A DNA stretch of 64,000 bases. Source: an uncultured Tateyamaria sp. (GTDB taxonomy: Bacteria > Pseudomonadota > Alphaproteobacteria > Rhodobacterales > Rhodobacteraceae). The translations under genes and the position numbers were made by a program. The stretch spans positions 62,001 to 126,000 of the forward strand of contig NZ_CANNGP010000003.1 of the NCBI RefSeq assembly GCF_947504105.1, written 5' to 3'. Each line of letters begins with the position of its first letter. Position 1 is the first letter of the stretch. Of this stretch, positions 1 through 64,000 are shown piece by piece. The notes below the pieces were generated by a model. That model did not search any database, was not told the DNA's origin, and saw only the letters and a list, made by a program, of their open reading frames with translations.

Positions 1-1
1 C

Positions 2-154
2 GTGGATGTGGACCTGCCCCGCCCGCGCACCCGCAAGGCGCTGCTCGAACACCCCGATTACTACAATTACCGGCAGGACGTGCTCGATTTCCTTGAGGAA
101 TACGAACACGGCGCCAAACCGAAACCGAAGCCAAAAGCCATCGCGGCGGAGTGA
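2..154 (+). CDS. C-terminus of nitrate ABC transporter ATP-binding protein (partial)
   Basis: An open frame enters from the left edge and stops with TGA 8 bp before nirB. The 50 visible residues contain the tail pattern DLPRPRTRKALLEHPDYY and FLEEYEHG followed by a Lys/Pro-rich end. That pattern is typical of the C-terminus of NrtC/NrtD-type nitrate/nitrite ABC transporter ATPases. The ATPase motifs lie outside the window, so the call rests on the tail and on the assimilatory nitrite and nitrate reductase genes directly downstream. It probably energises nitrate uptake and is the upstream gene of the same operon. Confidence 0.72.
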   Translation: MDVDLPRPRTRKALLEHPDYYNYRQDVLDFLEEYEHGAKPKPKPKAIAAE

Positions 155-159
155 AAGAG

Positions 160-2592
160 ATGACCCAAGAAATCATCGTCATAGGTGCTGGCATGGCCTC
201 GGGCCGTACGTTGGAGCACCTGTTTGACGCGGGCGCGGACGTGAATGTCACCCTGTTCAACGCCGAGCCGCGCGGGAACTACAACCGTATCATGCTGTCG
301 CCTGTTCTAGCGGGCGACAAGACGTACGAGGAGATCGTGACGCACGATGCCGATTGGTACGAGGCCAACGGGGTGACCTGCCGCTTTGGCGAACGGGTGG
401 CGTCGGTGGACCGTGCGGCCAAGACTGTCACGGCCGAGAACGGCGACGTGCTGCCCTATGACAAGCTGATATTCGGTACCGGCTCGAACCCCTTCATGAT
501 CCCCCTGCCCGGCCATGATCTGGACGGTGTGATTGCGTATCGCGATCTGGAAGACACCGAGTTGATGATGTCGATGGGGCCGCAGAACAAGGTGGTTGTC
601 ATTGGCGGCGGTCTGTTGGGGCTTGAAGCCGCAGCGGGCATGGCCGCACGCGGTGTGGAGGTGACGGTGGTGCACATTATGGGCCACCTGATGGAGCGTC
701 AACTGGACGAGACGGCAGGGTATCTGCTGCGCAAAGCGTTGGTGGACAAGGGCATCACGGTGCTGTGTCAGGCGAACTCCAAAGAGATCCTTGGCCAAGA
801 CGGCAAGGTATGCGCGCTGCTCTTGGACGATGGGACAGAGTTGCCCTGTGACCTGCTGGTCATGGCGGTGGGTATCCGGCCCAACGTGGCTCTGGCGCAG
901 GACGCTGGATTGGCCGTCGGCAAGGGCATTCATGTGGACGACCAGATGGTGACGTCTGATAAAGACATCCTCGCCGTTGGCGAATGTGTCGAACACAACG
1001 GCGCGATCTTTGGTCTTGTTGCCCCACTTTACGATCAGGCGAAGGTGGCGGCACAGACGATCCTTGGGGACGAAGCAGCATTTGTTCAAAAGGAGCTGAG
1101 CACGAAGCTGAAGGTCACCGGGTGTGATCTGTTCTCTGCCGGGGACTTTGCAGATGGCGAGGGACGCGAGGACATTGTGTTCCGAGACCCAGGGCGCGGC
1201 GTCTATCGAAGGCTTGTGATCGAGGACAATGTGGTTGTCGGCACCGTCATGTATGGCGACACCGCCGACAGCAATTGGTTCTTTGGCCTGATCCGCGACA
1301 AGACCGACATCGCCGACATGCGCGATACGGTCATATTCGGCCCTGCCTATCAGGGGGGTGCCCCCGTGGACCCTTTAGCAGCCGTTGCAGCCTTACCGCG
1401 TGATGCGGAAATCTGTGGCTGCAACGGCATTTGCAAAGGCACCATTGTGGACGCGATTGAGGGTGGGGCAACCGACCTGACCGCCGTGCGCGCTGTCACG
1501 AAGGCGTCCGGGTCCTGCGGGACCTGCACCGGGTTGGTGGAACAGGTTCTGGCTGTGACGCTGGGCGACGATTTCGTTCTGCCCGGTGCACAGCCGATTT
1601 GTGGTTGCACCGACATGACGCACGAAGACGTGCGGCGCATGATCAAGTCTCAGGAACTCAAGTCCATGGCCGCCGTCTGGCAGGAATGCGCGTGGAAGAC
1701 GGTGGACGGATGCCATGTGTGCCGCCCCGCCCTGAACTACTACCTGATTGCCGATTGGCCGCTGGAATATCTGGACGACCCGCAAAGTCGTTTCATCAAC
1801 GAACGCAAGCACGCGAACATCCAGAAGGATGGAACATTTTCAGTGGTGCCGCGCATGTGGGGTGGGATCACCACGCCGGATGAGCTGCGCGCGATTGCCG
1901 ATGCCGCCGACAAATACGACGTGCCGACCGTGAAAGTAACGGGCGGGCAGCGCATCGACCTGTTGGGCGTGAAAGGTGAGGACCTGCCGAGCATCTGGGC
2001 CGATCTGAATGACGCCGGGATGGTGTCGGGACATGCCTATTCCAAAGGGCTGCGCACGGTCAAAACGTGCGTGGGCACCGATCACTGCCGCTTCGGGACG
2101 CAGGATTCGACGGGCCTTGGCATCAAACTGGAGAAGGCGCTGTGGGGGTCCTGGACCCCGCACAAGCTGAAGCTGGGTGTGTCGGGCTGCCCGCGCAACT
2201 GTGCGGAAGCGACCTGCAAGGACATCGGGATTGTCTGTGTCGACAGCGGCTTTCAGATCGGCATCGGCGGGGCAGCAGGCATGGATGTGCGCGAGGTCGA
2301 GCGGCTGATCGATGTCGAGACCGAAGAGGAAACCATCATCGCAATCAAGGCGATGACGCAGCTGTATCGTGAAAACGCCAAGTACCTCGACCGCATCTAC
2401 AAATGGATGAACAAGGTGGGGCTGGAGTGGATACGCGAGCGTATTGCAGACCCAGCAGAGCGCGCCACTTTGGCCACGCGCTTCGATCTGTCCCAGACTG
2501 TGTACCAGAAAGACCCCTGGGCCGAGCATGCACAGAAAAAGGCAGCGATTTATCGGCCTGTTGCAAACCTGAGCCTGGAGGCAGCGGAATGA
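160..2592 (+). CDS. nirB: Assimilatory nitrite reductase [NAD(P)H], large subunit
   Basis: This 810-residue protein reduces nitrite to ammonium in the cytoplasm, using FAD, [2Fe-2S], [4Fe-4S] and siroheme. An N-terminal FAD motif GAGMASG is followed by an NAD-binding GGGLLGLEAA near residue 146. Cys-rich BFD-like iron-sulphur motifs come next (CGCNGICKG near 417 and a following CGTC; then ICGC). The C-terminal siroheme/Fe4S4 half carries CVGTDHCRFGTQ near 636 and SGCPRNCAEATCKD near 676. Length and domain order match NirB. The start is the ATG after a GGAG and an A/G-rich stretch; an in-frame GTG three codons upstream is possible. The stop overlaps nirD (ATGA), indicating translational coupling. 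Confidence 0.96.
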   Translation: MTQEIIVIGAGMASGRTLEHLFDAGADVNVTLFNAEPRGNYNRIMLSPVLAGDKTYEEIVTHDADWYEANGVTCRFGERVASVDRAAKTVTAENGDVLPYDKLIFGTGSNPFMIPLPGHDLDGVIAYRDLEDTELMMSMGPQNKVVVIGGGLLGLEAAAGMAARGVEVTVVHIMGHLMERQLDETAGYLLRKALVDKGITVLCQANSKEILGQDGKVCALLLDDGTELPCDLLVMAVGIRPNVALAQDAGLAVGKGIHVDDQMVTSDKDILAVGECVEHNGAIFGLVAPLYDQAKVAAQTILGDEAAFVQKELSTKLKVTGCDLFSAGDFADGEGREDIVFRDPGRGVYRRLVIEDNVVVGTVMYGDTADSNWFFGLIRDKTDIADMRDTVIFGPAYQGGAPVDPLAAVAALPRDAEICGCNGICKGTIVDAIEGGATDLTAVRAVTKASGSCGTCTGLVEQVLAVTLGDDFVLPGAQPICGCTDMTHEDVRRMIKSQELKSMAAVWQECAWKTVDGCHVCRPALNYYLIADWPLEYLDDPQSRFINERKHANIQKDGTFSVVPRMWGGITTPDELRAIADAADKYDVPTVKVTGGQRIDLLGVKGEDLPSIWADLNDAGMVSGHAYSKGLRTVKTCVGTDHCRFGTQDSTGLGIKLEKALWGSWTPHKLKLGVSGCPRNCAEATCKDIGIVCVDSGFQIGIGGAAGMDVREVERLIDVETEEETIIAIKAMTQLYRENAKYLDRIYKWMNKVGLEWIRERIADPAERATLATRFDLSQTVYQKDPWAEHAQKKAAIYRPVANLSLEAAE

Positions 2593-2924
2593 CCGACTGG
2601 ATTGACATTGCATCTATCGATGACATTCCGCAGCGTGGTGCCCGCGTGGTCAAGACGCGGGCAGGCTGTGTGGCTGTGTTTCGGACGGCAGCGGACGAGG
2701 TCTTTGCTCTCGACAACGCGTGCCCACACAAGCAGGGGCCGCTGGTCGAGGGGATCGTGCATGGCAGCGCCGTGACCTGCCCGCTGCACAACTGGGTGAT
2801 CTCGCTTGAGACCGGGTTGGTGCAGGGCAATGATGAAGGTCAGGTTGCGACCTATCCAGCACGGGTCGAGGGTGGGCGCGTCCTGTTGGACACAACGTTC
2901 CTGCAAGCCCGGTCAGCGGCATGA
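2589..2924 (+). CDS. nirD: Nitrite reductase small subunit (Rieske-like)
   Basis: This 111-residue protein of the NirD/Rieske ferredoxin-like family is the small partner of NirB. It has CPHKQGPL and CPLHNW, the canonical Rieske-type CxH...CxxH arrangement, so it may bind a [2Fe-2S] cluster; the enterobacterial NirD lacks these ligands. The ATG overlaps the nirB stop by 4 bp. Its own stop overlaps the start of the nitrate reductase gene in the same ATGA form, so the three enzymes are probably made at matched levels. Confidence 0.95.
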   Translation: MTDWIDIASIDDIPQRGARVVKTRAGCVAVFRTAADEVFALDNACPHKQGPLVEGIVHGSAVTCPLHNWVISLETGLVQGNDEGQVATYPARVEGGRVLLDTTFLQARSAA

Positions 2925-5521
2925 GCACCTGCACCACCTGCCCATATTGTGGCGTAGGGTGCGGGATCATTGCATCGCCAGATGGCAGCATCAAGGGTGA
3001 TCCGACGCATCCCGCAAACCTCGGGCAGCTGTGTTCCAAGGGCTCGGCCCTGGGAGAGACCATTGATCTTGAGGGACGTTTGCTGACGCCCATGGTCGAT
3101 GGGGTCGAGACGGATTGGGACGAGGCGACCGCCCTGGTTGCACACAAGTTCTCTGAGGCCGTTCGGGATCATGGGCCGGACTCGGTCGCGTTTTATGTGT
3201 CGGGTCAATTGCTGACCGAGGACTACTACGTCGCTAACAAGCTGATGAAAGGGTTCATCGGGTCCGGGAATATCGATACGAATTCACGGCTGTGCATGGC
3301 GTCATCGGTGGCGGGCCACAAACGTGCCTTTGGTGCGGATACGGTTCCGGGGACCTATGAAGATCTGGAAGAGGCCGACCTGATCGTGCTGGTGGGCTCG
3401 AACCTAGCGTGGTGTCATCCGGTCCTGCATCAGCGCATTGCCGCCACGAAAGAAGCGCGGCCCGAAATGCGGATCGTCAATATTGATCCGCGCCGCACCG
3501 CGACCTCTCAGTTGGCTGATCTGCATCTGAGCATTGCGCCTGATGGCGATGTGGCCCTGTTCAATGGGCTCTTGGCGCATTTGAGTGCCTCCAGTCGTGT
3601 GAACCACGATTATGTCGACGCGCATGTATCTGGTTTCGGCGCTGCAGTGGCAGCGGCAGAGTGCACGGACCATGCTGCCAGCGGACTTTCGCCTGATGAT
3701 CTGGCTGTGTTCTATTCGATGTGGGCGGGGACCGAGAAGGTCGTGACTGTCTATTCCCAAGGGGTGAACCAATCAGCCTGCGGGACGGACAAGGTCAATG
3801 CCATCCTGAACTGCTACCTTGCCACGGGCCGCATTGGCCGTCCGGGCATGGGACCGTTTTCGGTCACCGGCCAGCCCAACGCCATGGGAGGGCGCGAGGT
3901 GGGCGGGCTTGCCAACATGCTGGCCAACCATCTGGATATCGAAAATCCCGATCACCGCAACGCCGTACAGGAGTTCTGGTCTAGCCCCACAATGTGCACA
4001 GGGCCCGGGCTGAAAGCCGTTGATCTGTTTCAGGCCTGCGCCGATGGGCGCATCAAGGCCCTGTGGGTGATGTCGACCAACCCCGCCGTCAGCCTGCCCG
4101 ATGCCCAAGGCATAGCCGACGCCATTGCCAACGTCCCCTTCACTGTTGTGTCTGACATCATGGCCCGCACAGATACGGGCGATCTGGCCGACGTATTGCT
4201 GCCCGCCGCCGCATGGGGTGAAAAAAGCGGAACCGTCACCAACTCGGAACGCCGCATTTCGCGTCAGCGACCATTCCTGCCCGTGCCGGGACAGGCGCGG
4301 CCTGATTGGCAAATCATCTGCGATGTGGCGCGGGCGATGGGCTGGGGGGCGGCTTTTGATCATGACTCGGCGGCTTCAATTTTCAGGGAATATGCTCTGC
4401 TGTCTGTCGCGACGCGCCAGTTCGGGCGGGACTTTGATATCAGTGGCCTCGCCAACCTGACGGATGCCGAATACGACGCGTTCGCACCCGTTCAATGGCC
4501 TGTGCCCGCAACGGGCAAGGGCCCGCGTCGCTTCTTTGCCGATGGGGGGTTCTTTCACCCGGACGGCAAGGCACGCATGTTGCCCTTGACCGCTCCGGCC
4601 CCTCATCAAGACGGTAGGTTCCACCTGAACACGGGCCGCAATCGCGATCAGTGGCACACGATGACACGCACGGGCAAGTCGCCCCGGCTGGGTGCACATC
4701 TGGCGGAACCCTATGTCGAAATTCACCCTGATGATGCCCAAAAGGTGGGGCTGGGTACTGCGGAGCTGTGCGTTCTGAGCGATGGGCACAACACGACCAT
4801 CCTGCGTACTCTGCCCACGGATCGCGTTGCGCGCGGCACTCTCTTTGCCCCGATGCACTGGACACGGCAAATGTCAGCCAGCGGGCCGGTAAACGCCGTT
4901 GTTCAGGCCGGCACCGATCCGGTATCCGGCCAACCCGCCCTGAAGTTCGGCCGCGTGAGCGCACAGCGCTTTGCCGCCCGCTGGTACGGGTTTGCAACTT
5001 CTGCGACAGAGATGCATCTGCACGGCGACTATTGCGCAATCGCCCGGACCGAGACGGGATGGCAGGCCGAGCTAGCAGGCCTGACAGATCTCGAAGACCC
5101 GCAAACCATGCTGTCGCAGCTTGTCGGACCACTTGCCGGGTCCATCAGTGTGGTGAGTGACGGCGCGACCGGGATGCAGCGCGTGGCCCATCACAAGGAT
5201 GGGCGCCTGACTGCCCTGCTGTTCCTTGCGCCTGAACCTGTACAACTCTCGCGCCCCCACGCTGTCGCAGCCATCGGGCAAGCAAGCCCCGCCGGGGCTG
5301 CCTTAGCCGGGCGTGCAGCGGGTTCCCAAGTGGATCCCGGCCCCACGGTCTGCGCCTGCATGAGCGTCGGTTTGAATGATCTGAAACGCGCCATCGCCGA
5401 TGGTGCGACAAGTGTCGACGCGCTGGGGCAATGCACCGGCGCAGGTACGAACTGCGGCGCTTGCAAGCCCGAGCTTGCTGCCTTGCTGCCAGCCCATCCC
5501 ACCGCCGTTGCAGCGGAATAG
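2921..5521 (+). CDS. nasA: Assimilatory nitrate reductase, catalytic subunit
   Basis: This 866-residue molybdopterin oxidoreductase reduces nitrate to nitrite in the cytoplasm, feeding NirBD. The N-terminus has the [4Fe-4S] motif CPYCGVGCG near residue 7 and a further Cys in LCSKG. The body follows the bis-MGD nitrate reductase pattern (SRLCMASSV, MGGREVGGLANML, NTGRNRDQWHTMTRTG). Near residues 806-855 there is a C-terminal BFD-like [2Fe-2S] domain with CACM and NCGACKPEL, as in Klebsiella-type NasA. No separate flavoprotein subunit is encoded next to it, so the electron donor is not shown by the window. It overlaps nirD by 4 bp and is followed 10 bp later by the siroheme synthase gene. Confidence 0.95.
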   Translation: MSTCTTCPYCGVGCGIIASPDGSIKGDPTHPANLGQLCSKGSALGETIDLEGRLLTPMVDGVETDWDEATALVAHKFSEAVRDHGPDSVAFYVSGQLLTEDYYVANKLMKGFIGSGNIDTNSRLCMASSVAGHKRAFGADTVPGTYEDLEEADLIVLVGSNLAWCHPVLHQRIAATKEARPEMRIVNIDPRRTATSQLADLHLSIAPDGDVALFNGLLAHLSASSRVNHDYVDAHVSGFGAAVAAAECTDHAASGLSPDDLAVFYSMWAGTEKVVTVYSQGVNQSACGTDKVNAILNCYLATGRIGRPGMGPFSVTGQPNAMGGREVGGLANMLANHLDIENPDHRNAVQEFWSSPTMCTGPGLKAVDLFQACADGRIKALWVMSTNPAVSLPDAQGIADAIANVPFTVVSDIMARTDTGDLADVLLPAAAWGEKSGTVTNSERRISRQRPFLPVPGQARPDWQIICDVARAMGWGAAFDHDSAASIFREYALLSVATRQFGRDFDISGLANLTDAEYDAFAPVQWPVPATGKGPRRFFADGGFFHPDGKARMLPLTAPAPHQDGRFHLNTGRNRDQWHTMTRTGKSPRLGAHLAEPYVEIHPDDAQKVGLGTAELCVLSDGHNTTILRTLPTDRVARGTLFAPMHWTRQMSASGPVNAVVQAGTDPVSGQPALKFGRVSAQRFAARWYGFATSATEMHLHGDYCAIARTETGWQAELAGLTDLEDPQTMLSQLVGPLAGSISVVSDGATGMQRVAHHKDGRLTALLFLAPEPVQLSRPHAVAAIGQASPAGAALAGRAAGSQVDPGPTVCACMSVGLNDLKRAIADGATSVDALGQCTGAGTNCGACKPELAALLPAHPTAVAAE

Positions 5522-5531
5522 GAGGATTGCG

Positions 5532-6929
5532 ATGAAAACCTTTCCCATGTTCCTGACCATGACAGGCCGACGGGTGGTCATCCTTGGTGGCGGCGAGCAG
5601 GCCACCCAGAAATGCCGCCTGATGCTCAAGACCGAAGCCGCGATTGAAGTCTTCGCCCCTGCTTTGGACGTCGAGCTGCAATCGCTGGTCGATACTGGCC
5701 GGATCACCCATCGGATGGACCGGATCACTGCGGATGCGCTGCGCGGTGCACCACTTGTATTTGTCGGCACAGGCTGCCCGGGCATCGACGCGGCACTGCA
5801 CGCCGTCGCCACGGACGCAGGCGGGCTGGTGAACGTGGTGGACCAACCCGATCTGTGTGACGCGATCACACCCGCCATCGTGGATCGGGATCCGGTTGTG
5901 GTGGCCATAGGCACCGAAGGCACGGCACCGGTGCTGGCGCGACAGATCAAGACTGCGCTTGAACGCATGCTGGATCCGCGTTTGGGCGATATGGCTGCAT
6001 TGGCCGGACGTTTGCGAGACTTTGCGGCCCAGCGTCTTGCACCCCGGCAACGGCGCGATCTGTGGCGCTGGGTTTTCAACGGCCCATTGCGGGCCCGGCA
6101 TGCGCGTGAGGGGGATGCGCCTGTTGCCCGCGCAATCAAGGACGTCATTCGCACCGGCACAGTGCCCGCCGCCGCCCCTTCTCCGGTCGCGCTGGTTGGC
6201 GCAGGACCGGGTGCCACTGACCTGATCACGATGCGCGGTGTGCAGCGGTTGCAAGAGGCGGACATCATCTTTTACGACCGGCTGGTCGATCCGGGTGTGC
6301 TGGAATTGGCCCGCCGCGATGCCGAACGTGTGTTCGTGGGCAAGGAACCCGGTTGCCACGCCTGGCCACAGGACAAGATCAACGCGGTCATCGTCGCCGC
6401 CGCCAAGCGCGGTCAGCGCGTTGTGCGTCTGAAATGCGGTGATCCGGGTGTGTTTGCCCGCGGCGCGGAAGAGGCGGACGCCTTGCGTGCCGCAGAGCTT
6501 GAATGCGAGGTTGTACCGGGCGTGACTGCAGCCAGCGGAGCCGCCGCAGCCGTCGGTGGGTTCCTGACAGAGCGGGGCAAGAGCGACACGCTGGTTCTGA
6601 CCACGGGCCGCTGTGCCGATGGCAATGGCACGCCGGATTGGGTCACGCATCTGACCCAGCGCAGCAATGTCGCCGTCTATATGGGCGTTGCAGCAGCCCC
6701 CAAGATCGCCGAATGCCTTCGGCGCGCAAACCTGCTGGATCAGGTGCAAGTGACGGCCGTGAGCAACGCCCAGCGCGCGGAGCAAAAAGTCTTGCACTGT
6801 GGCGGTCGGGATATGGTGTCTGAACTGACACGGGCAGGCATCGAAAGCCCGGCCATATTGTTTCTGTCACGTCCCGACGCCGTCGAAAGGGAACTCCGGA
6901 TCCCCGCCCCCAGACTTGTGGCCGTGTGA
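5532..6929 (+). CDS. cysG: Siroheme synthase (multifunctional CysG type)
   Basis: This 465-residue bifunctional enzyme makes siroheme, the prosthetic group of NirB. Residues 1-210 form the precorrin-2 dehydrogenase/ferrochelatase domain, with GGGEQATQK as its nucleotide-binding loop. Residues 215-460 form the uroporphyrinogen-III C-methyltransferase domain, with VGAGPGATDLITMRG, the CGDPGVFARG loop and VPGVTAASG. The start ATG follows AGGAGG 5 bp upstream. A longer frame reading back into nasA was rejected. As the last gene of the nitrate operon it couples cofactor supply to reductase expression. Confidence 0.95.
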   Translation: MKTFPMFLTMTGRRVVILGGGEQATQKCRLMLKTEAAIEVFAPALDVELQSLVDTGRITHRMDRITADALRGAPLVFVGTGCPGIDAALHAVATDAGGLVNVVDQPDLCDAITPAIVDRDPVVVAIGTEGTAPVLARQIKTALERMLDPRLGDMAALAGRLRDFAAQRLAPRQRRDLWRWVFNGPLRARHAREGDAPVARAIKDVIRTGTVPAAAPSPVALVGAGPGATDLITMRGVQRLQEADIIFYDRLVDPGVLELARRDAERVFVGKEPGCHAWPQDKINAVIVAAAKRGQRVVRLKCGDPGVFARGAEEADALRAAELECEVVPGVTAASGAAAAVGGFLTERGKSDTLVLTTGRCADGNGTPDWVTHLTQRSNVAVYMGVAAAPKIAECLRRANLLDQVQVTAVSNAQRAEQKVLHCGGRDMVSELTRAGIESPAILFLSRPDAVERELRIPAPRLVAV

Positions 6930-6991
6930 CGCTGCTTCAGATCGCCATGGACGCAAGAACTTCCAGTCACAGGACCAATGGCAGATCTTAC

Positions 6992-7558
6992 CTATGCACG
7001 CTGCTTTCCGGCGCCAACGCGCGCCCTGCGGCGGGAACTCAGGGCGCGGACAAGTGCCTTGGCTTCGGCGGGCGGTTCCTGCTCAATCCTGCGGTAGTTC
7101 GTTCCATCCGGTTCTCGGCTCAGCAAGCCACATGAAACCATGGTTCGTCGCAGTGTCGCGGGGTCTTCAAACAGGTGTTCCTCTTTCAGATGCGCATTCA
7201 CCGCGCGCTCGTCCCATGTCTGATTGGCAGGCAACGTGACCCACAACCCCCAAAGCGCCAGGGTCTGCGTGGCACGTTTGGACGGCCAACGAAGGAGCCG
7301 CCCCATATCATCGAATTGATGCAATGCGCGTTTGATCGCGCGGGCATCGATAGGCGTATTTTCGGATTGATTGTCCAGCCGCTTTGCCGCCGCGGACACC
7401 GCACGCAAATGCTGAACGTTCTGAAAGCCGGCAGACCGGGCGACCATGTTCATCAATGTCAGATGTTTGGGACTTTTGTCCCCCAGTTGTCGGGATAGCG
7501 CGCGTGTGAATGTGGTCACATCGTCCACACGCAATGGGACAGGTGTTTTGGTCATCAT
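6992..7558 (-). CDS. DUF2087 domain protein
   Basis: This 188-residue basic protein ends tail to tail with cysG. Its C-terminal half has the DUF2087 signature: ALWGLWVTLP, an E.AVNAHLKEEHLFEDPATLRR stretch, and GLLSREPDG.NYRR. DUF2087 proteins resemble small winged-helix DNA-binding modules and are often annotated as ArsR-like regulators. The N-terminal half (FTRALSRQLGD, HLTLMNMVARSAGFQN) resembles a short helical DNA-binding segment. No neighbour suggests a target. The last ~20 residues are Arg-rich. It begins with two successive ATG codons, either of which could be used. Confidence 0.75.
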   Translation of the reverse strand: MMTKTPVPLRVDDVTTFTRALSRQLGDKSPKHLTLMNMVARSAGFQNVQHLRAVSAAAKRLDNQSENTPIDARAIKRALHQFDDMGRLLRWPSKRATQTLALWGLWVTLPANQTWDERAVNAHLKEEHLFEDPATLRRTMVSCGLLSREPDGTNYRRIEQEPPAEAKALVRALSSRRRARVGAGKQRA

Positions 7559-7952
7559 GCATCCAAGTCGGGCGTTTGCTCACTCGTCGGTCGCTGGCTT
7601 AACGAAACACGCCCTACTTCATGCGATTTCGTTTGGTTTATTGGCAGGTTTAGCACTCAGGTAAGAGCAGCGACGCCTCGGTGTCTGCCGACCGTGGGTG
7701 AGAGCTATCAAATGCCCGCGATTTTGCCAAGCCATGCCTGTCCTGCATTTGCAGGTGCTTCTTTGACGATGTGAACAGCTGGCGGATCTGGGATGCTGCA
7801 AACCGACCGCACACCAACGATGCTCCCATCATAGCCATTGCTCACGAGGTCAGGTTCAACTCGCGCGCATCCTTCCACACGACGTTCAAGCGCGTTTGGC
7901 GCGCGCCCGCCATAACATCAGGCCAAGGCGTCGGGGACACCTCAATCCCGAT
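7559..7952. other. Intergenic stretch with a decayed regulator remnant
   Basis: Nothing coding is convincing here except the AraC-like relic described separately. The stretch lies between the divergently oriented ends of the DUF2087 gene and the MATE gene. Confidence 0.6.
7756..7911 (+). pseudogene. Remnant of an AraC-family regulator (C-terminal HTH)
   Basis: In one + frame the translation FFDDVNSWRI, AAN, then IIAIAHEVRFNSRASFHTTF and KRV follows the second helix-turn-helix of AraC-family regulators (typically F.DFVN.WRI...A...L..I..I..EVGFNS.ASFN.AFKR). No N-terminal domain or start precedes it, the G of EVGF is replaced by R, and the reading continues only to a stop at 7954-7956. I infer a degraded gene copy. 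The match is short, so confidence is moderate. Confidence 0.5.
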
Positions 7953-9323
7953 CTAGGGCACCACCGCCGCGTCCTTGTTCACATCCCAAAACCGCAGTCG
8001 GAACAGGACCGTCGTAACCGCCAAACCCGCGGCAGCCGCAGCACAGATTGTGCCCCAAAGCAGCAACAGATTACCCGGTGCATGAACGTGCAGGATGAAC
8101 AGTAATGGGAACTCGATAACACCGTAGCTGACCAGCCCCGCGGCAAGGATGGGCCAGGTCACGCCGGATCCCTCGAACACGCCGTTCAACGCATAGGTAA
8201 CCATGAAAAGGCAGTTCGTCAGCAACATGACGCGGATGTAAAGCGCGGCGGTCTCCGCGGTTTCCGGTGTCTTGGTAAAGGTGGACAGCACAGCCGCCAG
8301 CCAAAGGGGGGCGCTGGCCCAGATCAACAACCCAAGCACCAATAGGCCAAGGCACAGCTTTTGTGTGCCGCTGCGGATCGCCTCGGCAGCGGCCTGCGAC
8401 GTTCCGGCAGCGCCCAGGACCCGACCCGCACCGATGCCCACGCCGACCGTGATGCCAAGGTTGATAATGAACACAAAGCCAAAGATACGCGCACCGATGC
8501 CAAAGCCATCGCTGACAGCGACAGGATAATCCAGCACGAGGTTTGCAAGCACGAGGTTTTCTAAACTGTAGACCACCATCATGGCGCCGATGGGCAAACC
8601 GATCAGGACAAGTTTGCGATAAAGGGCAGGCTGCCAGGCAAGGGCAGCGCGGCGCAAGACATCCAGGGCCGGGCGCTGTTTCACAAGCACGGCCAATGAT
8701 AGGGCCAACGCCAAGACTTGCGACAGGATCGTCGCCCATGCGGCTCCGGCAATCCCAAAACCCTGCATGTCACCATAGCCAAGCACCAAGAGCGGCGTAG
8801 CGACCGCATTGACTGCAAGGATCATGACCGAAATCGCGGCCGCCGTAACCTCCAGCCCCACGGTCCGCAGCACGGTCATGATGGTCGAATAAACGGGTAC
8901 CAGAATGAGGGAGGGCCAGATCACCCAAGCATAGTCCAGCGTCAGTTGTCGCAGGGCACCGTCCAGGCCTTGCCACCAGACGGTGGTCGCAAGCACAGCA
9001 CCGAACAGGGCAACCATGGCAATGCCAAGAACGAATTTCACGACCAGACAATTCAGGATCAAGGCACCGGTCTCGACGTCATCGCCCCGTCCCACCGATT
9101 GCGAGAACAGAGAAACGGTGCTGACGCCAACAATCTCGTTCAGCGCCAGAACAGCAAACAGGATGACAGAGACCAGCGTGATCGCCGTCGGGGCCGCAGC
9201 GCCCAATTGCGCAACCCAGAACATGTCGATCAGCTGAAAAGAATAGTCGACCGCGTAGCTGATCGCCGCAAAGAAGGAAATACGCCTGACCATGTGCAGG
9301 TAATTGGGGTGATCCGCGGTCAT
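7953..9323 (-). CDS. MATE-family multidrug/metabolite efflux transporter
   Basis: This 456-residue, very hydrophobic protein has about 12 predicted membrane segments in two homologous halves. The first helices have the MATE-like pattern (IDMFWVAQLGAAAPTAITLV, VGVSTVSLFSQSVGRGD) and the second half has a matching NLGITVGVGIGAGRVLGA. MATE proteins exchange Na+ or H+ for small organic molecules across the inner membrane. It is the last gene of the overlapping 13500-to-7953 operon, its ATG overlapping the upstream methyltransferase stop by 4 bp. It is therefore most likely the exporter for whatever the four upstream enzymes make. Confidence 0.9.
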   Translation of the reverse strand: MTADHPNYLHMVRRISFFAAISYAVDYSFQLIDMFWVAQLGAAAPTAITLVSVILFAVLALNEIVGVSTVSLFSQSVGRGDDVETGALILNCLVVKFVLGIAMVALFGAVLATTVWWQGLDGALRQLTLDYAWVIWPSLILVPVYSTIMTVLRTVGLEVTAAAISVMILAVNAVATPLLVLGYGDMQGFGIAGAAWATILSQVLALALSLAVLVKQRPALDVLRRAALAWQPALYRKLVLIGLPIGAMMVVYSLENLVLANLVLDYPVAVSDGFGIGARIFGFVFIINLGITVGVGIGAGRVLGAAGTSQAAAEAIRSGTQKLCLGLLVLGLLIWASAPLWLAAVLSTFTKTPETAETAALYIRVMLLTNCLFMVTYALNGVFEGSGVTWPILAAGLVSYGVIEFPLLFILHVHAPGNLLLLWGTICAAAAAGLAVTTVLFRLRFWDVNKDAAVVP

Positions 9324-10225
9324 GCTGTCACCCTTTCCGGGGCGGCGCTGTCACACAGGAAACCAACCCGCCCATCGCCGGTCATCTGGAAACGATAGCG
9401 CTGGCCCGCCCGCACCGGGATTGGTGTCTCAAGCGGGTGATAGGCCGGAGGCCACAGGCTGCCCTCGCGCCGATTACACAGCAGCACCTGGCCATAATGC
9501 GCTTCGAACCATGTCAGAAGGCCGTCGCAGGGGCCGTCCCGGGTGGCGACCACGTCAATGATGCGATCTTCGAGACAGTCGCGGCTGGTGAAGTCGTAGC
9601 GGCGGCACAGGACCCGCGGCGACAATTGTTGCGCCGCGCTTTCATTGACCACCGGGACATATCCGCGCCCATTCATCCGGTTCAGGCAGGACAGATCGAA
9701 CCCGCACGAGGTGTCAAACCGGCAGGTTGCACGCGACGCAGGATCATGCACCATCACTCCGCTTTGAAACACGGCTTCGGGCAGAACCCGTGTCATGGGC
9801 CCACGCAAGGCCGCGATGTCATCAAACAGCTCCAACCCACCTTCGTTGAACACGCCGCAGTCCAGCGCATCGGCAAAAAGGATATCCGCACCTTCCGGCA
9901 GATCGCCATCAACCTGGGCTTGCGCCACAGGCTTGCTGATCACCGTAATTACGCCCTCAAAACCGTTGCTGCGGATCAGCTGGCGGGCATAGCGCACAGC
10001 CTGCGGATCTAAGATCAGGGTAAAGACCCGCATGGCGCCGTATTTGGCAAAACGCATGGCGTTGACGCCAACCCCGCCCCGTAGATCGATCACCGTCTTG
10101 GCCAACAGGTCCAAAGAGGCAATGCAGCTTTCAAGGGCGTGGTCGCGCACCGGATCGCGCAGGTCCGCGATGGCGGGCATCTCTCTAGCCAGGAGCGCGG
10201 GAATGGTCAGAACGGGCGCATTCAT
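9320..10225 (-). CDS. PRMT-like SAM-dependent methyltransferase
   Basis: This 301-residue class I methyltransferase has its SAM-binding motif in degenerate form (VIDLRGGVGVNAMRFAKYGA, with R where most have GxG), then an acidic LILDP. It continues with features of protein arginine methyltransferases: an ADALDCGVFNEGGLELFDDI stretch resembling the PRMT double-E loop, LPEAVFQSGVMVHDP, and FDLSCLNRMNGRGY. The C-terminal part looks like the PRMT beta-barrel. The start ATG follows AAAGGAC; a longer frame to 10369 was rejected because the shorter start overlaps the ligase stop (ATGA). A guanidino or other small-molecule N-methyltransferase is possible. The substrate is unknown. Confidence 0.72.
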   Translation of the reverse strand: MNAPVLTIPALLAREMPAIADLRDPVRDHALESCIASLDLLAKTVIDLRGGVGVNAMRFAKYGAMRVFTLILDPQAVRYARQLIRSNGFEGVITVISKPVAQAQVDGDLPEGADILFADALDCGVFNEGGLELFDDIAALRGPMTRVLPEAVFQSGVMVHDPASRATCRFDTSCGFDLSCLNRMNGRGYVPVVNESAAQQLSPRVLCRRYDFTSRDCLEDRIIDVVATRDGPCDGLLTWFEAHYGQVLLCNRREGSLWPPAYHPLETPIPVRAGQRYRFQMTGDGRVGFLCDSAAPERVTA

Positions 10226-11538
10226 GTGTGATGTCCTTTCAGGCTGGCGTCGTCGCGGATGTCCACAACAGCGCGCGGTTTCTGCTTGGACCCGGTCAGG
10301 TGCGTCGGCAGCGCACCAGACACTTGGAGGTCGACAATGCGACCACGCGCGTACAGTGATCCAAGACATGGGTCCCGGAGCAGCGTGTCGCGGGCAGATC
10401 GCGCCCGGTCCGGGTCAGCAAAGGCACAGGCGTGAGCCGTCAACACATCACCTCCGCCCGCATCCCGGGACACGACGAATTGCACCAACTCACCATTGGG
10501 CACCATCCGCGCGCCCAGATCACCGAGAGCCCGGGCTGATGTCTTTTCCCCGCCAATCTTCAGTAAACGCGCAGCCCGACCCAGCAACCTGATCCGGCGC
10601 GAGGTGCGCCCGCAATCACAGCGCTCTGCATGGCTGGTCCAAGCGGCGCGGTCGCCTGTTTTCATGCGGATCACGGGCATTTCACGCCGATAGAGATTGG
10701 TGACAACCATCTCTCCCTCCGCGGCGGCTTGCCCGCTTTCATCAAGCAACTCGACCAGTTGCAATTCTTCGTGCAGGTGGAATTCGCCGTCCGCGCAATG
10801 GGTACATTGATACCCGATTGTGCCCGCATCAGCGGTCTGGAACGTCCCCCGCACTTTCAGTTCGGGACCAAAAAGCCGCTGCAGTCTTGCGCGCACGGGG
10901 GCAGGCAGAGGCTCTCCCCCGGTGACAACCAGACGCAAGGCCGGGACGGTCTCTGGCGCTGTCTCCCAATGATCGAGATAACCCAACAACTCCGACGGCA
11001 TCGCCAGAAGGGCGTCCACGTTCAGCTCCTGAAACAGTGCGACATTGGCGGTGATGTCCAGACGATCGACAAGGGGCACAATTGTGCAGCCCGTCATGTC
11101 GAGGGCAGCAATCACCGCAAATTCCGAAGCAAAGCGTCCGACTTCTCCAAAGGTGGCGAGCGTATGGTCGGACCCAACGCCACAGGCGGCATAGCCCTTG
11201 CCGTGGATCCGGGCGTTGTTGATGATTTCCTGGTACGAGGTCACAAGCCGCCGTTCGGTCCCGGAACTGCCACTGGTTGAGAACACGATGCACGCGCCGG
11301 GGTCGCGGCTGGGACGGTTGGCGTAGGGACCAATGCCGCAAATGGCGCCGCTGTGATCCTCGGACTCCCCCGGTGTGATGTTGTGCAGGGCAAGCGGACC
11401 GGTGATCCTCTCTGCGACAAGAGGGTGACCGCCACATTCAGCCAACAGGCGGGCCAAAGCAGTTTCCTGATACCGCTCCCGCTCGGCCCGGGGCAGCATG
11501 TCACAATCCACCGGATTTGCATAGACCCGGTTCAGCAT
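10222..11538 (-). CDS. PaaK-like adenylate-forming ligase
   Basis: This 438-residue enzyme belongs to the phenylacetate-CoA-ligase-like branch of the ANL superfamily. The ATP-binding P-loop is FSTSGSSGTERR near residue 80, followed by VVTGGEPLP, a TADAGTIGY motif (the Y/GxTE-like substrate and AMP region), KTGDRA, a Cys-rich CTHC/CDCG pair that could bind zinc, RLLGRAARLLKIGGEKTSA, and a small C-terminal domain. It should activate a carboxylic acid as an adenylate, then transfer it to CoA or directly to an amine. No acyl carrier protein is encoded nearby. It overlaps both neighbours (7 bp and 4 bp). Confidence 0.78.
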   Translation of the reverse strand: MLNRVYANPVDCDMLPRAERERYQETALARLLAECGGHPLVAERITGPLALHNITPGESEDHSGAICGIGPYANRPSRDPGACIVFSTSGSSGTERRLVTSYQEIINNARIHGKGYAACGVGSDHTLATFGEVGRFASEFAVIAALDMTGCTIVPLVDRLDITANVALFQELNVDALLAMPSELLGYLDHWETAPETVPALRLVVTGGEPLPAPVRARLQRLFGPELKVRGTFQTADAGTIGYQCTHCADGEFHLHEELQLVELLDESGQAAAEGEMVVTNLYRREMPVIRMKTGDRAAWTSHAERCDCGRTSRRIRLLGRAARLLKIGGEKTSARALGDLGARMVPNGELVQFVVSRDAGGGDVLTAHACAFADPDRARSARDTLLRDPCLGSLYARGRIVDLQVSGALPTHLTGSKQKPRAVVDIRDDASLKGHHT

Positions 11539-12935
11539 GAGACGGCCTCCACCTTCGCCTCTTGCTGCACGACAAGTACCGGAACCTCGCACCCGCCATT
11601 GCCCACGTTGAACACCTTGTTCACGTGGGCGCGGCTGACACAGCCCGCAAAGCTGTCTCCAAAAAAGAACCAGTCGGCACCAAAGAACTCCTCGCCCGCG
11701 TTTCCGGACCGGGCACGACGGGGTGTGGCCACAGCGCGCTGAATGACACCGTTGCGCGGGGCATAGTCCGCAAGCAAAGCGGCCCAATCGTCGGCCCCAT
11801 GCGCATCCCCCAACTCAACACCGATCCCACGCGTGGTGGCATCTTCCTTGAGCACCCAGGCCGCGCGATCAGCAACAGCCTTGGCCCGAAGCGCCGGCGC
11901 CAAATCCCGCACCCGGCGGGTGGACAGAACACAGGTCTCCACGGCCGCCCGTTCCTCCACGGTGAGACCGGCATGGGCGGCAATGGCCGGATCACTGAGC
12001 GCCGCGAACATGCTCTTGGCCTCGCCGATATACATCGCGCCAAAGCTGTTCAGAAACGTGCAGTGTTTCGAATGGCTGGCCGCGCGCCACGCGGTGGTAT
12101 CCGGGTCTTGGGGGTCAATTTCCAGCGGATCAAGCTTGTTGTAGATCAGGTCGACCCGCCGCCCGTTCAGGTGAATCTCGTCCCCGACTTGCTCAAGCGC
12201 GCGAATATCGGCGGTACTGATGGTGAGGGCGCCCTGCCCCGCCGCGCGGTCAATCGCAGCACGACGTACCAAACTGTCCAACTCGTTGGTATACGTGCCA
12301 TCATAGTTGCAGATCACGGCATGACGGTCGCCATCCGGTGCCTTGATCACGCCCTCCAGAAACCGGACAAACCCCGAGGCATCGTCGATGGCACGCTCCA
12401 CGATTGGCACAGCTTCAGTCAGGCCAGCACCAAGATCGCTGTCCTGCCAGGCCGCGCGCAGATAAGCGCAATGAATGACCCCACCTGGGCAGGCCGCATT
12501 TGGTTCCATCGCCTGCCATCCTGTTTCACGGTCAAACGCCGTGTCGAAACGCATCAACATGACATCGGGCAGCCGACGCTCCTCCGCGGCGATCAGGTCG
12601 AACCACTTGCTGTATCCACCAAAAAAGCGGGTCAGCACCGTATCGGCGTTGCTGCGGATATCAGCGCGGGTCCTGACAATGATCCGGTTGATGCCTGCGC
12701 GCACCAGCCGCAGGTTTTGCGCCGTGGCTGCCACCTGTCCTTCGTCCATCACAAGTGGGCGCAGCGACATAGGCAGCGCACGGCCTTCAAAGTCGATGCC
12801 ACGGTCAGCCATATAGGCCCGGATTGACTTTTCTGTTCGGTCCAGAACGTCGCGCGATGTTTCGTGGACCAAGCGCGCCTGAACGGCATGCTCCAAAGCG
12901 GCAAAGCAATTGTCGGTTTCAATACGATCAAACAT
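11532..12935 (-). CDS. Circularly permuted ATP-grasp-like enzyme (putative amide/peptide ligase)
   Basis: This 467-residue protein has the linear order of circularly permuted ATP-grasp (DUF407-like) and glutathionylspermidine-synthase-like families: LMRFDTAFD, then EPNAACPGG (substrate region), VDLIYNKLDPLEID, NSFGAMYIGEAKSMFAALSD, WVLKEDATTRGIGVELG (ATP-binding Lys), GVIQRAV, and a C-terminal KVFNVGNGGCEVPVLVV. Such enzymes form amide bonds through acylphosphate intermediates. The match is by motif order only, and the true family could be an undescribed branch. It lies between the acetyltransferase (8-bp overlap) and the adenylating ligase (7-bp overlap), so two different carboxylate-activating enzymes are co-translated. 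Confidence 0.6.
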   Translation of the reverse strand: MFDRIETDNCFAALEHAVQARLVHETSRDVLDRTEKSIRAYMADRGIDFEGRALPMSLRPLVMDEGQVAATAQNLRLVRAGINRIIVRTRADIRSNADTVLTRFFGGYSKWFDLIAAEERRLPDVMLMRFDTAFDRETGWQAMEPNAACPGGVIHCAYLRAAWQDSDLGAGLTEAVPIVERAIDDASGFVRFLEGVIKAPDGDRHAVICNYDGTYTNELDSLVRRAAIDRAAGQGALTISTADIRALEQVGDEIHLNGRRVDLIYNKLDPLEIDPQDPDTTAWRAASHSKHCTFLNSFGAMYIGEAKSMFAALSDPAIAAHAGLTVEERAAVETCVLSTRRVRDLAPALRAKAVADRAAWVLKEDATTRGIGVELGDAHGADDWAALLADYAPRNGVIQRAVATPRRARSGNAGEEFFGADWFFFGDSFAGCVSRAHVNKVFNVGNGGCEVPVLVVQQEAKVEAVSC

Positions 12936-13500
12936 GGCAAACTCCTTGAAATGGGCTGGTCACACTTAGCGGCAGTTGTTCGGACGCAAGCGTCTTGAGG
13001 CCGCTCAGCTTGCCTGTGTCCGCACGCAGGCTGCGCAAAGGGTGGCGGGCCTGCACGTCGGGGCGCATGTCGTAACCATGGCGCTGATAGAGCCGGATCG
13101 CCCGCACCTGATGCGCCGACGTCGTAAGCGAGAGACGCTGCGCGCCCAATGCGCGAGCCTTCTCCTCGGCACGGGCCAGCATCCATTGGGCCAGACCTGT
13201 GCCTTGAACACGCGGGGTCACGTACAGCCTGCGAAGCTGCATCGTGGTGCGGGTTTCCGGCTCAAGCCCAAACATGCCCACCACGTCGCTGCCTTGTTCC
13301 ACCATCCAGATGCGTCCGCCGCGCTCTGCGAAACTGTCACCCAAGCGGTCAATCTCGCCCGATCGGGCGCGGCGCATATAGGTATCAAAATGCGCCGCCG
13401 TATCGGCGCTGCGGTAATCGGCATTTCCAGCTTCAAACAGGGCAATCGCGTGATCGCGATCCGTGTCCCGATAGGCACGTATTTGGCGGTCAAAACTCAT
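12928..13500 (-). CDS. GNAT-family N-acetyltransferase
   Basis: This 190-residue GNAT protein has its acetyl-CoA-binding motif A in LRRLYVTPRVQGTGLAQWML (near 88-108, R/Q-x-x-G-x-G/A), followed by LTTSAHQVRAIRLYQRHGY, the usual motif B. The ~40-residue tail after the GNAT core is not part of the family. It is the first gene of the five-gene minus-strand operon and is divergent from the LysR-type gene, so it could acetylate (or otherwise acylate) an amine in the pathway product or give self-protection. The substrate is unknown. Confidence 0.85.
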   Translation of the reverse strand: MSFDRQIRAYRDTDRDHAIALFEAGNADYRSADTAAHFDTYMRRARSGEIDRLGDSFAERGGRIWMVEQGSDVVGMFGLEPETRTTMQLRRLYVTPRVQGTGLAQWMLARAEEKARALGAQRLSLTTSAHQVRAIRLYQRHGYDMRPDVQARHPLRSLRADTGKLSGLKTLASEQLPLSVTSPFQGVCHV

Positions 13501-13581
13501 AATCTATCCTCCACACTCCCCGCAAATCAGCGGGACACCTCAAGGTTGTGTGAAAGAGAGTGATTAGAAAAGCTCAGTTTC

Positions 13582-13596
13582 CTAAGGCAACCTTAG
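13582..13596. promoter_or_regulatory. Perfect LysR-type palindrome (T-N11-A)
   Basis: CTAAGGCAACCTTAG is a perfect 6-3-6 dyad. Its outer bases give the T-N11-A spacing of LysR-regulator recognition sites. It lies between the divergent GNAT-operon start (13500) and the LysR-type start (13666), the classical place for autoregulation and control of the divergent operon. Confidence 0.7.
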
Positions 13597-13665
13597 CAAA
13601 ACTTGATTTGGACACAGGCACACGCTACCATGGCGGGAAATTTCCGGGTGTCGGGGCATGTTTTC

Positions 13666-14562
13666 ATGTTTGATTACAAACTGCTGAATGCCCTCTGGGC
13701 AGTTGTCCGCGAAGGCAGCTTCGAAGGGGCGGCCGTACGGCTCAGCATCACGGCTTCCGCGGTATCCCAGCGGGTAAAACTGTTGGAAAGCCGCGTCGGC
13801 CAGGTCCTTGTGGTCCGTTCCAAGCCCTGTGAGGCGACGCCGATGGGGTACCGTCTCTTTGCGCATATGGAACAGGTCAAGCTGCTTGAACAGGATGTGA
13901 AATCGGACTTTCAAACATCAGGACTTGTTGTGGGCCGTGCACCCGTGGTGCTGCGCGTGGGGGTCAGCGGCGACAGTATGAACACTTGGTTCAATCGGGT
14001 GATTGCGGAATTCTGCACAGATGAAGAGGTCCTAATCCACATCCTGCGTGACGACCGCGAATATACGACAGAGGCCTTGAAACGTGGCGAAGCAATCGCC
14101 ACCGTCACACCGCGCGACCGCATGCTGGATGGATTGAAATCACTGCCGTTGGGCCGCTTGGAGTACAGCGCTGTCGTCAGCCCGGGCTTTCATGCAGATG
14201 CTTTTCCGGAAGGTGTGACGCTTGCCAGCCTATCCGCTGTGCGGGGCATTGCCTTTGATGAAAAGGACAGCTTGCCAGACCTCTGGATCAAGCACGTATT
14301 CGGGGGCCCAACGACAATTGCGACCCACCGGGTGCCGTCATTTGCCGGCTATATCAACGCCTGTCGTGCCGGGATTGGTTGGGGCATAGCACCCAGCCTG
14401 TCAGTCCAAGGCGACATTGCTGCTGGCCGCCTCGTGGAACTGTTTCCAGAGGATCAGATGGCAACCGAACTGGTCTGGCAATACAGCGCGATCTCTTCCG
14501 ACATCCTCAAGCGTCTGACACGAAAGGTGCAGCAGGTCGCACGGGAAATTCTGGTACGCTAG
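13666..14562 (+). CDS. LysR-type regulator, ArgP/LysG (IciA) subfamily
   Basis: This 298-residue protein has an N-terminal winged HTH: DYKLLNALWAVVREGSFEGA, then RLSITASAVSQRVKLLE. The closing pattern VVRSKPCEATPMGYRL...HMEQVKLLEQD is characteristic of ArgP/LysG, which in other bacteria sense lysine or arginine and control the LysE/ArgO exporter. Here the divergent partner is a biosynthetic/export operon rather than lysE. The ATG at 13666 gives the family N-terminus MFDYK; a longer upstream frame from 13603 would cover part of the intergenic control region and was rejected. Confidence 0.88.
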   Translation: MFDYKLLNALWAVVREGSFEGAAVRLSITASAVSQRVKLLESRVGQVLVVRSKPCEATPMGYRLFAHMEQVKLLEQDVKSDFQTSGLVVGRAPVVLRVGVSGDSMNTWFNRVIAEFCTDEEVLIHILRDDREYTTEALKRGEAIATVTPRDRMLDGLKSLPLGRLEYSAVVSPGFHADAFPEGVTLASLSAVRGIAFDEKDSLPDLWIKHVFGGPTTIATHRVPSFAGYINACRAGIGWGIAPSLSVQGDIAAGRLVELFPEDQMATELVWQYSAISSDILKRLTRKVQQVAREILVR

Positions 14563-14577
14563 GTGCGCTTCGGACGA

Positions 14578-16089
14578 TTACGCGAAAGTCGTCGCGAACT
14601 GATCCCGCAGCGCTTTCTTCTGCACCTTACCCATCGTATTGCGCGGAAGTTCGGGCAGCAGCACCAGTTTCTGCGGCTGCTTGAACCGCGCAAGCGACGT
14701 TCCAATTGCGGTCGAAATGGCGTCAAGATCGGGCTGCTGGTCCGGCATGGCCACCAGGACGCCGACAACGCTTTCTCCGAAATCGGGATGCGGCACGCCG
14801 ATGACCGCGCTTTCAAGAACGCCGTCCTGTTCATCCAGCAGCAATTCAATCTCCTTAGGGTAGATGTTGTACCCGCCCGAGATGATCAGATCCTTGTTTC
14901 GGCCCACGATGGTGACATAGCCATCTGCATCCACAACGCCCAGATCACCGGTGATAAAGAACCCGTCCGCCCGCAGTTCCTCCGCGGTCTTTTCCGGCAT
15001 CTGCCAATAGCCCTGGAACACGTTTGGGCCTCGCACCTCGATCTCTCCGATCTGTCCTGGCGGAAGGGGTGCGCCGGTTTTCGGGTCGGTAATCTTCAGT
15101 TCCACCCCCGGCAACGGGAGACCAACAGTCCCCGCACGCCGCTCCCCGTCATAGGGGTTCGAGGTGTTCATGTTGGTTTCGGTCATGCCGTAGCGTTCAA
15201 GGATGCGATGCCCAGTGCGCGCTTTGAACTGAACGTGGGTCTCTGCCAGAAGCGGGGCACTGCCCGATACAAAAAGGCGCATATGCGCCGTGAGCGCCTT
15301 GGTGAAACGCGCATCCCCGAGAAGGCGAGTATAAAACGTGGGGACCCCCATCATGGTTGTCGCGCCCGGCAAATGCGCGATCATCTGGTCCAGATCGAAC
15401 TTGGGTAAAAAGATCATCCGCCCGCCCGACAACAACGTCACATTGGTTGCAACAAATAGTCCATGCGTATGGAAGATCGGCAAGGCATGCAGCAGCACAT
15501 CTTGGGACGTGAAACACCATTCCTGCTTCAAGGTCTGCGCGTTGGACAACAGGTTGGCCTGGCTCAGCATCGCCCCTTTTGAACGCCCCGTTGTTCCCGA
15601 TGTGTAGAGGAAGGCAGCCAGGTCGTCCTTGTCGCGATGCACCGTCTCGAACGTCGTTGGAAAGCGTGCCGCCTTGTCGGCAAACGATCCCGAGCCATCG
15701 GCATTCAGGGTGTCCAGACGGGCGCTGCACCGGTCTGCGATGGCAGCCAATTCGACCCGCTTACTGTCATCGCCCAGCACGCACCCCGCGCCACTATTTT
15801 CAATAAAATAGGCAACTTCGTCCGGCGTGTAGGCCGTATTGAGCGGCAGAAAAACCAACCCGGCTTGCGCACATGCCGCATACACGGCCAACGCTTCGGT
15901 GGACTTGGCGATTTGGACGGCAACGCGATCCCCCGGCGCAAGCCCCATATCCGTCAACAAACCAGCATATTGGGCCGCCGTTTCTAGGAAGGACCGGTAC
16001 GTGACCGCGTCACCGCCAGGCAGTTGCAGGAACACGGCATCACTCTGAAGATGCTGACCAAACAGCGTATCGTAAAGAGGATTGGGCAT
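14578..16089 (-). CDS. matB: Malonyl-CoA synthetase
   Basis: This 503-residue ANL-superfamily enzyme converts malonate, ATP and CoA to malonyl-CoA. The P-loop is YTSGTTGRSKGAM near residue 160; the others are LPIFHTHGLF, ERYGMTETNMNTSNPYDGER, TGDLGVVD, GRNKDLIISGGYNIYPKEIE and a C-terminal acylation Lys in NTMGKVQKKALR. The ERYGMTET followed by MNTSNPY is a recognisable MatB pattern. It is the last gene of the malonate operon, 11 bp after the decarboxylase, and ends convergent to the ArgP-type gene. Confidence 0.92.
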   Translation of the reverse strand: MPNPLYDTLFGQHLQSDAVFLQLPGGDAVTYRSFLETAAQYAGLLTDMGLAPGDRVAVQIAKSTEALAVYAACAQAGLVFLPLNTAYTPDEVAYFIENSGAGCVLGDDSKRVELAAIADRCSARLDTLNADGSGSFADKAARFPTTFETVHRDKDDLAAFLYTSGTTGRSKGAMLSQANLLSNAQTLKQEWCFTSQDVLLHALPIFHTHGLFVATNVTLLSGGRMIFLPKFDLDQMIAHLPGATTMMGVPTFYTRLLGDARFTKALTAHMRLFVSGSAPLLAETHVQFKARTGHRILERYGMTETNMNTSNPYDGERRAGTVGLPLPGVELKITDPKTGAPLPPGQIGEIEVRGPNVFQGYWQMPEKTAEELRADGFFITGDLGVVDADGYVTIVGRNKDLIISGGYNIYPKEIELLLDEQDGVLESAVIGVPHPDFGESVVGVLVAMPDQQPDLDAISTAIGTSLARFKQPQKLVLLPELPRNTMGKVQKKALRDQFATTFA

Positions 16090-16100
16090 CAGGCTTGTTC

Positions 16101-17339
16101 CTATTTTGCTGCAGCGACCAGTGCGCTCAAGGCATGCACCTCCGGCGATGCCGCGACAGTTTTTTCCGTGACGAATTGCTCGTGGTTCGTTGTGATCCGG
16201 GAAAGATCATACATGTAGTTGACCATCGCACCGTATGATTGGCGCATCCCGTTTTCGGACAAATCGGCGTCCGCGTGAACTGCATGGACGGATGCCCCGT
16301 TTCCCAGGTGGAACCGTGCCACCGGGTCGACAGGCAGGCGATCCTCGCGCTTTGCATCCAGCAGGTAGTAAGCCGCCTGCGCTTGCCGCGAGGCATTCTT
16401 AAGCGCGGGGTGGTCCGCCTGGTCCAACCATTTTGACAGGCCCGGGATCGGCGACAGTGTCACGAAGGTCTCGATCAAGGACAGGTCACGCGACAGGTCC
16501 GCTGCCACCTGCTTGATCAATGAATTGCCAAAGGAAATGCCCGCCAACCCGGCCTGGCAGTTCGAGATGGAGTAGAAAACCGCCGTATCCGCCTCTTCTG
16601 CCTCGATGGGATCACGCCCGTCGGCCAGCAAGCTCTGGATGGAATTCGGGATGCCTCTGGTCAACGCAACCTCGACAAAGATCAGCGGCTCATCCGGCAT
16701 CGCGGGATGGAAAAAGCCAAAGCATCGGCGGTCCGACGGCTGCAGACGGCGACGCAGATCATCCCAGCTGTCGATTGCGTGGACTGCTTCGTATGCGATG
16801 ATCTTTTCAAGTATCTCGGCCGGGCTGGACCAGTTTATGGGGCGCAGCACAAGGAAACCACGATTGAACCACGACGCGAACAGATGTTGGAAATCCACAT
16901 CCAGCGGACCAAGCATTCGATCCGTCCGTATCATGCGTAAAAGGTCCTTCCGCATGGATACAAGGTGCGCCGTCCCCCCCGGCACCTGATTGAGCCGTCG
17001 CAACAATTCCTGCCGTCTGGGTTCGCTGGCACGCGCATACTCACGATAACTGCGTTTCGATGGCGCCTCTTTATAAGCTTTCAGGCATTCCACAACCTCT
17101 ACAGGGTCAATCTCGAGGTCCTGCAGCATAAACGCGAAGAACCCCCGCTTTTCAGCGTCATCAGCACCGGCGTATTGATCCAGGATCAAACGCGCCAAGG
17201 TGCTTCCCGACACTTCCCCGCGGGCGCCCAACAGGTCCAGCGCCAGCTCGGTCATCGTGCGCCCTTCCGCGTCCAAAGATACGGCACGCTCGTACCGCCG
17301 ATCAAAGAGTGTCGAAAGAAGCCCCGCGAAATAGCTCAT
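16101..17339 (-). CDS. matA: Malonyl-CoA decarboxylase
   Basis: This 412-residue malonyl-CoA decarboxylase (MCD family) turns malonyl-CoA into acetyl-CoA and CO2. Recognisable parts are an N-terminal helical region, then LVSMRKDLL, LDVDFQHLFASWFNRGFL, FGFFHPAMPDEPLIFVEVAL, FYSISNCQAGLAGISFGN (catalytic Ser region) and a C-terminal FHLGNGASVHAVH...SYGAMVNYMYDL (catalytic His region). The start ATG overlaps the TRAP permease stop (ATGA). With MatB it feeds imported malonate into central metabolism. Confidence 0.93.
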   Translation of the reverse strand: MSYFAGLLSTLFDRRYERAVSLDAEGRTMTELALDLLGARGEVSGSTLARLILDQYAGADDAEKRGFFAFMLQDLEIDPVEVVECLKAYKEAPSKRSYREYARASEPRRQELLRRLNQVPGGTAHLVSMRKDLLRMIRTDRMLGPLDVDFQHLFASWFNRGFLVLRPINWSSPAEILEKIIAYEAVHAIDSWDDLRRRLQPSDRRCFGFFHPAMPDEPLIFVEVALTRGIPNSIQSLLADGRDPIEAEEADTAVFYSISNCQAGLAGISFGNSLIKQVAADLSRDLSLIETFVTLSPIPGLSKWLDQADHPALKNASRQAQAAYYLLDAKREDRLPVDPVARFHLGNGASVHAVHADADLSENGMRQSYGAMVNYMYDLSRITTNHEQFVTEKTVAASPEVHALSALVAAAK

Positions 17340-18652
17340 ATCGCCGTGCCCATCACCGCATTCGGAAGCCAGGTTGCCAAGCCCGGGAAAATGCAAAGCA
17401 GAATGATCGCAATCACCATACACGCGACAAAGGGCAAGGAACCAGTCAGAATGGTTTTCAAGGAAATGTCCGGCGCGATCCCGTTGATGACATAGAGGTT
17501 CAGACCAACAGGGGGTGATATCAGGCCGATCTCCATGTTGATCGTTAGCACCACGGCAAACCAGATGGGATCAAAGCCCGCAGCAGTAATGATGGGCAGC
17601 AGGATGGGCGCCGCCATCAGGATCACCGCAACGGGCGGCAGGAAAAAGCCTGCGATCAACAGGAACACATTGACCGCCGCCATCAGGACCCATGGGTTCA
17701 CATCCAGCGTGCCGATCCATGCCGCGATGGATTGCGTGATGAACAGGCTGGACAGCATGTAGGAAAAGACACCCGCCGCCGCGATGATGAACAGGATCAT
17801 CACGCTTTCCTTGGTACTGTCGCGCAACACCACCCAAAGGTCCTTGGGGTTCCACAGCTTGTAGATCACCATCGCAATCAGCAGACACAAAAGCGCCCCA
17901 ACAGCCGCCGTCTCTGACGGTGTCGCAACACCGCCATACATGGCATAAAGCACGCCGATGATGATGAAGATAAAGGGCAGGACACGCGGCAGAATTTCCA
18001 GCCTTTGCCGCCACGTATAATCACCCTGCGCCAACAGCGCCCGGTCTCCGGATCGCCATGTGGAATACAGCGACCACACCATGAACAGACCCACCAGCAT
18101 GAGACCGGGGATCACGCCAGCCAGAAACAGGCGGCCAATGGATTGCTCGGTGGCGATGCCGTAGACGATCATCGTGACAGAGGGCGGGATCAGAATACCC
18201 AAAGTGCCGCCCGCCGCGATGGACCCGGCCGCCACCCCATCGGGATAGCCGCGTTTGCGCATCTCGGGGATGCCCATCTTACCAATGGCGGCACAGGTTG
18301 CAGGGCTTGATCCGGACATCGCGGCAAAAAGCGCACAGGCACCAAGATTCGATATCACAAGACCACCGGGCACCCGCGTCAGCCAGCGTTCCAACGCCTC
18401 ATAAAGGTCCGCCCCCGCGCGGGTCGATGCAATTGATGATCCCATGATTATGAACATCGGGATCGACAGAAGCGCAAAATTGTCGAGCTTGCCAAACAGG
18501 ATTTCCGGCAGCAACTCAAGCGAGCGCATGCCGTCAAAGATCATGATGAAACCTGTCGATACGATCAGCAGCCCAAGGGCCACCGACACGCCGGAAAACA
18601 GGACAAGGATAGTGCAGACAGCAACAAGCGCGCCCAGCGTCAGCGGATCCAT
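17336..18652 (-). CDS. TRAP transporter large permease, malonate type (DctM/MatM)
   Basis: This 438-residue protein has about 12 transmembrane helices. TRAP-M signatures include FGKLDNFALLSIPMFIIMGS, ALFAAMSGSSPATCAAIGKMGIPEM, GSIAAGGTLGILIPPSVTMIVYG and a C-terminal PPVGLNLYVINGIAP. It is the translocating subunit of the tripartite importer. The start was set at MDPLTL because it overlaps the DctQ stop (TAATG); a 54-residue upstream extension was rejected. Confidence 0.93.
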   Translation of the reverse strand: MDPLTLGALVAVCTILVLFSGVSVALGLLIVSTGFIMIFDGMRSLELLPEILFGKLDNFALLSIPMFIIMGSSIASTRAGADLYEALERWLTRVPGGLVISNLGACALFAAMSGSSPATCAAIGKMGIPEMRKRGYPDGVAAGSIAAGGTLGILIPPSVTMIVYGIATEQSIGRLFLAGVIPGLMLVGLFMVWSLYSTWRSGDRALLAQGDYTWRQRLEILPRVLPFIFIIIGVLYAMYGGVATPSETAAVGALLCLLIAMVIYKLWNPKDLWVVLRDSTKESVMILFIIAAAGVFSYMLSSLFITQSIAAWIGTLDVNPWVLMAAVNVFLLIAGFFLPPVAVILMAAPILLPIITAAGFDPIWFAVVLTINMEIGLISPPVGLNLYVINGIAPDISLKTILTGSLPFVACMVIAIILLCIFPGLATWLPNAVMGTAI

Positions 18653-19200
18653 TACACGTCCTCCAGGCCGAACGGCTGTTCGATTTTGAGAAGGATCGCG
18701 ACCATGTCGGCGACCAGTTGCAGCAGGAACAGTGCAAAACCTACCGGTAAGGCAAGATACGGAATCCAAAGCCGCACACCCCAGACCGTGTCCGACTTCC
18801 AGTTCCGTTCCCATGTCAGGTGCCAGAATTCATAACTGTACCACAGCATGATCGCGACCATGACGATGGACAGGGACAGCGTGAACATCGCAAGAACGAA
18901 GCATGCGCGCTTGCTCAGAGCCAGTGGGATGAGGTCCACATTCACGTGCCCCCGCAGGCGCTGAACATATGGCAATCCAATCAGCGTGGCAGCGATGGCC
19001 AGATAGATCACCGCCTCGGTCTGCCACACCGTCGACCCGTTCAACACGAAACGGATGAAAATCATTTGGCAGGTGATCGCGACAGCCGCGACAATCATCG
19101 CAGCCGAGCACCAGCCCGCAAGTGTAGAGAGTGCAGCCACGACGCGCAGAAACGGGTTGTTTCCGGTTCGCGCAACCGCAGCGGAACTATGACCCGCCAT
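18652..19200 (-). CDS. TRAP transporter small permease (DctQ/MatQ)
   Basis: This 182-residue protein has four predicted membrane segments. The DctQ features are W.TEAVIYLAIAATLIGLPY, an RGHVNVDLI turn, and a C-terminal IPYLALPVGFALFLLQ. It links the binding protein to the large permease and sits between dctP and dctM in the malonate operon. Its last codon overlaps the dctM start. Confidence 0.92.
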   Translation of the reverse strand: MAGHSSAAVARTGNNPFLRVVAALSTLAGWCSAAMIVAAVAITCQMIFIRFVLNGSTVWQTEAVIYLAIAATLIGLPYVQRLRGHVNVDLIPLALSKRACFVLAMFTLSLSIVMVAIMLWYSYEFWHLTWERNWKSDTVWGVRLWIPYLALPVGFALFLLQLVADMVAILLKIEQPFGLEDV

Positions 19201-19269
19201 GACGATGTCCTTGGATGAGAAAAGGGGTGCAGAGGGGCCGCATGTGCATGCGCCCCCTCGCGATGTGTA

Positions 19270-20256
19270 TCACTCGACAGCCAAAGCCATATCGAGCAGC
19301 TCCTGCCCGCCATCGACCTCCGCAACGAACGCGGCGTAAGACGTCTCTTGCGCCAACGCACGCCAGGCTTCGAAATCCTCGGGCGACATCTGCGCGATCT
19401 CGACACCCGCGTCACGGAACACTTGTTCCGATGCGGCATCCTGCTTCTTGGCTTCCTCAAGATAGAACGCCTGCGCCTTGGCGGACGCGTCCAACAGGGC
19501 TACCTGCTGCGCTTCGGTCAGACTGTCGAACCGCGACTTGTTCATCAGCAAGGGCTGGTACATGAACCACAGCGCCACATCGCCCGCAGGGGTATAGCAG
19601 CTGACCTGTTCGTAAATCCGGTAGGATACGAACGATGATGACGACGTGTTCGCGGCGGTCAGAACACCGGTTTGCATCGCGTTGTAAATTTCCGAAGACG
19701 CCATCGAGGCGATCGAGGCCCCTGCCCCCGCCAGCATCTGCTCGAACGCCTTGCCGGCCGCGCGGGTCTGCAGGCCCTTCACATCATCGGGCGCGGTGAT
19801 GCACTTGTCCTTGCCGACAAAACCGCCCGCCAGATAACCATGGACGAGGACCATCACGTCATCACCGGCCATCTTCTCTTCGAGGGCCGCCATGAAGGGG
19901 GATGCGCTCAGACGTGCGGCGTGATCGTGGTTTTTCACCATGCCGGGCATGAGCGTCAGGTTGTAGGCGGGCTGTTGGCCACCGGCATAGCTGAGCGGCA
20001 GAACGGTCATGTCCAATTGGCCACGGCTGAGTGGGCGATATTGCTCGCGCGGCTTGAACAGCGATTTCGAGCCAAAGATCTGTATCTCCAGATCGACGCC
20101 TGCGGCAGCAACCTCGTCAGCGACCATCTGGGCCACCTGGTGCCGCACATCCTTGTTGGACCACTGGTGCGACAGGCGCAGCGTCTCTGCGCTCGCGGCC
20201 GATCCGATGGCCAGGCACGCCGCCATGGCAGTGGCTGTGAGTTTTGCGAATTTCAT
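19270..20256 (-). CDS. TRAP transporter solute-binding protein, malonate-type (DctP/MatP)
   Basis: This 328-residue periplasmic protein has a signal peptide ending ASA before ETLRLSHQWSNKD. The mature part has the DctP fold pattern (SLFKPREQYRPLSRGQLDM, DDVKGLQTRAAGKAFEQML, SSEIYNAMQTGVLTA). It is first in the operon whose later genes are malonate-specific, so malonate is the inferred ligand. It is preceded by AGGGAGGAC and a divergent GntR gene with a palindromic operator. Confidence 0.88.
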   Translation of the reverse strand: MKFAKLTATAMAACLAIGSAASAETLRLSHQWSNKDVRHQVAQMVADEVAAAGVDLEIQIFGSKSLFKPREQYRPLSRGQLDMTVLPLSYAGGQQPAYNLTLMPGMVKNHDHAARLSASPFMAALEEKMAGDDVMVLVHGYLAGGFVGKDKCITAPDDVKGLQTRAAGKAFEQMLAGAGASIASMASSEIYNAMQTGVLTAANTSSSSFVSYRIYEQVSCYTPAGDVALWFMYQPLLMNKSRFDSLTEAQQVALLDASAKAQAFYLEEAKKQDAASEQVFRDAGVEIAQMSPEDFEAWRALAQETSYAAFVAEVDGGQELLDMALAVE

Positions 20257-20341
20257 AGTGTCCTCCCTAGGTGTGAATCAACTTTGCGCGCTGAAACTAC
20301 GACTGGGACGCTCCCACAGCGCGCATAACGAGTCAACTTTC

Positions 20342-20351
20342 TTGTATACAA
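20342..20351. promoter_or_regulatory. Putative GntR (FadR-type) operator
   Basis: TTGTATACAA is a perfect 10-bp palindrome in the 142-bp divergent gap between the TRAP operon and the GntR gene. Its form agrees with operators of FCD-domain GntR regulators (core GTATAC). It probably mediates malonate-responsive control of both directions. Confidence 0.7.
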
Positions 20352-20398
20352 TAATCCAATACTTGCATTTTTTACCCGCTGAATGATACACATCACCC

Positions 20399-21046
20399 AT
20401 GGATGTCAGACGTGCAGATCAGATTGCAGAAGCCCTCGAACAACTGGTTTTTTCAGGGGAATTTCAGGATGGCCAACGTCTGGACGAACTCAAGCTGGCA
20501 GAACAGTTTCACGTCTCGCGCACGCCCATCCGCGAGGCGCTGCAGGTGCTTGTCAGCTCGGGCATGGCCGAACAGGTGCCACGGCGCGGCGTCTTCATCC
20601 GACAGCCCGGCCCCGTTGAACTGATGGAGATGTTCGAAACCATGGCCGAGATCGAGGCGGTGTGCGGCCGCCTTGCGGCAACACGCATGACCGATCAGGG
20701 TCTCGAGGCGCTGTCAGCCGCGAATGACCGGTGCCAGCAAGCCATCGATGACACGGACCACGACCGTTACTACACAGAGAACGAGACGTTCCACCAAATC
20801 ATCTACCGCGGCGCGGCCAACGCGTTCCTGGAAAAGCAGGCGCTGCAACTTCAAAACAGGCTCAAGGCCTATCGCCGGATTCAACTCCGCTTCCGCGGCA
20901 GGCTCCAACAATCCATGAGCGAGCACTCCGAGGTCCTGGCGGCACTGCAAGCAGGCAACGCGGATCAGGCGGCGTCGGTTCTGCGGCGGCACGTCGCCGT
21001 GCAGGGCGAGAAGTTTCATCAACTCATCGCCAGCTTGAACCGCTAG
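20399..21046 (+). CDS. GntR-family (FCD domain) transcriptional regulator of malonate genes
   Basis: This 215-residue regulator has an N-terminal winged HTH (LDELKLAEQFHVSRTPIREALQVL, VPRRGVFIRQPG) and a C-terminal all-helical FCD ligand domain with the metal-site residues D..FH near NETFHQIIY and SEHSEVLAAL. Its position divergent to the malonate TRAP/MatAB genes and the operator at 20342 make it a MatR-like repressor. The start ATG is the first in frame, 47 bp after the operator. Confidence 0.9.
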   Translation: MDVRRADQIAEALEQLVFSGEFQDGQRLDELKLAEQFHVSRTPIREALQVLVSSGMAEQVPRRGVFIRQPGPVELMEMFETMAEIEAVCGRLAATRMTDQGLEALSAANDRCQQAIDDTDHDRYYTENETFHQIIYRGAANAFLEKQALQLQNRLKAYRRIQLRFRGRLQQSMSEHSEVLAALQAGNADQAASVLRRHVAVQGEKFHQLIASLNR

Positions 21047-21125
21047 TGTAGTTTAGAACCGCCGGCCCATAGCAGTCAGTTGGCTACGTTCAGGACGGCC
21101 ACTTCAGACATCGCACAGCGCAACA

Positions 21126-23138
21126 TCACCGTCGTTTTGGCACCGCGCTTCCCCCACGAACCGTTTTTGCCGCAGACCGCGCACGGTTTTTCTTGCTGCT
21201 GGGCTTGCCCTTTGGGGGCGGGGGACCTTTGGCGCTGCTGCTCCGAGGTTTGGAATACGTGTCCTTGGCTGCTTTGGACGCAGTCGATGATTTACCCTGA
21301 GGGCTTGCCGCCGATGAGCTTCGTTTTTTCAAAGGCGCATGCGCAGCCTTATCCGTCTCTTTCGCCTTGGGTTTCTGCTCCCTGGGCTTGCGATCCTCGG
21401 GCTTGGGCTTGCGACGTCGAGGCGTTGGCGCGTCGTTCCAGTCAGTCGGCGGCGTGTCCGCTTTGCGATGACGTGGTTTGCCCGTAGGCGCGCGATCGGA
21501 TTTCGGTCGCTTGAAGGCCGGGATATCCGGCGCCGCGTCCAGACGCACGATTTCCTTTGTCCTCTCGATCCTCATGTCAGAACCAATGGCTGCCAGAAAA
21601 CTGTCGACAACAGCCTCGCGAATTTCGACGTAAGACAAATCGTCAGCAATGCGGATCGCGCCAATATCGTCCTTCGTGATGTTACCCGCCTTACACACCA
21701 TCGGAAGCAGATGACGTGGAGACGCGCTTTGGTTCCGCCCCTCTGACAGCGAAAACCAGACGCTGGGACCGAATGCCCCCCTTGGCTTGCTCTTTTCCGC
21801 CTGAACCACACCCAGCTCTTCCGGGGCGGAATGGCGCGTTTGATACTGGCGCAAGTAAGCGGCCGCGATCTGTTGAGGAGAGAATTTTTCGACCAATTGG
21901 TCGACCATCGGGCGTTCCGTTTCGGTGATGTCTGTTTGCCAGTCGTCCGCGGCCAGCATACGCGCCTGATCGCTCTCCTGCACGGCCTCGGCCGAAGGCG
22001 CAGCGCCCCATTCAGCAGTCAGCTTGGCAAACTTCAAAATCCGTTCCGCCTTCTTTCGGGACGACGGCACGACAATCAAAGCACTTACACCTTTGCGTCC
22101 TGCGCGGCCCGTGCGGCCGGACCGATGCAAGAGGGTCTCGTGGCTGTTCGGCAGTTCGGCGTGAACGACCAGATCAAGGTTGGGCAGGTCAATGCCTCGG
22201 GCGGCGACATCGGTTGCCACACAAACCCGCGCGCGCCCGTCCCGCATCGCTTGTAGTGCGTTGGATCGTTCGCCCTGGGTCAGCTCACCGGATAGGGCCA
22301 CAACCGAAAATCCGCGGTTCGACAGTCGTGCAGTCAGGCGTGATACCATCGCACGGGTGTTGCAAAACACGATGGCATTGGGTGCCTCGTAATAGCGCAG
22401 CACATTGATGATGGCGTTTTCGCCATCACGTGCGGCCACCGCCATAGCGCGGTAGTCTATGTCGGCGTGCTGGGTCTGTTCACTTACGGTCGACACACGT
22501 TCCGCATCGCGCTGATAGCTTTTGGCCAGTTTGGCAATCGCGCCGGGAACAGTTGCGGAAAACAGCAATGTCTGGCGGTCTGCAGGCGTTTCATCAAGGA
22601 TGAATTCCAAATCCTCGCGAAAGCCGAGGTCCAGCATTTCATCGGCTTCATCCAGCACGACCGCACGGACCTGGGTCAACTCGATGGACCCGCGCATAAT
22701 GTGGTCGCGCAACCGCCCCGGCGTGGCTACGACGACGTGGGAACCACGTGCCAAGGCACGACGTTCATCGCGCATGTCCATGCCCCCAACGCAGGATGCC
22801 AGAAATGCGCCCGCATCAGCATAAAGCCACCCGAGTTCACGTTTTACCTGCAATGCCAGTTCCCGCGTCGGCGCGATGACCAAAGCCAACGGCGCGGCAG
22901 CCGCACCAAACACGTCATCATCCCCCAACAAAGTGGGGGCTATCGCCAACCCGAAACCTATCGTTTTTCCCGATCCGGTTTGCGCCGATACCAAAAGGTC
23001 CCGGCCCTCCAGTTCTGGTTGGGTGACCGCTTGCTGAACGGGGGTCAAAATATCATAGCCCTTGCGGGCAAGCGCATCTGCGATGGTTTTTTTCAAGGTG
23101 GAAGTTCTTTGTATGGGGCAGGCTGTACGGCTGTGCAA
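21126..23138 (-). CDS. DEAD-box ATP-dependent RNA helicase with long basic tail
   Basis: This protein of up to 670 residues carries the helicase motifs AQTGSGKT, PTRELALQ, ATPGRLRDHI, DEADEMLDLGF, SATVP, ATDVAARGID and HRSGRTGRAGR. A DbpA/DeaD-type RNA-binding-like domain follows (near 470-545: SLSEGRNQSASPRHLLPMVCKAGNI). The last ~110 residues are low-complexity Lys/Arg/Ser/Pro and probably bind RNA. The role is likely in ribosome assembly or mRNA turnover. The start is uncertain: the frame opens with TTG at 23138, another TTG lies at 23096 (LKKTIADAL), and no good ribosome-binding site was seen at either. Confidence 0.9.
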   Translation of the reverse strand: MHSRTACPIQRTSTLKKTIADALARKGYDILTPVQQAVTQPELEGRDLLVSAQTGSGKTIGFGLAIAPTLLGDDDVFGAAAAPLALVIAPTRELALQVKRELGWLYADAGAFLASCVGGMDMRDERRALARGSHVVVATPGRLRDHIMRGSIELTQVRAVVLDEADEMLDLGFREDLEFILDETPADRQTLLFSATVPGAIAKLAKSYQRDAERVSTVSEQTQHADIDYRAMAVAARDGENAIINVLRYYEAPNAIVFCNTRAMVSRLTARLSNRGFSVVALSGELTQGERSNALQAMRDGRARVCVATDVAARGIDLPNLDLVVHAELPNSHETLLHRSGRTGRAGRKGVSALIVVPSSRKKAERILKFAKLTAEWGAAPSAEAVQESDQARMLAADDWQTDITETERPMVDQLVEKFSPQQIAAAYLRQYQTRHSAPEELGVVQAEKSKPRGAFGPSVWFSLSEGRNQSASPRHLLPMVCKAGNITKDDIGAIRIADDLSYVEIREAVVDSFLAAIGSDMRIERTKEIVRLDAAPDIPAFKRPKSDRAPTGKPRHRKADTPPTDWNDAPTPRRRKPKPEDRKPREQKPKAKETDKAAHAPLKKRSSSAASPQGKSSTASKAAKDTYSKPRSSSAKGPPPPKGKPSSKKNRARSAAKTVRGGSAVPKRR

Positions 23139-23758
23139 ACTTGCAATCAGCGCATCATCCGAGGTTTAAGACGCCCCTCTACCGTGTGGCGCGTGGTTTG
23201 TATAGACACTGTTACTTCCGAATTGACGGATACCAGCCCTAAGCGGACGTTGGTCACAGCTGCTGGGATGACGGCTGTGCGGGACAAAACCGACCTTGGA
23301 TTTTAGCACTTCGCCGACGCAGCATCCCTTCGCGGTTGCGGCGAGCCTGCCGCTGCCACGCAGCACATGTCACCGAACCGGATGTTCGCGGTCGTCAAGG
23401 TGGCCTAAACCGAAAACGCAATTTCGCCGCAGCTTCATCGGACAACTCAGACGCGGACTAAGTGCGCCTTCGCTGCGGGTGCACGAATGTCAACCATGTG
23501 AAACCCGCCGAAGATGGCAGCGTTTGTTTTCAGCAATTTGCTTCGTGGACAATAGCACTGCCGCGCACTCCCACTGAGAACGTGCATGTCACCACGTGAG
23601 AGCTGGGCTGAGGGCAAGCGCTCAGAACTGCAACTGCCTGCCGTTCCGGTGGCGAGCAAACGATTGCTTGGCATGGCTTTTGCACCCTGTCTAATATCGC
23701 CCAATACACAAACCGCCTCAGTTTGACGGGGCTCTTCAGTCTCAGGCAGCATGTCAGC
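23139..23758. other. Long intergenic stretch, nothing recognised
   Basis: About 620 bp between the helicase gene and the AraC gene. No frame shows a convincing start, codon bias or known motif, and no strong terminator was found. It probably holds the helicase promoter and marks the left edge of the accessory region. Confidence 0.5.
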
Positions 23759-24793
23759 ATGAAAACGAACGAAGCGAATTCTGATAGCCATGTTTGGAAT
23801 GTTCCAGGTTTTGGCGTCCACCACATCGCCAAGCTTCTGAAAAACCGTGGTTCAGATGTCGCCGCGCTTCTGAGATCGGCAAATCTACCTGTTGATTGTC
23901 ACGAAACCCCTCCGAACCAAGTCGATGTTCGGAGTGAGCTCCGCCTCCTGGAACTGGCTATTGAAGAAACCAAAGATCCCTTTTTTGCGGTCTCGGCAGG
24001 ACAAACATTCAACCCCAGAGGGACAACGCTTCTCAGTTACGTCGTTTTGAACTCTCCGACCGTTGGTGAGGCCATTGAGAAGGCTGTGACCTACGCGCGT
24101 TTGGCGCGGGGCTTCGCAAAACTGTCATTCTATGAAGAAGAGCATGGCATGTTCTTGGAAATAGACACCATCGCCAAGTTGATACGTGCTGATGGGGCGC
24201 ATAACGAGTTTCGCATTACCGCCTTTTTGACCAGTCTTCAGATTGCGGCTGAGACCCCCCTGCCAGTCGTCGAGATGCGTTTTCCGCATAAGCTGACCGA
24301 AGAAAAGCAAACACAAATCTCGGATGCTTTGTCGGTCAACGTCAAACAGAGTCAGCGCGTTCCAGGCATCCTGTTTGACAAGGCGGTTGTGGATATTCCG
24401 ATCAGGGACGCGGATGCCGCATTGCTTTTGCACCTTGAAACACATGTGCAAACTCTGATGAAGGATCTGACACCAGTTGTCGGTGAGACAAGTTCTTTGG
24501 TGCAGGGCGAAGTAACGTCACGACTGTCTTTCAGTGCACCCACGCAAGATGAAATTGCAAAGACGCTTGGCATGAGCATCAGTACACTTGGACGCAAACT
24601 TTCCAAAGAAGGCACAACCTACAAACAGCTGCTAATGGACATTCGAAAAAGGCTGGCGGAACAATATCTTGATGACCCCAAACTCAGCCTTTCCGAGATT
24701 GCTTTTGCCCTTGGTTACTCTGATCAAGCTGCGTTTACCAATGCCTACAAGAGCTGGACGGGCCAATCTCCGGGGAGTGTTCGGACTGCGTAG
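23759..24793 (+). CDS. AraC-family regulator with arabinose-binding-type N-terminal domain
   Basis: This protein of about 344 residues has N-terminal residues 20-220 matching the OruR/ArgR-type ligand domain found in many AraC regulators (ALLRSANLP, RLLELAIEETKDPFFAVSAGQ, GTTLLSYVVLNSPTVGEAIE). The C-terminal double HTH is clear: SAPTQDEIAKTLGMSISTLGRKL, then LSLSEIAFALGYSDQAAFTNA and FKxxTG-like YKSWTGQSPG. The ATG at 23759 was preferred to an upstream TTG. It ends 178 bp before the convergent first member of the exported-protein family, so it is the only candidate regulator inside the array, though no direct evidence links them. Confidence 0.88.
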   Translation: MKTNEANSDSHVWNVPGFGVHHIAKLLKNRGSDVAALLRSANLPVDCHETPPNQVDVRSELRLLELAIEETKDPFFAVSAGQTFNPRGTTLLSYVVLNSPTVGEAIEKAVTYARLARGFAKLSFYEEEHGMFLEIDTIAKLIRADGAHNEFRITAFLTSLQIAAETPLPVVEMRFPHKLTEEKQTQISDALSVNVKQSQRVPGILFDKAVVDIPIRDADAALLLHLETHVQTLMKDLTPVVGETSSLVQGEVTSRLSFSAPTQDEIAKTLGMSISTLGRKLSKEGTTYKQLLMDIRKRLAEQYLDDPKLSLSEIAFALGYSDQAAFTNAYKSWTGQSPGSVRTA

Positions 24794-24830
24794 CTGATCT
24801 CAGGGTTTACAAATCGTCGAACACGGTGCT

Positions 24831-24964
24831 GCCGGACCTCGTATCCGGGGCCCGGCATTGAGTGGTGGTACGTCGCGATTTCTCAGCGCCGTTCTGTCTG
24901 GATCAAAACAATGCTGGTGGCGGGACAAACAAGTGCCGCGAAACACCACAGGATGATCATTTTG
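24831..24964 (-). repeat. 3' flanking repeat, copy 1
   Basis: About 135 bp lying just after the stop of the exported-protein gene at 24972. It is roughly 90% identical to 25577-25716. It begins with a GC-rich hairpin (CCGGACCTCG / CCGGGGCCCGG) that could end transcription. The copies show that gene plus 3' flank was duplicated as a unit. Confidence 0.8.
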
Positions 24965-24971
24965 ATGTCTA

Positions 24972-25361
24972 CTATTCCACAGGAATAATTTTGCTTTCTT
25001 CTTCGCCCAGGGGCTGGGTCGAGGATAGGTTGTCTTGATCCTGACCGAAGCCATGGTCAGCGTGGTAGGTAGCCTTTGCATTCGGGGCGATCATCTGAGC
25101 AATGGCAACCGCATCGGCAATCGAATCAACCGAATAGATCTGCAGGATGCCCTGACTGGTCTCCGCCAGCCCAACCATGTCAGCATTGTGCGAACCGGTA
25201 CGGGCCATCTGGTCCGCGTTGTTGAGCACTTGTGATGCGGAGGCGCGCACGTCATGAGCTTTTCCACCGAAGCTGTGGCCATTCAAAGGTCCGGCCATGG
25301 ACGCTCCGGCGCTCATGACCAGTGCGAAAACGGTGGCGGCGGTGATCAGTGTCTTTTGCAT
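24972..25361 (-). CDS. Exported small protein, GPL/HDVR family member A
   Basis: This 129-residue protein has a Sec signal peptide (MQKTLITAATVFALVMSAGA, cleavage after SMA) and the family mature N-terminus GPLNGHSFGGKAHDVRASAS. The rest is unlike any family I know: a helical stretch (VDSIADAVAIAQMIAPNAKA) and a shared DQDNLSSTQPLG motif also found in member B. The start has an excellent AAGGAGAAG. An in-frame extension upstream of the ATG was rejected because it would translate the conserved leader. The function is unknown; it is probably periplasmic or extracellular. Confidence 0.8.
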   Translation of the reverse strand: MQKTLITAATVFALVMSAGASMAGPLNGHSFGGKAHDVRASASQVLNNADQMARTGSHNADMVGLAETSQGILQIYSVDSIADAVAIAQMIAPNAKATYHADHGFGQDQDNLSSTQPLGEEESKIIPVE

Positions 25362-25480
25362 TTGTCTTCTCCTTTTGGGGTTGAGCGTGTGTGTCACGCT
25401 GTGTGTGCATTCAATTTGGCAGCTTGCGGCTCGGATTTATTGTGCTGGCAGGTCAGGGTTTTGCGAAGAAGCTTCAATTT
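25362..25480 (-). repeat. Conserved 5' leader of member A
   Basis: About 119 bp directly upstream of the start, shared with the other five family members. It contains AGCGTG (25384-25389) and CACGCT (25395-25400), a 6-bp dyad just before the ribosome-binding site, and the constant block with AATAAATCCGAGCCGCAAG. It probably carries the promoter and 5' untranslated region. Confidence 0.75.
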
Positions 25481-25576
25481 GGCGTCTATGCGCCAGGTAG
25501 TTTGCGAGGGGTATTTTGTGTCAGGAGGACCTGGCCTGCCCCGACGACCTGCAAGGGGCGCGACCGACAGACGAAA

Positions 25577-25716
25577 CCGGACCTCGGAGTTAGCATCCGG
25601 GGCCCGGCATTAGGTGGTGGTACGTCGCGATTTCTCAGCGCCCTCCTGTCTGGATCAAAACAATGCTGGTGGCGGGACAACCAAGTGCCGCGAAACACCA
25701 CAAGACAATCATTTTG
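25577..25716 (-). repeat. 3' flanking repeat, copy 2
   Basis: Second copy of the element at 24831-24964, again immediately after a family gene (member B). Its left part forms the hairpin CCGGACCTCGGA / TCCGGGGCCCGG. Confidence 0.8.
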
Positions 25717-26017
25717 GGGACCAGAAGATCACAGGTGTACCATTCTGGCCGCCAGAGTGGTTTTCGAAATTGAATTTAAAGTTGTCGGAGCCCAAGGGCT
25801 GGGTCGAGGACAAGTTGTCTTGACCCGGATCGAAGCCAGGGTCGGTTTGGTGAGTATTGGCCCCACGGTCCGCGTTGTTGAGTGCTTGCGATGCGGAGGC
25901 GCGCACGTCATGGGCTTTCCCACCGAAGCTGTGGCCGTTCAAAGGTCCGGCCATGGACGCTCCGGCGCTCGTGACCAGTGCGAATACTGTGGCGGCTGTG
26001 AGCATTGTCTTTTGCAT
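25709..26017 (-). CDS. Exported small protein, GPL/HDVR family member B
   Basis: This 102-residue protein is the closest paralogue of member A: signal peptide MQKTMLTAATVFALVTSAGA, cleavage after SMA, mature GPLNGHSFGGKAHDVRASAS, then DPGQDNLSSTQPLG. The C-terminus (DNFKFNFENHSGGQNGTPVIFW) differs completely from A. Leader, ribosome-binding site (AAGGAGAAG) and 3' repeat are also duplicated, so A and B arose by tandem duplication followed by replacement or rapid change of the tail. The function is unknown. Confidence 0.78.
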   Translation of the reverse strand: MQKTMLTAATVFALVTSAGASMAGPLNGHSFGGKAHDVRASASQALNNADRGANTHQTDPGFDPGQDNLSSTQPLGSDNFKFNFENHSGGQNGTPVIFWSPK

Positions 26018-26138
26018 TTGTCTTCTCCTTTTGGGGTTGAGCGTGTTTGTTACGCTGTCTGTGCATTCAATTTGGCAGCTTGCGGCTCGGATTTATTGTG
26101 CTGGCAGGTCAAGGTTTTGCGAAAAGTCACCAAGTTGG
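26018..26138 (-). repeat. Conserved 5' leader of member B
   Basis: Nearly identical to the leader of member A, with the dyad AGCGT...ACGCT before the ribosome-binding site and the same AATAAATCCGAGCC block. Confidence 0.75.
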
Positions 26139-26171
26139 CGCCTGTCCTTCGTTTCGCCGCAGCGACGGGCC

Positions 26172-27032
26172 TTAAAACTGGACCGCGAAACCGATGTTCC
26201 AGCTAACGCTGTGGTCGTTCGAGCTGCTCCCCAATCCGGTTTCACTGGTGATCTCAGCATAGAGCTGTGAGTGATCTGACAGGGAGAGATTGCCACCTAT
26301 GCTCAGGGCCGCTGTGTTCTGCCCAAATACCATCGAGGCTTCGTTGTCGAAGGCATGATAGATATCAATTTGACCATACAGCATCGAATTGTTCGCGAAG
26401 GTACGTTCAGCGCGCAGTCCAAGTCGAGCCATCAGTGTATCGCTGTCCACCAAGGTTCCGATCTGACCACCCGGAACATTGTCCAAGTCGATGTCGCTGT
26501 AGGTGACCTCCACTTGCGGGGTGAGCGTCAAGTCGTTCCAAAGGGCGAAGGGCTTACCAACTTCAACAGATATCTGATATCCACTGCCGTCGATATCCAA
26601 GATATTTTGACCATTCAGACCTATGCGGCTATCGAATGCTCCATAGCGAAACTGCCCATCAATATACAGCATACTATCTGCGACCCAAAGCGCGCCTATG
26701 GTTGCATCGTAGCTGTCCGCTGAGATACCAGCGCTGGCCAGGCGGGTGCTGACGTCCGATGACGAGTGGGTGGTGCCGAACTCAACCCTGCCGAACATAT
26801 CCCCGCCCGCGACCTCTCCCAAGTAGAAATCTGTATCATATTGCTGGTCATCGCTGTTCGTCGTTACATGGCGATCACCGAAATTTTCATTGCTGCGGTC
26901 TGGCGCAATAGATGAGTGAACATCATGTGCAAATCCATAGTCACTGTGACCCTGCAACGGTCCGGCCATGGACATTCCGGCACTTACGACAAGAGCGAGT
27001 ATTGTAGCGGATGGAGTGAGTGCCTTTTTCAT
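26172..27032 (-). CDS. Outer-membrane autotransporter-type beta-barrel with the GPL family N-terminus (member C)
   Basis: This 286-residue protein begins like its neighbours (MKKALTPSATILALVVSAGM, SMA cleavage, GPLQGHSDYGFAHDVHSSI). From about residue 65 it is an autotransporter-like barrel: alternating strands such as GRVEFGTTHSS, MLYIDGQFRYGAFDSR, YQISVEVGKPFAL, LTLTPQVEVTYSDIDLDNV and LYGQIDIYHAFD, ending ...WNIGFAVQF with the terminal Phe needed for outer-membrane insertion. There is no passenger domain beyond the short N-terminus. It may be a porin-like or exposure platform for the family motif. Confidence 0.82.
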   Translation of the reverse strand: MKKALTPSATILALVVSAGMSMAGPLQGHSDYGFAHDVHSSIAPDRSNENFGDRHVTTNSDDQQYDTDFYLGEVAGGDMFGRVEFGTTHSSSDVSTRLASAGISADSYDATIGALWVADSMLYIDGQFRYGAFDSRIGLNGQNILDIDGSGYQISVEVGKPFALWNDLTLTPQVEVTYSDIDLDNVPGGQIGTLVDSDTLMARLGLRAERTFANNSMLYGQIDIYHAFDNEASMVFGQNTAALSIGGNLSLSDHSQLYAEITSETGLGSSSNDHSVSWNIGFAVQF

Positions 27033-27150
27033 CTTTGAGTGCCTTCCAGTTGAGCGCGTTTGTTACGCGGTGTGTGCACTCAGTCTGGCAATCGGCCGTT
27101 CAAATTGATTGCGATGGCACCTCATGGTTTTGCGAAAAGACGTCAATTGA
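27033..27150 (-). repeat. Conserved 5' leader of member C
   Basis: A more diverged copy of the family leader. The dyad is kept in shifted form, CGCGT (27055-27059) and ACGCG (27065-27069), although the primary sequence differs from the AGCGT/ACGCT of the others. Confidence 0.7.
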
Positions 27151-27310
27151 GCGCCCGCCCCTCATGCATTTGCAGCGGCGCGGTCCATGTCAGGCCAATA
27201 TTGGCGTCGCGACAACCGCGCTGATCATCTGGCCCGGACCGGCGTTGACCTCGACGCACTCAGAGCGAGGGGCGAATGTGTTGTGTTACTTGCGTCCAGA
27301 GAAAGGTGCT

Positions 27311-27343
27311 GCCGGACCCCGGAGTTTGTATCCGGGGCCCGGC
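27311..27343 (-). terminator. GC-rich hairpin downstream of member D
   Basis: GCCGGACCCCGGA and TCCGGGGCCCGGC form a 13-bp stem with one mismatch around a 7-base loop, 47 bp after the stop of member D. It is related to the start of the 3' repeats after A and B. No strong T-run follows, so it may stabilise the transcript end rather than terminate it. Confidence 0.55.
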
Positions 27344-27389
27344 GTTAGATGGCGGCGCATCATGTTTTGTCTGGGCCGACGCACCTGGA

Positions 27390-27719
27390 TCAACAGAATG
27401 TCATCCCTCCCCGCACATACACGCAGCTTGAGGGGCCATCACTCGGCGTCTTGCCAATAACCCAAGTATAGCTGCCATCATCTTGAACTGGGATGGCTAT
27501 GACATTGGGCAATTGCGTGCTCGGGCTCGAGCCGGTCACGGTGGTGGTTTGGTGGGTATTCGCCGTCCTGTCAGCTTGCTTGACTGCTTGCGAAACGGAA
27601 GAGCGAACATCATGTGCTTTCCCGCCGAAGCCGTGGTCACCCAGTGGACCGGCCATGGACATTCCAGCACTCAGAACAATGGCGAAAGCGGTGATGGATG
27701 TGATCAGTGTCTTTTTCAT
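27390..27719 (-). CDS. Exported small protein, GPL/HDVR family member D
   Basis: This 109-residue protein has the signal MKKTLITSITAFAIVLSAGM, cleavage after SMA, and mature GPLGDHGFGGKAHDVRSSVS with QAVKQADRTANTHQ. The tail is short and different from the other members, ending in CVYVRGGMTFC with two cysteines that could form a disulphide. The start ATG has AAGGAA upstream; an extended frame into the leader was rejected. The function is unknown. Confidence 0.78.
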   Translation of the reverse strand: MKKTLITSITAFAIVLSAGMSMAGPLGDHGFGGKAHDVRSSVSQAVKQADRTANTHQTTTVTGSSPSTQLPNVIAIPVQDDGSYTWVIGKTPSDGPSSCVYVRGGMTFC

Positions 27720-27840
27720 GTCTTGGTTCCTTTTCAGTTGAGCGTGTTTGTTACGCTGTGTGTGCATTCAATTTGGCAGTCTTCGGCTCGGATTTATTGC
27801 GATGGCACGTCAGGGTTTTGAGAAAAGTCATCAGTTTAAC
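27720..27840 (-). repeat. Conserved 5' leader of member D
   Basis: Family leader copy with AGCGT (27741-27745) and ACGCT (27753-27757) around a 7-base loop, and the AATAAATCCGAGCC block. Confidence 0.75.
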
Positions 27841-27898
27841 GGGCAGATGGGGGTGATGCTGAATGAGGCGCTGGGCCCATCTGACCGCGGTCTGAGTG

Positions 27899-28408
27899 TC
27901 AATGGGTTTTATTGTAGTGATGATTGGCGATTGTTTTTTTGATAATCATTTTTTTCTCCGGCTCCCCCGGAAGATTGTCATAAAAGTTGGCTGGATACGG
28001 ATAGTTCACCAAGGCAAGATTGAACCAAACCAAACCCAACCAACTCAGTAGAGATTCAGTGTCATCCAGGGGGATTGCTGGGGTAGCCGCTGACGACAGT
28101 GTCGTTGGCTGCTGACCGGCGATCACATCGAAAGTCCCCGGAGTGTCGGTGTAATCAAAAGCGTATCCTTGGACAGGCGCTGCCGACAGCGCCATTGGCT
28201 GCTCACCGACGGCTATATCGGTAGACCCTTTTGTGATTTGCAGGGTATGGGCCATCCCGCTGGCGTGGCTGCGTGCTTCCGATACTGACGCGCGAACATC
28301 TGGTGCGAACCCGCGGTGGCCATTGCCACCCAGCGGTCCGGCCATGGATGCTCCAGCATTCAGAACAATGGCGAATGCGGTGACGGATGTAATCAGTGCC
28401 TTTTTCAT
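27899..28408 (-). CDS. Exported small protein, GPL/HDVR family member E
   Basis: This 169-residue protein has the signal MKKALITSVTAFAIVLNAGA, cleavage after SMA, then GPLGGNGHRGFAPDVRASVS. The C-terminal part contains two similar segments with GEQPMALSAA and GQQPTTLSSAA spaced about 30 residues apart, a hydrophobic LLSWLGLVWFNLALVNY stretch, and a Lys/His-rich end. The hydrophobic stretch may interact with membranes. The ribosome-binding site is AAAGGGA. Its leader is the left arm of a ~193-bp inverted repeat shared with member F. Confidence 0.76.
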   Translation of the reverse strand: MKKALITSVTAFAIVLNAGASMAGPLGGNGHRGFAPDVRASVSEARSHASGMAHTLQITKGSTDIAVGEQPMALSAAPVQGYAFDYTDTPGTFDVIAGQQPTTLSSAATPAIPLDDTESLLSWLGLVWFNLALVNYPYPANFYDNLPGEPEKKMIIKKTIANHHYNKTH

Positions 28409-28559
28409 GTCTTGGTCCCTTTCGGTTGAGCGTGTTTGTTACGCTGTGTGTGGAACCAATCTGGCAGTCTGCGGCTCGGATTTATTGCGATGGCACGTCA
28501 AGGTTTTGCGAAAAGACATCAAGTGAACGCCCGCTCGCGGCGCTACCCGAAACGGGGCG
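28367..28559 (-). repeat. Left arm of 193-bp inverted repeat (leader and first codons of member E)
   Basis: The reverse complement matches 31515-31707 with very few differences: one mismatch across the ~135 bp from the GTTCAC motif to the start codon, and several in the outer 30 bp. It includes the family leader, ribosome-binding site and the first ~14 codons of the signal peptide. Confidence 0.85.
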
Positions 28560-29154
28560 GCCTCAGCTAAGAAACCATTGGCTTCGAGACAGACGTTTGT
28601 GAAAGTGAATTCGTGAAAGTCAACAACCGCGCAAACCGCCGACATTGGGCAAAGTGCAGCATCGCGCAAAATGGGCTCGCCGTCAGATTTGGCCGCGATT
28701 TATTTGAAGGTCAGCTTACAAGGAAGGCAAACCTTTGAGTCGCAAAAGGCAAGGTTGGTACGCGTGCCGCATTTCTTCTGTTTCATTATTAATGACTTCG
28801 CCACGAACGAATGGAAAAGCCATGTGTCGCCCGACAGTTGGTGTGGAACGTCACGAGCCTTTGACTCATGGAGATGCAGCTTCAGGACGGTTTTCAGCAC
28901 TTCGCGTCAGGCATTTCTTACCCAGCCTTTGAGGGGATCCCCTTTGTTTGTGACTGTTCTCACCCGTGCTGAGCGTTCATTCCTTCAAGTGGGTTGCAGG
29001 TACGGCTGTTGGAGAATGTCAGCTATTATGCTGCGCTACACGGTTTTCTGGCTTGATAAAAGCAACCTACCGGCTTCTAAACTATGGTTGAACGTGCTGA
29101 CGCCGATATGGGCGCACCTTGCGCGCGAGATCATCCAATTAGGAATTTCCGCCA
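28560..29154. other. Intergenic stretch upstream of the cupin gene
   Basis: About 595 bp. A 185-codon open frame crosses it on the + strand but lacks a convincing start, has Cys/Ser/Arg-rich composition unlike its neighbours, and overlaps the cupin start. No other structure was recognised. Confidence 0.5.
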
Positions 29155-29577
29155 ATGACCACGCAATCAATTGTCTTCCATCTTGCAGTGACAGCAGCCA
29201 CTGCCGTGGCGAGTGCAGGGTACGCTGAAACATCTTACCCGCCCGTTGATGTCTTGCTTCAATCGCAGACTACAATCATTGGACAGCAGATTGTCTATCC
29301 AGAGGGCCCCGCCCAAATCACAGCTGCCATTATTACTATGGAAGCCGGTCAAGTCACAGGCTGGCATCAGCATGAAGCCCCGCTTACAGCCCACATCTTG
29401 GAAGGTGAGCTGACGGTAGACTACGGCGCTGACGGCACTCGGGTATATCGTGAAGGTGACACGCTGATTGAAGCACTTGGTTCACGACATAACGGCAAAA
29501 ACACTGGCGATGGCATCGCACGTATCTTTGTTGTTTTTTCGGGTGCTGTTGGAACACTGAACACCGTTTCAGAATAA
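29155..29577 (+). CDS. Exported cupin-domain protein
   Basis: This 140-residue protein has a likely signal peptide (FHLAVTAATAVASAGYA before ETSYPP). It has a single RmlC-like cupin barrel with metal-site motifs GWHQHEAPLTAHILEGELTV (H.H...E...H-like motif 1) and YREGDTLIEALGSRHNGKN (motif 2 with His). Small periplasmic cupins of this type have no assigned reaction. It lies between the E/F inverted repeats and is transcribed opposite to the MFS gene. Confidence 0.82.
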   Translation: MTTQSIVFHLAVTAATAVASAGYAETSYPPVDVLLQSQTTIIGQQIVYPEGPAQITAAIITMEAGQVTGWHQHEAPLTAHILEGELTVDYGADGTRVYREGDTLIEALGSRHNGKNTGDGIARIFVVFSGAVGTLNTVSE

Positions 29578-29895
29578 GCCTAGCGCCCTCAGTGGTTTGT
29601 CATAGGGTTGTTGCGGATACGGCCTGCGCGGGGAATGTAGTGAAGTCTATCCCTTGGTAGAACCGCCCGTGATTGTAGATGTCCATCTGGCAACGCTCCG
29701 AGAGGCTGCTGGCATAATCCCCGACAGTTTGTGTTCCCGACCCCACTGGTCTGTCATAACCAGCAAAGGCATAATCCCTGACTTCCCGTACCCGACACCC
29801 TTCGAATTTCCCGAGCAGACTATCTATCTGATGTGGAGGAAAGATAGAGGGACTGACCCTGGCCATGTTTGTTTGAGGGTGCAGATCGTTGGTGC
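29578..29895. other. Gap between cupin and MFS genes
   Basis: About 318 bp. An 88-codon minus-strand frame (29600-29866) has MDIYNHGRFYQGIDF, faintly like a transposase C-terminus, but there is no ribosome-binding site and the match is too short to call. Otherwise nothing is seen. Confidence 0.4.
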
Positions 29896-31167
29896 CTATC
29901 GAGAAAATGAAGGCGTTGGAGGGCTGACGTGATCAATCTCGCGCATCGCACGCCAATAATGAAAAACCGCCCAAATCCCCACGATCTGAATAGTGGACAA
30001 GGCGAACCTCAAGCCGTTCTGGCCATGGCTGGCAAACAAGGTCTCGCTGGCCAGACCAATCACCGTTGGACCAATGCCCACGCCAACGCAGTTAAAGCCA
30101 AACAGAAATATCGCTGTTCCCATGGGACGCAAGTCTTCTGGCAAACGGTTGTGCAGATAGGCAAAGGTTGGCCCCCAGTATATAGCGCTCACGGTTGCTG
30201 CGAAGGCAAAACTGATCAAAGCCAATGATGTTGAGCTTGTCAGAAAGAAAATCCATATCAGCGGCTTGGACAGGAGGATGGCAAGAATGATTATGCCTAT
30301 GCGCCATCGTGGATTTCTCGTTCCCCACCTATCTGCCAGTTGACCTGAGTACCATGTGCCAAATCCACCGATGATCCCTGTCGTCAAGGCCAGGTAGATG
30401 CCGGTTTGCGCCTGGGTCATTCCGTGGGTTCGGATGATGAAAGTTGGCAACCACGTTAAAACGCCAAAGGTTACAATGCCGATCAATGCAAGACCGCAGA
30501 GTGCATGAAAAAGACCGCGGTCATTCCATATCAGATAACACGTTCTGCGAAAAACGGCTGGATCTGCGGCAGCTTTCTGCTCCGATTGCGATTTGCTGGT
30601 GTCCGTTGTCGTGTATCTCAGAAGCAGAGCCAGGATAAGACCGGGAAGACCTGCCAAAACAAAGGCCCACCGCCAGCCAAACATATGCCCGACGATGCCT
30701 CCAACGAGGAACGCCAACAAAACGCCAACATTTGCCCCGGTCGCAAAAGATGCCAGAGCCGATGTGCGGGTCTCACGCGGGAACCGGTCTGAAATCATCG
30801 CATGGGCTGGTGCCACAGCACCTGCTTCACCTAGCCCAACACCCAATCGTGCAAGAACGAGATGCGTAAAATTCTGCGCGACCGACATCATCAGAGTTAA
30901 GAGGCTCCAGACAACGGCGGACGTTGCAACGATGTTTCGCTTGTTTCCGCGGGCAGCCAATCGCGCGATTGGGAAGCCAGCAAGAAGAAACATAGCCGCA
31001 AAAACCAATCCGGAAAGGAGGCCAAGCTGCGTATCTGACAGAACAAACTCTTGGCCGATGGCATCCAGCGAGATGCTCAGAATATGCCGGTCCATGTGGG
31101 CCACGGCGAAAATGGCTGTCAGCAAGAACAACAGGCGTCCTTGTGGTTCCGGCGTCAAGACGTTCAC
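29896..31167 (-). CDS. MFS transporter, spinster-like subfamily
   Basis: This 423-residue protein has 12 predicted membrane helices. MFS motifs include FAVAHMDRHILSISLDAIGQEF in helix 1, GFPIARLAARGNKRNI (motif A), LARLGVGLGEAGAVAPAHAMI (typical of spinster-like and ACS-type MFS) and a second-half GQLADRWGTRNPRW. The substrate is unknown. It is the only transporter inside the E/F inverted-repeat segment, and no catabolic genes adjoin it. Confidence 0.9.
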   Translation of the reverse strand: MNVLTPEPQGRLLFLLTAIFAVAHMDRHILSISLDAIGQEFVLSDTQLGLLSGLVFAAMFLLAGFPIARLAARGNKRNIVATSAVVWSLLTLMMSVAQNFTHLVLARLGVGLGEAGAVAPAHAMISDRFPRETRTSALASFATGANVGVLLAFLVGGIVGHMFGWRWAFVLAGLPGLILALLLRYTTTDTSKSQSEQKAAADPAVFRRTCYLIWNDRGLFHALCGLALIGIVTFGVLTWLPTFIIRTHGMTQAQTGIYLALTTGIIGGFGTWYSGQLADRWGTRNPRWRIGIIILAILLSKPLIWIFFLTSSTSLALISFAFAATVSAIYWGPTFAYLHNRLPEDLRPMGTAIFLFGFNCVGVGIGPTVIGLASETLFASHGQNGLRFALSTIQIVGIWAVFHYWRAMREIDHVSPPTPSFSR

Positions 31168-31514
31168 CCGTATTCAGGAGATCTTTTGGTGTTGGTACAA
31201 GCTCAAGATACGAAAGATCAATCAAGGATTTCGCACCGCTTGCTGACGTCCCTAAACCAAATGGCGGCTTTGCCCTGCATCTTGCTTTTTGGCTGACAAC
31301 ATCTCGTTGCGCTGCGCATCTACGAGATGGGAGAATGTCTGCAGTCCAAAGACAGTTTGGCGCATAGTCTCTGCGTGCGCATCCGGCGGCTCTAAGCCCA
31401 AACTGGCAGATGTCGCGCGAGACTGGAATGGCAAGAGTTTGCTCGAACTGTCGGTTTCTACCAATTCAGTTTTGCGTGCGGCTGTCGTCGAACCACTGTT
31501 CGCTTGATTTAGAC
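31168..31514. other. Intergenic stretch, nothing recognised
   Basis: About 350 bp upstream of the MFS gene and before the right inverted-repeat arm. No coherent coding frame was found on either strand. Confidence 0.5.
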
Positions 31515-31707
31515 GGGCCCGTTTCGGGCGGCGCTGCAAGCGGGTGTTCACTTGATGTCTTTTCGCAAAACCTTGACGTGCCATCGCAATAAATCCGAGC
31601 CGCAGATTGCCAGATTGGTTCCACACACAGCGTAACAAACACGCTCAACCGAAAGGGACCAAGACATGAAAAAGGCACTGATTACATCCGTCACCGCATT
31701 CGCCATT
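31515..31707 (+). repeat. Right arm of 193-bp inverted repeat (leader and first codons of member F)
   Basis: Inverted partner of 28367-28559. It contains the family leader with the AGCGT/ACGCT dyad, AAAGGGA ribosome-binding site and the start of the signal peptide. Confidence 0.85.
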
Positions 31708-32235
31708 ATCCTGAGCGCCGGAACGTCCACGGCTGGTCCGCTGGGTGACCTTGGCCAACACGGGTTTGCACCCAAAGTTCACTCATCAGTTTCGCAATCA
31801 GTCAATCACGCTGATGGGATGACCAATACTCACCATACCACTCACTCGTCCGGTTTTGACTTCGATTTGCATTCAGAACGCCAACTGGGTCAAAACAACT
31901 TGTCCGCCACTCTGCAGAATCCTGCAATAAACTCGAACTGGGACTGGGATTTTCCCGATGGTGATATGATCGGAATTGATGCTGGTGAATACACTACCGA
32001 TGGCAGTATTCATCTGAATTGGGAGCAAAATCAAGACAGCCAACCGCTAGGCCAAAGTGTAGATCCTAATCAATACCTGATTGGTTCCGTGTTCATTGTC
32101 GCCGCAGGAATGGGTTTCATGATCAAGGGCTTAGCGGAACTTACCTATGAAATCGCTTGTCCCCGGGGCAATCTCGGCCCGGCTGAATGCTTCGCCTTCT
32201 GGAATGCGGGAAAATTAGGTCCGGTGGCGATGTAA
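31666..32235 (+). CDS. Exported small protein, GPL/HDVR family member F
   Basis: This 189-residue protein is the only member on the + strand. It has the signal MKKALITSVTAFAIILSAGT, cleavage after STA, then GPLGDLGQHGFAPKVHSSVS with QSVNHADGMTNTHHT. A QLGQNNLSATLQNP segment recalls the DNLSSTQPLG of A and B. The C-terminal part has a hydrophobic segment (LIGSVFIVAAGMGFMIKGLA) and two Cys. The function is unknown. A strong terminator follows the stop. Confidence 0.77.
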   Translation: MKKALITSVTAFAIILSAGTSTAGPLGDLGQHGFAPKVHSSVSQSVNHADGMTNTHHTTHSSGFDFDLHSERQLGQNNLSATLQNPAINSNWDWDFPDGDMIGIDAGEYTTDGSIHLNWEQNQDSQPLGQSVDPNQYLIGSVFIVAAGMGFMIKGLAELTYEIACPRGNLGPAECFAFWNAGKLGPVAM

Positions 32236-32263
32236 CGGCGGTAACTGCTGTGCTGCAAAACTA

Positions 32264-32293
32264 TTAGGCCACCCGGTACAACGGGTGGCCTAA
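32264..32293 (+). terminator. Terminator-like hairpin after member F
   Basis: TTAGGCCACCC and GGGTGGCCTAA form a perfect 11-bp stem with an 8-base loop, 29 bp after the stop, followed by CTTTAGTT. The symmetry means it could also serve the convergent small frame at 32314. Confidence 0.75.
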
Positions 32294-32313
32294 CTTTAGT
32301 TGCTCACGAATGC

Positions 32314-32592
32314 CTATACAGAGGCTTTGAGGGCTCGGGCGGCGCCACGCAGGGCGCGCGCTGTTGCCGAGACCAGTTGCTGACCTTCCTCATCACGTAT
32401 CGAATAGTCGAACCAGAACTGCTCTATGTTCGTTTCGTCTGGCTCGGCTTTTGAAAGGCCACTCACCCCGGCCCGGATTGACCGCAGCATTTGCCCGCGA
32501 CGTTCGTCCACCATGCTGATGGTGTCCCCGTCCTCCGCCGCCTCAAGAACGAAGATATCAAGCTGCGCGGGTAGCTCCTCGGCACTTCGCAA
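32314..32592 (-). CDS. Hypothetical small acidic protein (possible gene fragment)
   Basis: This 92-codon frame opens with TTG, without a clear ribosome-binding site. The translation is protein-like (acidic, with FWFDYSIRDEEGQQLVSATA and ARALRGAARAL) but matches nothing I recognise. An in-frame stop lies just upstream of the TTG, so it may be the truncated end of a lost gene. Low confidence. Confidence 0.3.
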   Translation of the reverse strand: MRSAEELPAQLDIFVLEAAEDGDTISMVDERRGQMLRSIRAGVSGLSKAEPDETNIEQFWFDYSIRDEEGQQLVSATARALRGAARALKASV

Positions 32593-33018
32593 ACGGCAAC
32601 TTTATACCGCAATTTGATCCTTGCCCGCCGCATCTGCGCTGCGGTTGGCATCAATGCCCGGTTTTCTCGCCGCCACACAGCGTCATGAACCAAGCAGCTG
32701 CAGCTATTTTCGTGCTGCGCGCGCGCAGCGAAAATAAAAGACTTCCGCTGTGGGCTCAAACCGGCCCTCCGGCCAGACTTTGCAAAGTCCACTTCTGCGC
32801 CAATTGCTCACTTCAAGCACGCCGCACCTCAAAGCTCAAACCGGGTCTGTTCCGCCTGGTCCGCGACGCCGCCCGCCTTCACGGGCAGCTTGCCGGAAAT
32901 CCGGTTAAAATCACCCAAACGGACCGCGCGCAGGGCTAAACCATTGTTCCCGTTCAGAACTCACGAAATCGCTAAGATTGCGTAGCTTCACCGAACACGC
33001 TGTCCCCGCGGGGACAGA
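32593..33018. other. Intergenic stretch at the right edge of the accessory region
   Basis: About 425 bp without a credible gene. It includes the short perfect palindrome GCTGCGCGCGCGCAGC near 32715 and two AGCTCAAACCGG-like or CTCAAACCGG segments. No terminator with a T-run was seen. Confidence 0.45.
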
Positions 33019-34980
33019 TCAGTCAAACAGGCTCCGCAGCCCTTTTTTGACCTCATTTTCCAGCTTTTTCTTGGTTGCATCCTCGAGGTCCTGGCCCTCA
33101 TCCGTGACGCCCAGTTCCTTGGTCACTTTCTCGCGCACCTTCTCCTTGGCCTTGGCTTCGATCTTGTCTTTCTCGGCTTCCAGCTTTTTGTCCAGCTTCA
33201 GGTCAATCGCGGAATCCAGATCGGGCAGAATGCTTGGGTCGGCCCAAGGACCACGGATGCGCACAGGGATGGCCAGGTCCGGGCCGTCGTCTCCCTTGAG
33301 CGCCGTCGGCGTGAACAGATAGTCGATATCTTGCTGGCCCAGGCCCACGCGTCCCGCACCCCGCGCCTCGAAACTGCGCAACAACACCAACAGGTCGTCA
33401 TTCCGTAGATTGCCGCCTTGCATTTGGAAGCTGGCACTCATTTCTTCGAACACGGTGGTGCGCCCGTTGCCCCGCCCGAATTTCAGCAGGCCGTCGAGGT
33501 CCAGCCCTTCGATTGTACCGCTTGCCACGTTGAATGATCCGTTGCCCGAGAGCGACTTCATGATCGCATCCACATTGGGCCCGACGCCAAGGAATTTCAC
33601 CTCTGCATTGGCTTTCCCCGTCAACATCTCAAGGTCCGCCGCATCCCACAGGAACGGTTGCAGTCCAAGGCCGCGCGCAGTCAGGTTGCCGCCAACGCTC
33701 AGCCCCGAACGGTTATTGACCACGAACTGCCCGACCAGCGTGCCGTTGTAGGCAGCGACTTCGCGCAGTTCGAACACCATGCGGCTGTTGTCGTTGCGCA
33801 AAAGGGTGCGGGTCTGTCCGAGTTTGAACTGACCGAGGTCGATAGAGGAAGCTGCCAGCGCGATCTCACCATTGAATGCGGCCAGCCCGCTGGCATCGAT
33901 CGGATCCGTGGGCCAGCCGGTGCCTACCTCAACCTCCGAGGACGAGGAACTGCCACCTCCGCCCCCGCTGTCCCCGCCGGTTGCACTGCTCAGATCCAGC
34001 GCCCCGGCATTCAGTTGAGCGTTGATCGCCGGGGTGCCGTTCAGGCTGATATCCGCAGCACCCGTCAGCATGTTGCCCCTCAGATCGGCCCGAAGATCGC
34101 GCAAGGAAAGACGCCGGTCAGCGGTAAGGGTAAGGTCGGTCGACATCTCGACCGACTCCCCCAGCTTTGCCGGCAGCCCGGGGCGCGGCAATCCCAAGGC
34201 CGCCATGAAGGTGTCAGTGTCCGGCAGGTTCAGCCCCAGCATGCCCGCAACCTCGCCCGCCGTGCTGGCGCGTCCGTCCAGCGTCAATAGCCCCCCGCCT
34301 GCTTCGATGGATGCCTTGACGGGTTGCACCTGTCCCGCGATGAAACCCGCGAACCCGTCAATGGTGGCGTCTACTTCAACCGGTGTCCCCGAGGGGCGCA
34401 AGGTCGCGTCGATGGTGGCGGGGCCCAGACGCTCGGGCCAGTCAAGCATCAGATCAACCCCGGAATAAGACAGCGTATCTGACCCCTCTGCGGCATAGGT
34501 CAGAGTGGCATCCGTGATCTCCAACTTCTGGATCGACAGGGGTTGGGCGGCACGGGTTGGGGCCGTCTCGGTTTCGATCTGCGCCTCTCCACTTGCATCG
34601 GTGAAGACCCAGCTGGCCCGCCCGTCAGCACGGCTTTCAAGCCGGATGGTGGGGCGTGTTGCCTCGATATTGGTAATGCGGATTTCGCGGTCGCGAATAT
34701 AGGCCATCAAGTCCACGCCAATCGCGGCATTTTCGGCTGTCAGCATCGGACCCTGTTCTGACCAGTCGGCATTGCCAACCTCAAGCCCGTCGGCGCGCAC
34801 GCCAAGCACTGGCCACAGGGTCATCGACACCCCGGTGATTGTCACGTCGCGACCCGTTGCCTTGCGGATCTGGTCAGCGGCAATGGCACCAATGCGATCA
34901 GCGGGCAAAAAAAACAGTGACACTCCTGCGACCAACACAAGAACCAGGACAAACCCGATAAGGCGGAAAATCCATTTCAT
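33019..34980 (-). CDS. AsmA-family protein
   Basis: This 653-residue protein is anchored by one N-terminal membrane helix (MKWIFRLIGFVLVLVLVAGV), with the rest in the periplasm. The AsmA signature PADRIGAIAADQIRKATGRDVTI follows the helix, and the C-terminal AsmA domain includes GLDLDGLLKFGRGNGRTTVF and DIDYLFTPTALKG. There is a Gly/Ser linker (GGGGGSSSSS) near residue 390 and a charged, helical Lys/Glu C-terminus of about 60 residues. AsmA-like proteins are linked to lipid transport and outer-membrane homeostasis. The ATG at 34980 was chosen because the extension upstream lacks the family start. Confidence 0.88.
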   Translation of the reverse strand: MKWIFRLIGFVLVLVLVAGVSLFFLPADRIGAIAADQIRKATGRDVTITGVSMTLWPVLGVRADGLEVGNADWSEQGPMLTAENAAIGVDLMAYIRDREIRITNIEATRPTIRLESRADGRASWVFTDASGEAQIETETAPTRAAQPLSIQKLEITDATLTYAAEGSDTLSYSGVDLMLDWPERLGPATIDATLRPSGTPVEVDATIDGFAGFIAGQVQPVKASIEAGGGLLTLDGRASTAGEVAGMLGLNLPDTDTFMAALGLPRPGLPAKLGESVEMSTDLTLTADRRLSLRDLRADLRGNMLTGAADISLNGTPAINAQLNAGALDLSSATGGDSGGGGGSSSSSEVEVGTGWPTDPIDASGLAAFNGEIALAASSIDLGQFKLGQTRTLLRNDNSRMVFELREVAAYNGTLVGQFVVNNRSGLSVGGNLTARGLGLQPFLWDAADLEMLTGKANAEVKFLGVGPNVDAIMKSLSGNGSFNVASGTIEGLDLDGLLKFGRGNGRTTVFEEMSASFQMQGGNLRNDDLLVLLRSFEARGAGRVGLGQQDIDYLFTPTALKGDDGPDLAIPVRIRGPWADPSILPDLDSAIDLKLDKKLEAEKDKIEAKAKEKVREKVTKELGVTDEGQDLEDATKKKLENEVKKGLRSLFD

Positions 34981-35083
34981 GACAACTGCTCCGTTCTGAT
35001 GACGTGTTGAGACCAGCGTAACGCAGCGCACGCATAGCACCCAACCCTTTTCCCCGGCCACCACATCACATATGAGGCAAGCC

Positions 35084-36463
35084 ATGAGCACAAACCCGCC
35101 TGACCTGCGCCCCGACCTTGCCCCCAAGGCTACATTGGACAGCACTCGCCGCCCCGGCCAACCCACGATCGGGATGGTCAGCCTTGGCTGCCCCAAGGCG
35201 CTGGTCGACAGCGAACGTATCCTGACACGGCTGCGGGCCGAGGGCTACGGCATCTCACCTGACTATTCCGGCGCGGATGCGGTGATCGTGAACACCTGCG
35301 GCTTTCTGGACAGTGCAAAGGCTGAAAGCCTTGATGCCATTGGCGAGGCACTGGATGAGAACGGGCGCGTGATCGTCACGGGGTGCCTGGGGGCCGAACC
35401 CGAATACATCACCGGCGCGCATCCCAAGGTGCTGGCTGTCACCGGGCCGCATCAATACGAGCAGGTGCTGGATGCCGTACATTCCGCCGTGCCGCCCGAT
35501 CCGGACCCCTTTGTCGACCTGCTGCCTGCCAGCGGCGTCAGCCTGACCCCGCGCCATTTCAGTTACCTCAAGATTTCAGAGGGCTGTAACCACAAGTGCA
35601 AGTTCTGCATCATCCCGGACATGCGTGGCCGCCTTGCGTCCCGCCCGGCCCATGCCGTCGTACGCGAGGCCGAAAAGCTGGTCGAGGCCGGGGTGAAGGA
35701 ACTGCTGGTCATCTCTCAGGACACGTCGGCCTATGGCGTCGATATCAAGCACGCTGAGGATAAAGGACATCGCGCCCATATCACTGACCTTGCCCGCGAT
35801 CTGGGATCGCTCGGTGCATGGGTAAGGTTGCACTATGTTTATCCCTACCCCCATGTGCGTGAGTTGATCCCGCTGATGGCGGAGGGGCTGGTGCTGCCCT
35901 ATCTCGATATCCCGTTCCAGCACGCCCACACCGACACGCTGCGCCGCATGGCACGCCCTGCCGCCGCCGAGCGGACACTGGACCGGATCGCAGAATGGCG
36001 GTCGATCTGCCCTGAGATCACGCTGCGTTCGACATTCATCGTGGGTTATCCCGGTGAAACGGAAGAGGAATTCCAGACCCTTCTGGACTGGATGGACGAG
36101 GCGCAACTGGATCGCGTGGGATGCTTTCAGTACGAAAACGTGGAGGGCGCGCGATCAAACGCCCTGCCCGATCACGTGGCGCCTGAACTGAAGCAGGAAC
36201 GCTGGGAGCGGTTCATGGAGAAGGCCGCGGCCATTTCCGAAGCCAAGCTGGCCGCCAAGGTGGGTCAGCGCATGGACGTGATCGTGGACGAGGTGGACGA
36301 CGAGGCCGCCACCTGCCGGACCAAAGCAGATGCGCCCGAGATCGACGGCAATCTGTTCATTGATGAGGGGTTCGAGGATTTGAGCCCCGGCGATATCGTG
36401 ACCGTCGAGGTGGACGAGGCGGGTGACTACGACCTGTGGGGAAAGCTGGTGACAGCGGGCTGA
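35084..36463 (+). CDS. rimO: Ribosomal protein S12 methylthiotransferase
   Basis: This 459-residue radical-SAM enzyme methylthiolates Asp of ribosomal protein S12. The N-terminal MTTase cluster cysteines are in [22 protein letters not shown] and GCLGAE; the radical-SAM motif is CNHKCKFC near residue 170; [12 protein letters not shown] and a C-terminal TRAM domain follow. The SLGCPK...DSE motif separates RimO from MiaB. The second ATG (35084), preceded by TGAGGC, was preferred to 35072. It diverges from the AsmA gene. Confidence 0.95.
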
Positions 36464-36540
36464 ATAAGGGTCCGGTTGCACCTATCCATATTCAACACAT
36501 TCGCGGCGTTTCCCCACAAACCTTGCGTTTTGGTTAATTT

Positions 36541-36555
36541 GTTCTATATTTGTTC
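36541..36555 (+). promoter_or_regulatory. LexA (SOS) box, alphaproteobacterial type
   Basis: GTTCTATATTTGTTC is an exact GTTC-N7-GTTC direct repeat, the LexA-binding motif known in Rhodobacter and other alphaproteobacteria. It lies 30 bp before the start of the small repeat protein gene, where LexA would block transcription initiation. Confidence 0.75.
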
Positions 36556-36585
36556 TCCACCCTGGCGAAAGCAAGGAGAACAGAT

Positions 36586-36933
36586 ATGTCGATCCATCCT
36601 ACCCTTCCCGGCCTGTTCGAGCCGGTGCAGACGGCCCTGCCTCTTGACGCGCAGCCTGCAACGGAAAAGCAGATTGCCTATGCCCGGACGCTGGCTGCAA
36701 AGACGGGCCGCCCCTTGCCTGCGGCACTCTTCCGTGACCGGGTGGGTTTGTCGGCGTGGATCGATCAGACCAAACCCAAAGCCGCAGAGGGCCGGTTTTC
36801 GGCTTATCCCAGTGCCAAGCAGGTGCAGTTTGCCGAACGCATCGCCCGTCTGAAACGCCGCCAGATCCCGGCGGAGTGTTTCAAGGACAAGGTGATGATG
36901 TCCCGGTGGATCGATGGAAACAAACCCCGGTAA
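36586..36933 (+). CDS. Small protein with internal two-fold repeat, probably SOS-controlled
   Basis: This 115-residue protein has two homologous units of about 37 residues. Unit 1 is ATEKQIAYARTLA...RPLPAALFRDRVGLSAWIDQ; unit 2 is PSAKQVQFAERIA...RQIPAECFKDKVMMSRWIDGNK. The KQ..YA..L pattern resembles short helical domains of the DUF3072 type. A good AAGGAGAA precedes the ATG and a LexA box lies further upstream, so a DNA-damage role is inferred. No catalytic motif is visible. A longer frame from 36550 would start inside the regulatory region and was rejected. Confidence 0.78.
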   Translation: MSIHPTLPGLFEPVQTALPLDAQPATEKQIAYARTLAAKTGRPLPAALFRDRVGLSAWIDQTKPKAAEGRFSAYPSAKQVQFAERIARLKRRQIPAECFKDKVMMSRWIDGNKPR

Positions 36934-36948
36934 GTGCGGCGCTTTGTC

Positions 36949-36976
36949 TATAGAGCCGCGTTTGTGCGGCTCTATA
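36949..36976. terminator. Perfect 11-bp hairpin
   Basis: TATAGAGCCGC and GCGGCTCTATA enclose a 6-base loop, 16 bp after the stop of the SOS-type gene and 9 bp before the next start. There is no long T-run, so it may be a weak terminator or a stabilising stem for the upstream message. Confidence 0.6.
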
Positions 36977-36984
36977 TTTACATC

Positions 36985-37368
36985 ATGACTGAAGATACCC
37001 GGGTGCTATACAACGCAGACTGCCCCGTCTGCAGTTTCGAGATCGATCACTATGCCAAGTATAGCGCCGGTCGCGCCCTGCCCATCCGCTTTGAAGATCT
37101 GAATTGCGTCGACATGACGGATTGGGGGCTGAGCCGGGACGAGGCGGCGCGCCGCCTGTACGTGTTGCGGGGTGGTCAGATGTATTCGGGCGTCCCGGCC
37201 TTCATCGTGCTGTGGCAGGACATGCCGCGTTATCGCTGGCTGGCACGGATCGTGTCGCTGCCCGGTCTCCATTGGCTTGCGTCCAAAGCATATGACCATG
37301 TGTTGGCGCCGCTGATCTACCAATGGCATCTGCGACGCCAGGCGGCAGCAACGTCAACTGAATCGTGA
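36985..37368 (+). CDS. DCC (DUF393) thiol-disulphide oxidoreductase family protein
   Basis: This 127-residue protein has the family-naming motif near the N-terminus: VLYNADCPVCSFEI with CxxC, and the usual F..LN region, YSGVPAFIVLW and a helical end. DCC proteins have a thioredoxin-like fold and no settled substrate. The ATG at 36985 gives the standard N-terminus; the upstream extension crosses the hairpin. Confidence 0.85.
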   Translation: MTEDTRVLYNADCPVCSFEIDHYAKYSAGRALPIRFEDLNCVDMTDWGLSRDEAARRLYVLRGGQMYSGVPAFIVLWQDMPRYRWLARIVSLPGLHWLASKAYDHVLAPLIYQWHLRRQAAATSTES

Positions 37369-37414
37369 GGGTTTGTGCCTAGACCGTGAACATCTCACAG
37401 GTCAGGTTGCCGCA

Positions 37415-38047
37415 ATGCCATACCCACATTCCGTTCGTGAAACCCTTGCCGATGCTTCTGTTCATGTTCTTGGTCTGACAGCCGGGATCACCGCAAGTGC
37501 AATGCTGTTGGTTCATGTTATGCAGACCCAAGGGGCGGCACAGATTGCAGCAACCAGCATTTACACCGGCCTTGCGGTCTTTGCCCTTGTGGCGTCTGCC
37601 TCCTATCATCTGCTGCGGTGGGAGCGATCGCGCCCGGTGTTTCACCGGATCGATCACGCGGCCATTTGCCTCAAGATTGCCGGGACTTACACGCCGCTGG
37701 TTGTCCTGATCGGATCGGCCTTTGCCTATGTGGTGCTGGCCGCCGTTTGGTTGGTGGCCCTGCTGGGGGCCCTGGCCAAGCTGAGCTTCTGGGCCACGGA
37801 TGCACGGGGATCGCTGGCGCTGTACCTCGCGATGGGCTGGGCGAGCGTGCTGTTGATCTGGCCCATGTGGCAGAACCTGCCCGGCGCCTCGACCGCGTTG
37901 ATCGTGGCAGGCGGGGGGCTGTATTCGCTGGGCACAGTGTTTTACGCGCAGAAATCGCTGCGCTTTCAGAACGCGATCTGGCACAGCTTCGTTCTGGCCG
38001 CCTCGGCCTGTTTCTTTGGGGCTGTGGCCTTGGGCCTGTCAGTCTGA
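37415..38047 (+). CDS. Hemolysin III / TrhA family membrane protein
   Basis: This 210-residue protein has seven predicted helices of the PAQR/hemolysin-III type. Diagnostic residues include SASYHLLRW, FHRIDHAAICLKIAGTYTP and the C-terminal IWHSFVLAASACFF (conserved metal-site His and Asp). The family affects membrane energetics; direct haemolytic activity is not established for most members. The ATG at 37415 was chosen over an upstream TTG. Its end overlaps the convergent DUF6455 gene by 9 bp. Confidence 0.88.
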   Translation: MPYPHSVRETLADASVHVLGLTAGITASAMLLVHVMQTQGAAQIAATSIYTGLAVFALVASASYHLLRWERSRPVFHRIDHAAICLKIAGTYTPLVVLIGSAFAYVVLAAVWLVALLGALAKLSFWATDARGSLALYLAMGWASVLLIWPMWQNLPGASTALIVAGGGLYSLGTVFYAQKSLRFQNAIWHSFVLAASACFFGAVALGLSV

Positions 38048-38299
38048 GCGGCGCGCCAGTTCGGCGAATGCTTCGGCGTTGCGACAGAAGTCCGGCGTTT
38101 CAGATACTCGACCGGCCTGCATGTCCAGCCATTGCGCGCAGGCGTCAGGCTTTGTGCAGCCCACACAGTTGAGCACGAGGTCCGAGATGTCGGAGGGTGT
38201 CAGATGCGCGCGCAGGGCGGCTTCTTGCAGGTCGACACCGCGGGCGGCGGCCATACGGTCGACCAAATCGGCGTGGGTCTTCAATCGGGCGTCAGTCAT
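38039..38299 (-). CDS. DUF6455 family protein
   Basis: This 86-residue protein has the DUF6455 pattern common in Rhodobacteraceae: HADLVDRMAAARGVDLQEAAL, then LNCVGCTKPDACAQWLDMQ, with conserved Cys (CxxC...C) and a later C in DFCRNAEAFAEL. It probably binds a metal or cluster, but no function is known. AAAGGGA precedes the chosen ATG. Confidence 0.8.
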   Translation of the reverse strand: MTDARLKTHADLVDRMAAARGVDLQEAALRAHLTPSDISDLVLNCVGCTKPDACAQWLDMQAGRVSETPDFCRNAEAFAELARRSD

Positions 38300-38373
38300 C
38301 GGGCGTCCCTTTCGACGAGATCCTTGGATGGTTCCAGCCTGACGGGCGCGGTGCACAAGGTCCTTGATCTAGA

Positions 38374-38760
38374 TCAAAGCTGGTCGAGATAGGCGCGCAC
38401 GCAGCTTTGGACATGGCGGAAGCGGTCACCGCCCAGATGTTTACCCCCATACCAGCGGGTCACGACGACCAGGTGATCGGTCAGCCCCTCGCGTTCAAGC
38501 ATCCGCAGGATCACCATACCCGCGCCCGCCTCGCCATCGTCGCCCTTGATCGGGCCACCTTCGGACAAGGTGGCACCCCATGTGTTGTGAGTGGCTTTTG
38601 CGTAGGCTCGGTCGCGCTTGAGGCCCTTTAGAGCGGCATCAATCTCGGCCCGCGATGCAGCAGGGCAGCCGGACACGGCGTATTTCGACCCACGGTCGGT
38701 CAGGATCTGGCCCAAACGCTTCAAGGTCGGGTTTCCCAGACCCGACAGACGGGCCCGCAT
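38374..38760 (-). CDS. YigZ/IMPACT (UPF0029) family protein
   Basis: This 128-residue protein has the UPF0029 signature around residues 70-110: GDDGEAGAGMVILRMLE (family usually GEPSGTAG) and VVVTRWYGGKHLGGDRFRHV. The family is thought to affect translation. The DNA carries the family's N-terminal I/SRFIA-like region in altered form (SKYAVSGCPA). It ends 75 bp before the start of the DUF6455 gene and has the same orientation. Confidence 0.85.
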   Translation of the reverse strand: MRARLSGLGNPTLKRLGQILTDRGSKYAVSGCPAASRAEIDAALKGLKRDRAYAKATHNTWGATLSEGGPIKGDDGEAGAGMVILRMLEREGLTDHLVVVTRWYGGKHLGGDRFRHVQSCVRAYLDQL

Positions 38761-38816
38761 GTGCTATCCAGACGCCATTGATTGATTAAAGACCATTTCA
38801 AACCGGGGATTTTCCC

Positions 38817-39098
38817 ATGACTTTTTCACTGTTGCCATCGATGCCGGTCTACGAGGTGATCGGCATCCTGGGCTTTGCGCTTTATGTGACGAATTACAGT
38901 CTTCTGACCACCCGCTGCCTGAGCAGCGATTGCCTTGCGTATTTCTCGATCAACCTTGTCGCCGCAAGCTGTGTCTTGCTGGGGCTGGTGGCGAGTTTCA
39001 ACCTGGCCTCGGCCCTGCTTCAGATCTTTTGGGTGGCCATGTCGATTATCGGCATCTTTGTTCGGCTTCGACACCGCGGCACATCCGCGCCGGTCTAG
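38817..39098 (+). CDS. Small membrane protein (CBU_0592-like)
   Basis: This 93-residue protein has three predicted helices (VIGILGFALYVTNYSLL, YFSINLVAASCVLLGLV, FNLASALLQIFWVAMSIIGIFV). The layout resembles the CBU_0592-type family, which has no assigned function. It ends overlapping the convergent peptidase stop by 4 bp. Confidence 0.7.
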   Translation: MTFSLLPSMPVYEVIGILGFALYVTNYSLLTTRCLSSDCLAYFSINLVAASCVLLGLVASFNLASALLQIFWVAMSIIGIFVRLRHRGTSAPV

Positions 39099-39817
39099 AG
39101 GCCAGCCGCGGTGCGGCGCACGGTTTCAATACGCTGTGCGTTGGGTGGGTGCGTCCCAAGGAACCGGTCGCCGGGATCAGGGATACGATTGAAGAACTCG
39201 GCACCGTTGACCGGATCATACCCTGCCGCTGCCGTTATGACGGTTCCAAGCGCGTCGGCCTCAAGCTCGAAATCCTTGGAGTACGTGCGTGCGCCCACCT
39301 GTGCCCCGATCCGCTGTGCAGATTCGATGGCGTTCGGATCACCCCCGGTCAGGGTCGCCAACCCGCCGAAGATGACGGCCCCGGCGGCTGCGTTTTCCCT
39401 TTGACGCGCGATGTGACCGCTTACGTGGTGCGCCGCTTCATGCCCCATGACAAAGGCCAGTTCGTCAGCGTTCCGCGCCTCGTCAATCAGGCGCAGCGTG
39501 AACACGAGGATCGGACGACCTTCGTCATCCAACGTCTGAAAGGCATTGGAGGGTGCATTGGCGCGATCATCCACGACGATCTTGAAATCGCAGTTCATCC
39601 CCTGCGTCCGCGCCTTGCATTCACGTTCGGCCACGGGTTCAACGCGCCGCACGACCTCGGCAAAGGCGCGGGTGGATTGCTGGCGCGTGCGCAACTCATC
39701 CGGCACATCGCGTGCGACGGGCGCGGGTCCGCCAGTCGGCGCCGACGTGACAACGAGGTCATCGCAGGCGGCCACGAAAGCCAGTGTTGTCAGGGCGGCC
39801 AAGAGACGCGTGATCAA
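39095..39817 (-). CDS. M48-family metallopeptidase lipoprotein
   Basis: This 240-residue protein has an N-terminal lipobox (LAFVAAC with Cys at residue 18), then the zinc motif GHEAAHHVSGH (HExxH) near residue 130, and downstream DFELEADALG supplying the third ligand Glu. It is presumably anchored to a periplasmic membrane face and involved in envelope protein quality control. The C-terminal THPPNAQRIE is typical of Oma1/BepA-like M48 peptidases. Confidence 0.9.
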   Translation of the reverse strand: MITRLLAALTTLAFVAACDDLVVTSAPTGGPAPVARDVPDELRTRQQSTRAFAEVVRRVEPVAERECKARTQGMNCDFKIVVDDRANAPSNAFQTLDDEGRPILVFTLRLIDEARNADELAFVMGHEAAHHVSGHIARQRENAAAGAVIFGGLATLTGGDPNAIESAQRIGAQVGARTYSKDFELEADALGTVITAAAGYDPVNGAEFFNRIPDPGDRFLGTHPPNAQRIETVRRTAAGL

Positions 39818-39937
39818 GGCAATGTCCTTTCGTACAAAACGCAGCAGATACTATCACGCACGTTGGCAGCTTCCAGCCCTCTTCACGCAGCCGTGTGCCC
39901 CTTTGCAACTCTGCGCGCATGGCATACGTTTAAACCC

Positions 39938-40177
39938 ATGTTTACAATCGAGCATGAATTCGACGCCACCGTCGTCACGCTGGTGGATGACGGGGCCGCC
40001 CCGCTGCAGGAAGATGTTGTGATCAACTCGTTCGCCGAGGTGATCACGGTGGAGCAATACGACCCGCGCAGCGACAGCGTGGTCAAGATCACCCTGTCCC
40101 CGGAACAAGCGCGTGATTTGGCTGCCGCACTGGACCTACCTGAAGGCGTGTATCAGTTGCGCAAGGAGCCGAAGTGA
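39938..40177 (+). CDS. Hypothetical small protein
   Basis: This 79-residue acidic protein starts MFTIEHEFDATVVTLVDDG and has QYDPRSDSVVKITLSPEQARDLAAALDLPEG. It resembles small conserved Rhodobacterales proteins of unknown function. The ATG was chosen because the much longer upstream frame runs antisense through the M48 gene. Confidence 0.65.
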   Translation: MFTIEHEFDATVVTLVDDGAAPLQEDVVINSFAEVITVEQYDPRSDSVVKITLSPEQARDLAAALDLPEGVYQLRKEPK

Positions 40178-40237
40178 AAAGGTCTGGACCCTTGACCTGT
40201 CTCTGCTAGCCTGCGCGGCAACAGGGGGAGGACAGAC

Positions 40238-41101
40238 ATGGTGACCGGCACCAAGATCCGCACATTCTTTGAAGGTGCATGGCATGATGAAGACGTTGCC
40301 GTCATGCGCGCCGCAGATCATGGCAGTTGGGTGGGCAGCACGGTCTTTGACGGCGCACGCTGGTTCGACGGACGTGCGCCCGACCTGGATCTGCATTGCG
40401 CCCGCGTAAACCGGTCCGCTGAGGCGTTGATGCTGACCCCAACCATGGAAAGCGCGGATATCGTGGAGGCGATCCACGAAGGTTTGAAAGCCTATGATCC
40501 GTCCGATGCCGTCTACATCCGGCCCATGTATTGGGGGCTGGACGGTGATGCGTCAGGCATCGTGCCCAAACCGGACGCCACCGGATTTGCCATCTGCCTC
40601 GAAGCGATCCCGATGGCTGATCCGTCCGCGTCGATCACGTTGGGACGCACGCGGTTTCGCCGCCCCGTGATCGAAGACAATGTCGTCAACGCCAAGGCTG
40701 GATGCCTGTACCCCAACAACGCCCGTATGCTGGCCGAAGTGCGCAAGCGTGGATTTCAGAACGCGCTGGTGGCCGATGCGATGGGCAACGTGGCCGAAAG
40801 CGCCACTGCCAACGTGTTCATGGTCAAGGATGGCGCGGTCTTTACCCCAATCCCGAACGGCACGTTCCTGTCCGGCATCACCCGCGCCCGCCACATGTCA
40901 AACATGCGTGCCGATGGGATGGAGGTCATCGAAAAAGTCCTGACATTCGAGGATTTCGAGGACGCTGACGAGGTGTTCCTGTCTGGCAATATGATGAAAG
41001 TCACGCCTGTGTCGGGGTTCGAGGACACGTCCTACCAGGTCGGTCCTGTCACCCGCCGCGCGCGCGAGATGTATTGGGATTGGGCCGCAAGCCATGGGTA
41101 A
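40238..41101 (+). CDS. Branched-chain amino acid aminotransferase-like (class IV PLP)
   Basis: This 287-residue fold-type IV aminotransferase has ADHGSWVGSTVFDGARWF at the substrate entrance, IRPMYWG, NVVNAKAGCLYPNNARMLAE containing the PLP Lys near residue 153, NVAESATANVFMVKDG and GTFLSGITRARHM. Closest in pattern to IlvE. Other class IV activities (D-amino acid transaminase, ADC lyase) cannot be excluded. GGGGGAGG precedes the ATG. It overlaps the next gene by 8 bp. Confidence 0.85.
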   Translation: MVTGTKIRTFFEGAWHDEDVAVMRAADHGSWVGSTVFDGARWFDGRAPDLDLHCARVNRSAEALMLTPTMESADIVEAIHEGLKAYDPSDAVYIRPMYWGLDGDASGIVPKPDATGFAICLEAIPMADPSASITLGRTRFRRPVIEDNVVNAKAGCLYPNNARMLAEVRKRGFQNALVADAMGNVAESATANVFMVKDGAVFTPIPNGTFLSGITRARHMSNMRADGMEVIEKVLTFEDFEDADEVFLSGNMMKVTPVSGFEDTSYQVGPVTRRAREMYWDWAASHG

Positions 41102-41690
41102 GCCGCTTGAGTTCTGGTTCGAATTCGCCAGCACATACAGCTATCTGAGTGCTGCCCGGATCGAAGATGCCTGTGCCAACGCCGGGGTGCCGCTGGTCTG
41201 GCGATCCTTTCTGCTGGGCCCCGTTTTTGGCGCGCAAGGCATGACGGATTCGCCGTTCAACATGTTTCCGGTGAAGGGCGCCTATATGTGGACCGACATG
41301 GAACGCTGTTGTTCCGATCTGGAGTTGCCCTTTGGCAAGCCATCCTCGTTTCCCCGTGGCAGCCTGTTGGCCGCACGAATAGTGGCAGCGCATGCAGATG
41401 CACCATGGGTCGGTCCGTTTGTACGAGCTGTGTATCATGCGAATTTTGCCGAGGACCGCGATATCGCGGACGACACAGTGATTGCCGCATTGTTGTTCGA
41501 GATCGAGCAAGATGCCGAGGCCATCGTCGCCGCAGCCACGGCACCAGAGGGCAAGGCCCTGTTGCGCACAGCGACGGAAGAGGCGTTGGCGCGCGGGTTG
41601 TTCGGCGCGCCCAGCTTTGTCGTGGATGGCGCGTTGTTCTGGGGCAATGACCGGTTGGAACAGGCGCTTGCCCACGCCCGCGCCTCGTGA
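41094..41690 (+). CDS. DsbA-family protein (2-hydroxychromene-2-carboxylate isomerase-like)
   Basis: This 198-residue kappa-class GST/DsbA-like protein has FWFEFASTYSYLSAARIE at the N-terminus (the SPYSY/STYSY site in place of CxxC), WRSFLLGPVFGAQGM and a C-terminal GLFGAPSFVVDGALFWGNDRLEQ. The lack of a CxxC argues against a disulphide oxidase and for an isomerase or glutathione-dependent role. It is translationally coupled to the aminotransferase. Confidence 0.87.
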   Translation: MGKPLEFWFEFASTYSYLSAARIEDACANAGVPLVWRSFLLGPVFGAQGMTDSPFNMFPVKGAYMWTDMERCCSDLELPFGKPSSFPRGSLLAARIVAAHADAPWVGPFVRAVYHANFAEDRDIADDTVIAALLFEIEQDAEAIVAAATAPEGKALLRTATEEALARGLFGAPSFVVDGALFWGNDRLEQALAHARAS

Positions 41691-41755
41691 TCACACGCGG
41701 GATTGCGCGCGCGCGGACGTTGGGCCATTGTGCCGGCACGTGAGCGGAGGACAGG

Positions 41756-42211
41756 ATGCGCAAATTTCTGGTGGTGCTGGATGACAGCCGTGAGTGCCTG
41801 AACGCGATGCGCTTTGCAGCAATGCGGGCCAATCACACGGGCGGTGGCGTTGCAATTCTGTCGGTGATCCCGCCCGACGAGTTCAATCACTGGATCGGTG
41901 TTGGCAATGTCATGCGCGAGGAGGCCCGCGAGCGCATCCACGCACATTTCGAGGTGTTCGCCAAGTGGATGCGCGACAAGCAGGGTATCGACCCAGAGCT
42001 GGTTATCCGCGAGGGACAGGCCGTGGACGAGATCATGGCGCAGGTCCATGATGACCCAGAGATCGGTGTATTGGTGTTGGGGGCCGGGACGGACAAGAAG
42101 GGCCCTGGCCCGCTTGTCACGCAGCTGAGCCGCAACGCAGGCAATCTGCCCATTCCTATGACCGTCGTGCCGGGCGATTTGAGCAAAGAGAAGCTGGAAG
42201 CCATCACCTGA
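41756..42211 (+). CDS. Universal stress protein (UspA family)
   Basis: This 151-residue protein has VVLDDSRECLNAMRFAAMRA at the N-terminus, ERIHAHFEVFAKWM, REGQAVDEIMAQVHD, then VLVLGAGTDKKGPGPLVTQLS (ATP-binding-like G..G loop) and IPMTVVPGDLS. The ribosome-binding site is AGCGGAGGA. Cytoplasmic, probably nucleotide-binding. Confidence 0.9.
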   Translation: MRKFLVVLDDSRECLNAMRFAAMRANHTGGGVAILSVIPPDEFNHWIGVGNVMREEARERIHAHFEVFAKWMRDKQGIDPELVIREGQAVDEIMAQVHDDPEIGVLVLGAGTDKKGPGPLVTQLSRNAGNLPIPMTVVPGDLSKEKLEAIT

Positions 42212-42312
42212 TCGCTTGGCGCTGTCGCCTCGCGCACTTTAGAATCGTTCCAAACCTTGACAGTGTGCCGTCTCATCCGCATATCCTAGTGTAACGCTCA
42301 GGAGCTGTGCCC

Positions 42313-42876
42313 ATGTTCATCCAAACCGAATCCACACCGAACCCCGCGACGCTGAAATTCCTGCCCGGCCAATCCGTTTTGGACATGGGCACCGCCGATT
42401 TTCCGACAGCCGAGGCGGCGGACAAATCACCGCTCGCCAAGCGCATCTTCGCGGTCGAAGGTGTAACGGGCGTATTCTTTGGCACCGACTTTGTCACCGT
42501 GACCAAGGCGGACGCGGTCGATTGGGATCATATCAAGCCTGCCCTGCTGGGCGCGATCATGGAGCATTTCCAATCTGGCCAGCCGGTCATGGATGATGGC
42601 CACGCCCCGGCGTCGGGCCATGCAGAGCATGATGGTGAAGATGCCGCCGTTGTTGATCAGATCAAGGAACTCCTCGACAGCCGGGTACGCCCTGCTGTTG
42701 CACAGGACGGCGGCGACATCACCTTCCACGGCTTTGACCGCGGCGTTGTCTACCTGCACATGCAGGGTGCCTGCGCGGGCTGCCCCTCTTCGACCCTGAC
42801 GCTGAAGATGGGGATCGAGAACCTGCTGCGCCATTATATTCCCGAGGTGACAGAGGTACGCCCTGTTGCCGTCTGA
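42313..42876 (+). CDS. NifU-like iron-sulphur scaffold (Nfu type)
   Basis: This 187-residue protein has an N-terminal Nfu_N domain beginning FIQTESTPNPATLKFLPG and a C-terminal NifU domain with GACAGCPSSTLTLKMGIENLL (the CxxC that holds a [4Fe-4S] cluster). It delivers clusters to apo-proteins. The ATG at 42313, 8 bp after AGGAG, was preferred to an upstream GTG. Confidence 0.93.
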   Translation: MFIQTESTPNPATLKFLPGQSVLDMGTADFPTAEAADKSPLAKRIFAVEGVTGVFFGTDFVTVTKADAVDWDHIKPALLGAIMEHFQSGQPVMDDGHAPASGHAEHDGEDAAVVDQIKELLDSRVRPAVAQDGGDITFHGFDRGVVYLHMQGACAGCPSSTLTLKMGIENLLRHYIPEVTEVRPVAV

Positions 42877-43297
42877 CCCTACCGGGCCGATCACGGCCCG
42901 ATGCTATTGCGGTGCGTCCCGACTGACGCTGGATAAACCACCTTTCACGGTGGCTTATTGCCATTGCGACGATTGCCGTCGGTGGACTGGCGCGCCGGTC
43001 GCAGCCTTTGCCGCCTTTGATCGGGCCGATGTGATCGTACAATTGCGGGATGCATTTCGGGGTGCCGCTGGTGTCGAACGCTGGACATGTCCCACCTGTC
43101 ATGCGCCGCTGGGGTCTGCCTTCGACTACTTGCCGGACCAGATCTATGTCCCCATCGGGATCATTGACCAAGCGGAGCAGCTTGCACCCGCGATGCACAG
43201 TCATGCTGGCAGTACGTTGCCGTGGCTGCATATCGACGACGACCTGCCCCGTTCCGATGCGTCGGCGCGTGAGGCATTAAACACTGTGACCGAATGA
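42866..43297 (+). CDS. GFA-family (CENP-V/formaldehyde-activating-like) protein
   Basis: This 143-residue zinc-binding protein has CYCGASRL, then YCHCDDCRRWTGAP, and WTCPTCHAPLGSAFDYLPDQ. The layout matches the Mss4-like/GFA fold; the glutathione-formaldehyde reaction proposed for the family is weakly supported. The frame opens with TTG overlapping the nfu stop by 11 bp, with no in-frame ATG near it. The next gene overlaps its stop by 4 bp. Confidence 0.82.
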   Translation: MPSDPTGPITARCYCGASRLTLDKPPFTVAYCHCDDCRRWTGAPVAAFAAFDRADVIVQLRDAFRGAAGVERWTCPTCHAPLGSAFDYLPDQIYVPIGIIDQAEQLAPAMHSHAGSTLPWLHIDDDLPRSDASAREALNTVTE

Positions 43298-43866
43298 CAG
43301 CACCTTTGATCCTCGGCTTTGACACGTCTGCGGCGCATTGTGCCGCGGCGCTGGTGCGTGGTGATATGGTGTTGGTTGCCGTCGGAGAAAAGATGGCGCG
43401 CGGACAGGCCGAGCGGTTGATGGGATTGCTTGAGGAGGTGTTGAACGGCCAAGGCGTGACCTGGGCGGATCTGGATGCGTTGGCCGTGGGAACCGGACCA
43501 GGCAACTTCACCGGCATTCGCATCGGCGTGTCGGCGGCGCGCGGCTTGGCCCTTGGGCTGGGATGCCCCGCCTACGGCGTCACAGGTTTCGAGGCCCGGA
43601 CGCGGCTTGCACCAGACGGAACGACCGTCGCTATCCCGGCCCCCCGTGACATGGTCTATGTCACGGGGAGTGGCAAAGCGCAGTTGCAACCGGCCGTGGA
43701 GATCTCGAACAGTGCCCCGCATCCCACCCCGGCGGAATTGGCCACCGCCATTGCGCAATACGCTGCCTCTGTCTGGCCGACCGAGGTACCATCGCCGGCC
43801 CCGTTCTACGTCCGCCCTCCGGATGCAGCACCAGCGCGGGATGCGCCGCCACAGATCCTGTCATGA
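43294..43866 (+). CDS. tsaB: tRNA threonylcarbamoyladenosine biosynthesis protein
   Basis: This 190-residue ASKHA-fold protein has ILGFDTSAAHCAAALV, the characteristic LAVGTGPGNFTGIRIGVSAARGLALGLG, and GVTGFEA. It works with TsaD and TsaE to make t6A at position 37 of ANN-decoding tRNAs. The ATG overlaps the GFA stop and the stop overlaps rimI, a common TsaB-RimI pairing. Confidence 0.93.
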   Translation: MTAPLILGFDTSAAHCAAALVRGDMVLVAVGEKMARGQAERLMGLLEEVLNGQGVTWADLDALAVGTGPGNFTGIRIGVSAARGLALGLGCPAYGVTGFEARTRLAPDGTTVAIPAPRDMVYVTGSGKAQLQPAVEISNSAPHPTPAELATAIAQYAASVWPTEVPSPAPFYVRPPDAAPARDAPPQILS

Positions 43867-44438
43867 CACCGGATACGCTTGCCGCTTTGCATCGGGCAGC
43901 CTTTACCCGAGAACGCCCTTGGTCGGCGCAGGAGTTTGCCGATCTTCTGGCGAATCCCCACACACAGCTGAGCGCATCCGAGCATGGATTCGCCCTGTGG
44001 CGCGGGATAGCGGGCGAGGCAGAGTTACTCACCATTGCCGTAGATCCGGCACATCAGGACCGCGGAATTGGAACACAGTTGATGAATTCATGGATGTCTG
44101 AGGCGGCCGGGACATGTACCAGCGCCTTTCTTGACGTTGCATCGGACAACGCCAGCGCCATCGCACTCTACACGCGCCAAGGCTTTGAAATCATTGCAAC
44201 CCGCACCAACTACTACCACCGCCCGGACAGCCGCGCCGACGCACTGATCATGCGCACTAGCCTTCCCTTCTCTGTTTCAAGAAAATCCTCGGGGGGGCTC
44301 CGACCCCAGGGCGGAGCGGGGGCAGACAGCCCCCTGCCTACCCAATCAGCTTTGCGCAAGGTTAGCCTCCATCACACTTGCCCAAACGGTCAAAAAGCGG
44401 TTGACCCCACCCCGCCCCTGCGGCCTAATCCCCTATGA
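43863..44438 (+). CDS. rimI: Ribosomal-protein-alanine acetyltransferase with extended tail
   Basis: This 191-residue protein has a GNAT core with LLTIAVDPAHQDRGIGTQL (acetyl-CoA loop), FLDVASDNASAIALYTRQGF and YYHRPDSRADALIM. RimI acetylates the N-terminus of ribosomal protein S18 in enterobacteria. A usual RimI ends near residue 138 after this last motif. Here the frame continues for ~50 residues through a GC-rich hairpin region (SGGLRPQGGAGADSPLP), so the original stop has probably been lost. The function of the tail is doubtful. Confidence 0.85.
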   Translation: MTPDTLAALHRAAFTRERPWSAQEFADLLANPHTQLSASEHGFALWRGIAGEAELLTIAVDPAHQDRGIGTQLMNSWMSEAAGTCTSAFLDVASDNASAIALYTRQGFEIIATRTNYYHRPDSRADALIMRTSLPFSVSRKSSGGLRPQGGAGADSPLPTQSALRKVSLHHTCPNGQKAVDPTPPLRPNPL

Positions 44439-44507
44439 TCTTTTGATCCCGGGCGTGGGTGGCCCGCCGCCACCGCCCCAACCATGATAAACTGGGAGAC
44501 CTGATAC

Positions 44508-45503
44508 ATGACCATGATGCAGAAATTCCTTGGCGCGACCGCGGCCCTGGCCCTGTCCGCAGGTGCTGCGCTGGCTGAACCCGCGCTGATCTTCGATCTG
44601 GGCGGCAAGTTCGACAAATCCTTTAACGAAGCCGCTTTCAACGGCGCGAAGCGTTGGGCCGACGAAACCGGCAACAGCTTCCGCGAAATCGAGCTGCAAT
44701 CCGAAGCGCAGCGCGAGCAGGCCCTGCGCCGCTTTGCCGAGTCAGGGTCGAACCCGATCGTCATGGCCGGTTTTGCCTTTGCTGACGCGCTGGGCCAGGT
44801 CGCTGCCGATTACCCTGACACCAAGTTCACCATCATCGACATGGTTGTGGACGCCCCCAACGTGCGCTCGGTCGTCTTTAACGAGCACGAGGGCAGCTAC
44901 CTGGTCGGCATGATGGCCGCGCAGGCCAGCGAATCCGGCACTGTCGGCTTCATTGGCGGCATGGACATCCCACTTATCCGCAAATTTGCGTGCGGCTACG
45001 CGCAGGGCGTCAAAGCCGTGAATGCCGACGCAACAGTCATCGCCAACATGACAGGCACCACACCTGCTGCATGGAACGACCCTGTTAAGGGATCTGAGCT
45101 GACCAAAGCACAGATCAGCCAAGGCGCTGACGTTGTGTACGCCGCAGCGGGCGGCACAGGCGTGGGTGTTCTGCAGACGGCAGCCGACGAAGACATCCTG
45201 TCGATCGGCGTAGACAGCAACCAGAACTACCTGCATTCGGGCAAAGTTCTGACGTCGATGATGAAGCGCGTGGACAACGCCGTCTTCCAGGCCTTCACCG
45301 ATGGTGTCGATATGGAAACCGGCTTTAACGTCATGGGTCTGGCCAACGGGGGCGTGGGCTATGCACTGGACGAGCACAACGCAGCCCTGGTGTCGGACGA
45401 GATGAAGGCCGCTGTCGATACGGCATCCGCCGAGATCGCCGGTGGTACGTTGACCGTTCACGACTACATGTCGGACGACAGCTGCCCCGTGCTGAACTTC
45501 TGA
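44508..45503 (+). CDS. BMP-family substrate-binding protein (nucleoside-type)
   Basis: This 331-residue periplasmic protein has a signal peptide ending ALA before EPALIFDLGG. BMP/PnrA-like motifs include KFDKSFNEAAFNGA, SEAQREQALRRFAESG, IDMVVDAPNVRSVVFNEHEGSYLVGMMAA and GIDSNQ-like GVDSNQNYLHSGKVLTSMMKRVD. The family binds purine or other nucleosides. It is first in an ABC operon with an ATPase and two permeases at 45929-49626. Confidence 0.92.
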   Translation: MTMMQKFLGATAALALSAGAALAEPALIFDLGGKFDKSFNEAAFNGAKRWADETGNSFREIELQSEAQREQALRRFAESGSNPIVMAGFAFADALGQVAADYPDTKFTIIDMVVDAPNVRSVVFNEHEGSYLVGMMAAQASESGTVGFIGGMDIPLIRKFACGYAQGVKAVNADATVIANMTGTTPAAWNDPVKGSELTKAQISQGADVVYAAAGGTGVGVLQTAADEDILSIGVDSNQNYLHSGKVLTSMMKRVDNAVFQAFTDGVDMETGFNVMGLANGGVGYALDEHNAALVSDEMKAAVDTASAEIAGGTLTVHDYMSDDSCPVLNF

Positions 45504-45523
45504 TCCGATCAAAATCAAACAAG

Positions 45524-45552
45524 GGCCGCGCCGCACATCATGTGGCGCGGCC
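45524..45552 (+). terminator. Intercistronic hairpin after the binding-protein gene
   Basis: GGCCGCGCCGCACAT and ATGTGGCGCGGCC form a long stem with one bulged G, 20 bp after the BMP stop and 23 bp before the next start. Without a T-run it probably protects the binding-protein message or attenuates the downstream genes, as is common in ABC operons. Confidence 0.6.
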
Positions 45553-45575
45553 TGCCGTTCAAGCTGGCGCATTGC

Positions 45576-45932
45576 ATGACTTTGGAACTACAACCCGTAT
45601 TCGATACCTGGGGTGAGCCAGACGCAGCCGCGCGCGCCGCTTTGGTTACGCCAGCCTTGAGCGATGATTTCTATTATCCAGACCCGCACGCGACGCACCC
45701 CTGCCAGGGTTTGCCGACCTTTCTGGACTTTCTGACCATGTTCACTGGTCGCGTGCCTGGTGCCGTTGCAAAGGTGACCGGCGCATCCAGCCACAACACA
45801 CACACCCGCGCCACCCTCGACCTGACCCGCGACGGAGCCCGCATGGCGCGTGTACAATACTTCATCGACCACAACGCAGACGGCAAGCTGACGCGTATGG
45901 TCGGCTTCATGGGAACGGAAGACACCGCATGA
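45576..45932 (+). CDS. SnoaL-like / NTF2-fold small protein
   Basis: This 118-residue protein has the pattern of the NTF2-like fold: DFYYPDPHATHP, LPTFLDFLTMF, ARVQYFIDHNADGKLTRMVGFMG. The active-site identity is unknown. It sits between the binding protein and the ATPase of the transporter operon and overlaps the latter by 4 bp. It may act on the imported compound. The ATG at 45576 was preferred to one inside the hairpin at 45540. Confidence 0.72.
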   Translation: MTLELQPVFDTWGEPDAAARAALVTPALSDDFYYPDPHATHPCQGLPTFLDFLTMFTGRVPGAVAKVTGASSHNTHTRATLDLTRDGARMARVQYFIDHNADGKLTRMVGFMGTEDTA

Positions 45933-47524
45933 CAGCCCCCGCAATCGAACTCAAAGGCATCTCCAAAGCCTTCGGCCCCGTTCAGGCCAACAAGGACATC
46001 TCGATTCGCGTGATGCCCGGCACGATCCACGGGATCATTGGCGAAAACGGCGCCGGAAAGTCCACGCTGATGTCGATCCTGTATGGTTTCTACAAGGCCG
46101 ACGCGGGCGAGGTTTTCATCTCGGGCCAGAAGACAGAGATCCCTGATAGCCAGGCGGCGATTGCCGCAGGCATCGGCATGGTGTTCCAGCATTTCAAGCT
46201 GGTCGAAAACTTCACCGTGCTGGAAAACATCATCCTGGGCGCGGAGGATGGCGGGCTGTTGAAGCCGTCCCTGTCCAAGGCCCGCAAGACACTGCTGGAG
46301 CTGGAAAAGGAATACGACCTCAAGGTCGATCCCGACGCAGTTATCGAACAGATCGGCGTGGGCATGCAGCAGCGGGTCGAGATCCTCAAGGCCCTGTACC
46401 GGCAGGCCAATATCCTGACCCTCGATGAGCCTACGGGCGTGCTGACACCAGCCGAGGCCGACCAGCTGTTCCGCATCCTTGGCCGTCTCAAGGAAGAGGG
46501 CAAGACGATCATACTGATCACGCACAAGCTGCGCGAGATCATGGACATCACCGACACCGTCAGCGTGATGCGCCGGGGCGAGATGACGGCCACGGTCAAG
46601 ACCGCTGAAACCAGTCCCGAAGAGCTCGCAGAGCTGATGGTGGGCCGCAAGGTTTTGCTGCGTGTGGACAAGGAACCGGCGACGCCGGGCGATGTTGTGC
46701 TGGACGTCAAGAACCTGAAAGTTGTTGACGACCAAGGGGTTGAGCGCTTGCGCGGCATTGATCTGCAAGTGCGGGCGGGCGAGATCCTTGGCATCGCAGG
46801 TGTTGCGGGCAATGGTCAATCCGAACTGCTCGAAGTGCTGGGCGGTTATGAAGATGCCACGGGCACTGTGACGCTGAACGGCGCCCCCATCGACCTGACG
46901 GGCAAATACTCGGACGGGCGATCGCGCCGGGACCGGGGCATCGCCCACGTGCCCGAAGATCGCCAGCGCGAAGGTCTGATCATGGACTTCGCCGCATGGG
47001 AAAACACGGCCTTTGGCTATCACAGGGATGCGGCCTACACCTCGGGCCTGCTGAGCAACAACGCAGCCATCAAGGCGGATACGGCTGAAAAGATGGAGCG
47101 CTTTGACGTGCGCCCGCCGCACCCGCATTTGGCGGCAAAGAACTTTTCCGGCGGCAACCAGCAAAAGATTGTCCTCGCGCGCGAGATTGAGCGCAACCCG
47201 GACCTGCTTCTGATCGGTCAACCGACGCGCGGCGTGGATATCGGAGCCATCGAGTTCATCCACCAGCAGATCGTCGCCCTGCGTGATCAGGGCAAGGCGA
47301 TCCTGCTGGTGTCGGTCGAGCTTGAAGAAATCCTAGGTCTGGCCGACCGCGTTGCCGTGATGTTCGACGGGCAAATCATGGGTGAACGCCTGACCACGGA
47401 GACGGACGAAAAGGAATTGGGCTTGCTGATGGCGGGTATTACCGACACAGACAAACCCCACACGATAGCCGAGATCGAAGCCAACCTCGCCCAAGCGCAC
47501 GGCAATCCGCACAAGGAGATCTGA
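45929..47524 (+). CDS. ABC transporter ATP-binding protein, nucleoside/BMP type
   Basis: This 531-residue protein has two ATPase domains. The first has GENGAGKSTLMSILYG (Walker A), VFQHFKLVENFTVLENIILG and LTLDEPTGVLTPAEA. The second has the degenerate GVAGNGQSELLEVLGG Walker A, FSGGNQQKIVLAREI and LLIGQPTRGVDIGAIEFI. This double-domain form is typical of YufO/RbsA-like ATPases in BMP operons. It powers the two permeases that follow. Confidence 0.94.
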   Translation: MTAPAIELKGISKAFGPVQANKDISIRVMPGTIHGIIGENGAGKSTLMSILYGFYKADAGEVFISGQKTEIPDSQAAIAAGIGMVFQHFKLVENFTVLENIILGAEDGGLLKPSLSKARKTLLELEKEYDLKVDPDAVIEQIGVGMQQRVEILKALYRQANILTLDEPTGVLTPAEADQLFRILGRLKEEGKTIILITHKLREIMDITDTVSVMRRGEMTATVKTAETSPEELAELMVGRKVLLRVDKEPATPGDVVLDVKNLKVVDDQGVERLRGIDLQVRAGEILGIAGVAGNGQSELLEVLGGYEDATGTVTLNGAPIDLTGKYSDGRSRRDRGIAHVPEDRQREGLIMDFAAWENTAFGYHRDAAYTSGLLSNNAAIKADTAEKMERFDVRPPHPHLAAKNFSGGNQQKIVLAREIERNPDLLLIGQPTRGVDIGAIEFIHQQIVALRDQGKAILLVSVELEEILGLADRVAVMFDGQIMGERLTTETDEKELGLLMAGITDTDKPHTIAEIEANLAQAHGNPHKEI

Positions 47525-47527
47525 ACC

Positions 47528-48646
47528 ATGGATGTGATGCCAAAATGGGCCGAGGTGATCCTTGTTCCGCTGATCTCCCTGATCCTTGCGGCGCTTCTGT
47601 CGGCGCTGGTGATCCTTGCCATTGGTGAGAATCCGGTAGAAGCCGTGAACCTGATGGTCACTGGCGCGGTTGGGTCGACCTATGGCTGGGGTTACACGCT
47701 CTACTACGCGACCAACTTCATGTTTACCGGGCTGGCCGTGTCCGTGGCGTTCCACGCCGGGCTGTTCAACATTGGTGGCGAAGGTCAGGCCATGTTGGGC
47801 GGGCTTGGCGTTGCCCTTGTGTTGCTGTTCATTCCCTGGCCGCATTGGACCATCGCCTTGTTGGCTGCAACGGCGGGTGCTGCCGTCTTTGGCGCACTTT
47901 GGGCCGCGATCCCGGCCTATCTGCAAGCCAAGCGGGGCAGCCATATCGTGATCACCACGATCATGTTCAACTTCATCGCGGCGGCCGTTCTGAACTACAT
48001 GCTCGTCAACCAGTTGCGCCCTGCGGGCAGCATGGACCCCGCCACCGAGCGGTTCCGCGAAGCTGTGCATCTGCCGAGCCTACACGAGATGCTGGCCCCC
48101 ATTGGCATCAACTTCTCCAAGGCAGCACCGGCAAACGTGTCGCTGGTCATCGCCATTATCGCCTGTGTTCTGGTCTGGCTGTTGATCTGGCGCACGCCCT
48201 TGGGCCTTGAGATCCGGTCCTATGGCAAATCGGGCCGCGCCGCCAAATATGCAGGTATCGGGGCCGTGCGCATCACCATGATCGCCATGCTGATCTCGGG
48301 CGCCCTTGCAGGCATGATGGCGATCAATAACGTGATGGGTGAGGCCGAGCGGCTGGTCCTGAACGCTGTTGAAGGCACAGGCTTTATCGGTATCGCGGTG
48401 GCACTGATGGGTCGCAGCCATCCCTTCGGCGTCTTCCTGGCCGCGATCCTGTTCGGGTTCCTGTACCAGGGTGGGGCTGAGCTGGCGCTGTGGACATCGA
48501 TTCCACGTGAGTTGATAGTCGTCATTCAGGCGCTTGTGATCCTGTTTACGGGTGCACTGGACAATATGGTGCGGATGCCGCTTGAACGGATATTCCTCGC
48601 GGTGCGCACTGCGCGTGCGTCCAAATCGGTCGGACCGGCGGAGTAG
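47528..48646 (+). CDS. ABC transporter permease 1, nucleoside/BMP type
   Basis: This 372-residue protein has around 10 membrane helices. The YufP-like pattern includes GLAVSVAFHAGLFNIGGEGQAMLGG, SHIVITTIMFNFIAAAVLNYML and a C-terminal GFIGIAVALMGRSHPFGVFLAA. It starts 3 bp after the ATPase stop. Confidence 0.94.
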   Translation: MDVMPKWAEVILVPLISLILAALLSALVILAIGENPVEAVNLMVTGAVGSTYGWGYTLYYATNFMFTGLAVSVAFHAGLFNIGGEGQAMLGGLGVALVLLFIPWPHWTIALLAATAGAAVFGALWAAIPAYLQAKRGSHIVITTIMFNFIAAAVLNYMLVNQLRPAGSMDPATERFREAVHLPSLHEMLAPIGINFSKAAPANVSLVIAIIACVLVWLLIWRTPLGLEIRSYGKSGRAAKYAGIGAVRITMIAMLISGALAGMMAINNVMGEAERLVLNAVEGTGFIGIAVALMGRSHPFGVFLAAILFGFLYQGGAELALWTSIPRELIVVIQALVILFTGALDNMVRMPLERIFLAVRTARASKSVGPAE

Positions 48647-48651
48647 TTAAC

Positions 48652-49626
48652 ATGGATTTTCTCGCCCTTTTCGACCTCTCGGTCCTCGACTCAACCGTCC
48701 GTCTGACGACGCCTCTGCTGCTGGCCTGCCTCGCCGGTCTGTTCTCGGAACGTGCGGGCATCTTCGACATCGGCCTTGAAGGCAAGATGTTGTTTGCGGC
48801 CTTTTTCTCTGCTGCCGTAGCGGCCATGACGGGCTCTGTCTGGCTTGGGCTTTTGGCCGGTATCGCCGCGTCGATGGCTTTGTCCGGTATCCATGGCCTT
48901 GCCTCGATCACCTTCCGCGGCAACCAGTTGATCTCGGGCGTGGCCATCAACTTTCTGGCCGCAGGCATGACCGTGTTGATCGCGCAGGATTGGTTTCAGC
49001 AGGGTGGGCGCACTCCATCGCTGATCGGCGGTGGTCGGTTCGAGCCGATCACCCTGCCATTTGCCAATGCGCTGAACGGCGTACCTTTCTTTGGTCCGAT
49101 CTATGCCGAACTGATCTCGGGCCACTCCATCCTTGTTTACGTCTCGCTTCTGGCCGTGCCCGGCACATGGTGGCTTTTGTTCCGCACCCGCTTTGGTCTG
49201 CGGCTGCGTGCTGTGGGCGAGAACCCGGCTGCGGTGGATACAGCCGGTGTATCGGTCATGGGCCTGCGCTTTGTTGCCGTGGGTATCTGCGGCATCCTGT
49301 GCGGGATCGCAGGCGCCTACCTGGCCACTGGCCTGCAAGCGGGCTTCGTCAAGGATATGACCGCCGGTCGTGGCTTTATCGCGCTGGCAGCCCTTATTTT
49401 TGCCAAGTGGCGCCCCTGGCATGCGCTGTGGGCCACATTGCTGTTTGGCTATCTTCAAGCCATCGCGCTGCGCCCTGACATCATCGAAGGCGCGCTTGGG
49501 TTCAGAGTGCAGGTCCAGCTTCTGGACGCCCTGCCCTACATCCTGACCGTCGTCATCCTTGCGGGTTTCGTGGGCAAAGCGATTCCCCCCCGCGCCGGGG
49601 GCGAGCCCTATGTCAAAGAACGGTAA
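48652..49626 (+). CDS. ABC transporter permease 2, nucleoside/BMP type
   Basis: This 324-residue protein has about 9 membrane helices. YufQ-like motifs include LACLAGLFSERAGIFDIGLEG, SITFRGNQLISGVAINFLA, LRAVGENPAAVDTAGVSV and GLQAGFVKDMTAGRGFIALAALIF. It forms the heterodimeric channel with permease 1 and ends the transporter operon. Confidence 0.94.
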   Translation: MDFLALFDLSVLDSTVRLTTPLLLACLAGLFSERAGIFDIGLEGKMLFAAFFSAAVAAMTGSVWLGLLAGIAASMALSGIHGLASITFRGNQLISGVAINFLAAGMTVLIAQDWFQQGGRTPSLIGGGRFEPITLPFANALNGVPFFGPIYAELISGHSILVYVSLLAVPGTWWLLFRTRFGLRLRAVGENPAAVDTAGVSVMGLRFVAVGICGILCGIAGAYLATGLQAGFVKDMTAGRGFIALAALIFAKWRPWHALWATLLFGYLQAIALRPDIIEGALGFRVQVQLLDALPYILTVVILAGFVGKAIPPRAGGEPYVKER

Positions 49627-49644
49627 GGCGCATCCTGATGCGCC
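49627..49644 (+). terminator. Hairpin 1 downstream of the ABC operon
   Basis: GGCGCATC and GATGCGCC with a 2-base loop, immediately after the permease stop. Two such stems lie close together and may jointly end or protect the operon transcript. Confidence 0.6.
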
Positions 49645-49665
49645 GCCAATGCCACCCGATCTTAA

Positions 49666-49685
49666 GGCGCACATACCTGTGCGCC
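49666..49685 (+). terminator. Hairpin 2 downstream of the ABC operon
   Basis: GGCGCACA and TGTGCGCC with a 4-base loop, 21 bp after the first. The stems begin with the same GGCGCA, so the two hairpins may be related. No T-run follows. Confidence 0.55.
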
Positions 49686-49782
49686 CTGCGATAGGTCCAG
49701 ATTCCTCACAAACTTAACCCCAGTTTGCTGCGTGGCGGCATGACATCTTGATTTCCCATACCCCGCCGTCCTAACAGTACCC

Positions 49783-50700
49783 ATGCAAATCTACCTGCCC
49801 ATCGCCGAGGTATCGGTCAACGCGTTCCTCCTTTTGGGGTTGGGCGGAATGGTGGGTGTTCTGTCCGGCATGTTTGGCGTCGGTGGCGGCTTTCTCATGA
49901 CGCCCCTCTTGTTCTTCATCGGCATCCCGCCCGCCGTCGCCGTTGCAACGGAAGCGAACCAGATTGTCGCCTCGTCCTTCTCGGGCGTGCTTGCCCATCT
50001 CAGGCGTAAAACGGTCGATCTGAAAATGGGAACGGTGCTGCTGGTTGGCGGCCTCATAGGGGCGGCCCTGGGCGTGCTGCTCTTCAACTATCTCAAGTCA
50101 CTGGGTCAGGTCGATCTGCTGGTGCGCCTGTGCTATGTCGTGTTCCTGGGTGTCATTGGTGCCTTGATGTTCGTCGAAAGCCTGAATGCGATCCGCAAGA
50201 CAGCCAAGGGCACGGCGATCCCCACCCGCAAGAAACACGGGCTGATCCACAAGCTGCCCTTCAAGATGCGCTTCCGGGTGTCGGGCCTGTATATCTCGGT
50301 CATTCCGCCGCTGCTGGTGGGATTGAGTGTTGGCATCCTTGCCGCCATCATGGGTGTTGGTGGTGGGTTCATCATGGTGCCTGCGATGATCTACCTGCTG
50401 GGCATGCCGACCAAGGTGGTTGTGGGCACATCGCTGTTCCAGATCATTTTTGTCACCGCTTTCACCACCATGCTGCACGCCACCACGAACTATACCGTGG
50501 ACATTGTGCTGGCAGTCCTGTTGCTGGTCGGTGGTGTGATCGGCGCGCAGATAGGCACCCGTATTGGCGTGAGGATGAAGGCCGAACAGCTGCGCATCTT
50601 GCTTGCCCTGATGGTATTGGTGGTCTGCGGCAAGCTGGCCTTTGACCTGCTTGTCATGCCATCCGAACTGTTCTCGGTTGGCGCGACGGAGGGACACTGA
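49783..50700 (+). CDS. TSUP-family (TauE/SafE) sulfite/organosulfonate exporter
   Basis: This 305-residue membrane protein has about 8 helices in two halves, each with a TauE/SafE motif: GVLSGMFGVGGGFLMTPLLFFIG and GILAAIMGVGGGFIMVPAMIYLLG. A cytoplasmic basic loop (RKKHGLIHKLPFK) separates the halves. It is translationally coupled (TGATG) to a TIGR02186 gene. That pairing is common in alphaproteobacteria, and a sulphur-compound role is an inference from the family. Confidence 0.9.
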   Translation: MQIYLPIAEVSVNAFLLLGLGGMVGVLSGMFGVGGGFLMTPLLFFIGIPPAVAVATEANQIVASSFSGVLAHLRRKTVDLKMGTVLLVGGLIGAALGVLLFNYLKSLGQVDLLVRLCYVVFLGVIGALMFVESLNAIRKTAKGTAIPTRKKHGLIHKLPFKMRFRVSGLYISVIPPLLVGLSVGILAAIMGVGGGFIMVPAMIYLLGMPTKVVVGTSLFQIIFVTAFTTMLHATTNYTVDIVLAVLLLVGGVIGAQIGTRIGVRMKAEQLRILLALMVLVVCGKLAFDLLVMPSELFSVGATEGH

Positions 50701-51452
50701 TGTTGCGGTGGCTCGCCTTGCTCATCCTTGTCGCGCTGCCCGCTTGGGCGGAAGAGGTCGTGCTGGGCCTGAGCCAGAACGAGGTAGCAATTACAACAAG
50801 CTTTAACGGCTCCGAAATCCTGATCTTTGGCGCCGTCAAGCGCGAGGCCCCGATGCCCGAGGGTGAGTTGGGTGTCATCGTCACGATCGCCGGTCCACCC
50901 GAACCCGTTACGGTGCGCCGCAAGGAACGCCGGTTTGGCATCTGGGTCAACACCGAAGCCGTCGAAATCGACGGCGCCCCCAGCTACTACGCGGTCGCTT
51001 CAAGCGCGCCGCTGGACGAGGTTCTGGGCATCCGTGAAAACCTGGAACACCGCGTGTCAGTGACCAGCAAACTGAATGCCGTGGGTGCCCCCGACACGGT
51101 TCTGGATGCGAGCGCCTATGTCGCCGCCCTGATCCGTATCAACACCGCGGCAGAGACCTTTCAACTGCTTGAGGACCAGGTTGTCGTCGATGAAGACACG
51201 CTGTTCCGGACCCGTATCCGCCTACCGGCTGCGTTGACAGAGGGTGCTTATGGCACGCGTATCTTTCTGACCCGGGATGGGGAGGTTGTCGCCAATTATG
51301 AGACAACCATTGACGTACGAAAGGTCGGATTGGAACGCTGGCTGTTCACTTTGAGCCGCGAAAACCCGTTCTGGTACGGGTTGATGTCGCTGGCCATCGC
51401 CATTGCAGCCGGCTGGACCGCGTCAGCGGCGTTTTCGGTGCTCAGGAACTAG
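50700..51452 (+). CDS. TIGR02186 family exported protein
   Basis: This 250-residue protein has a signal peptide ending PAWA before EEVVLGLSQNEVAITTSFNG, family motifs ILIFGAVKRE and VRRKERRFGIWVNTE, and a C-terminal membrane helix (FWYGLMSLAIAIAAGWTASA). It is probably periplasmic with a C-terminal anchor, working with the TSUP permease. The biochemical role is unknown. It ends overlapping the convergent helicase by 4 bp. Confidence 0.85.
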   Translation: MLRWLALLILVALPAWAEEVVLGLSQNEVAITTSFNGSEILIFGAVKREAPMPEGELGVIVTIAGPPEPVTVRRKERRFGIWVNTEAVEIDGAPSYYAVASSAPLDEVLGIRENLEHRVSVTSKLNAVGAPDTVLDASAYVAALIRINTAAETFQLLEDQVVVDEDTLFRTRIRLPAALTEGAYGTRIFLTRDGEVVANYETTIDVRKVGLERWLFTLSRENPFWYGLMSLAIAIAAGWTASAAFSVLRN

Positions 51453-52981
51453 ACGTCCGGTTCTTCGGCCGCGAGCGTGAGCGTCGCCGCCGGAACGCTG
51501 CGCAGATCATCCACTCTGAGCGGTCCTGCCGGCTTCGACAACCTGTTGCGCACTACCCAGATCAACCGATCCTGCGCCCGCGTGATCGCGACATACGCAA
51601 GCCGCTTCCAGAGGGGCTGCCCCGCTTCGGTTCGGTTCATCCGGGCAGCAGCATAAAGGTCGGGCGCGAACACCTGAACGGTGTCCCATTGCGATCCTTG
51701 CGCCTTGTGGATTGTCACCGCCGAACCATGGAGAAATGTCGCACCCATGCGGGCCGCATAGGGGATAAAAGGTTCTTCTTCGTCCGGTTTTTCTATCTTC
51801 ACAATTGAGGCGGCAGAGACCTGGGGGTCTTCTGCCCCGATCACGTGCAAGCGGGAAAAGCCGGGTTTGCGCCCTTCGCCAAGATAGACAACCTGCGCGC
51901 CCTTGATCAGCCCGCGCGCCTCTAGGTCAAGCCGCTTCTTGCGGTGCTTCAGCGGCAGCTCAAGCCCATCGCAGATCAGCGGCTCACCCTCGATCAACCG
52001 ATCATCAGGCGCGTCGTACACGGCCCGGAACGCGTTGATCAAACGGATGCGGGTGGCGTTGCGCCAGACAAGGACCGGACTGCGCGCCATCAAGTCCACC
52101 TCGACCCGCTGGCCCCACACGACGCGCTCGTCACGGGTGGCTGCCTCCTCCACCATCTTCTCGAACCGGTAGAAGTCGACCTGTGGGTCGGCCAGCGCGT
52201 GCGCGAGATCGAGGATCGGGTTGTCCGCCGCCTGCCTGTGGATGCGGCCCAGGTTCATGACCCGGCGTTCGGGCAGCTTGTCGAACACCATCGCGCCGGA
52301 TTGGTTGACCGGAGCCAATTGTGCAGGATCACCAAACAGCAAGAGGGTTGGGAAAATCTCTTTCAGATCCTCGAACTGTTTGTCATCCAGCATCGAGGCT
52401 TCGTCGATGAAGCCGATATCAAGCGGTTCCTCGCGCCGTTTCCAGCCGGTTATGAAGTCGCTGCCACGCAGCCCTGCAGCGGCCAATGCGCCGGGGATGG
52501 ATTTGTTGGTCTGGTAAAAGGCATGGGCACGGTCGAGGGCCTGATCCGTCAGCCCTTCGACTTCGGGCCGGTCCCCATTGCCGGCCAACCATTCAGCGAT
52601 GCGCTCGTACTCTGGGTCATAGACGGGCGTATAAAGGATGCGGTGGATGGTTGTAGCGGGCACCCCGCGAAAGCGCAACACGCTGGCCGCCTTGTTCGTG
52701 GGAGCCAGGATGGCAAGGGTACGGCGGTCCTTGCGTCTGCGGGATTCGTAGTCACCCGAAACGATTTCAACCCCTGCCGCCTCAAGCGCCTTGTAAAGCT
52801 CGGAGAGAAGAAGGGTCTTTCCCGATCCGGCTTTGCCCGTGATGGCCATGACGGATGTAGCATTGGATTTCGGGGGTGTCAGAAGCGCGTCATCAAGGTC
52901 AATGCCCGCCCCCCGCAGCATCTCGGTCACGGTGTCAAAGGCGGACGCCTGATCATCGGAAAGGGCAAGTGCGGTGGACAT
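51449..52981 (-). CDS. ATP-dependent DNA helicase, Dda/RecD-like (AAA_30)
   Basis: This 510-residue SF1B helicase has Walker A ITGKAGSGKTLLLSELY near residue 50, APTNKAASVLR, IDEASMLDDKQF (Walker B), LFGDPAQLAPV, LGRIHRQAADNP and the C-terminal UvrD_C_2-like TIHKAQGSQWDTVQVF and YVAITRAQDRLIWV. It unwinds DNA in 5'-3' direction by family inference. The first ATG was used. No recBC-like genes adjoin it. Confidence 0.9.
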   Translation of the reverse strand: MSTALALSDDQASAFDTVTEMLRGAGIDLDDALLTPPKSNATSVMAITGKAGSGKTLLLSELYKALEAAGVEIVSGDYESRRRKDRRTLAILAPTNKAASVLRFRGVPATTIHRILYTPVYDPEYERIAEWLAGNGDRPEVEGLTDQALDRAHAFYQTNKSIPGALAAAGLRGSDFITGWKRREEPLDIGFIDEASMLDDKQFEDLKEIFPTLLLFGDPAQLAPVNQSGAMVFDKLPERRVMNLGRIHRQAADNPILDLAHALADPQVDFYRFEKMVEEAATRDERVVWGQRVEVDLMARSPVLVWRNATRIRLINAFRAVYDAPDDRLIEGEPLICDGLELPLKHRKKRLDLEARGLIKGAQVVYLGEGRKPGFSRLHVIGAEDPQVSAASIVKIEKPDEEEPFIPYAARMGATFLHGSAVTIHKAQGSQWDTVQVFAPDLYAAARMNRTEAGQPLWKRLAYVAITRAQDRLIWVVRNRLSKPAGPLRVDDLRSVPAATLTLAAEEPDV

Positions 52982-53022
52982 GTCGCGACCCTATAGGCGG
53001 GGCGCGGCAGGTGCCAGCGGGA

Positions 53023-53658
53023 TCAGGCGCTGCGGGCGAACTCGCGACGGGGTGCCGTGCCGAAGGCATGGTCGAACCACCGGCGTGATCGTTCCATCGG
53101 CACGCCTGCGCGTTCGGCCACGGTAGTGGCGGCCCGATCATCAAAGTGCCATAGCCCAACGCTGATCTGGTCACGGCCAGTGCCCGCACTGCCCAGCACC
53201 TCGGGCGAGGACCCGATCATGCGGTAGATACGCACCATGCGCGCATCGAACACGCCGACGAAATGCTCGATCCCGAAATTCTGCATGATCTCGCCCCCGC
53301 CCAGCATAAGGGCGGCGGCAACGTGGCCACCGGCCCCGCGGGTCAGGCAGAAACGGGTGCATTCCCAGATCATCGGGCTGGCAATGGGTCCAGAGATTAG
53401 GTCACCAAAGTGTTCGTTCACCATAGTGCGCCCCGTCGTGGGCAAAAACCGCATGGAGCCACCGTGCGACCCATCGGGTTCTTCCCAGATGACATAAAGC
53501 GGGTTCAGATCGTCGTACTCATCCCGCTCGCACCCATCCTGATCCACATTCACATCCCACCCCAATCGGGTTTTGAATTGGTCCGCACGGTCACGGAACA
53601 TCGTGCGAGAAAGTTTGGGATAATCGCCAAGATCAGAGGCATAAACGTAACGCAGCAT
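53023..53658 (-). CDS. Acyl-homoserine-lactone synthase (LuxI family)
   Basis: This 211-residue protein has LuxI invariant residues in RTMFRDRADQFKTRLGWDV, DEYDDLNPLYV, GGSMRFLPTTGRTMV (SAM-binding region) and IWECTRFCL. It makes an N-acyl-homoserine lactone from SAM and acyl-ACP; chain length cannot be read from the sequence. The ATG at 53658 has TAGGAGT upstream. It lies 114 bp after luxR on the same strand, a typical pair. Confidence 0.94.
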   Translation of the reverse strand: MLRYVYASDLGDYPKLSRTMFRDRADQFKTRLGWDVNVDQDGCERDEYDDLNPLYVIWEEPDGSHGGSMRFLPTTGRTMVNEHFGDLISGPIASPMIWECTRFCLTRGAGGHVAAALMLGGGEIMQNFGIEHFVGVFDARMVRIYRMIGSSPEVLGSAGTGRDQISVGLWHFDDRAATTVAERAGVPMERSRRWFDHAFGTAPRREFARSA

Positions 53659-53772
53659 CGGAGTACTCCTAGTCAAACCGGGGAGGGTGTGACCAAAAGG
53701 CTACCGTAACGTAAGTTAATATCTTGTACGCATGCCCGTCCGTTGTGTTGCCCTCTCAAGCAACAAGCGTTT

Positions 53773-54504
53773 TCACACGACGATCAACCCCCGGCTCATG
53801 GCCCGGGCAACGGCATGTGTCGTGTTCATGGCACCCAGTTTGAACCGGGCGCTTTCGATGTAGACGCGCAGGGTATGCTCCGAGATCGAAAGCGTGTCGG
53901 CCACCTGCGCGCGGCTATATCCCATGGCCAGAAAGGTCATTGCGTCAACCTCGCGCGGGCTGAGCGCCTGGGATTGTTCCGGCGCCCGATCCGGTTCGAA
54001 ATCGAGCGCCTTTTCGTTGAACGTGTGCGCAATCAGGATCAGGTCACGGCGATGTGCGTCTGTCCATTCGGCCCACGTCTTGTCGTCGCATGAGTGGCTG
54101 ACCGTAAAGAGTGCAAATTGCCCATTCGGGCCCCGGATCGGCACCGAGAACCCCTGGTTCCCGACCCCGTGCTTTATGGCTTCTGCCTGGAATGTGCGGG
54201 CGGGCTTGCTGCTCCAGTCCAACCGTTTCCAGTCAACAGGGTGAAATCTTTGAAAACACCCAAGAATAACCGGATCCACTCGCAGGTAGTTCTGCTCAAG
54301 GTACCGATCACGCCAGGCATCCGAATACGTGCCGCAACCATACTGATCCCCGGCGGAATCAACCCAGTGGTACACCACGTGATCGATCCTGTAGTGGTCA
54401 CGTATTTCTTCGGACGCCGCCTGAAGGGCGGCGAGGCCCTCAGCTTGTTCCAAATCCTCCAAAATAGGTTCCAACGGCTGCCTCGCCGTCGTGGCGCTGA
54501 CCAT
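53773..54504 (-). CDS. LuxR-family quorum-sensing regulator
   Basis: This 243-residue protein has an N-terminal autoinducer domain with YHWVDSAGDQYGCGTYSDAW, YLRVDPVILGCFQRFHPVDW, FSVPIRGPNGQFALFTV. The C-terminal LuxR HTH is LSPREVDAMTFLAMGYSRAQVADTL, then SEHTLRVYIESARFKLGAMN. It senses the acyl-homoserine lactone made by the downstream synthase. The start overlaps the preceding small gene by 65 bp. Confidence 0.93.
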   Translation of the reverse strand: MVSATTARQPLEPILEDLEQAEGLAALQAASEEIRDHYRIDHVVYHWVDSAGDQYGCGTYSDAWRDRYLEQNYLRVDPVILGCFQRFHPVDWKRLDWSSKPARTFQAEAIKHGVGNQGFSVPIRGPNGQFALFTVSHSCDDKTWAEWTDAHRRDLILIAHTFNEKALDFEPDRAPEQSQALSPREVDAMTFLAMGYSRAQVADTLSISEHTLRVYIESARFKLGAMNTTHAVARAMSRGLIVV

Positions 54505-54646
54505 CTTGTGTTTCCCTCATCGCGGCGATCTCGGCCATCGCGACGATTGCTGTGTCATCCAACTGCTCGGCGAGGGCGGGCATGTCGTTGGCGCGGGCAA
54601 ACGTCTTTAGGTCCGTCAGAACGTCCAGTATCCAGTCACTTTTCAT
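54440..54646 (-). CDS. Small conserved protein upstream of luxR
   Basis: This 68-residue protein begins MKSDWILDVLTDLKTFARAN and has LAEQLDDTAIVAMAEI; it seems to be a helical dimerising peptide. Similar small reading frames precede luxR in other Rhodobacteraceae as I recall them, and the long overlap with luxR implies coupled expression. A start four codons earlier is possible. No function is known. Confidence 0.7.
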   Translation of the reverse strand: MKSDWILDVLTDLKTFARANDMPALAEQLDDTAIVAMAEIAAMRETQDGQRHDGEAAVGTYFGGFGTS

Positions 54647-54679
54647 GATCAGACTCACTCCCGAGTGGTTAACGAAAGG

Positions 54680-54704
54680 TTAACACAACTATAGCATGTG
54701 TTAA
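54680..54704. promoter_or_regulatory. Dyad upstream of the luxR operon
   Basis: TTAACAC-N11-GTGTTAA is a perfect 7-bp inverted repeat, 34 bp before the small gene. A second GGTTAAC occurs 14 bp to the left (54667-54673), giving three TTAAC-type half-sites. It fits an operator for a dimeric regulator, identity unknown. Confidence 0.5.
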
Positions 54705-54802
54705 CTCGGCTCGAAAATTCACGTATTTCCCCTCCCCAGAAATAGCGAGGCGGTAATTTCCAAGTCATTGATCCCGTTAGATCCCCCTCAGAACGCGAAA
54801 AC

Positions 54803-54832
54803 GCCCACGAAACCAGAGAGTGATTCGCGGGC
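54803..54832 (-). terminator. Terminator-like hairpin after ccr
   Basis: On the minus strand GCCCGCGAA and TTCGTGGGC form a stem (one G-T pair) followed by GTTTTC, 30 bp after the ccr stop. Confidence 0.6.
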
Positions 54833-54861
54833 ATTTATACTCATCTCTGGCGTGTATGTTG

Positions 54862-56142
54862 TTAACGCCGCGCCTCCAGCGCGTCCTCAAGCGTGCGCAA
54901 GCCCGTTTTGGGCGCTTGCACCAAAACGGACATGTTGCCGGGCTTATGTTCGTTGCGCAGCATCTTCATGTGGGCTTCGGGCAAATCGTTCCAGGCAAAG
55001 ACTTCGGACATGCACGGGTCAAGACGGCGCTCAACCATCAGGTGGTTGGCAGCCGACGCCTGCTTGAGGTGGGCGAAGTGGCTGCCCTGCAGACGCTTCT
55101 GGTGCATCCACATGTAGCGCACGTCGAAGGTCAGATTGTAGCCGGTGGTGCCGGCGCAGATCACGACCATGCCGCCCTTCTTGCAGACGAAGGTCGAGAC
55201 CGGGAATGTGCTTTCACCGGGGTGTTCGAACACCATGTCAACGTTCACGCCCTTGCCGGTGATCTCCCAGATCGCCTTGCCGAACTTCCGCGCTTCTTTG
55301 AACCATTCTGCATATTCCGGCGTGTTGACCGTGGGCAGTTGGCCCCAGCAGTTGAAGTCCTTGCGGTTGATCACGCCCTTGGCGCCGAGGTCCATGACGA
55401 AGTCGCGTTTGCTTTCGTCACTGATAACACCAATCGCGTTTGCACCGGCGGTGTTGATCAGCTGAATCGCGTAGGATCCGAGGCCGCCGGACGCGCCCCA
55501 GACCAGAACGTTCTGGCCAGGCTTCAAGTCATGTGGTTCGTGGCCAAACAGCATGCGGTAAGCAGTGGCAAGCGTCAGCGTGTAACAGGCGCTTTCTTCC
55601 CATGTCAGGTGCTTGGGCCGCGGCATCAACTGCTGCGCTTGCACATTGGTGAACTGGGCGAAGGATCCGTCAGGGGTTTCATAGCCCCAGATGCGCTGGC
55701 TTTCCGAATACATCGGGTCACCGCCGTTGCAATGCTCGTCGTCGCCGTCGTCCTGATTGCAGTGGATCACCACTTCATCACCGACTTTCCAACGCTTTAC
55801 CTTGTCACCCACGGCCCAGACGATACCCGAGGCGTCGGAACCGGCGATATGAAACGGTTGACCGTGCCCGTCAAAAGGCGAGATCGGCTTGCCCAAGCTG
55901 GCCCAGACACCGTTGTAGTTCACCCCAGCCGCCATCACGAGCACCAACACCTCGTGGCTGTCGAGCTTTGGCACGTCGACCACTTCCAACTGCATCGCCG
56001 TGTCCGGTTCACCATGCCGTTCGCGGCGAATGGCCCACGCATACATTTGTTTCGGGACGAACCCCATGGGAGGAATTTCCCCCATCTCGTAGAGGTCTTT
56101 TTCAGGTGCGTCGTAGGACGCGATGCCAGTATCGAGTGCCAT
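54862..56142 (-). CDS. ccrA: Crotonyl-CoA carboxylase/reductase
   Basis: This 426-residue medium-chain dehydrogenase/reductase performs reductive carboxylation of crotonyl-CoA to ethylmalonyl-CoA using NADPH and CO2, the hallmark step of the ethylmalonyl-CoA pathway. Visible marks are GVNYNGVWASLGKPISPFDGH, HIAGSDASGIVWAVG, WGYETPDGSFAQF, VWGASGGLGSYAIQL (NADPH loop) and QGSHFAHLKQASAAN. The length is right for Ccr. Ethylmalonyl-CoA mutase is encoded 2 kb away on the opposite strand. Confidence 0.95.
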   Translation of the reverse strand: MALDTGIASYDAPEKDLYEMGEIPPMGFVPKQMYAWAIRRERHGEPDTAMQLEVVDVPKLDSHEVLVLVMAAGVNYNGVWASLGKPISPFDGHGQPFHIAGSDASGIVWAVGDKVKRWKVGDEVVIHCNQDDGDDEHCNGGDPMYSESQRIWGYETPDGSFAQFTNVQAQQLMPRPKHLTWEESACYTLTLATAYRMLFGHEPHDLKPGQNVLVWGASGGLGSYAIQLINTAGANAIGVISDESKRDFVMDLGAKGVINRKDFNCWGQLPTVNTPEYAEWFKEARKFGKAIWEITGKGVNVDMVFEHPGESTFPVSTFVCKKGGMVVICAGTTGYNLTFDVRYMWMHQKRLQGSHFAHLKQASAANHLMVERRLDPCMSEVFAWNDLPEAHMKMLRNEHKPGNMSVLVQAPKTGLRTLEDALEARR

Positions 56143-56253
56143 GTTCAGCCTCCGGGTTGAAAATTCCGTGCCGCAGCGCAGAATCGACTGCGTTACGGCT
56201 GAATATGGCTCGACACGAAATAAAGCAACCCATGCTTTGTCATTTTTGTAACT

Positions 56254-57642
56254 TTATGACTTTGCATTCGCAGCATCTTCGAGTGCAATGCTGTCAGGAT
56301 ACAGATCGTCAATTGAGTTGGCATAGAAGCGGGAAAGATCCTGCTCAGCACTCACCATGGCCCATCCATCATTCATCCGGCGGATCATACCGCGCCGTTC
56401 CATGTCGCCCAACGCACGGGAAACCCTTTCGGTCAATTCATCTTCCATCAAGGGCGGGCGCGTGCCACGCGCAGATGGCATGGCCGTTTTGATCTTGTGA
56501 GTCAGATCGGCATCCGTGATCGGTGCATCAACTTGCAAAAGCGTGCGCGCAATCAGCGGCACAAACGGTACGGGCATGACATCCTGAATACGCCCGCGCA
56601 GCGTTTCTGCCAGTGTGTCGATATCATGGTCCTGACCGAGCGCAGCAAGGGAGACTGGCGGCCCAAAGACAACAGAGGCCGTTCCGAACTTACGGTATCG
56701 CCGCGTGATCCATTGCCAGAGCAGCCGCAATATCTCTGCCATCACGACTGTGATACTAACGCCAAAGCGCCGATCCCCCCGTTTGTCGGCAGCGATCAGA
56801 ACACGGTCTTCGAGCACGCGATCATAGTTGATCGCGACCGGAACAAAGACCACGTCGCGCTTGCTTGGGTCATATCCTTCGACCACATAGGATAAGAGCC
56901 CCATCTTGAGCGGCATCAACCGACCATTCACGCTCAGCCCGCCTTCGGGAAAGATGGCCTGGGTCACCCCCCCCTCGGTCGCCATGCGCACATAGCGCGC
57001 CAAAACTTTGCGATAGAGCGCGCCACGCGCCTTACGTCGGATGAAGTAGGCGCCCATGGACTTGATCAGACGAGAAAGTGGCCAGACCCGCGCCCATTCC
57101 CCCACGGCGTAACTGAGAGCCGAAGCGCGTGCAGCGAGATATGTGACAAGCACGTAGTCCATATTGCTGCGGTGGTTCATCACGAAGACCACCGTCGCAT
57201 CAGGGTCTACGCTTTGGATTTGCTGATCGTTGTTCAGTCCTGTGCGCACATCGTAAAGCGCCGTTGCCAGCCAGCGGGCCACGCGCGCGCCAAAGCTGAA
57301 ATAGGCGAAGGCAGAAAAACTGGGTACGATTTCGCGCGCATACCAGCGGGCCTGTTCGAAAGCTACGTTCTCGGGCACATCGTTCTCATTGGCATGCTGA
57401 ACGATCGCCTCTGTCACCTCCGGGTCGTAGATCAAACGCTGGATCATGTCGTGACGACGCGCCAACTTGAATGGCTCAATGGGCCGGGTCAGCCGCTCGT
57501 TCAGTCGGCTCACCGCCCGCTCGAGCCGCCGTCGAAAGAACCAGCGCACCGATGGGAACAGGAAATGCGAGGCAAAGGTCACCGCCGCGAACAACACGAT
57601 CAGCACAAAGAGCCAGAGGGGGAGTTCAACCGATCTCATCAT
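56254..57642 (-). CDS. Glycerol-3-phosphate/1-acylglycerol-3-phosphate acyltransferase-like
   Basis: This 462-residue protein has an N-terminal membrane helix (PLWLFVLIVLFAAVTFASH) and then the acyltransferase block FVMNHRSNMDYVLV (HX4D-type motif I), GAYFIRRKARGALYRKVLARY (motif II) and QAIFPEGGLSVNGR (motif III). It probably takes part in phospholipid synthesis. Its position next to ccr and ecm is common in Rhodobacterales. ATG ATG at 57637-57642 gives two possible starts; the longer frame back to 57726 was rejected. Confidence 0.87.
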   Translation of the reverse strand: MMRSVELPLWLFVLIVLFAAVTFASHFLFPSVRWFFRRRLERAVSRLNERLTRPIEPFKLARRHDMIQRLIYDPEVTEAIVQHANENDVPENVAFEQARWYAREIVPSFSAFAYFSFGARVARWLATALYDVRTGLNNDQQIQSVDPDATVVFVMNHRSNMDYVLVTYLAARASALSYAVGEWARVWPLSRLIKSMGAYFIRRKARGALYRKVLARYVRMATEGGVTQAIFPEGGLSVNGRLMPLKMGLLSYVVEGYDPSKRDVVFVPVAINYDRVLEDRVLIAADKRGDRRFGVSITVVMAEILRLLWQWITRRYRKFGTASVVFGPPVSLAALGQDHDIDTLAETLRGRIQDVMPVPFVPLIARTLLQVDAPITDADLTHKIKTAMPSARGTRPPLMEDELTERVSRALGDMERRGMIRRMNDGWAMVSAEQDLSRFYANSIDDLYPDSIALEDAANAKS

Positions 57643-57724
57643 CGCGTGGACCCTCGCAGGCGTATGGGGGCGGGGCAAGCAAAATGGGCTGGTCTTTCCA
57701 CTGTCACGGCCTGAAAGTGGCCCC

Positions 57725-58120
57725 ATGTATGACGGAGATTCATTCTACACCCTGACAGCTTGGGGGCAGGTCGGTCTTGCCGTCGTATCGCTGCTCTTTG
57801 CCGTTATCGCCCTTGGGTTTACGCGCTTGCTCGTGTTGCGTCGTCCATTGATCATCCGCATTCCTGTATGGCTGGTCGCTTTCATCACCTTCGTTTGGGC
57901 GTCACCACAAGGCTACTATACCTATTACCGCATGATCTTTGACGGGCTGCCGGCACAATCAGTGATAAAGGCCCCGTCCCCACCTGAAGAGATATTGGCG
58001 CTGCTGACTTTTACCGGACCAACGACATTGTCGGCCCACGGCGTAGGTGTTCTGGGTTGGTTGATGTGCGCGGTCGCCGTCTGGCCGCAACGCAGAAAAT
58101 GCCGCAACGCAGCGGATTGA
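57725..58120 (+). CDS. Small membrane protein of unknown function
   Basis: This 131-residue protein has three hydrophobic helices (VGLAVVSLLFAVIALGFTRLL, IIRIPVWLVAFITFVWAS, LSAHGVGVLGWLMCAVAVW). It starts MYDGDSFYTLTAWGQ. The ATG begins 82 bp from the divergent acyltransferase start; a longer frame reads antisense through that gene and was rejected. No family was recognised. Confidence 0.7.
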   Translation: MYDGDSFYTLTAWGQVGLAVVSLLFAVIALGFTRLLVLRRPLIIRIPVWLVAFITFVWASPQGYYTYYRMIFDGLPAQSVIKAPSPPEEILALLTFTGPTTLSAHGVGVLGWLMCAVAVWPQRRKCRNAAD

Positions 58121-58194
58121 CTGCACCACAAAATTACCTATACCTCACACCATACGAAATTTTGTTACCCAGCCGATTCACGGGAGAGTATGCC

Positions 58195-60165
58195 ATGTCG
58201 CAGCCTGCACAGAAAGACCGCCCCTGGTTGATCCGCACATATGCCGGGCACTCGACCGCCGCCGCATCGAACGCGCTGTACCGGTCGAACCTGGCCAAAG
58301 GGCAGACCGGTTTGTCGGTTGCTTTCGACCTGCCAACGCAAACCGGCTATGACAGCGACCACGTTTTGGCGCGCGGTGAGGTCGGCAAGGTTGGTGTCCC
58401 CGTGGCGCATTTGGGCGATATGCGCACGCTGTTCTCGGGTATTCCACTGGAACAGATGAACACGTCGATGACGATCAATGCAACCGCCCCTTGGCTGTTG
58501 TCACTCTATATCGCCGTGGCCGAGGAACAGGGCGCAGATGTATCCAAGCTGCAAGGCACCGTCCAAAACGATCTGATCAAGGAATATCTGAGCCGCGGTA
58601 CTTACATCTGCCCACCAAAACCATCGCTCAAGATGATCGCGGATGTCGCGGAATACTGTTATTCCAATGTGCCGAAATGGAACCCGATGAATGTGTGTTC
58701 CTATCACCTACAAGAAGCTGGTGCGACGCCCGAGCAGGAATTGGCATTTGCGCTTGCCACGGCAACAGCCGTTCTGGACGAATTGAAGCCGCGTATCGAT
58801 CCGGCTGACTTTCCCGCCGTCGTGGGGCGCATTTCTTTCTTTGTAAATGCAGGTATCCGGTTCGTGACAGAGATGTGCAAAATGCGCGCCTTTGTCGATC
58901 TGTGGGACGAGATTTGCGCCAAACGCAATGGCGTGACAGATCCGAAATTCCGCCGCTTCCGCTATGGCGTCCAGGTCAATTCCCTGGGACTGACGGAACA
59001 GCAGCCGGAAAACAACGTCTACCGTATTCTTATTGAAATGCTGGCAGTGACCTTGTCGAAAAAGGCGCGGGCCCGGGCGGTGCAATTGCCCGCGTGGAAC
59101 GAAGCACTGGGCCTACCCCGTCCATGGGACCAGCAATGGTCGATGCGGATGCAGCAGATCATGGCCTTTGAAACCGACCTTCTGGAGTATGATGACCTTT
59201 TTGACGGCAATCCCGCAATCGATGCAAAGGTCGCTGAATTGAAAGCCGGTGCGCGCCACGAATTGGAAAATCTTGATGCAATGGGCGGGGCTATTGCGGC
59301 AATCGACTATATGAAAGCGCAATTGGTGCAATCCAACGCAGAGCGCCTGAACCGTATCGAAAAAGGTGAAACGGTTGTTGTAGGTGTGAACAAGTATCAG
59401 GCCGGGGAACCGTCTCCGCTGATGACGGGAGATGGTGGGATCATGGTTGTCGATCCCGCAGTGGAGCAGGAACAGATTGACCGCTTGAACATCTGGCGGG
59501 CGGATCGGGACGATGCTGCAGTTCAGTCTGCGCTCGCGGATTTGCGCGCGGCTGCCAAGGCAGGCGAGAACGTCATGCCCGCCTCGATCGTCTGCGCGAA
59601 GGTTGGTGTGACCACAGGAGAATGGGCCGCGCAAATGCGTGCAGCGCATGGCGAATACCGCGGACCAACGGGCGTGTCGTCAGGCCGTTCCAACATGACC
59701 GAAGGGCTGGATGATCTGCGAGACGCGGTTGACGCGGTGAGTGATCGCCTGGGCCGCCGTTTGAAATTCCTGGTGGGCAAACCGGGCCTTGACGGACATT
59801 CGAACGGTGCCGAACAGATTGCTGTCCGCGCCCGCGATTGTGGGATGGACATCGCCTATGAGGGCATCCGTTTGACACCGGAGGAGATCGTGGCCGCCGC
59901 CCGTGATGATGACGCACATGTGGTTGGTCTGTCGATCCTCTCAGGCAGTCATATTCCGTTGGTCGAGGATCTGATGCAGCGTATGCAGGCCGCCGGGCTG
60001 GGCCATGTGCCGGTGATTGTCGGTGGCATCATTCCAGATGATGACGCCGACCGGCTGCGGGCCATGGGGGTTGCGCGGGTCTATACGCCCAAGGACTTTG
60101 AGTTGAATACCATCATGCAGGACATCGTGACATTGGCGGATCCAAAGGCAGTGGCCGCGGAATAG
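58195..60165 (+). CDS. ecm: Ethylmalonyl-CoA mutase
   Basis: This 656-residue B12-dependent mutase converts ethylmalonyl-CoA to methylsuccinyl-CoA. The N-terminal TIM barrel has TYAGHSTAAASNALYRSNL, GLSVAFDLPTQTGYDSD and SKLQGTVQNDLIKEYLSRGTY. The C-terminal cobalamin domain has GLDGHSNGAEQIAVRARD (DxHxxG) and a GLSILSGSHIPLVEDL loop. The LAKGQTGLS region and length point to Ecm rather than methylmalonyl-CoA mutase. With ccr it forms the ethylmalonyl-CoA pathway core for acetate assimilation. CGGGAGAG precedes the ATG. Confidence 0.94.
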   Translation: MSQPAQKDRPWLIRTYAGHSTAAASNALYRSNLAKGQTGLSVAFDLPTQTGYDSDHVLARGEVGKVGVPVAHLGDMRTLFSGIPLEQMNTSMTINATAPWLLSLYIAVAEEQGADVSKLQGTVQNDLIKEYLSRGTYICPPKPSLKMIADVAEYCYSNVPKWNPMNVCSYHLQEAGATPEQELAFALATATAVLDELKPRIDPADFPAVVGRISFFVNAGIRFVTEMCKMRAFVDLWDEICAKRNGVTDPKFRRFRYGVQVNSLGLTEQQPENNVYRILIEMLAVTLSKKARARAVQLPAWNEALGLPRPWDQQWSMRMQQIMAFETDLLEYDDLFDGNPAIDAKVAELKAGARHELENLDAMGGAIAAIDYMKAQLVQSNAERLNRIEKGETVVVGVNKYQAGEPSPLMTGDGGIMVVDPAVEQEQIDRLNIWRADRDDAAVQSALADLRAAAKAGENVMPASIVCAKVGVTTGEWAAQMRAAHGEYRGPTGVSSGRSNMTEGLDDLRDAVDAVSDRLGRRLKFLVGKPGLDGHSNGAEQIAVRARDCGMDIAYEGIRLTPEEIVAAARDDDAHVVGLSILSGSHIPLVEDLMQRMQAAGLGHVPVIVGGIIPDDDADRLRAMGVARVYTPKDFELNTIMQDIVTLADPKAVAAE

Positions 60166-60407
60166 AAGCGCAGTGAACCACCACCGGTTGCGCCCCAATT
60201 GATCATCGGTTTTTTGGTCCATTGCAAATGCGCTACAGTCGAAAATGAAATTTACGCATACCGGCGTGAAATTCCACCAGGCAGCGAAAGCTTCGACTTT
60301 GGCGGGCAATTTACCGCTGCTGACACAAAGTCGGACACTCGGGCTATTGATTTCCCTGTTAATTTCCAAAATAGGAGTGGCAGAACTTAGGTCGTTGGAA
60401 AGAAATC

Positions 60408-60731
60408 ATGGCAGTAAAACTTGATAAGATGAGCCGCAAGGAACTTGAAGCGCTACGCGCCGACGTGGAGGAAGCAATTGTTAAACGTCGGAAGTCAGAG
60501 CGTCAGGACGCCTTGGCCGCTGCTCAGAAAGCTGCGGCAGAGTTCGGCTTCTCGCTGGATGACCTGACTGGCAAAAAGCCGGGTCGCGGTGGCGCAAAAG
60601 CATCCAATGCCGAACCGAAATACATGAACCCAGAAAATCCAACGCAAACCTGGACTGGTAAGGGGCGTCAGCCGAACTGGTTCAAGGCTGCGGTTGAAGC
60701 GGGCACATCTCCGGAAAAGATGAAAATCTGA
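60408..60731 (+). CDS. H-NS/HvrA-like histone family protein
   Basis: This 107-residue protein has an N-terminal coiled-coil segment (KMSRKELEALRADVEEAIVKRR) and a C-terminal H-NS DNA-binding domain with KYMNPENPTQTWTGKGRQPNWF. In Rhodobacter, HvrA belongs to this group and acts as a nucleoid-associated regulator. The 242-bp gap upstream holds nothing else recognisable. A clear terminator follows. Confidence 0.9.
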   Translation: MAVKLDKMSRKELEALRADVEEAIVKRRKSERQDALAAAQKAAAEFGFSLDDLTGKKPGRGGAKASNAEPKYMNPENPTQTWTGKGRQPNWFKAAVEAGTSPEKMKI

Positions 60732-60753
60732 TCCCACTTCAATTTGAAATCGG

Positions 60754-60790
60754 GCCGCGCTCCTTTTGAAAGAGGGGCGCGGTTTTTTTC
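60754..60790 (+). terminator. Rho-independent terminator
   Basis: GCCGCGCTCC and the facing GGGGCGCGG form a GC-rich stem followed by seven T residues, 22 bp after the H-NS-like stop. Confidence 0.85.
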
Positions 60791-60934
60791 GTATAGGGGT
60801 CATCCGCTATTCCAAAGGCGTGAAAGGGCATTGAGCCACATGTCGCCCAGTTTCAAACCGCGTGTGGATGCCCTATTCTCCTTTCCATTGGAAGCGGGTA
60901 CTGCAGCATCCATTCTCAGACGAAGGAGCTATAG

Positions 60935-61639
60935 ATGACCGTTCATATCGGTGCCGCAAAGGGTCAGATTGCCGAAACAGTGCTGATGCCCGGCGATCCA
61001 TATCGTGCCAAATGGGCGGCCGAGACGTTTCTCGAGAACGCTGAGCTGGTCAACGAAGTCCGCGGCATGCTGGGTTTCACGGGGAGCTGGAAAGGCAACC
61101 ATGTGACCATTCAGGGATCCGGGATGGGCATGCCATCCTTGTCGATTTACGCAAACGAACTGATCACGACCTATGGCGCACAGACGCTGATCCGCATTGG
61201 ATCATGTGGAGGCATGCAGCGCCACGTGGACGTCCGCGACGTGATCATCGCAATGACGGCGACAACCATCACGTCCCCCTCCTCGGGCTTTTTCAAAGAG
61301 ATCAACTATGCTCCCTGCGCCGACTACGGTCTGCTGGCGGCGGCGGTGACCGCGGCTGAGTCCAAGGGCACCAAGGCACATGTAGGCGGCATCTATTCGT
61401 CAGACGTGTTCTATGCCGAGCGACCCGACCTTGATGAACAGATGGTCCGCCATGGCATCCTTGCTGTCGAGATGGAAGCGGCGGAACTGTACACCCTTGC
61501 CGCACGCCACGGACGTCGGGCGCTGGCCGTGCTGACCGTCAGCGACCACTTGCAGACGGGTGAGGCACTGCCGGCAGAGGATCGGGAAAAGACCTTTGGT
61601 GATATGGTGGAAATTGCACTGGAAGCGGCGTTTGCCTGA
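60935..61639 (+). CDS. deoD: Purine-nucleoside phosphorylase, DeoD type
   Basis: This 234-residue hexameric-type PNP has [17 protein letters not shown] (phosphate/ribose site), [26 protein letters not shown] and [13 protein letters not shown] (nucleoside-binding Glu-Met-Glu) with VSDHLQTGE. It releases purine bases and ribose-1-phosphate; the BMP nucleoside transporter encoded elsewhere in the window could supply its substrates. AAGGAGCT precedes the ATG. Confidence 0.94.
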
Positions 61640-61778
61640 GGCGATGCGGCTTTAGTTATTTTTCAATGAATTAGGGATGAAGCAATCATTTCACCCCGCG
61701 TTCCCTATCATAGTCGCGGTCGGGGTAAGGATCTGTTAGGATCTTACCCCCATAGCTTAACGAAGCGCGACGACACCG

Positions 61779-62624
61779 TCACCGCCCATGGCTGCGATCG
61801 TAGCCGTTGGGCGGTGGACTTTGCCAGCCATCAAGTGCGCCGGATGCTGGCGCAAAGATTTCGATCTTGAGCGGGAAGCAGGGCGCGGTGTCCGAGGAAT
61901 GCTCGGACCCGCAATCGCCGCCTGGACAGGCGCTGAGCGCGCCCAGCAGGTCGATCTCGGCGAAGAAGTCGATGTGGTCACCGGGACGGACCGGTGACGC
62001 CTTCATGAAGTACTGACCGGTGTCGCGGGTGAAGCCGGTGCACATGAAGACGTTCATGACGTCATGCACATGCGGCTCGGCCTCGACCAGCGACATCCCG
62101 GTGTGATCGGCCAGCGCGCGGGTCAGGTTCGAATGGCAGCAGTGATGGTAGTGACCGCCCTGTAAGAGGTTGCCTGTATAGGGGTCACACCGCGTACCGA
62201 TCACGTCATGCACACCACCCCCAAATTCATCGAAACCGTACCAATCAAGCGTGTCGTGAATGATGGTCGCCATGGGGCGCAGGGTGGGAAAGCTGGTCCA
62301 AAGCCGGTCGCCGGTGTCCACATGGGTGCCGTGCAAGGCCCGCGTCTTGCCGGAGTAGAACCGCTCGGACAGATCGTTTGCGTTCCACAGGTTCAAGTCG
62401 CCCACCTGCGGCCCTTCGACAGAGGAGATGCGAAAGATGTAACCCGCGGGCACGTGGAAAGTCGCGGCCTCACGCGGGGCGGCGACGGCCTCGGACAGTT
62501 TGGTCATGCCATCTCGGGCACGGGCATAGCGCGCCATATCCGGTTGCGGCAGTGTTTCGGGCGGGTAGCAGATCACCGGCGGGATGGCGCGGTGGGCGTC
62601 GGCATAATCGGGGGCATCGGTCAT
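61779..62624 (-). CDS. DUF1989 (urea-carboxylase-associated) family protein
   Basis: This 281-residue protein has the DUF1989 marks: FHVPAGYIFRISSVEGPQVGDLNLWNA, HVDTGDRLWTSFPTLRPMATI, CCHSNLTRAL and VHDVMNVFMCTGFTRDTGQYF with several His and Cys likely to bind metal. Related proteins accompany urea and guanidine/allophanate metabolism, but no such genes adjoin here. The GC-rich start region fits the ATG at 62624. Confidence 0.85.
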   Translation of the reverse strand: MTDAPDYADAHRAIPPVICYPPETLPQPDMARYARARDGMTKLSEAVAAPREAATFHVPAGYIFRISSVEGPQVGDLNLWNANDLSERFYSGKTRALHGTHVDTGDRLWTSFPTLRPMATIIHDTLDWYGFDEFGGGVHDVIGTRCDPYTGNLLQGGHYHHCCHSNLTRALADHTGMSLVEAEPHVHDVMNVFMCTGFTRDTGQYFMKASPVRPGDHIDFFAEIDLLGALSACPGGDCGSEHSSDTAPCFPLKIEIFAPASGALDGWQSPPPNGYDRSHGR

Positions 62625-62661
62625 GCGCGTAGCCTAACTGCCAGCACGTTGGATGCAAGTG

Positions 62662-63807
62662 TCAGATACGGTCCATCACCTCAACCGAGAGGATTGTGGG
62701 CAGATGCCGGGCGACTTCATCCCATGTCTCGCCTTCGTCCCTTGATGCAAAAATCGAGCCGGAGTTTGTTCCAAAGTACACCCCCGCTTGCGGCTGCTGA
62801 TCGGTCGCCATGGCCTGCCGTAACACGGTGAAAAAGCAGGTGTCTTGCGGCAATCCGTTTCGCTGGTCTGTCCAAGTGTCGCCGCCATTTTCTGACCGCC
62901 AGACAGCGGCGCTGGCATCCGGCGGATAGCGCCCGTCATTGTCACCGTTGAGCGGCAGGGTCCAGATCATCTGTGGCTTGTGAGGATGTACGGCGATGGG
63001 AAACCCGAAGGTCGAGGGCAGCCCTTCGGTGATATCCTCCCAACTGCGGCCGTCATCGGACGACCGCCAGACCCCATGGTGGTTTTGCTGATAGAGCACA
63101 TCGGTGCTGGCGCGGACGAAATTATGAACGCAATGCCCTGTTTCGCCATCGCGGGGCGCGGTCGGGTCCGCATGGTGGCCGCAGATTTCCGCATTGGAGA
63201 GCCGGTTGCGCCGGTCCCATGTGATGCCACCATCCTCGGTCGCAAAAACGCCTGCCGCAGAGATCCCCACCCACATCTTGGCGTCTTCCTTGAGGTCGCG
63301 GACAATCGTGTGCAAGACCAGCCCCGCGCCACCGGGGTTCCAGCTGTCACGCGTGTCATGATCGCTGAGCGCATCGTTGCGGGTCCAGTTCTGGCCGCCA
63401 TCAGTGCTTTCATAAAGGCGGCCCGGATTGCCACCTGCCATAAGCCGCCCGTTGGCCAGTGACAGTGACCAGATCGCGGTGACATCCCCGTCAAAACTGG
63501 TGTCGTGCGCCGTCCAACCAAAGAAGGCAGCCTCCTCCGGATTGTCCTCAGCCCAGGTGTCCATCTCTCCTTTCGAGAGTTTGGACAGCTGCCATGTCGC
63601 GCCGCCATCGTCAGACCGCCATATCCCGGCACCGCTGAAAGCATTACCGCCGCCGGCCCAGATATTGCCTGTCTTGGGATCGCCAATCACATGGTTGATG
63701 GCCCAACCGTCACAATGCGGCCCCGTCAGTTTCCAGGTGTCGCGCGTGGCACTGCGCAAAAGAAACGCACCCTTGGTCGTGCCGATGAGAATGGTGATAT
63801 CCGACAT
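62662..63807 (-). CDS. BNR/sialidase-fold repeat protein
   Basis: This 381-residue protein consists of repeated Asp-box units: GIWRSDDGGATWQ, LYESTDGGQNWTR, GVFATEDGGITWD, GVWRSSDDGRSWED, AVWRSENGGDTWTD and SIFASRDEGETWDE. It probably forms a six- or seven-blade propeller. No signal peptide is seen, so it may be cytoplasmic; catalytic residues of sialidases are not evident. It is like the VPS10/exo-alpha-sialidase-annotated proteins of environmental bacteria. The ATG at 63807 follows GGGGGTGG; a GTG two codons earlier is possible. Confidence 0.85.
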   Translation of the reverse strand: MSDITILIGTTKGAFLLRSATRDTWKLTGPHCDGWAINHVIGDPKTGNIWAGGGNAFSGAGIWRSDDGGATWQLSKLSKGEMDTWAEDNPEEAAFFGWTAHDTSFDGDVTAIWSLSLANGRLMAGGNPGRLYESTDGGQNWTRNDALSDHDTRDSWNPGGAGLVLHTIVRDLKEDAKMWVGISAAGVFATEDGGITWDRRNRLSNAEICGHHADPTAPRDGETGHCVHNFVRASTDVLYQQNHHGVWRSSDDGRSWEDITEGLPSTFGFPIAVHPHKPQMIWTLPLNGDNDGRYPPDASAAVWRSENGGDTWTDQRNGLPQDTCFFTVLRQAMATDQQPQAGVYFGTNSGSIFASRDEGETWDEVARHLPTILSVEVMDRI

Positions 63808-63900
63808 GTCCACCCCCGTTTGATCACGCGCAGAGTATCACAAATCGGCTTTCAGCGGCAGCCGGGCGTATCCGGAGGCAAGATACGTTGGCTCAAAGGG

Positions 63901-64000
63901 CTAGATCAGCAGGTCGCCGGCCAATCCAAGGCCGAAGCCGCACACAGCGCCAAGTGTCGGCAGATGCGCATTCTTCAATGGCACCTGCGGTGCGATGTCC
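63901..64000 (-). CDS. C-terminus of a gene entering from the right edge (partial)
   Basis: The last 32 codons read DIAPQVPLKNAHLP, then TLGAVCGFGLGLAGDLLI and TAG. The hydrophobic end could be the final helix of a membrane protein such as a ZIP-type metal transporter, but the fragment is too short to name. Confidence 0.45.
   Translation of the reverse strand, partial: DIAPQVPLKNAHLPTLGAVCGFGLGLAGDLLI

Follow-up and report, generated by a model that had tools for sequence, protein, structure and literature searches.

Organization of the locus

The DNA analysed here (the window) is a stretch of 64,000 nucleotides from an uncultured Tateyamaria sp., which carries on its minus strand five intact, overlapping reading frames and, divergent from them, a regulator gene. 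The features discussed are as follows:

7732-7953, no strand: left boundary of the inserted region, with 7732 as the end of synteny to a same-genus genome
7953-9323, minus strand: MATE-family exporter, 456 aa (PF01554, E 1.6e-17); shares 4 bp with the PRMT-like gene
9320-10225, minus strand: PRMT-fold protein, probable pseudo-methyltransferase, 301 aa; shares 4 bp with ANL
10222-11538, minus strand: ANL, a PaaK-like adenylating ligase, 438 aa; shares 7 bp with GRASP
11532-12935, minus strand: GRASP, a glutathionylspermidine-synthase-like ATP-grasp ligase, 467 aa; shares 8 bp with GNAT
12928-13500, minus strand: GNAT-family N-acetyltransferase, the operon's first gene, 190 aa (PF00583, E 2e-17)
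13582-13596, no strand: perfect inverted repeat CTAAGGcaaCCTTAG, a possible LysR box that includes a T-N11-A; it lies in the 165 bp between the divergent genes
13666-14562, plus strand: ArgP/LysG-type LysR regulator, divergent (TIGR03298, 310.5 bits)
14562-14578, no strand: right edge; the regulator abuts a malonyl-CoA synthase gene

The overlaps of 8, 7, 4 and 4 bp are those claimed in an earlier sequence-only reading of this DNA, and the five families that it named (GNAT, ATP-grasp-like, PaaK-like, PRMT-like and MATE) were upheld by profile matches and by AlphaFold2/Foldseek folds. For ANL and the PRMT-like gene, Pfam/NCBIfam profiling used the longer mechanical frames. The best NCBIfam equivalog for the GNAT protein scored 36.3 bits (cut-off 125), and the MATE protein matched TIGR00797 with 143.9 bits, slightly below the cut-off of 147.4. 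In GC content by codon position the five genes resemble the other genes of the window (comparison of 15 genes), a check chosen because no close homologue was found for a substitution-rate test. A tRNA search of the window found none.

The same reading had placed an ArgP-type regulator beside the operon, and this also stands, the TIGR03298 score lying above the NCBIfam subfamily cut-off of 273.55 bits; the regulator start is the ATG at 13666 picked by the analysis, the mechanical ORF beginning at 13603. The repeat CTAAGGcaaCCTTAG is the only perfect one with 6-bp arms and a spacer of 0-9 in the intergenic region. As evidence for a LysR box, which it may possibly be, it is weak, since perfect repeats with 6-bp arms and a spacer of 3 number 16 in the window against 15.6 expected by chance. 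Scans for consensus promoters and terminators gave nothing above chance.

The operon begins where same-genus synteny breaks off. A 138-bp piece at this edge (7757-7894) matches sequence farther along in the same-genus genome used for the comparison; in L091 it lies toward the 3' end of an ORF of 412 aa. At the right edge, neither the regulator nor the operon is found in seven same-genus stretches, in five of which the downstream genes were checked. No exact empty site is demonstrable, the left and right flanks standing apart in relatives. The operon is probably lineage-specific and horizontally gained.

The ATP-grasp ligase and its family

Pfam gave next to no signal for GRASP (GSP_synth, PF03738; E 0.19, 11.3 bits, under the gathering cut-off of 29.3), and NCBIfam, whose library includes a DdaF model, gave no match at E<=1. 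Foldseek matched its AlphaFold2 model (pLDDT 86.6, pTM 0.89) to 3n6x, a putative glutathionylspermidine synthase, and to homoglutathione synthetases. Residues R129, D131, E144 and N146 are invariant in 15/15 alignment rows, the window row counted. The GRASP-family profile A8 also found Cp1B of the fungal E-64 pathway (E 1.1e-6), and the RxD...ExN residues of GRASP were equated by eye with R139, D141, E163 and N165 of Cp1B, substitution of which abolished or significantly attenuated activity according to the report on that pathway (PMC12568646). Elsewhere in the GRASP family, fusions to EctB (L049 and L052) and an EctB gene immediately upstream (L009) point to the use of diamino-acid substrates. 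A 65-residue fragment match (G245; E 7.8e-4, one stop) was judged not to be a homologue.

The PaaK-like ligase

ANL belongs to the ANL superfamily by its AMP-binding match (E 2.4e-8; 33.7 bits against a cut-off of 29.9). Its best NCBIfam models are of the DVU_1553 and PaaK types, yet it falls far below the cut-offs of both PaaK equivalogs (TIGR02155, 44.6 vs 646.3 bits; NF041878, 69.8 vs 700). Against the PDB, profile A4, built for this subfamily, gave phenylacetate-CoA ligases as the best solved-structure matches (PaaK 4r1l, E 4.6e-24), and also matched AjiA1 (6wuq) and, under 6siw, 6siy (NatL2). The candidate A10 lysine, K420, which was equated with the A10 Lys by eye, is present in 3/3 rows. 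By eye, the window ANL departs from the standard motifs of the superfamily, a point against the role proposed for it below: the P-loop Pro is replaced by Glu, and all three members have Asp in place of the A5 Glu. The subfamily is sparsely represented. Profile A4 at E<=1e-30 found it in 0/198, 0/145 and 0/132 other genomes (475 genome tests, in many of which only part of the first-pass candidates was scored), and a plasmid collection gave no ANL match at E 1e-20 and a single match (26%) to the ANL of L056, described below.

Recurrence of the GRASP and ANL pair

Had the five genes formed a recurrent cluster, as the sequence-only reading led one to look for, they should occur together in other genomes, but the full set was not seen elsewhere. 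Among 22 GRASP loci, ANL is present in two, and the thresholds applied revealed no homologue of the GNAT, the PRMT-like or the MATE protein of the window in any; the five-gene set looks private, and this count speaks against the pathway proposed below. The two loci with ANL, both retrieved with GRASP patterns alone, are L048 (a Sphingopyxis MAG; GRASP 39% and ANL 38% identical to the window proteins), where an MFS exporter follows, and L056 (Bradyrhizobium canariense; 25% and 33%). GRASP and ANL are therefore adjacent in three distant genomes, the window included. In the GRASP tree, the window and L048 form one clade (100/100), and L056 falls among rhizobial sequences, the loci of which yielded no ANL; the two enzymes are thus paired on two branches of GRASP. 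Some GRASP loci, e.g., L009, contain GNAT or exporter genes of other kinds.

A single-sequence GRASP scan of genome contigs gave 35 pattern matches and no relative. Profile A1 gave weak partial matches in 56 other genomes among 398 of the phylum; 29 of these 56, inspected as short loci only, held no match to the window ANL, GNAT, PRMT-like or MATE protein, and L063, the sole one of the 29 with a wider neighbourhood, is counted among the 22 loci. Of five plasmid matches, H4 (Pantoea) was left out of the locus inspection.

ANL could be an acyl-CoA ligase feeding the GNAT protein, with an N-acylated dipeptide-like amide arising via GRASP and then GNAT. One amide would then come from ATP-grasp ligation and the other from transfer of an acyl group. 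This agrees with the phenylacetate-CoA ligases among the structure matches, with the GNAT gene of the same operon and with L056, where the gene immediately upstream of the pair encodes a LuxI-like acyl transferase, which models of the GNAT domain match as well. In L048, however, no homologue of the window GNAT was found next to the pair, on a contig that is short; PaaK-related stand-alone ligases (ClxA and NatL2) are described in the literature, and the NCBIfam PaaK cut-offs are far off. On balance, we regard a CoA ligase as unlikely.

The operon might build no secreted metabolite and instead detoxify or modify a basic amino-acid analogue by GNAT acetylation, MATE export and ArgP sensing. These three families, all present here, are usual parts of resistance and export systems, and the operon has no dedicated precursor-making gene. 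But two ATP-dependent ligases of the pseudopeptide class would be superfluous for such a task, and where the pair recurs, the exporter is another one and a homologue of the window GNAT is missing, which leaves detoxification very improbable.

A PRMT fold with altered catalytic sites

The AlphaFold2 model of the PRMT-like protein (pLDDT 75.3, pTM 0.73) matched PRMT7 (4m36, E 7.7e-21, TMq 0.74), PRMT6 and PRMT3 in Foldseek. At 13 motif positions, selected after the alignment had been viewed, the window protein departs at 6, compared with 0 to 3 in 19 relatives; the changes are H18 to A, M21 to D, G49 to R, E71 to I, E119 to D and H257 to L. In the SAM site, G49 of motif I is Arg, with G51 and G53 kept, and the ribose-binding acid after beta-strand 2 (position 71; Glu in 18/19 relatives, Asp in 1/19) is Ile. 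In the double-E loop the first Glu, E119, is Asp and the second, E128, is retained; in the THW loop His 257, found in 17/19 relatives, is Leu, with Trp 258 retained. D24, R27 and D47 are also kept. Given the roles these residues have in PRMTs, and because SAM-site and arginine-site residues are replaced, the protein is probably a pseudo-methyltransferase or a repurposed protein rather than a SAM-dependent methyltransferase, and the methylation step proposed from sequence alone is not supported. A weak PADLOC mad2 match (E 2.9e-5, residues 42-122) was read as a generic methyltransferase match.

A search of 292 genomes of the order matched the PRMT-like protein in 17 others at 26-34% identity. 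Its closest relatives are found in plasmid clusters, with heme-oxygenase-like genes and ATP-grasp genes as neighbours: a Haem_oxygenas_2 gene lies beside L014, and one annotated as an iron-containing redox enzyme beside L015. In the streptozotocin pathway, SznE methylates arginine, and the logic of these clusters resembles that pathway; an SznF-like Haem_oxygenas_2 protein is absent from the nine profiled window proteins.

Together with the clear fold, the seven retained residues and the ArgP type of the regulator, this resemblance would fit a protein that still methylates the amide product on a guanidino group derived from arginine, holding SAM in an altered pocket. The motif losses (6/13) are, moreover, no denser than the losses over all conserved columns (43/90). 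Against this, H18, G49, the acid at 71 and E119 are lost in the window protein and kept in 19/19 relatives, and relatives that have diverged widely depart at few motif positions (L014, 37/83 columns but 1/13 motif positions; L080, 33/79 and 1/13; L079, 32/83 and 3/13). We therefore consider a persisting methylation activity quite improbable, and prefer the pseudo-methyltransferase.

A proposed pathway

Taken together, the locus may be an ArgP-regulated, lineage-specific operon that makes a small exported amide (pseudopeptide) by means of GRASP and ANL and that includes a pseudo-methyltransferase, a reading to which we lean by a little over even chances. GRASP, judging from its fold and catalytic residues, would phosphorylate a carboxylate and couple it to an amine, most likely from an amino acid or diamino acid. 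ANL would then adenylate the carboxylate of the GRASP intermediate, or of a second acid, and, as an amide bond synthetase, form a second amide bond without a carrier protein. The GNAT protein could acetylate an amine on the product or a precursor, and MATE would carry out the export. Through the divergent intergenic region, the ArgP-type regulator would make expression depend on the product or on a basic amino acid. For the PRMT-fold protein, a more likely role than methylation is that of a pseudoenzyme with a substrate or partner as its ligand, or of an enzyme put to a new use. Being so rare, the operon could also be young or non-functional, although all its frames are intact.

The carrier-free assembly and export suggested by the sequence-only reading are thus plausible, because of the fold and residues of GRASP, the recurrence of the pair and the use of the same two enzyme classes for E-64; its methylation step does not stand. 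A more specific version, which we hold as tentative and somewhat doubtful, is that the PRMT-fold protein gave up SAM chemistry, retained the guanidino pocket in part and was recruited to the GRASP and ANL pathway, in a substrate-holding, partner-forming or newly catalytic role, for an arginine- or diamino-acid-derived pseudopeptide that is sensed by ArgP and exported by MATE.

With the pair, bacteria have a compact module by which amides may be formed without an NRPS or carrier proteins; it comes from an almost unsampled subfamily seen in three genomes, and stand-alone amide-forming enzymes are a class already used in biocatalysis. If true, the presence of a PRMT-fold pseudoenzyme among biosynthetic genes would represent an unusual redeployment of a methyltransferase fold, and a caution for genome mining that the name of a fold is not a function.

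Comparison with known systems

The PRMT fold is common to the window protein, PRMTs and SznE-like small-molecule arginine methyltransferases; the window protein differs from PRMTs in the replacement of several SAM-site and arginine-site residues. GRASP shares its overall fold with glutathionylspermidine synthase, YgiC and YjfC, and retains the R, D, E and N residues characteristic of that fold, which have a role in GspS. It differs from glutathionylspermidine synthase in falling under the GSP_synth cut-off, in lacking an amidase domain match and in its biosynthetic-type operon. ClxA, NatL2 and AjiA1, of benzoxazole pathways, are PaaK-like ANL enzymes outside CoA metabolism, as proposed for the window ANL, which falls into a subfamily of its own, known to date from three members.

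Among the open-access papers listed by searches suited to turning up a pathway that combines ATP-grasp with PaaK or with MATE, none dealt with this gene set. The statement that no such pathway had been described nevertheless has to be given up, as the ATP-grasp and ANL logic is already published. The fungal E-64 pathway (Cp1A-Cp1D, Aspergillus) is NRPS-independent and combines the ATP-grasp enzyme Cp1B with an ANL amide synthetase (PMC12568646). Like GRASP, Cp1B is a glutathione-synthetase-type ATP-grasp enzyme without a detectable Pfam domain, and the same four residues (R, D, E, N) are important in it; the ANL-family amide bond synthetase is paired with it as the window ANL is adjacent to GRASP, and the products bear amine ends, e.g., agmatine. 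The window differs in its additional GNAT, PRMT-like protein, MATE and ArgP-type regulator and in the PaaK-like nature of its ANL; among the nine proteins profiled (6992-17423), there is no 2-oxoglutarate (Fe(II)/alpha-ketoglutarate) oxygenase or PLP decarboxylase. In bacteria, the dapdiamide (DdaF, DdaG) and cystargolide (CysC, CysD) pathways are likewise carrier-free and are described in the same paper as using two stand-alone amide-forming enzymes (PMC12568646), as GRASP and ANL would; GRASP differs from the dapdiamide enzyme in escaping the DdaF model. The carrier-free assembly proposed for GRASP and ANL is, by this analogy, a variant of published logic.

Organization and genomic setting of the operon

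The genome carrying the window (4.76 Mb) encodes, as the sequence-only reading had described, five overlapping minus-strand genes with overlaps of 8, 7, 4 and 4 bp, adjoined by a divergent ArgP-type regulator gene whose ATG was set at 13666:

7953-13500 (-), operon of GNAT (acetyltransferase), GRASP (glutathionylspermidine-synthase-like ATP-grasp ligase), ANL (PaaK-like adenylating ligase), PRMT-like protein and MATE exporter
13666..14562 (+), ArgP-type regulator

None of these reading frames is interrupted, and in GC by codon position they resemble other window genes. The divergent region contains a CTAAGGcaaCCTTAG repeat, a possible, statistically weak candidate for the regulator's site.

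To the left of the operon lie nitrite and nitrate assimilation genes and cysG (labels assigned by eye), as well as a DUF2087 gene; the regulator is bordered on its right by genes for malonyl-CoA synthase and malonyl-CoA decarboxylase. Window positions 1377-7732 match the same-genus genome G1119 at 89%, a match that ends at 7732; the match to another genome, G334, is at 80% and confined to 914-6856. A 138-bp piece (7757-7894), with 74% identity to G1119 further on, in the 3' portion of an ORF of 412 aa, is the left-edge marker of the insertion. In the seven stretches examined from 19 other same-genus genomes (one of just 7.4 kb), the two malonyl-CoA genes are present in 7/7, and regulator and operon were seen in 0/7 (reported matches: E<=1e-8, >28% identity). 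Because the G1119 match breaks off and none of the seven stretches carries the unit, operon and regulator are, judged from these alignments, an insertion or rearrangement of this lineage's own.

Recurrence of the GRASP-ANL pair

ANL is present in 2/22 GRASP-bearing loci of other genomes and plasmids, immediately after GRASP in both: a Sphingopyxis MAG (L048), in which an MFS exporter follows, and Bradyrhizobium canariense (L056). In the GRASP tree, the window and Sphingopyxis proteins form one clade (100/100) and L056 falls in a rhizobial group. The ANL subfamily was found in 0/198, 0/145 and 0/132 other genomes (E<=1e-30), in three tests whose genome groups may overlap and which in many genomes scored first-look candidates only in part. 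Since the pair recurs on two branches, with ANL otherwise very rare, a chance origin of the pairing is unlikely. In L056 (8982-13137), the pair is immediately preceded by a homologue of LuxI-type autoinducer synthases.

Homologues of the window GNAT or MATE (phmmer, E<=1e-4) and of the PRMT-like protein (profile, E<=0.01) were found in 0/22 GRASP loci, a count that leaves out one weak match to GNAT (L009, E 0.004) and that includes several near-copies and several short contigs (L055, L058, L059, the last extending ~0.65 kb past GRASP). Other GNAT, exporter or methyltransferase genes are annotated in some of these loci (L009, L010). Together, these counts are evidence against a conserved five-gene set, the co-occurrence that the sequence-only reading had proposed to look for.

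The GRASP family

GRASP is barely matched in sequence libraries (Pfam GSP_synth, E 0.19; no NCBIfam match); its predicted structure is confident and similar to glutathionylspermidine and homoglutathione synthetases. Searches for relatives gave 5 of 72,556 plasmid records, 3/384 other genomes of the class, all three from one genus, and 15 loci among 84,980 species scanned with just two peptide patterns; no real homologue was found in 389 other genomes of the order, nor GRASP in 8 same-genus genomes compared. R129, D131, E144 and N146 are invariant in 15/15 alignment rows, and the GRASP profile matches Cp1B (E 1.1e-6), which supplies the ATP-grasp step of the fungal E-64 pathway. In the excerpted report on Cp1B, substitution of R139, D141, E163 or N165, residues equated with those of GRASP by eye, on pattern, abolished or significantly attenuated activity (PMC12568646).

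In Photorhabdus (L049, 7955-11374), a heme-oxygenase-like domain and a diaminobutyrate aminotransferase (EctB) share a single 1139-aa frame with a GRASP domain; the Pseudomonas locus (L052, 7218-11272) has an EctB-GRASP fusion preceded by a heme-oxygenase-like plus cupin protein; and on a Pantoea plasmid (L009, 7668-10395), EctB lies immediately ahead of GRASP. This fusion or adjacency points to diamino acids as the probable substrates in those branches; for the window GRASP, whose operon is without EctB, it is only a hint.

After EctB and GRASP, the Pantoea plasmid carries annotated ThiF, TauD, GNAT, CapA, ATP-grasp, PurD, MFS and amidase genes. By eye, this arrangement resembles those of Photorhabdus and Pseudomonas, and the three make up a recurring uncharacterised cluster. 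GRASP relatives also occur on large Mesorhizobium and Sinorhizobium plasmids (L007/L060, L008, L010), in L007/L060 near genes for a LuxR-type regulator, a CapA-family protein and peptide ABC transporters, as well as ectB. In Amycolatopsis thermalba (L051, 6479-7885), a YcaO cyclodehydratase-type protein is encoded upstream of the relative.

The PRMT-like protein

The PRMT-like protein has a PRMT fold, and phmmer finds PRMTs directly. It differs at 6 of 13 motif positions, chosen from residue roles in PRMTs after the alignment had been viewed; 19 relatives differ at 0 to 3.

Motif positions altered in the window PRMT-like protein
Position; window; relatives
18; A18; His 19/19
21; D21; Met 18/19
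49; R49; Gly 19/19
71; I71; Glu 18, Asp 1
119; D119; Glu 19/19
257; L257; His 17/19

An E to D change on its own may be tolerated. Under the genetic code, a single base substitution cannot account for at least three of these changes (18, 21, 71), and the frame is open, so that sequencing error is an unlikely source. No second PRMT-like copy was found in the genome at E<=1e-3.

The background divergence speaks against a loss of methylation: the window protein departs at 43/90 columns conserved among relatives, and its 6/13 motif losses are no denser than that; moreover, 14/19 relatives form one closely knit group. Nevertheless, motifs are retained even in widely diverged relatives, which depart at 37/83 conserved columns and 1/13 motif positions (L014), 33/79 and 1/13 (L080), and 32/83 and 3/13 (L079); the motif positions are thus spared in those relatives and not in the window protein. 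Even with slight weight given to the background divergence, we regard retained methylation as quite improbable. SAM-dependent methylation is unlikely on these residues, against the methylation step that the sequence-only reading had inferred, and we conclude that the protein is probably a pseudoenzyme or has another role.

PRMT-like proteins with nearly all motif residues retained occur on Methylobacterium indicum plasmid pVL1_1 (L014, 295-11953) and Pantoea dispersa plasmid pAHKW2b.3 (L015, 5015-11462). Their neighbours are a Rieske protein, an ATP-grasp ligase, an Ada DNA-repair gene and a heme-oxygenase-like protein, for which the Pfam test covered L014, with a weak cupin match there. These plasmid clusters are candidates for making an N-nitroso or alkylating metabolite from arginine, with self-protection.

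Proposed pathway and comparison with known systems

We slightly favour a joint scheme in which GRASP and then ANL would carry out two amide-forming steps without a carrier, GNAT would acetylate, MATE would export and the ArgP-type regulator would control the operon. The main rival, in which ANL makes an acyl-CoA for GNAT, seems unlikely to us; ClxA and NatL2, PaaK-related enzymes, are able to serve as amide or ester ligases, according to excerpts of the reports (PMC12519233, PMC8388817).

For the carrier-free amide scheme, the E-64 pathway offers a close comparison. None of the matches listed in literature searches was a paper on this gene set, yet the earlier statement of no known described pathway with this set does not hold for the underlying logic, the ATP-grasp and ANL pairing being already published for E-64. 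Because the nine window proteins profiled are without an E-64-type Fe(II)/alpha-ketoglutarate oxygenase, the operon is not the E-64 pathway. In both, nonetheless, a glutathione-synthetase-type ATP-grasp enzyme is paired with an ANL enzyme, in E-64 an amide synthetase, and the same excerpted source describes dapdiamide and cystargolide as bacterial pathways of the same logic (PMC12568646).
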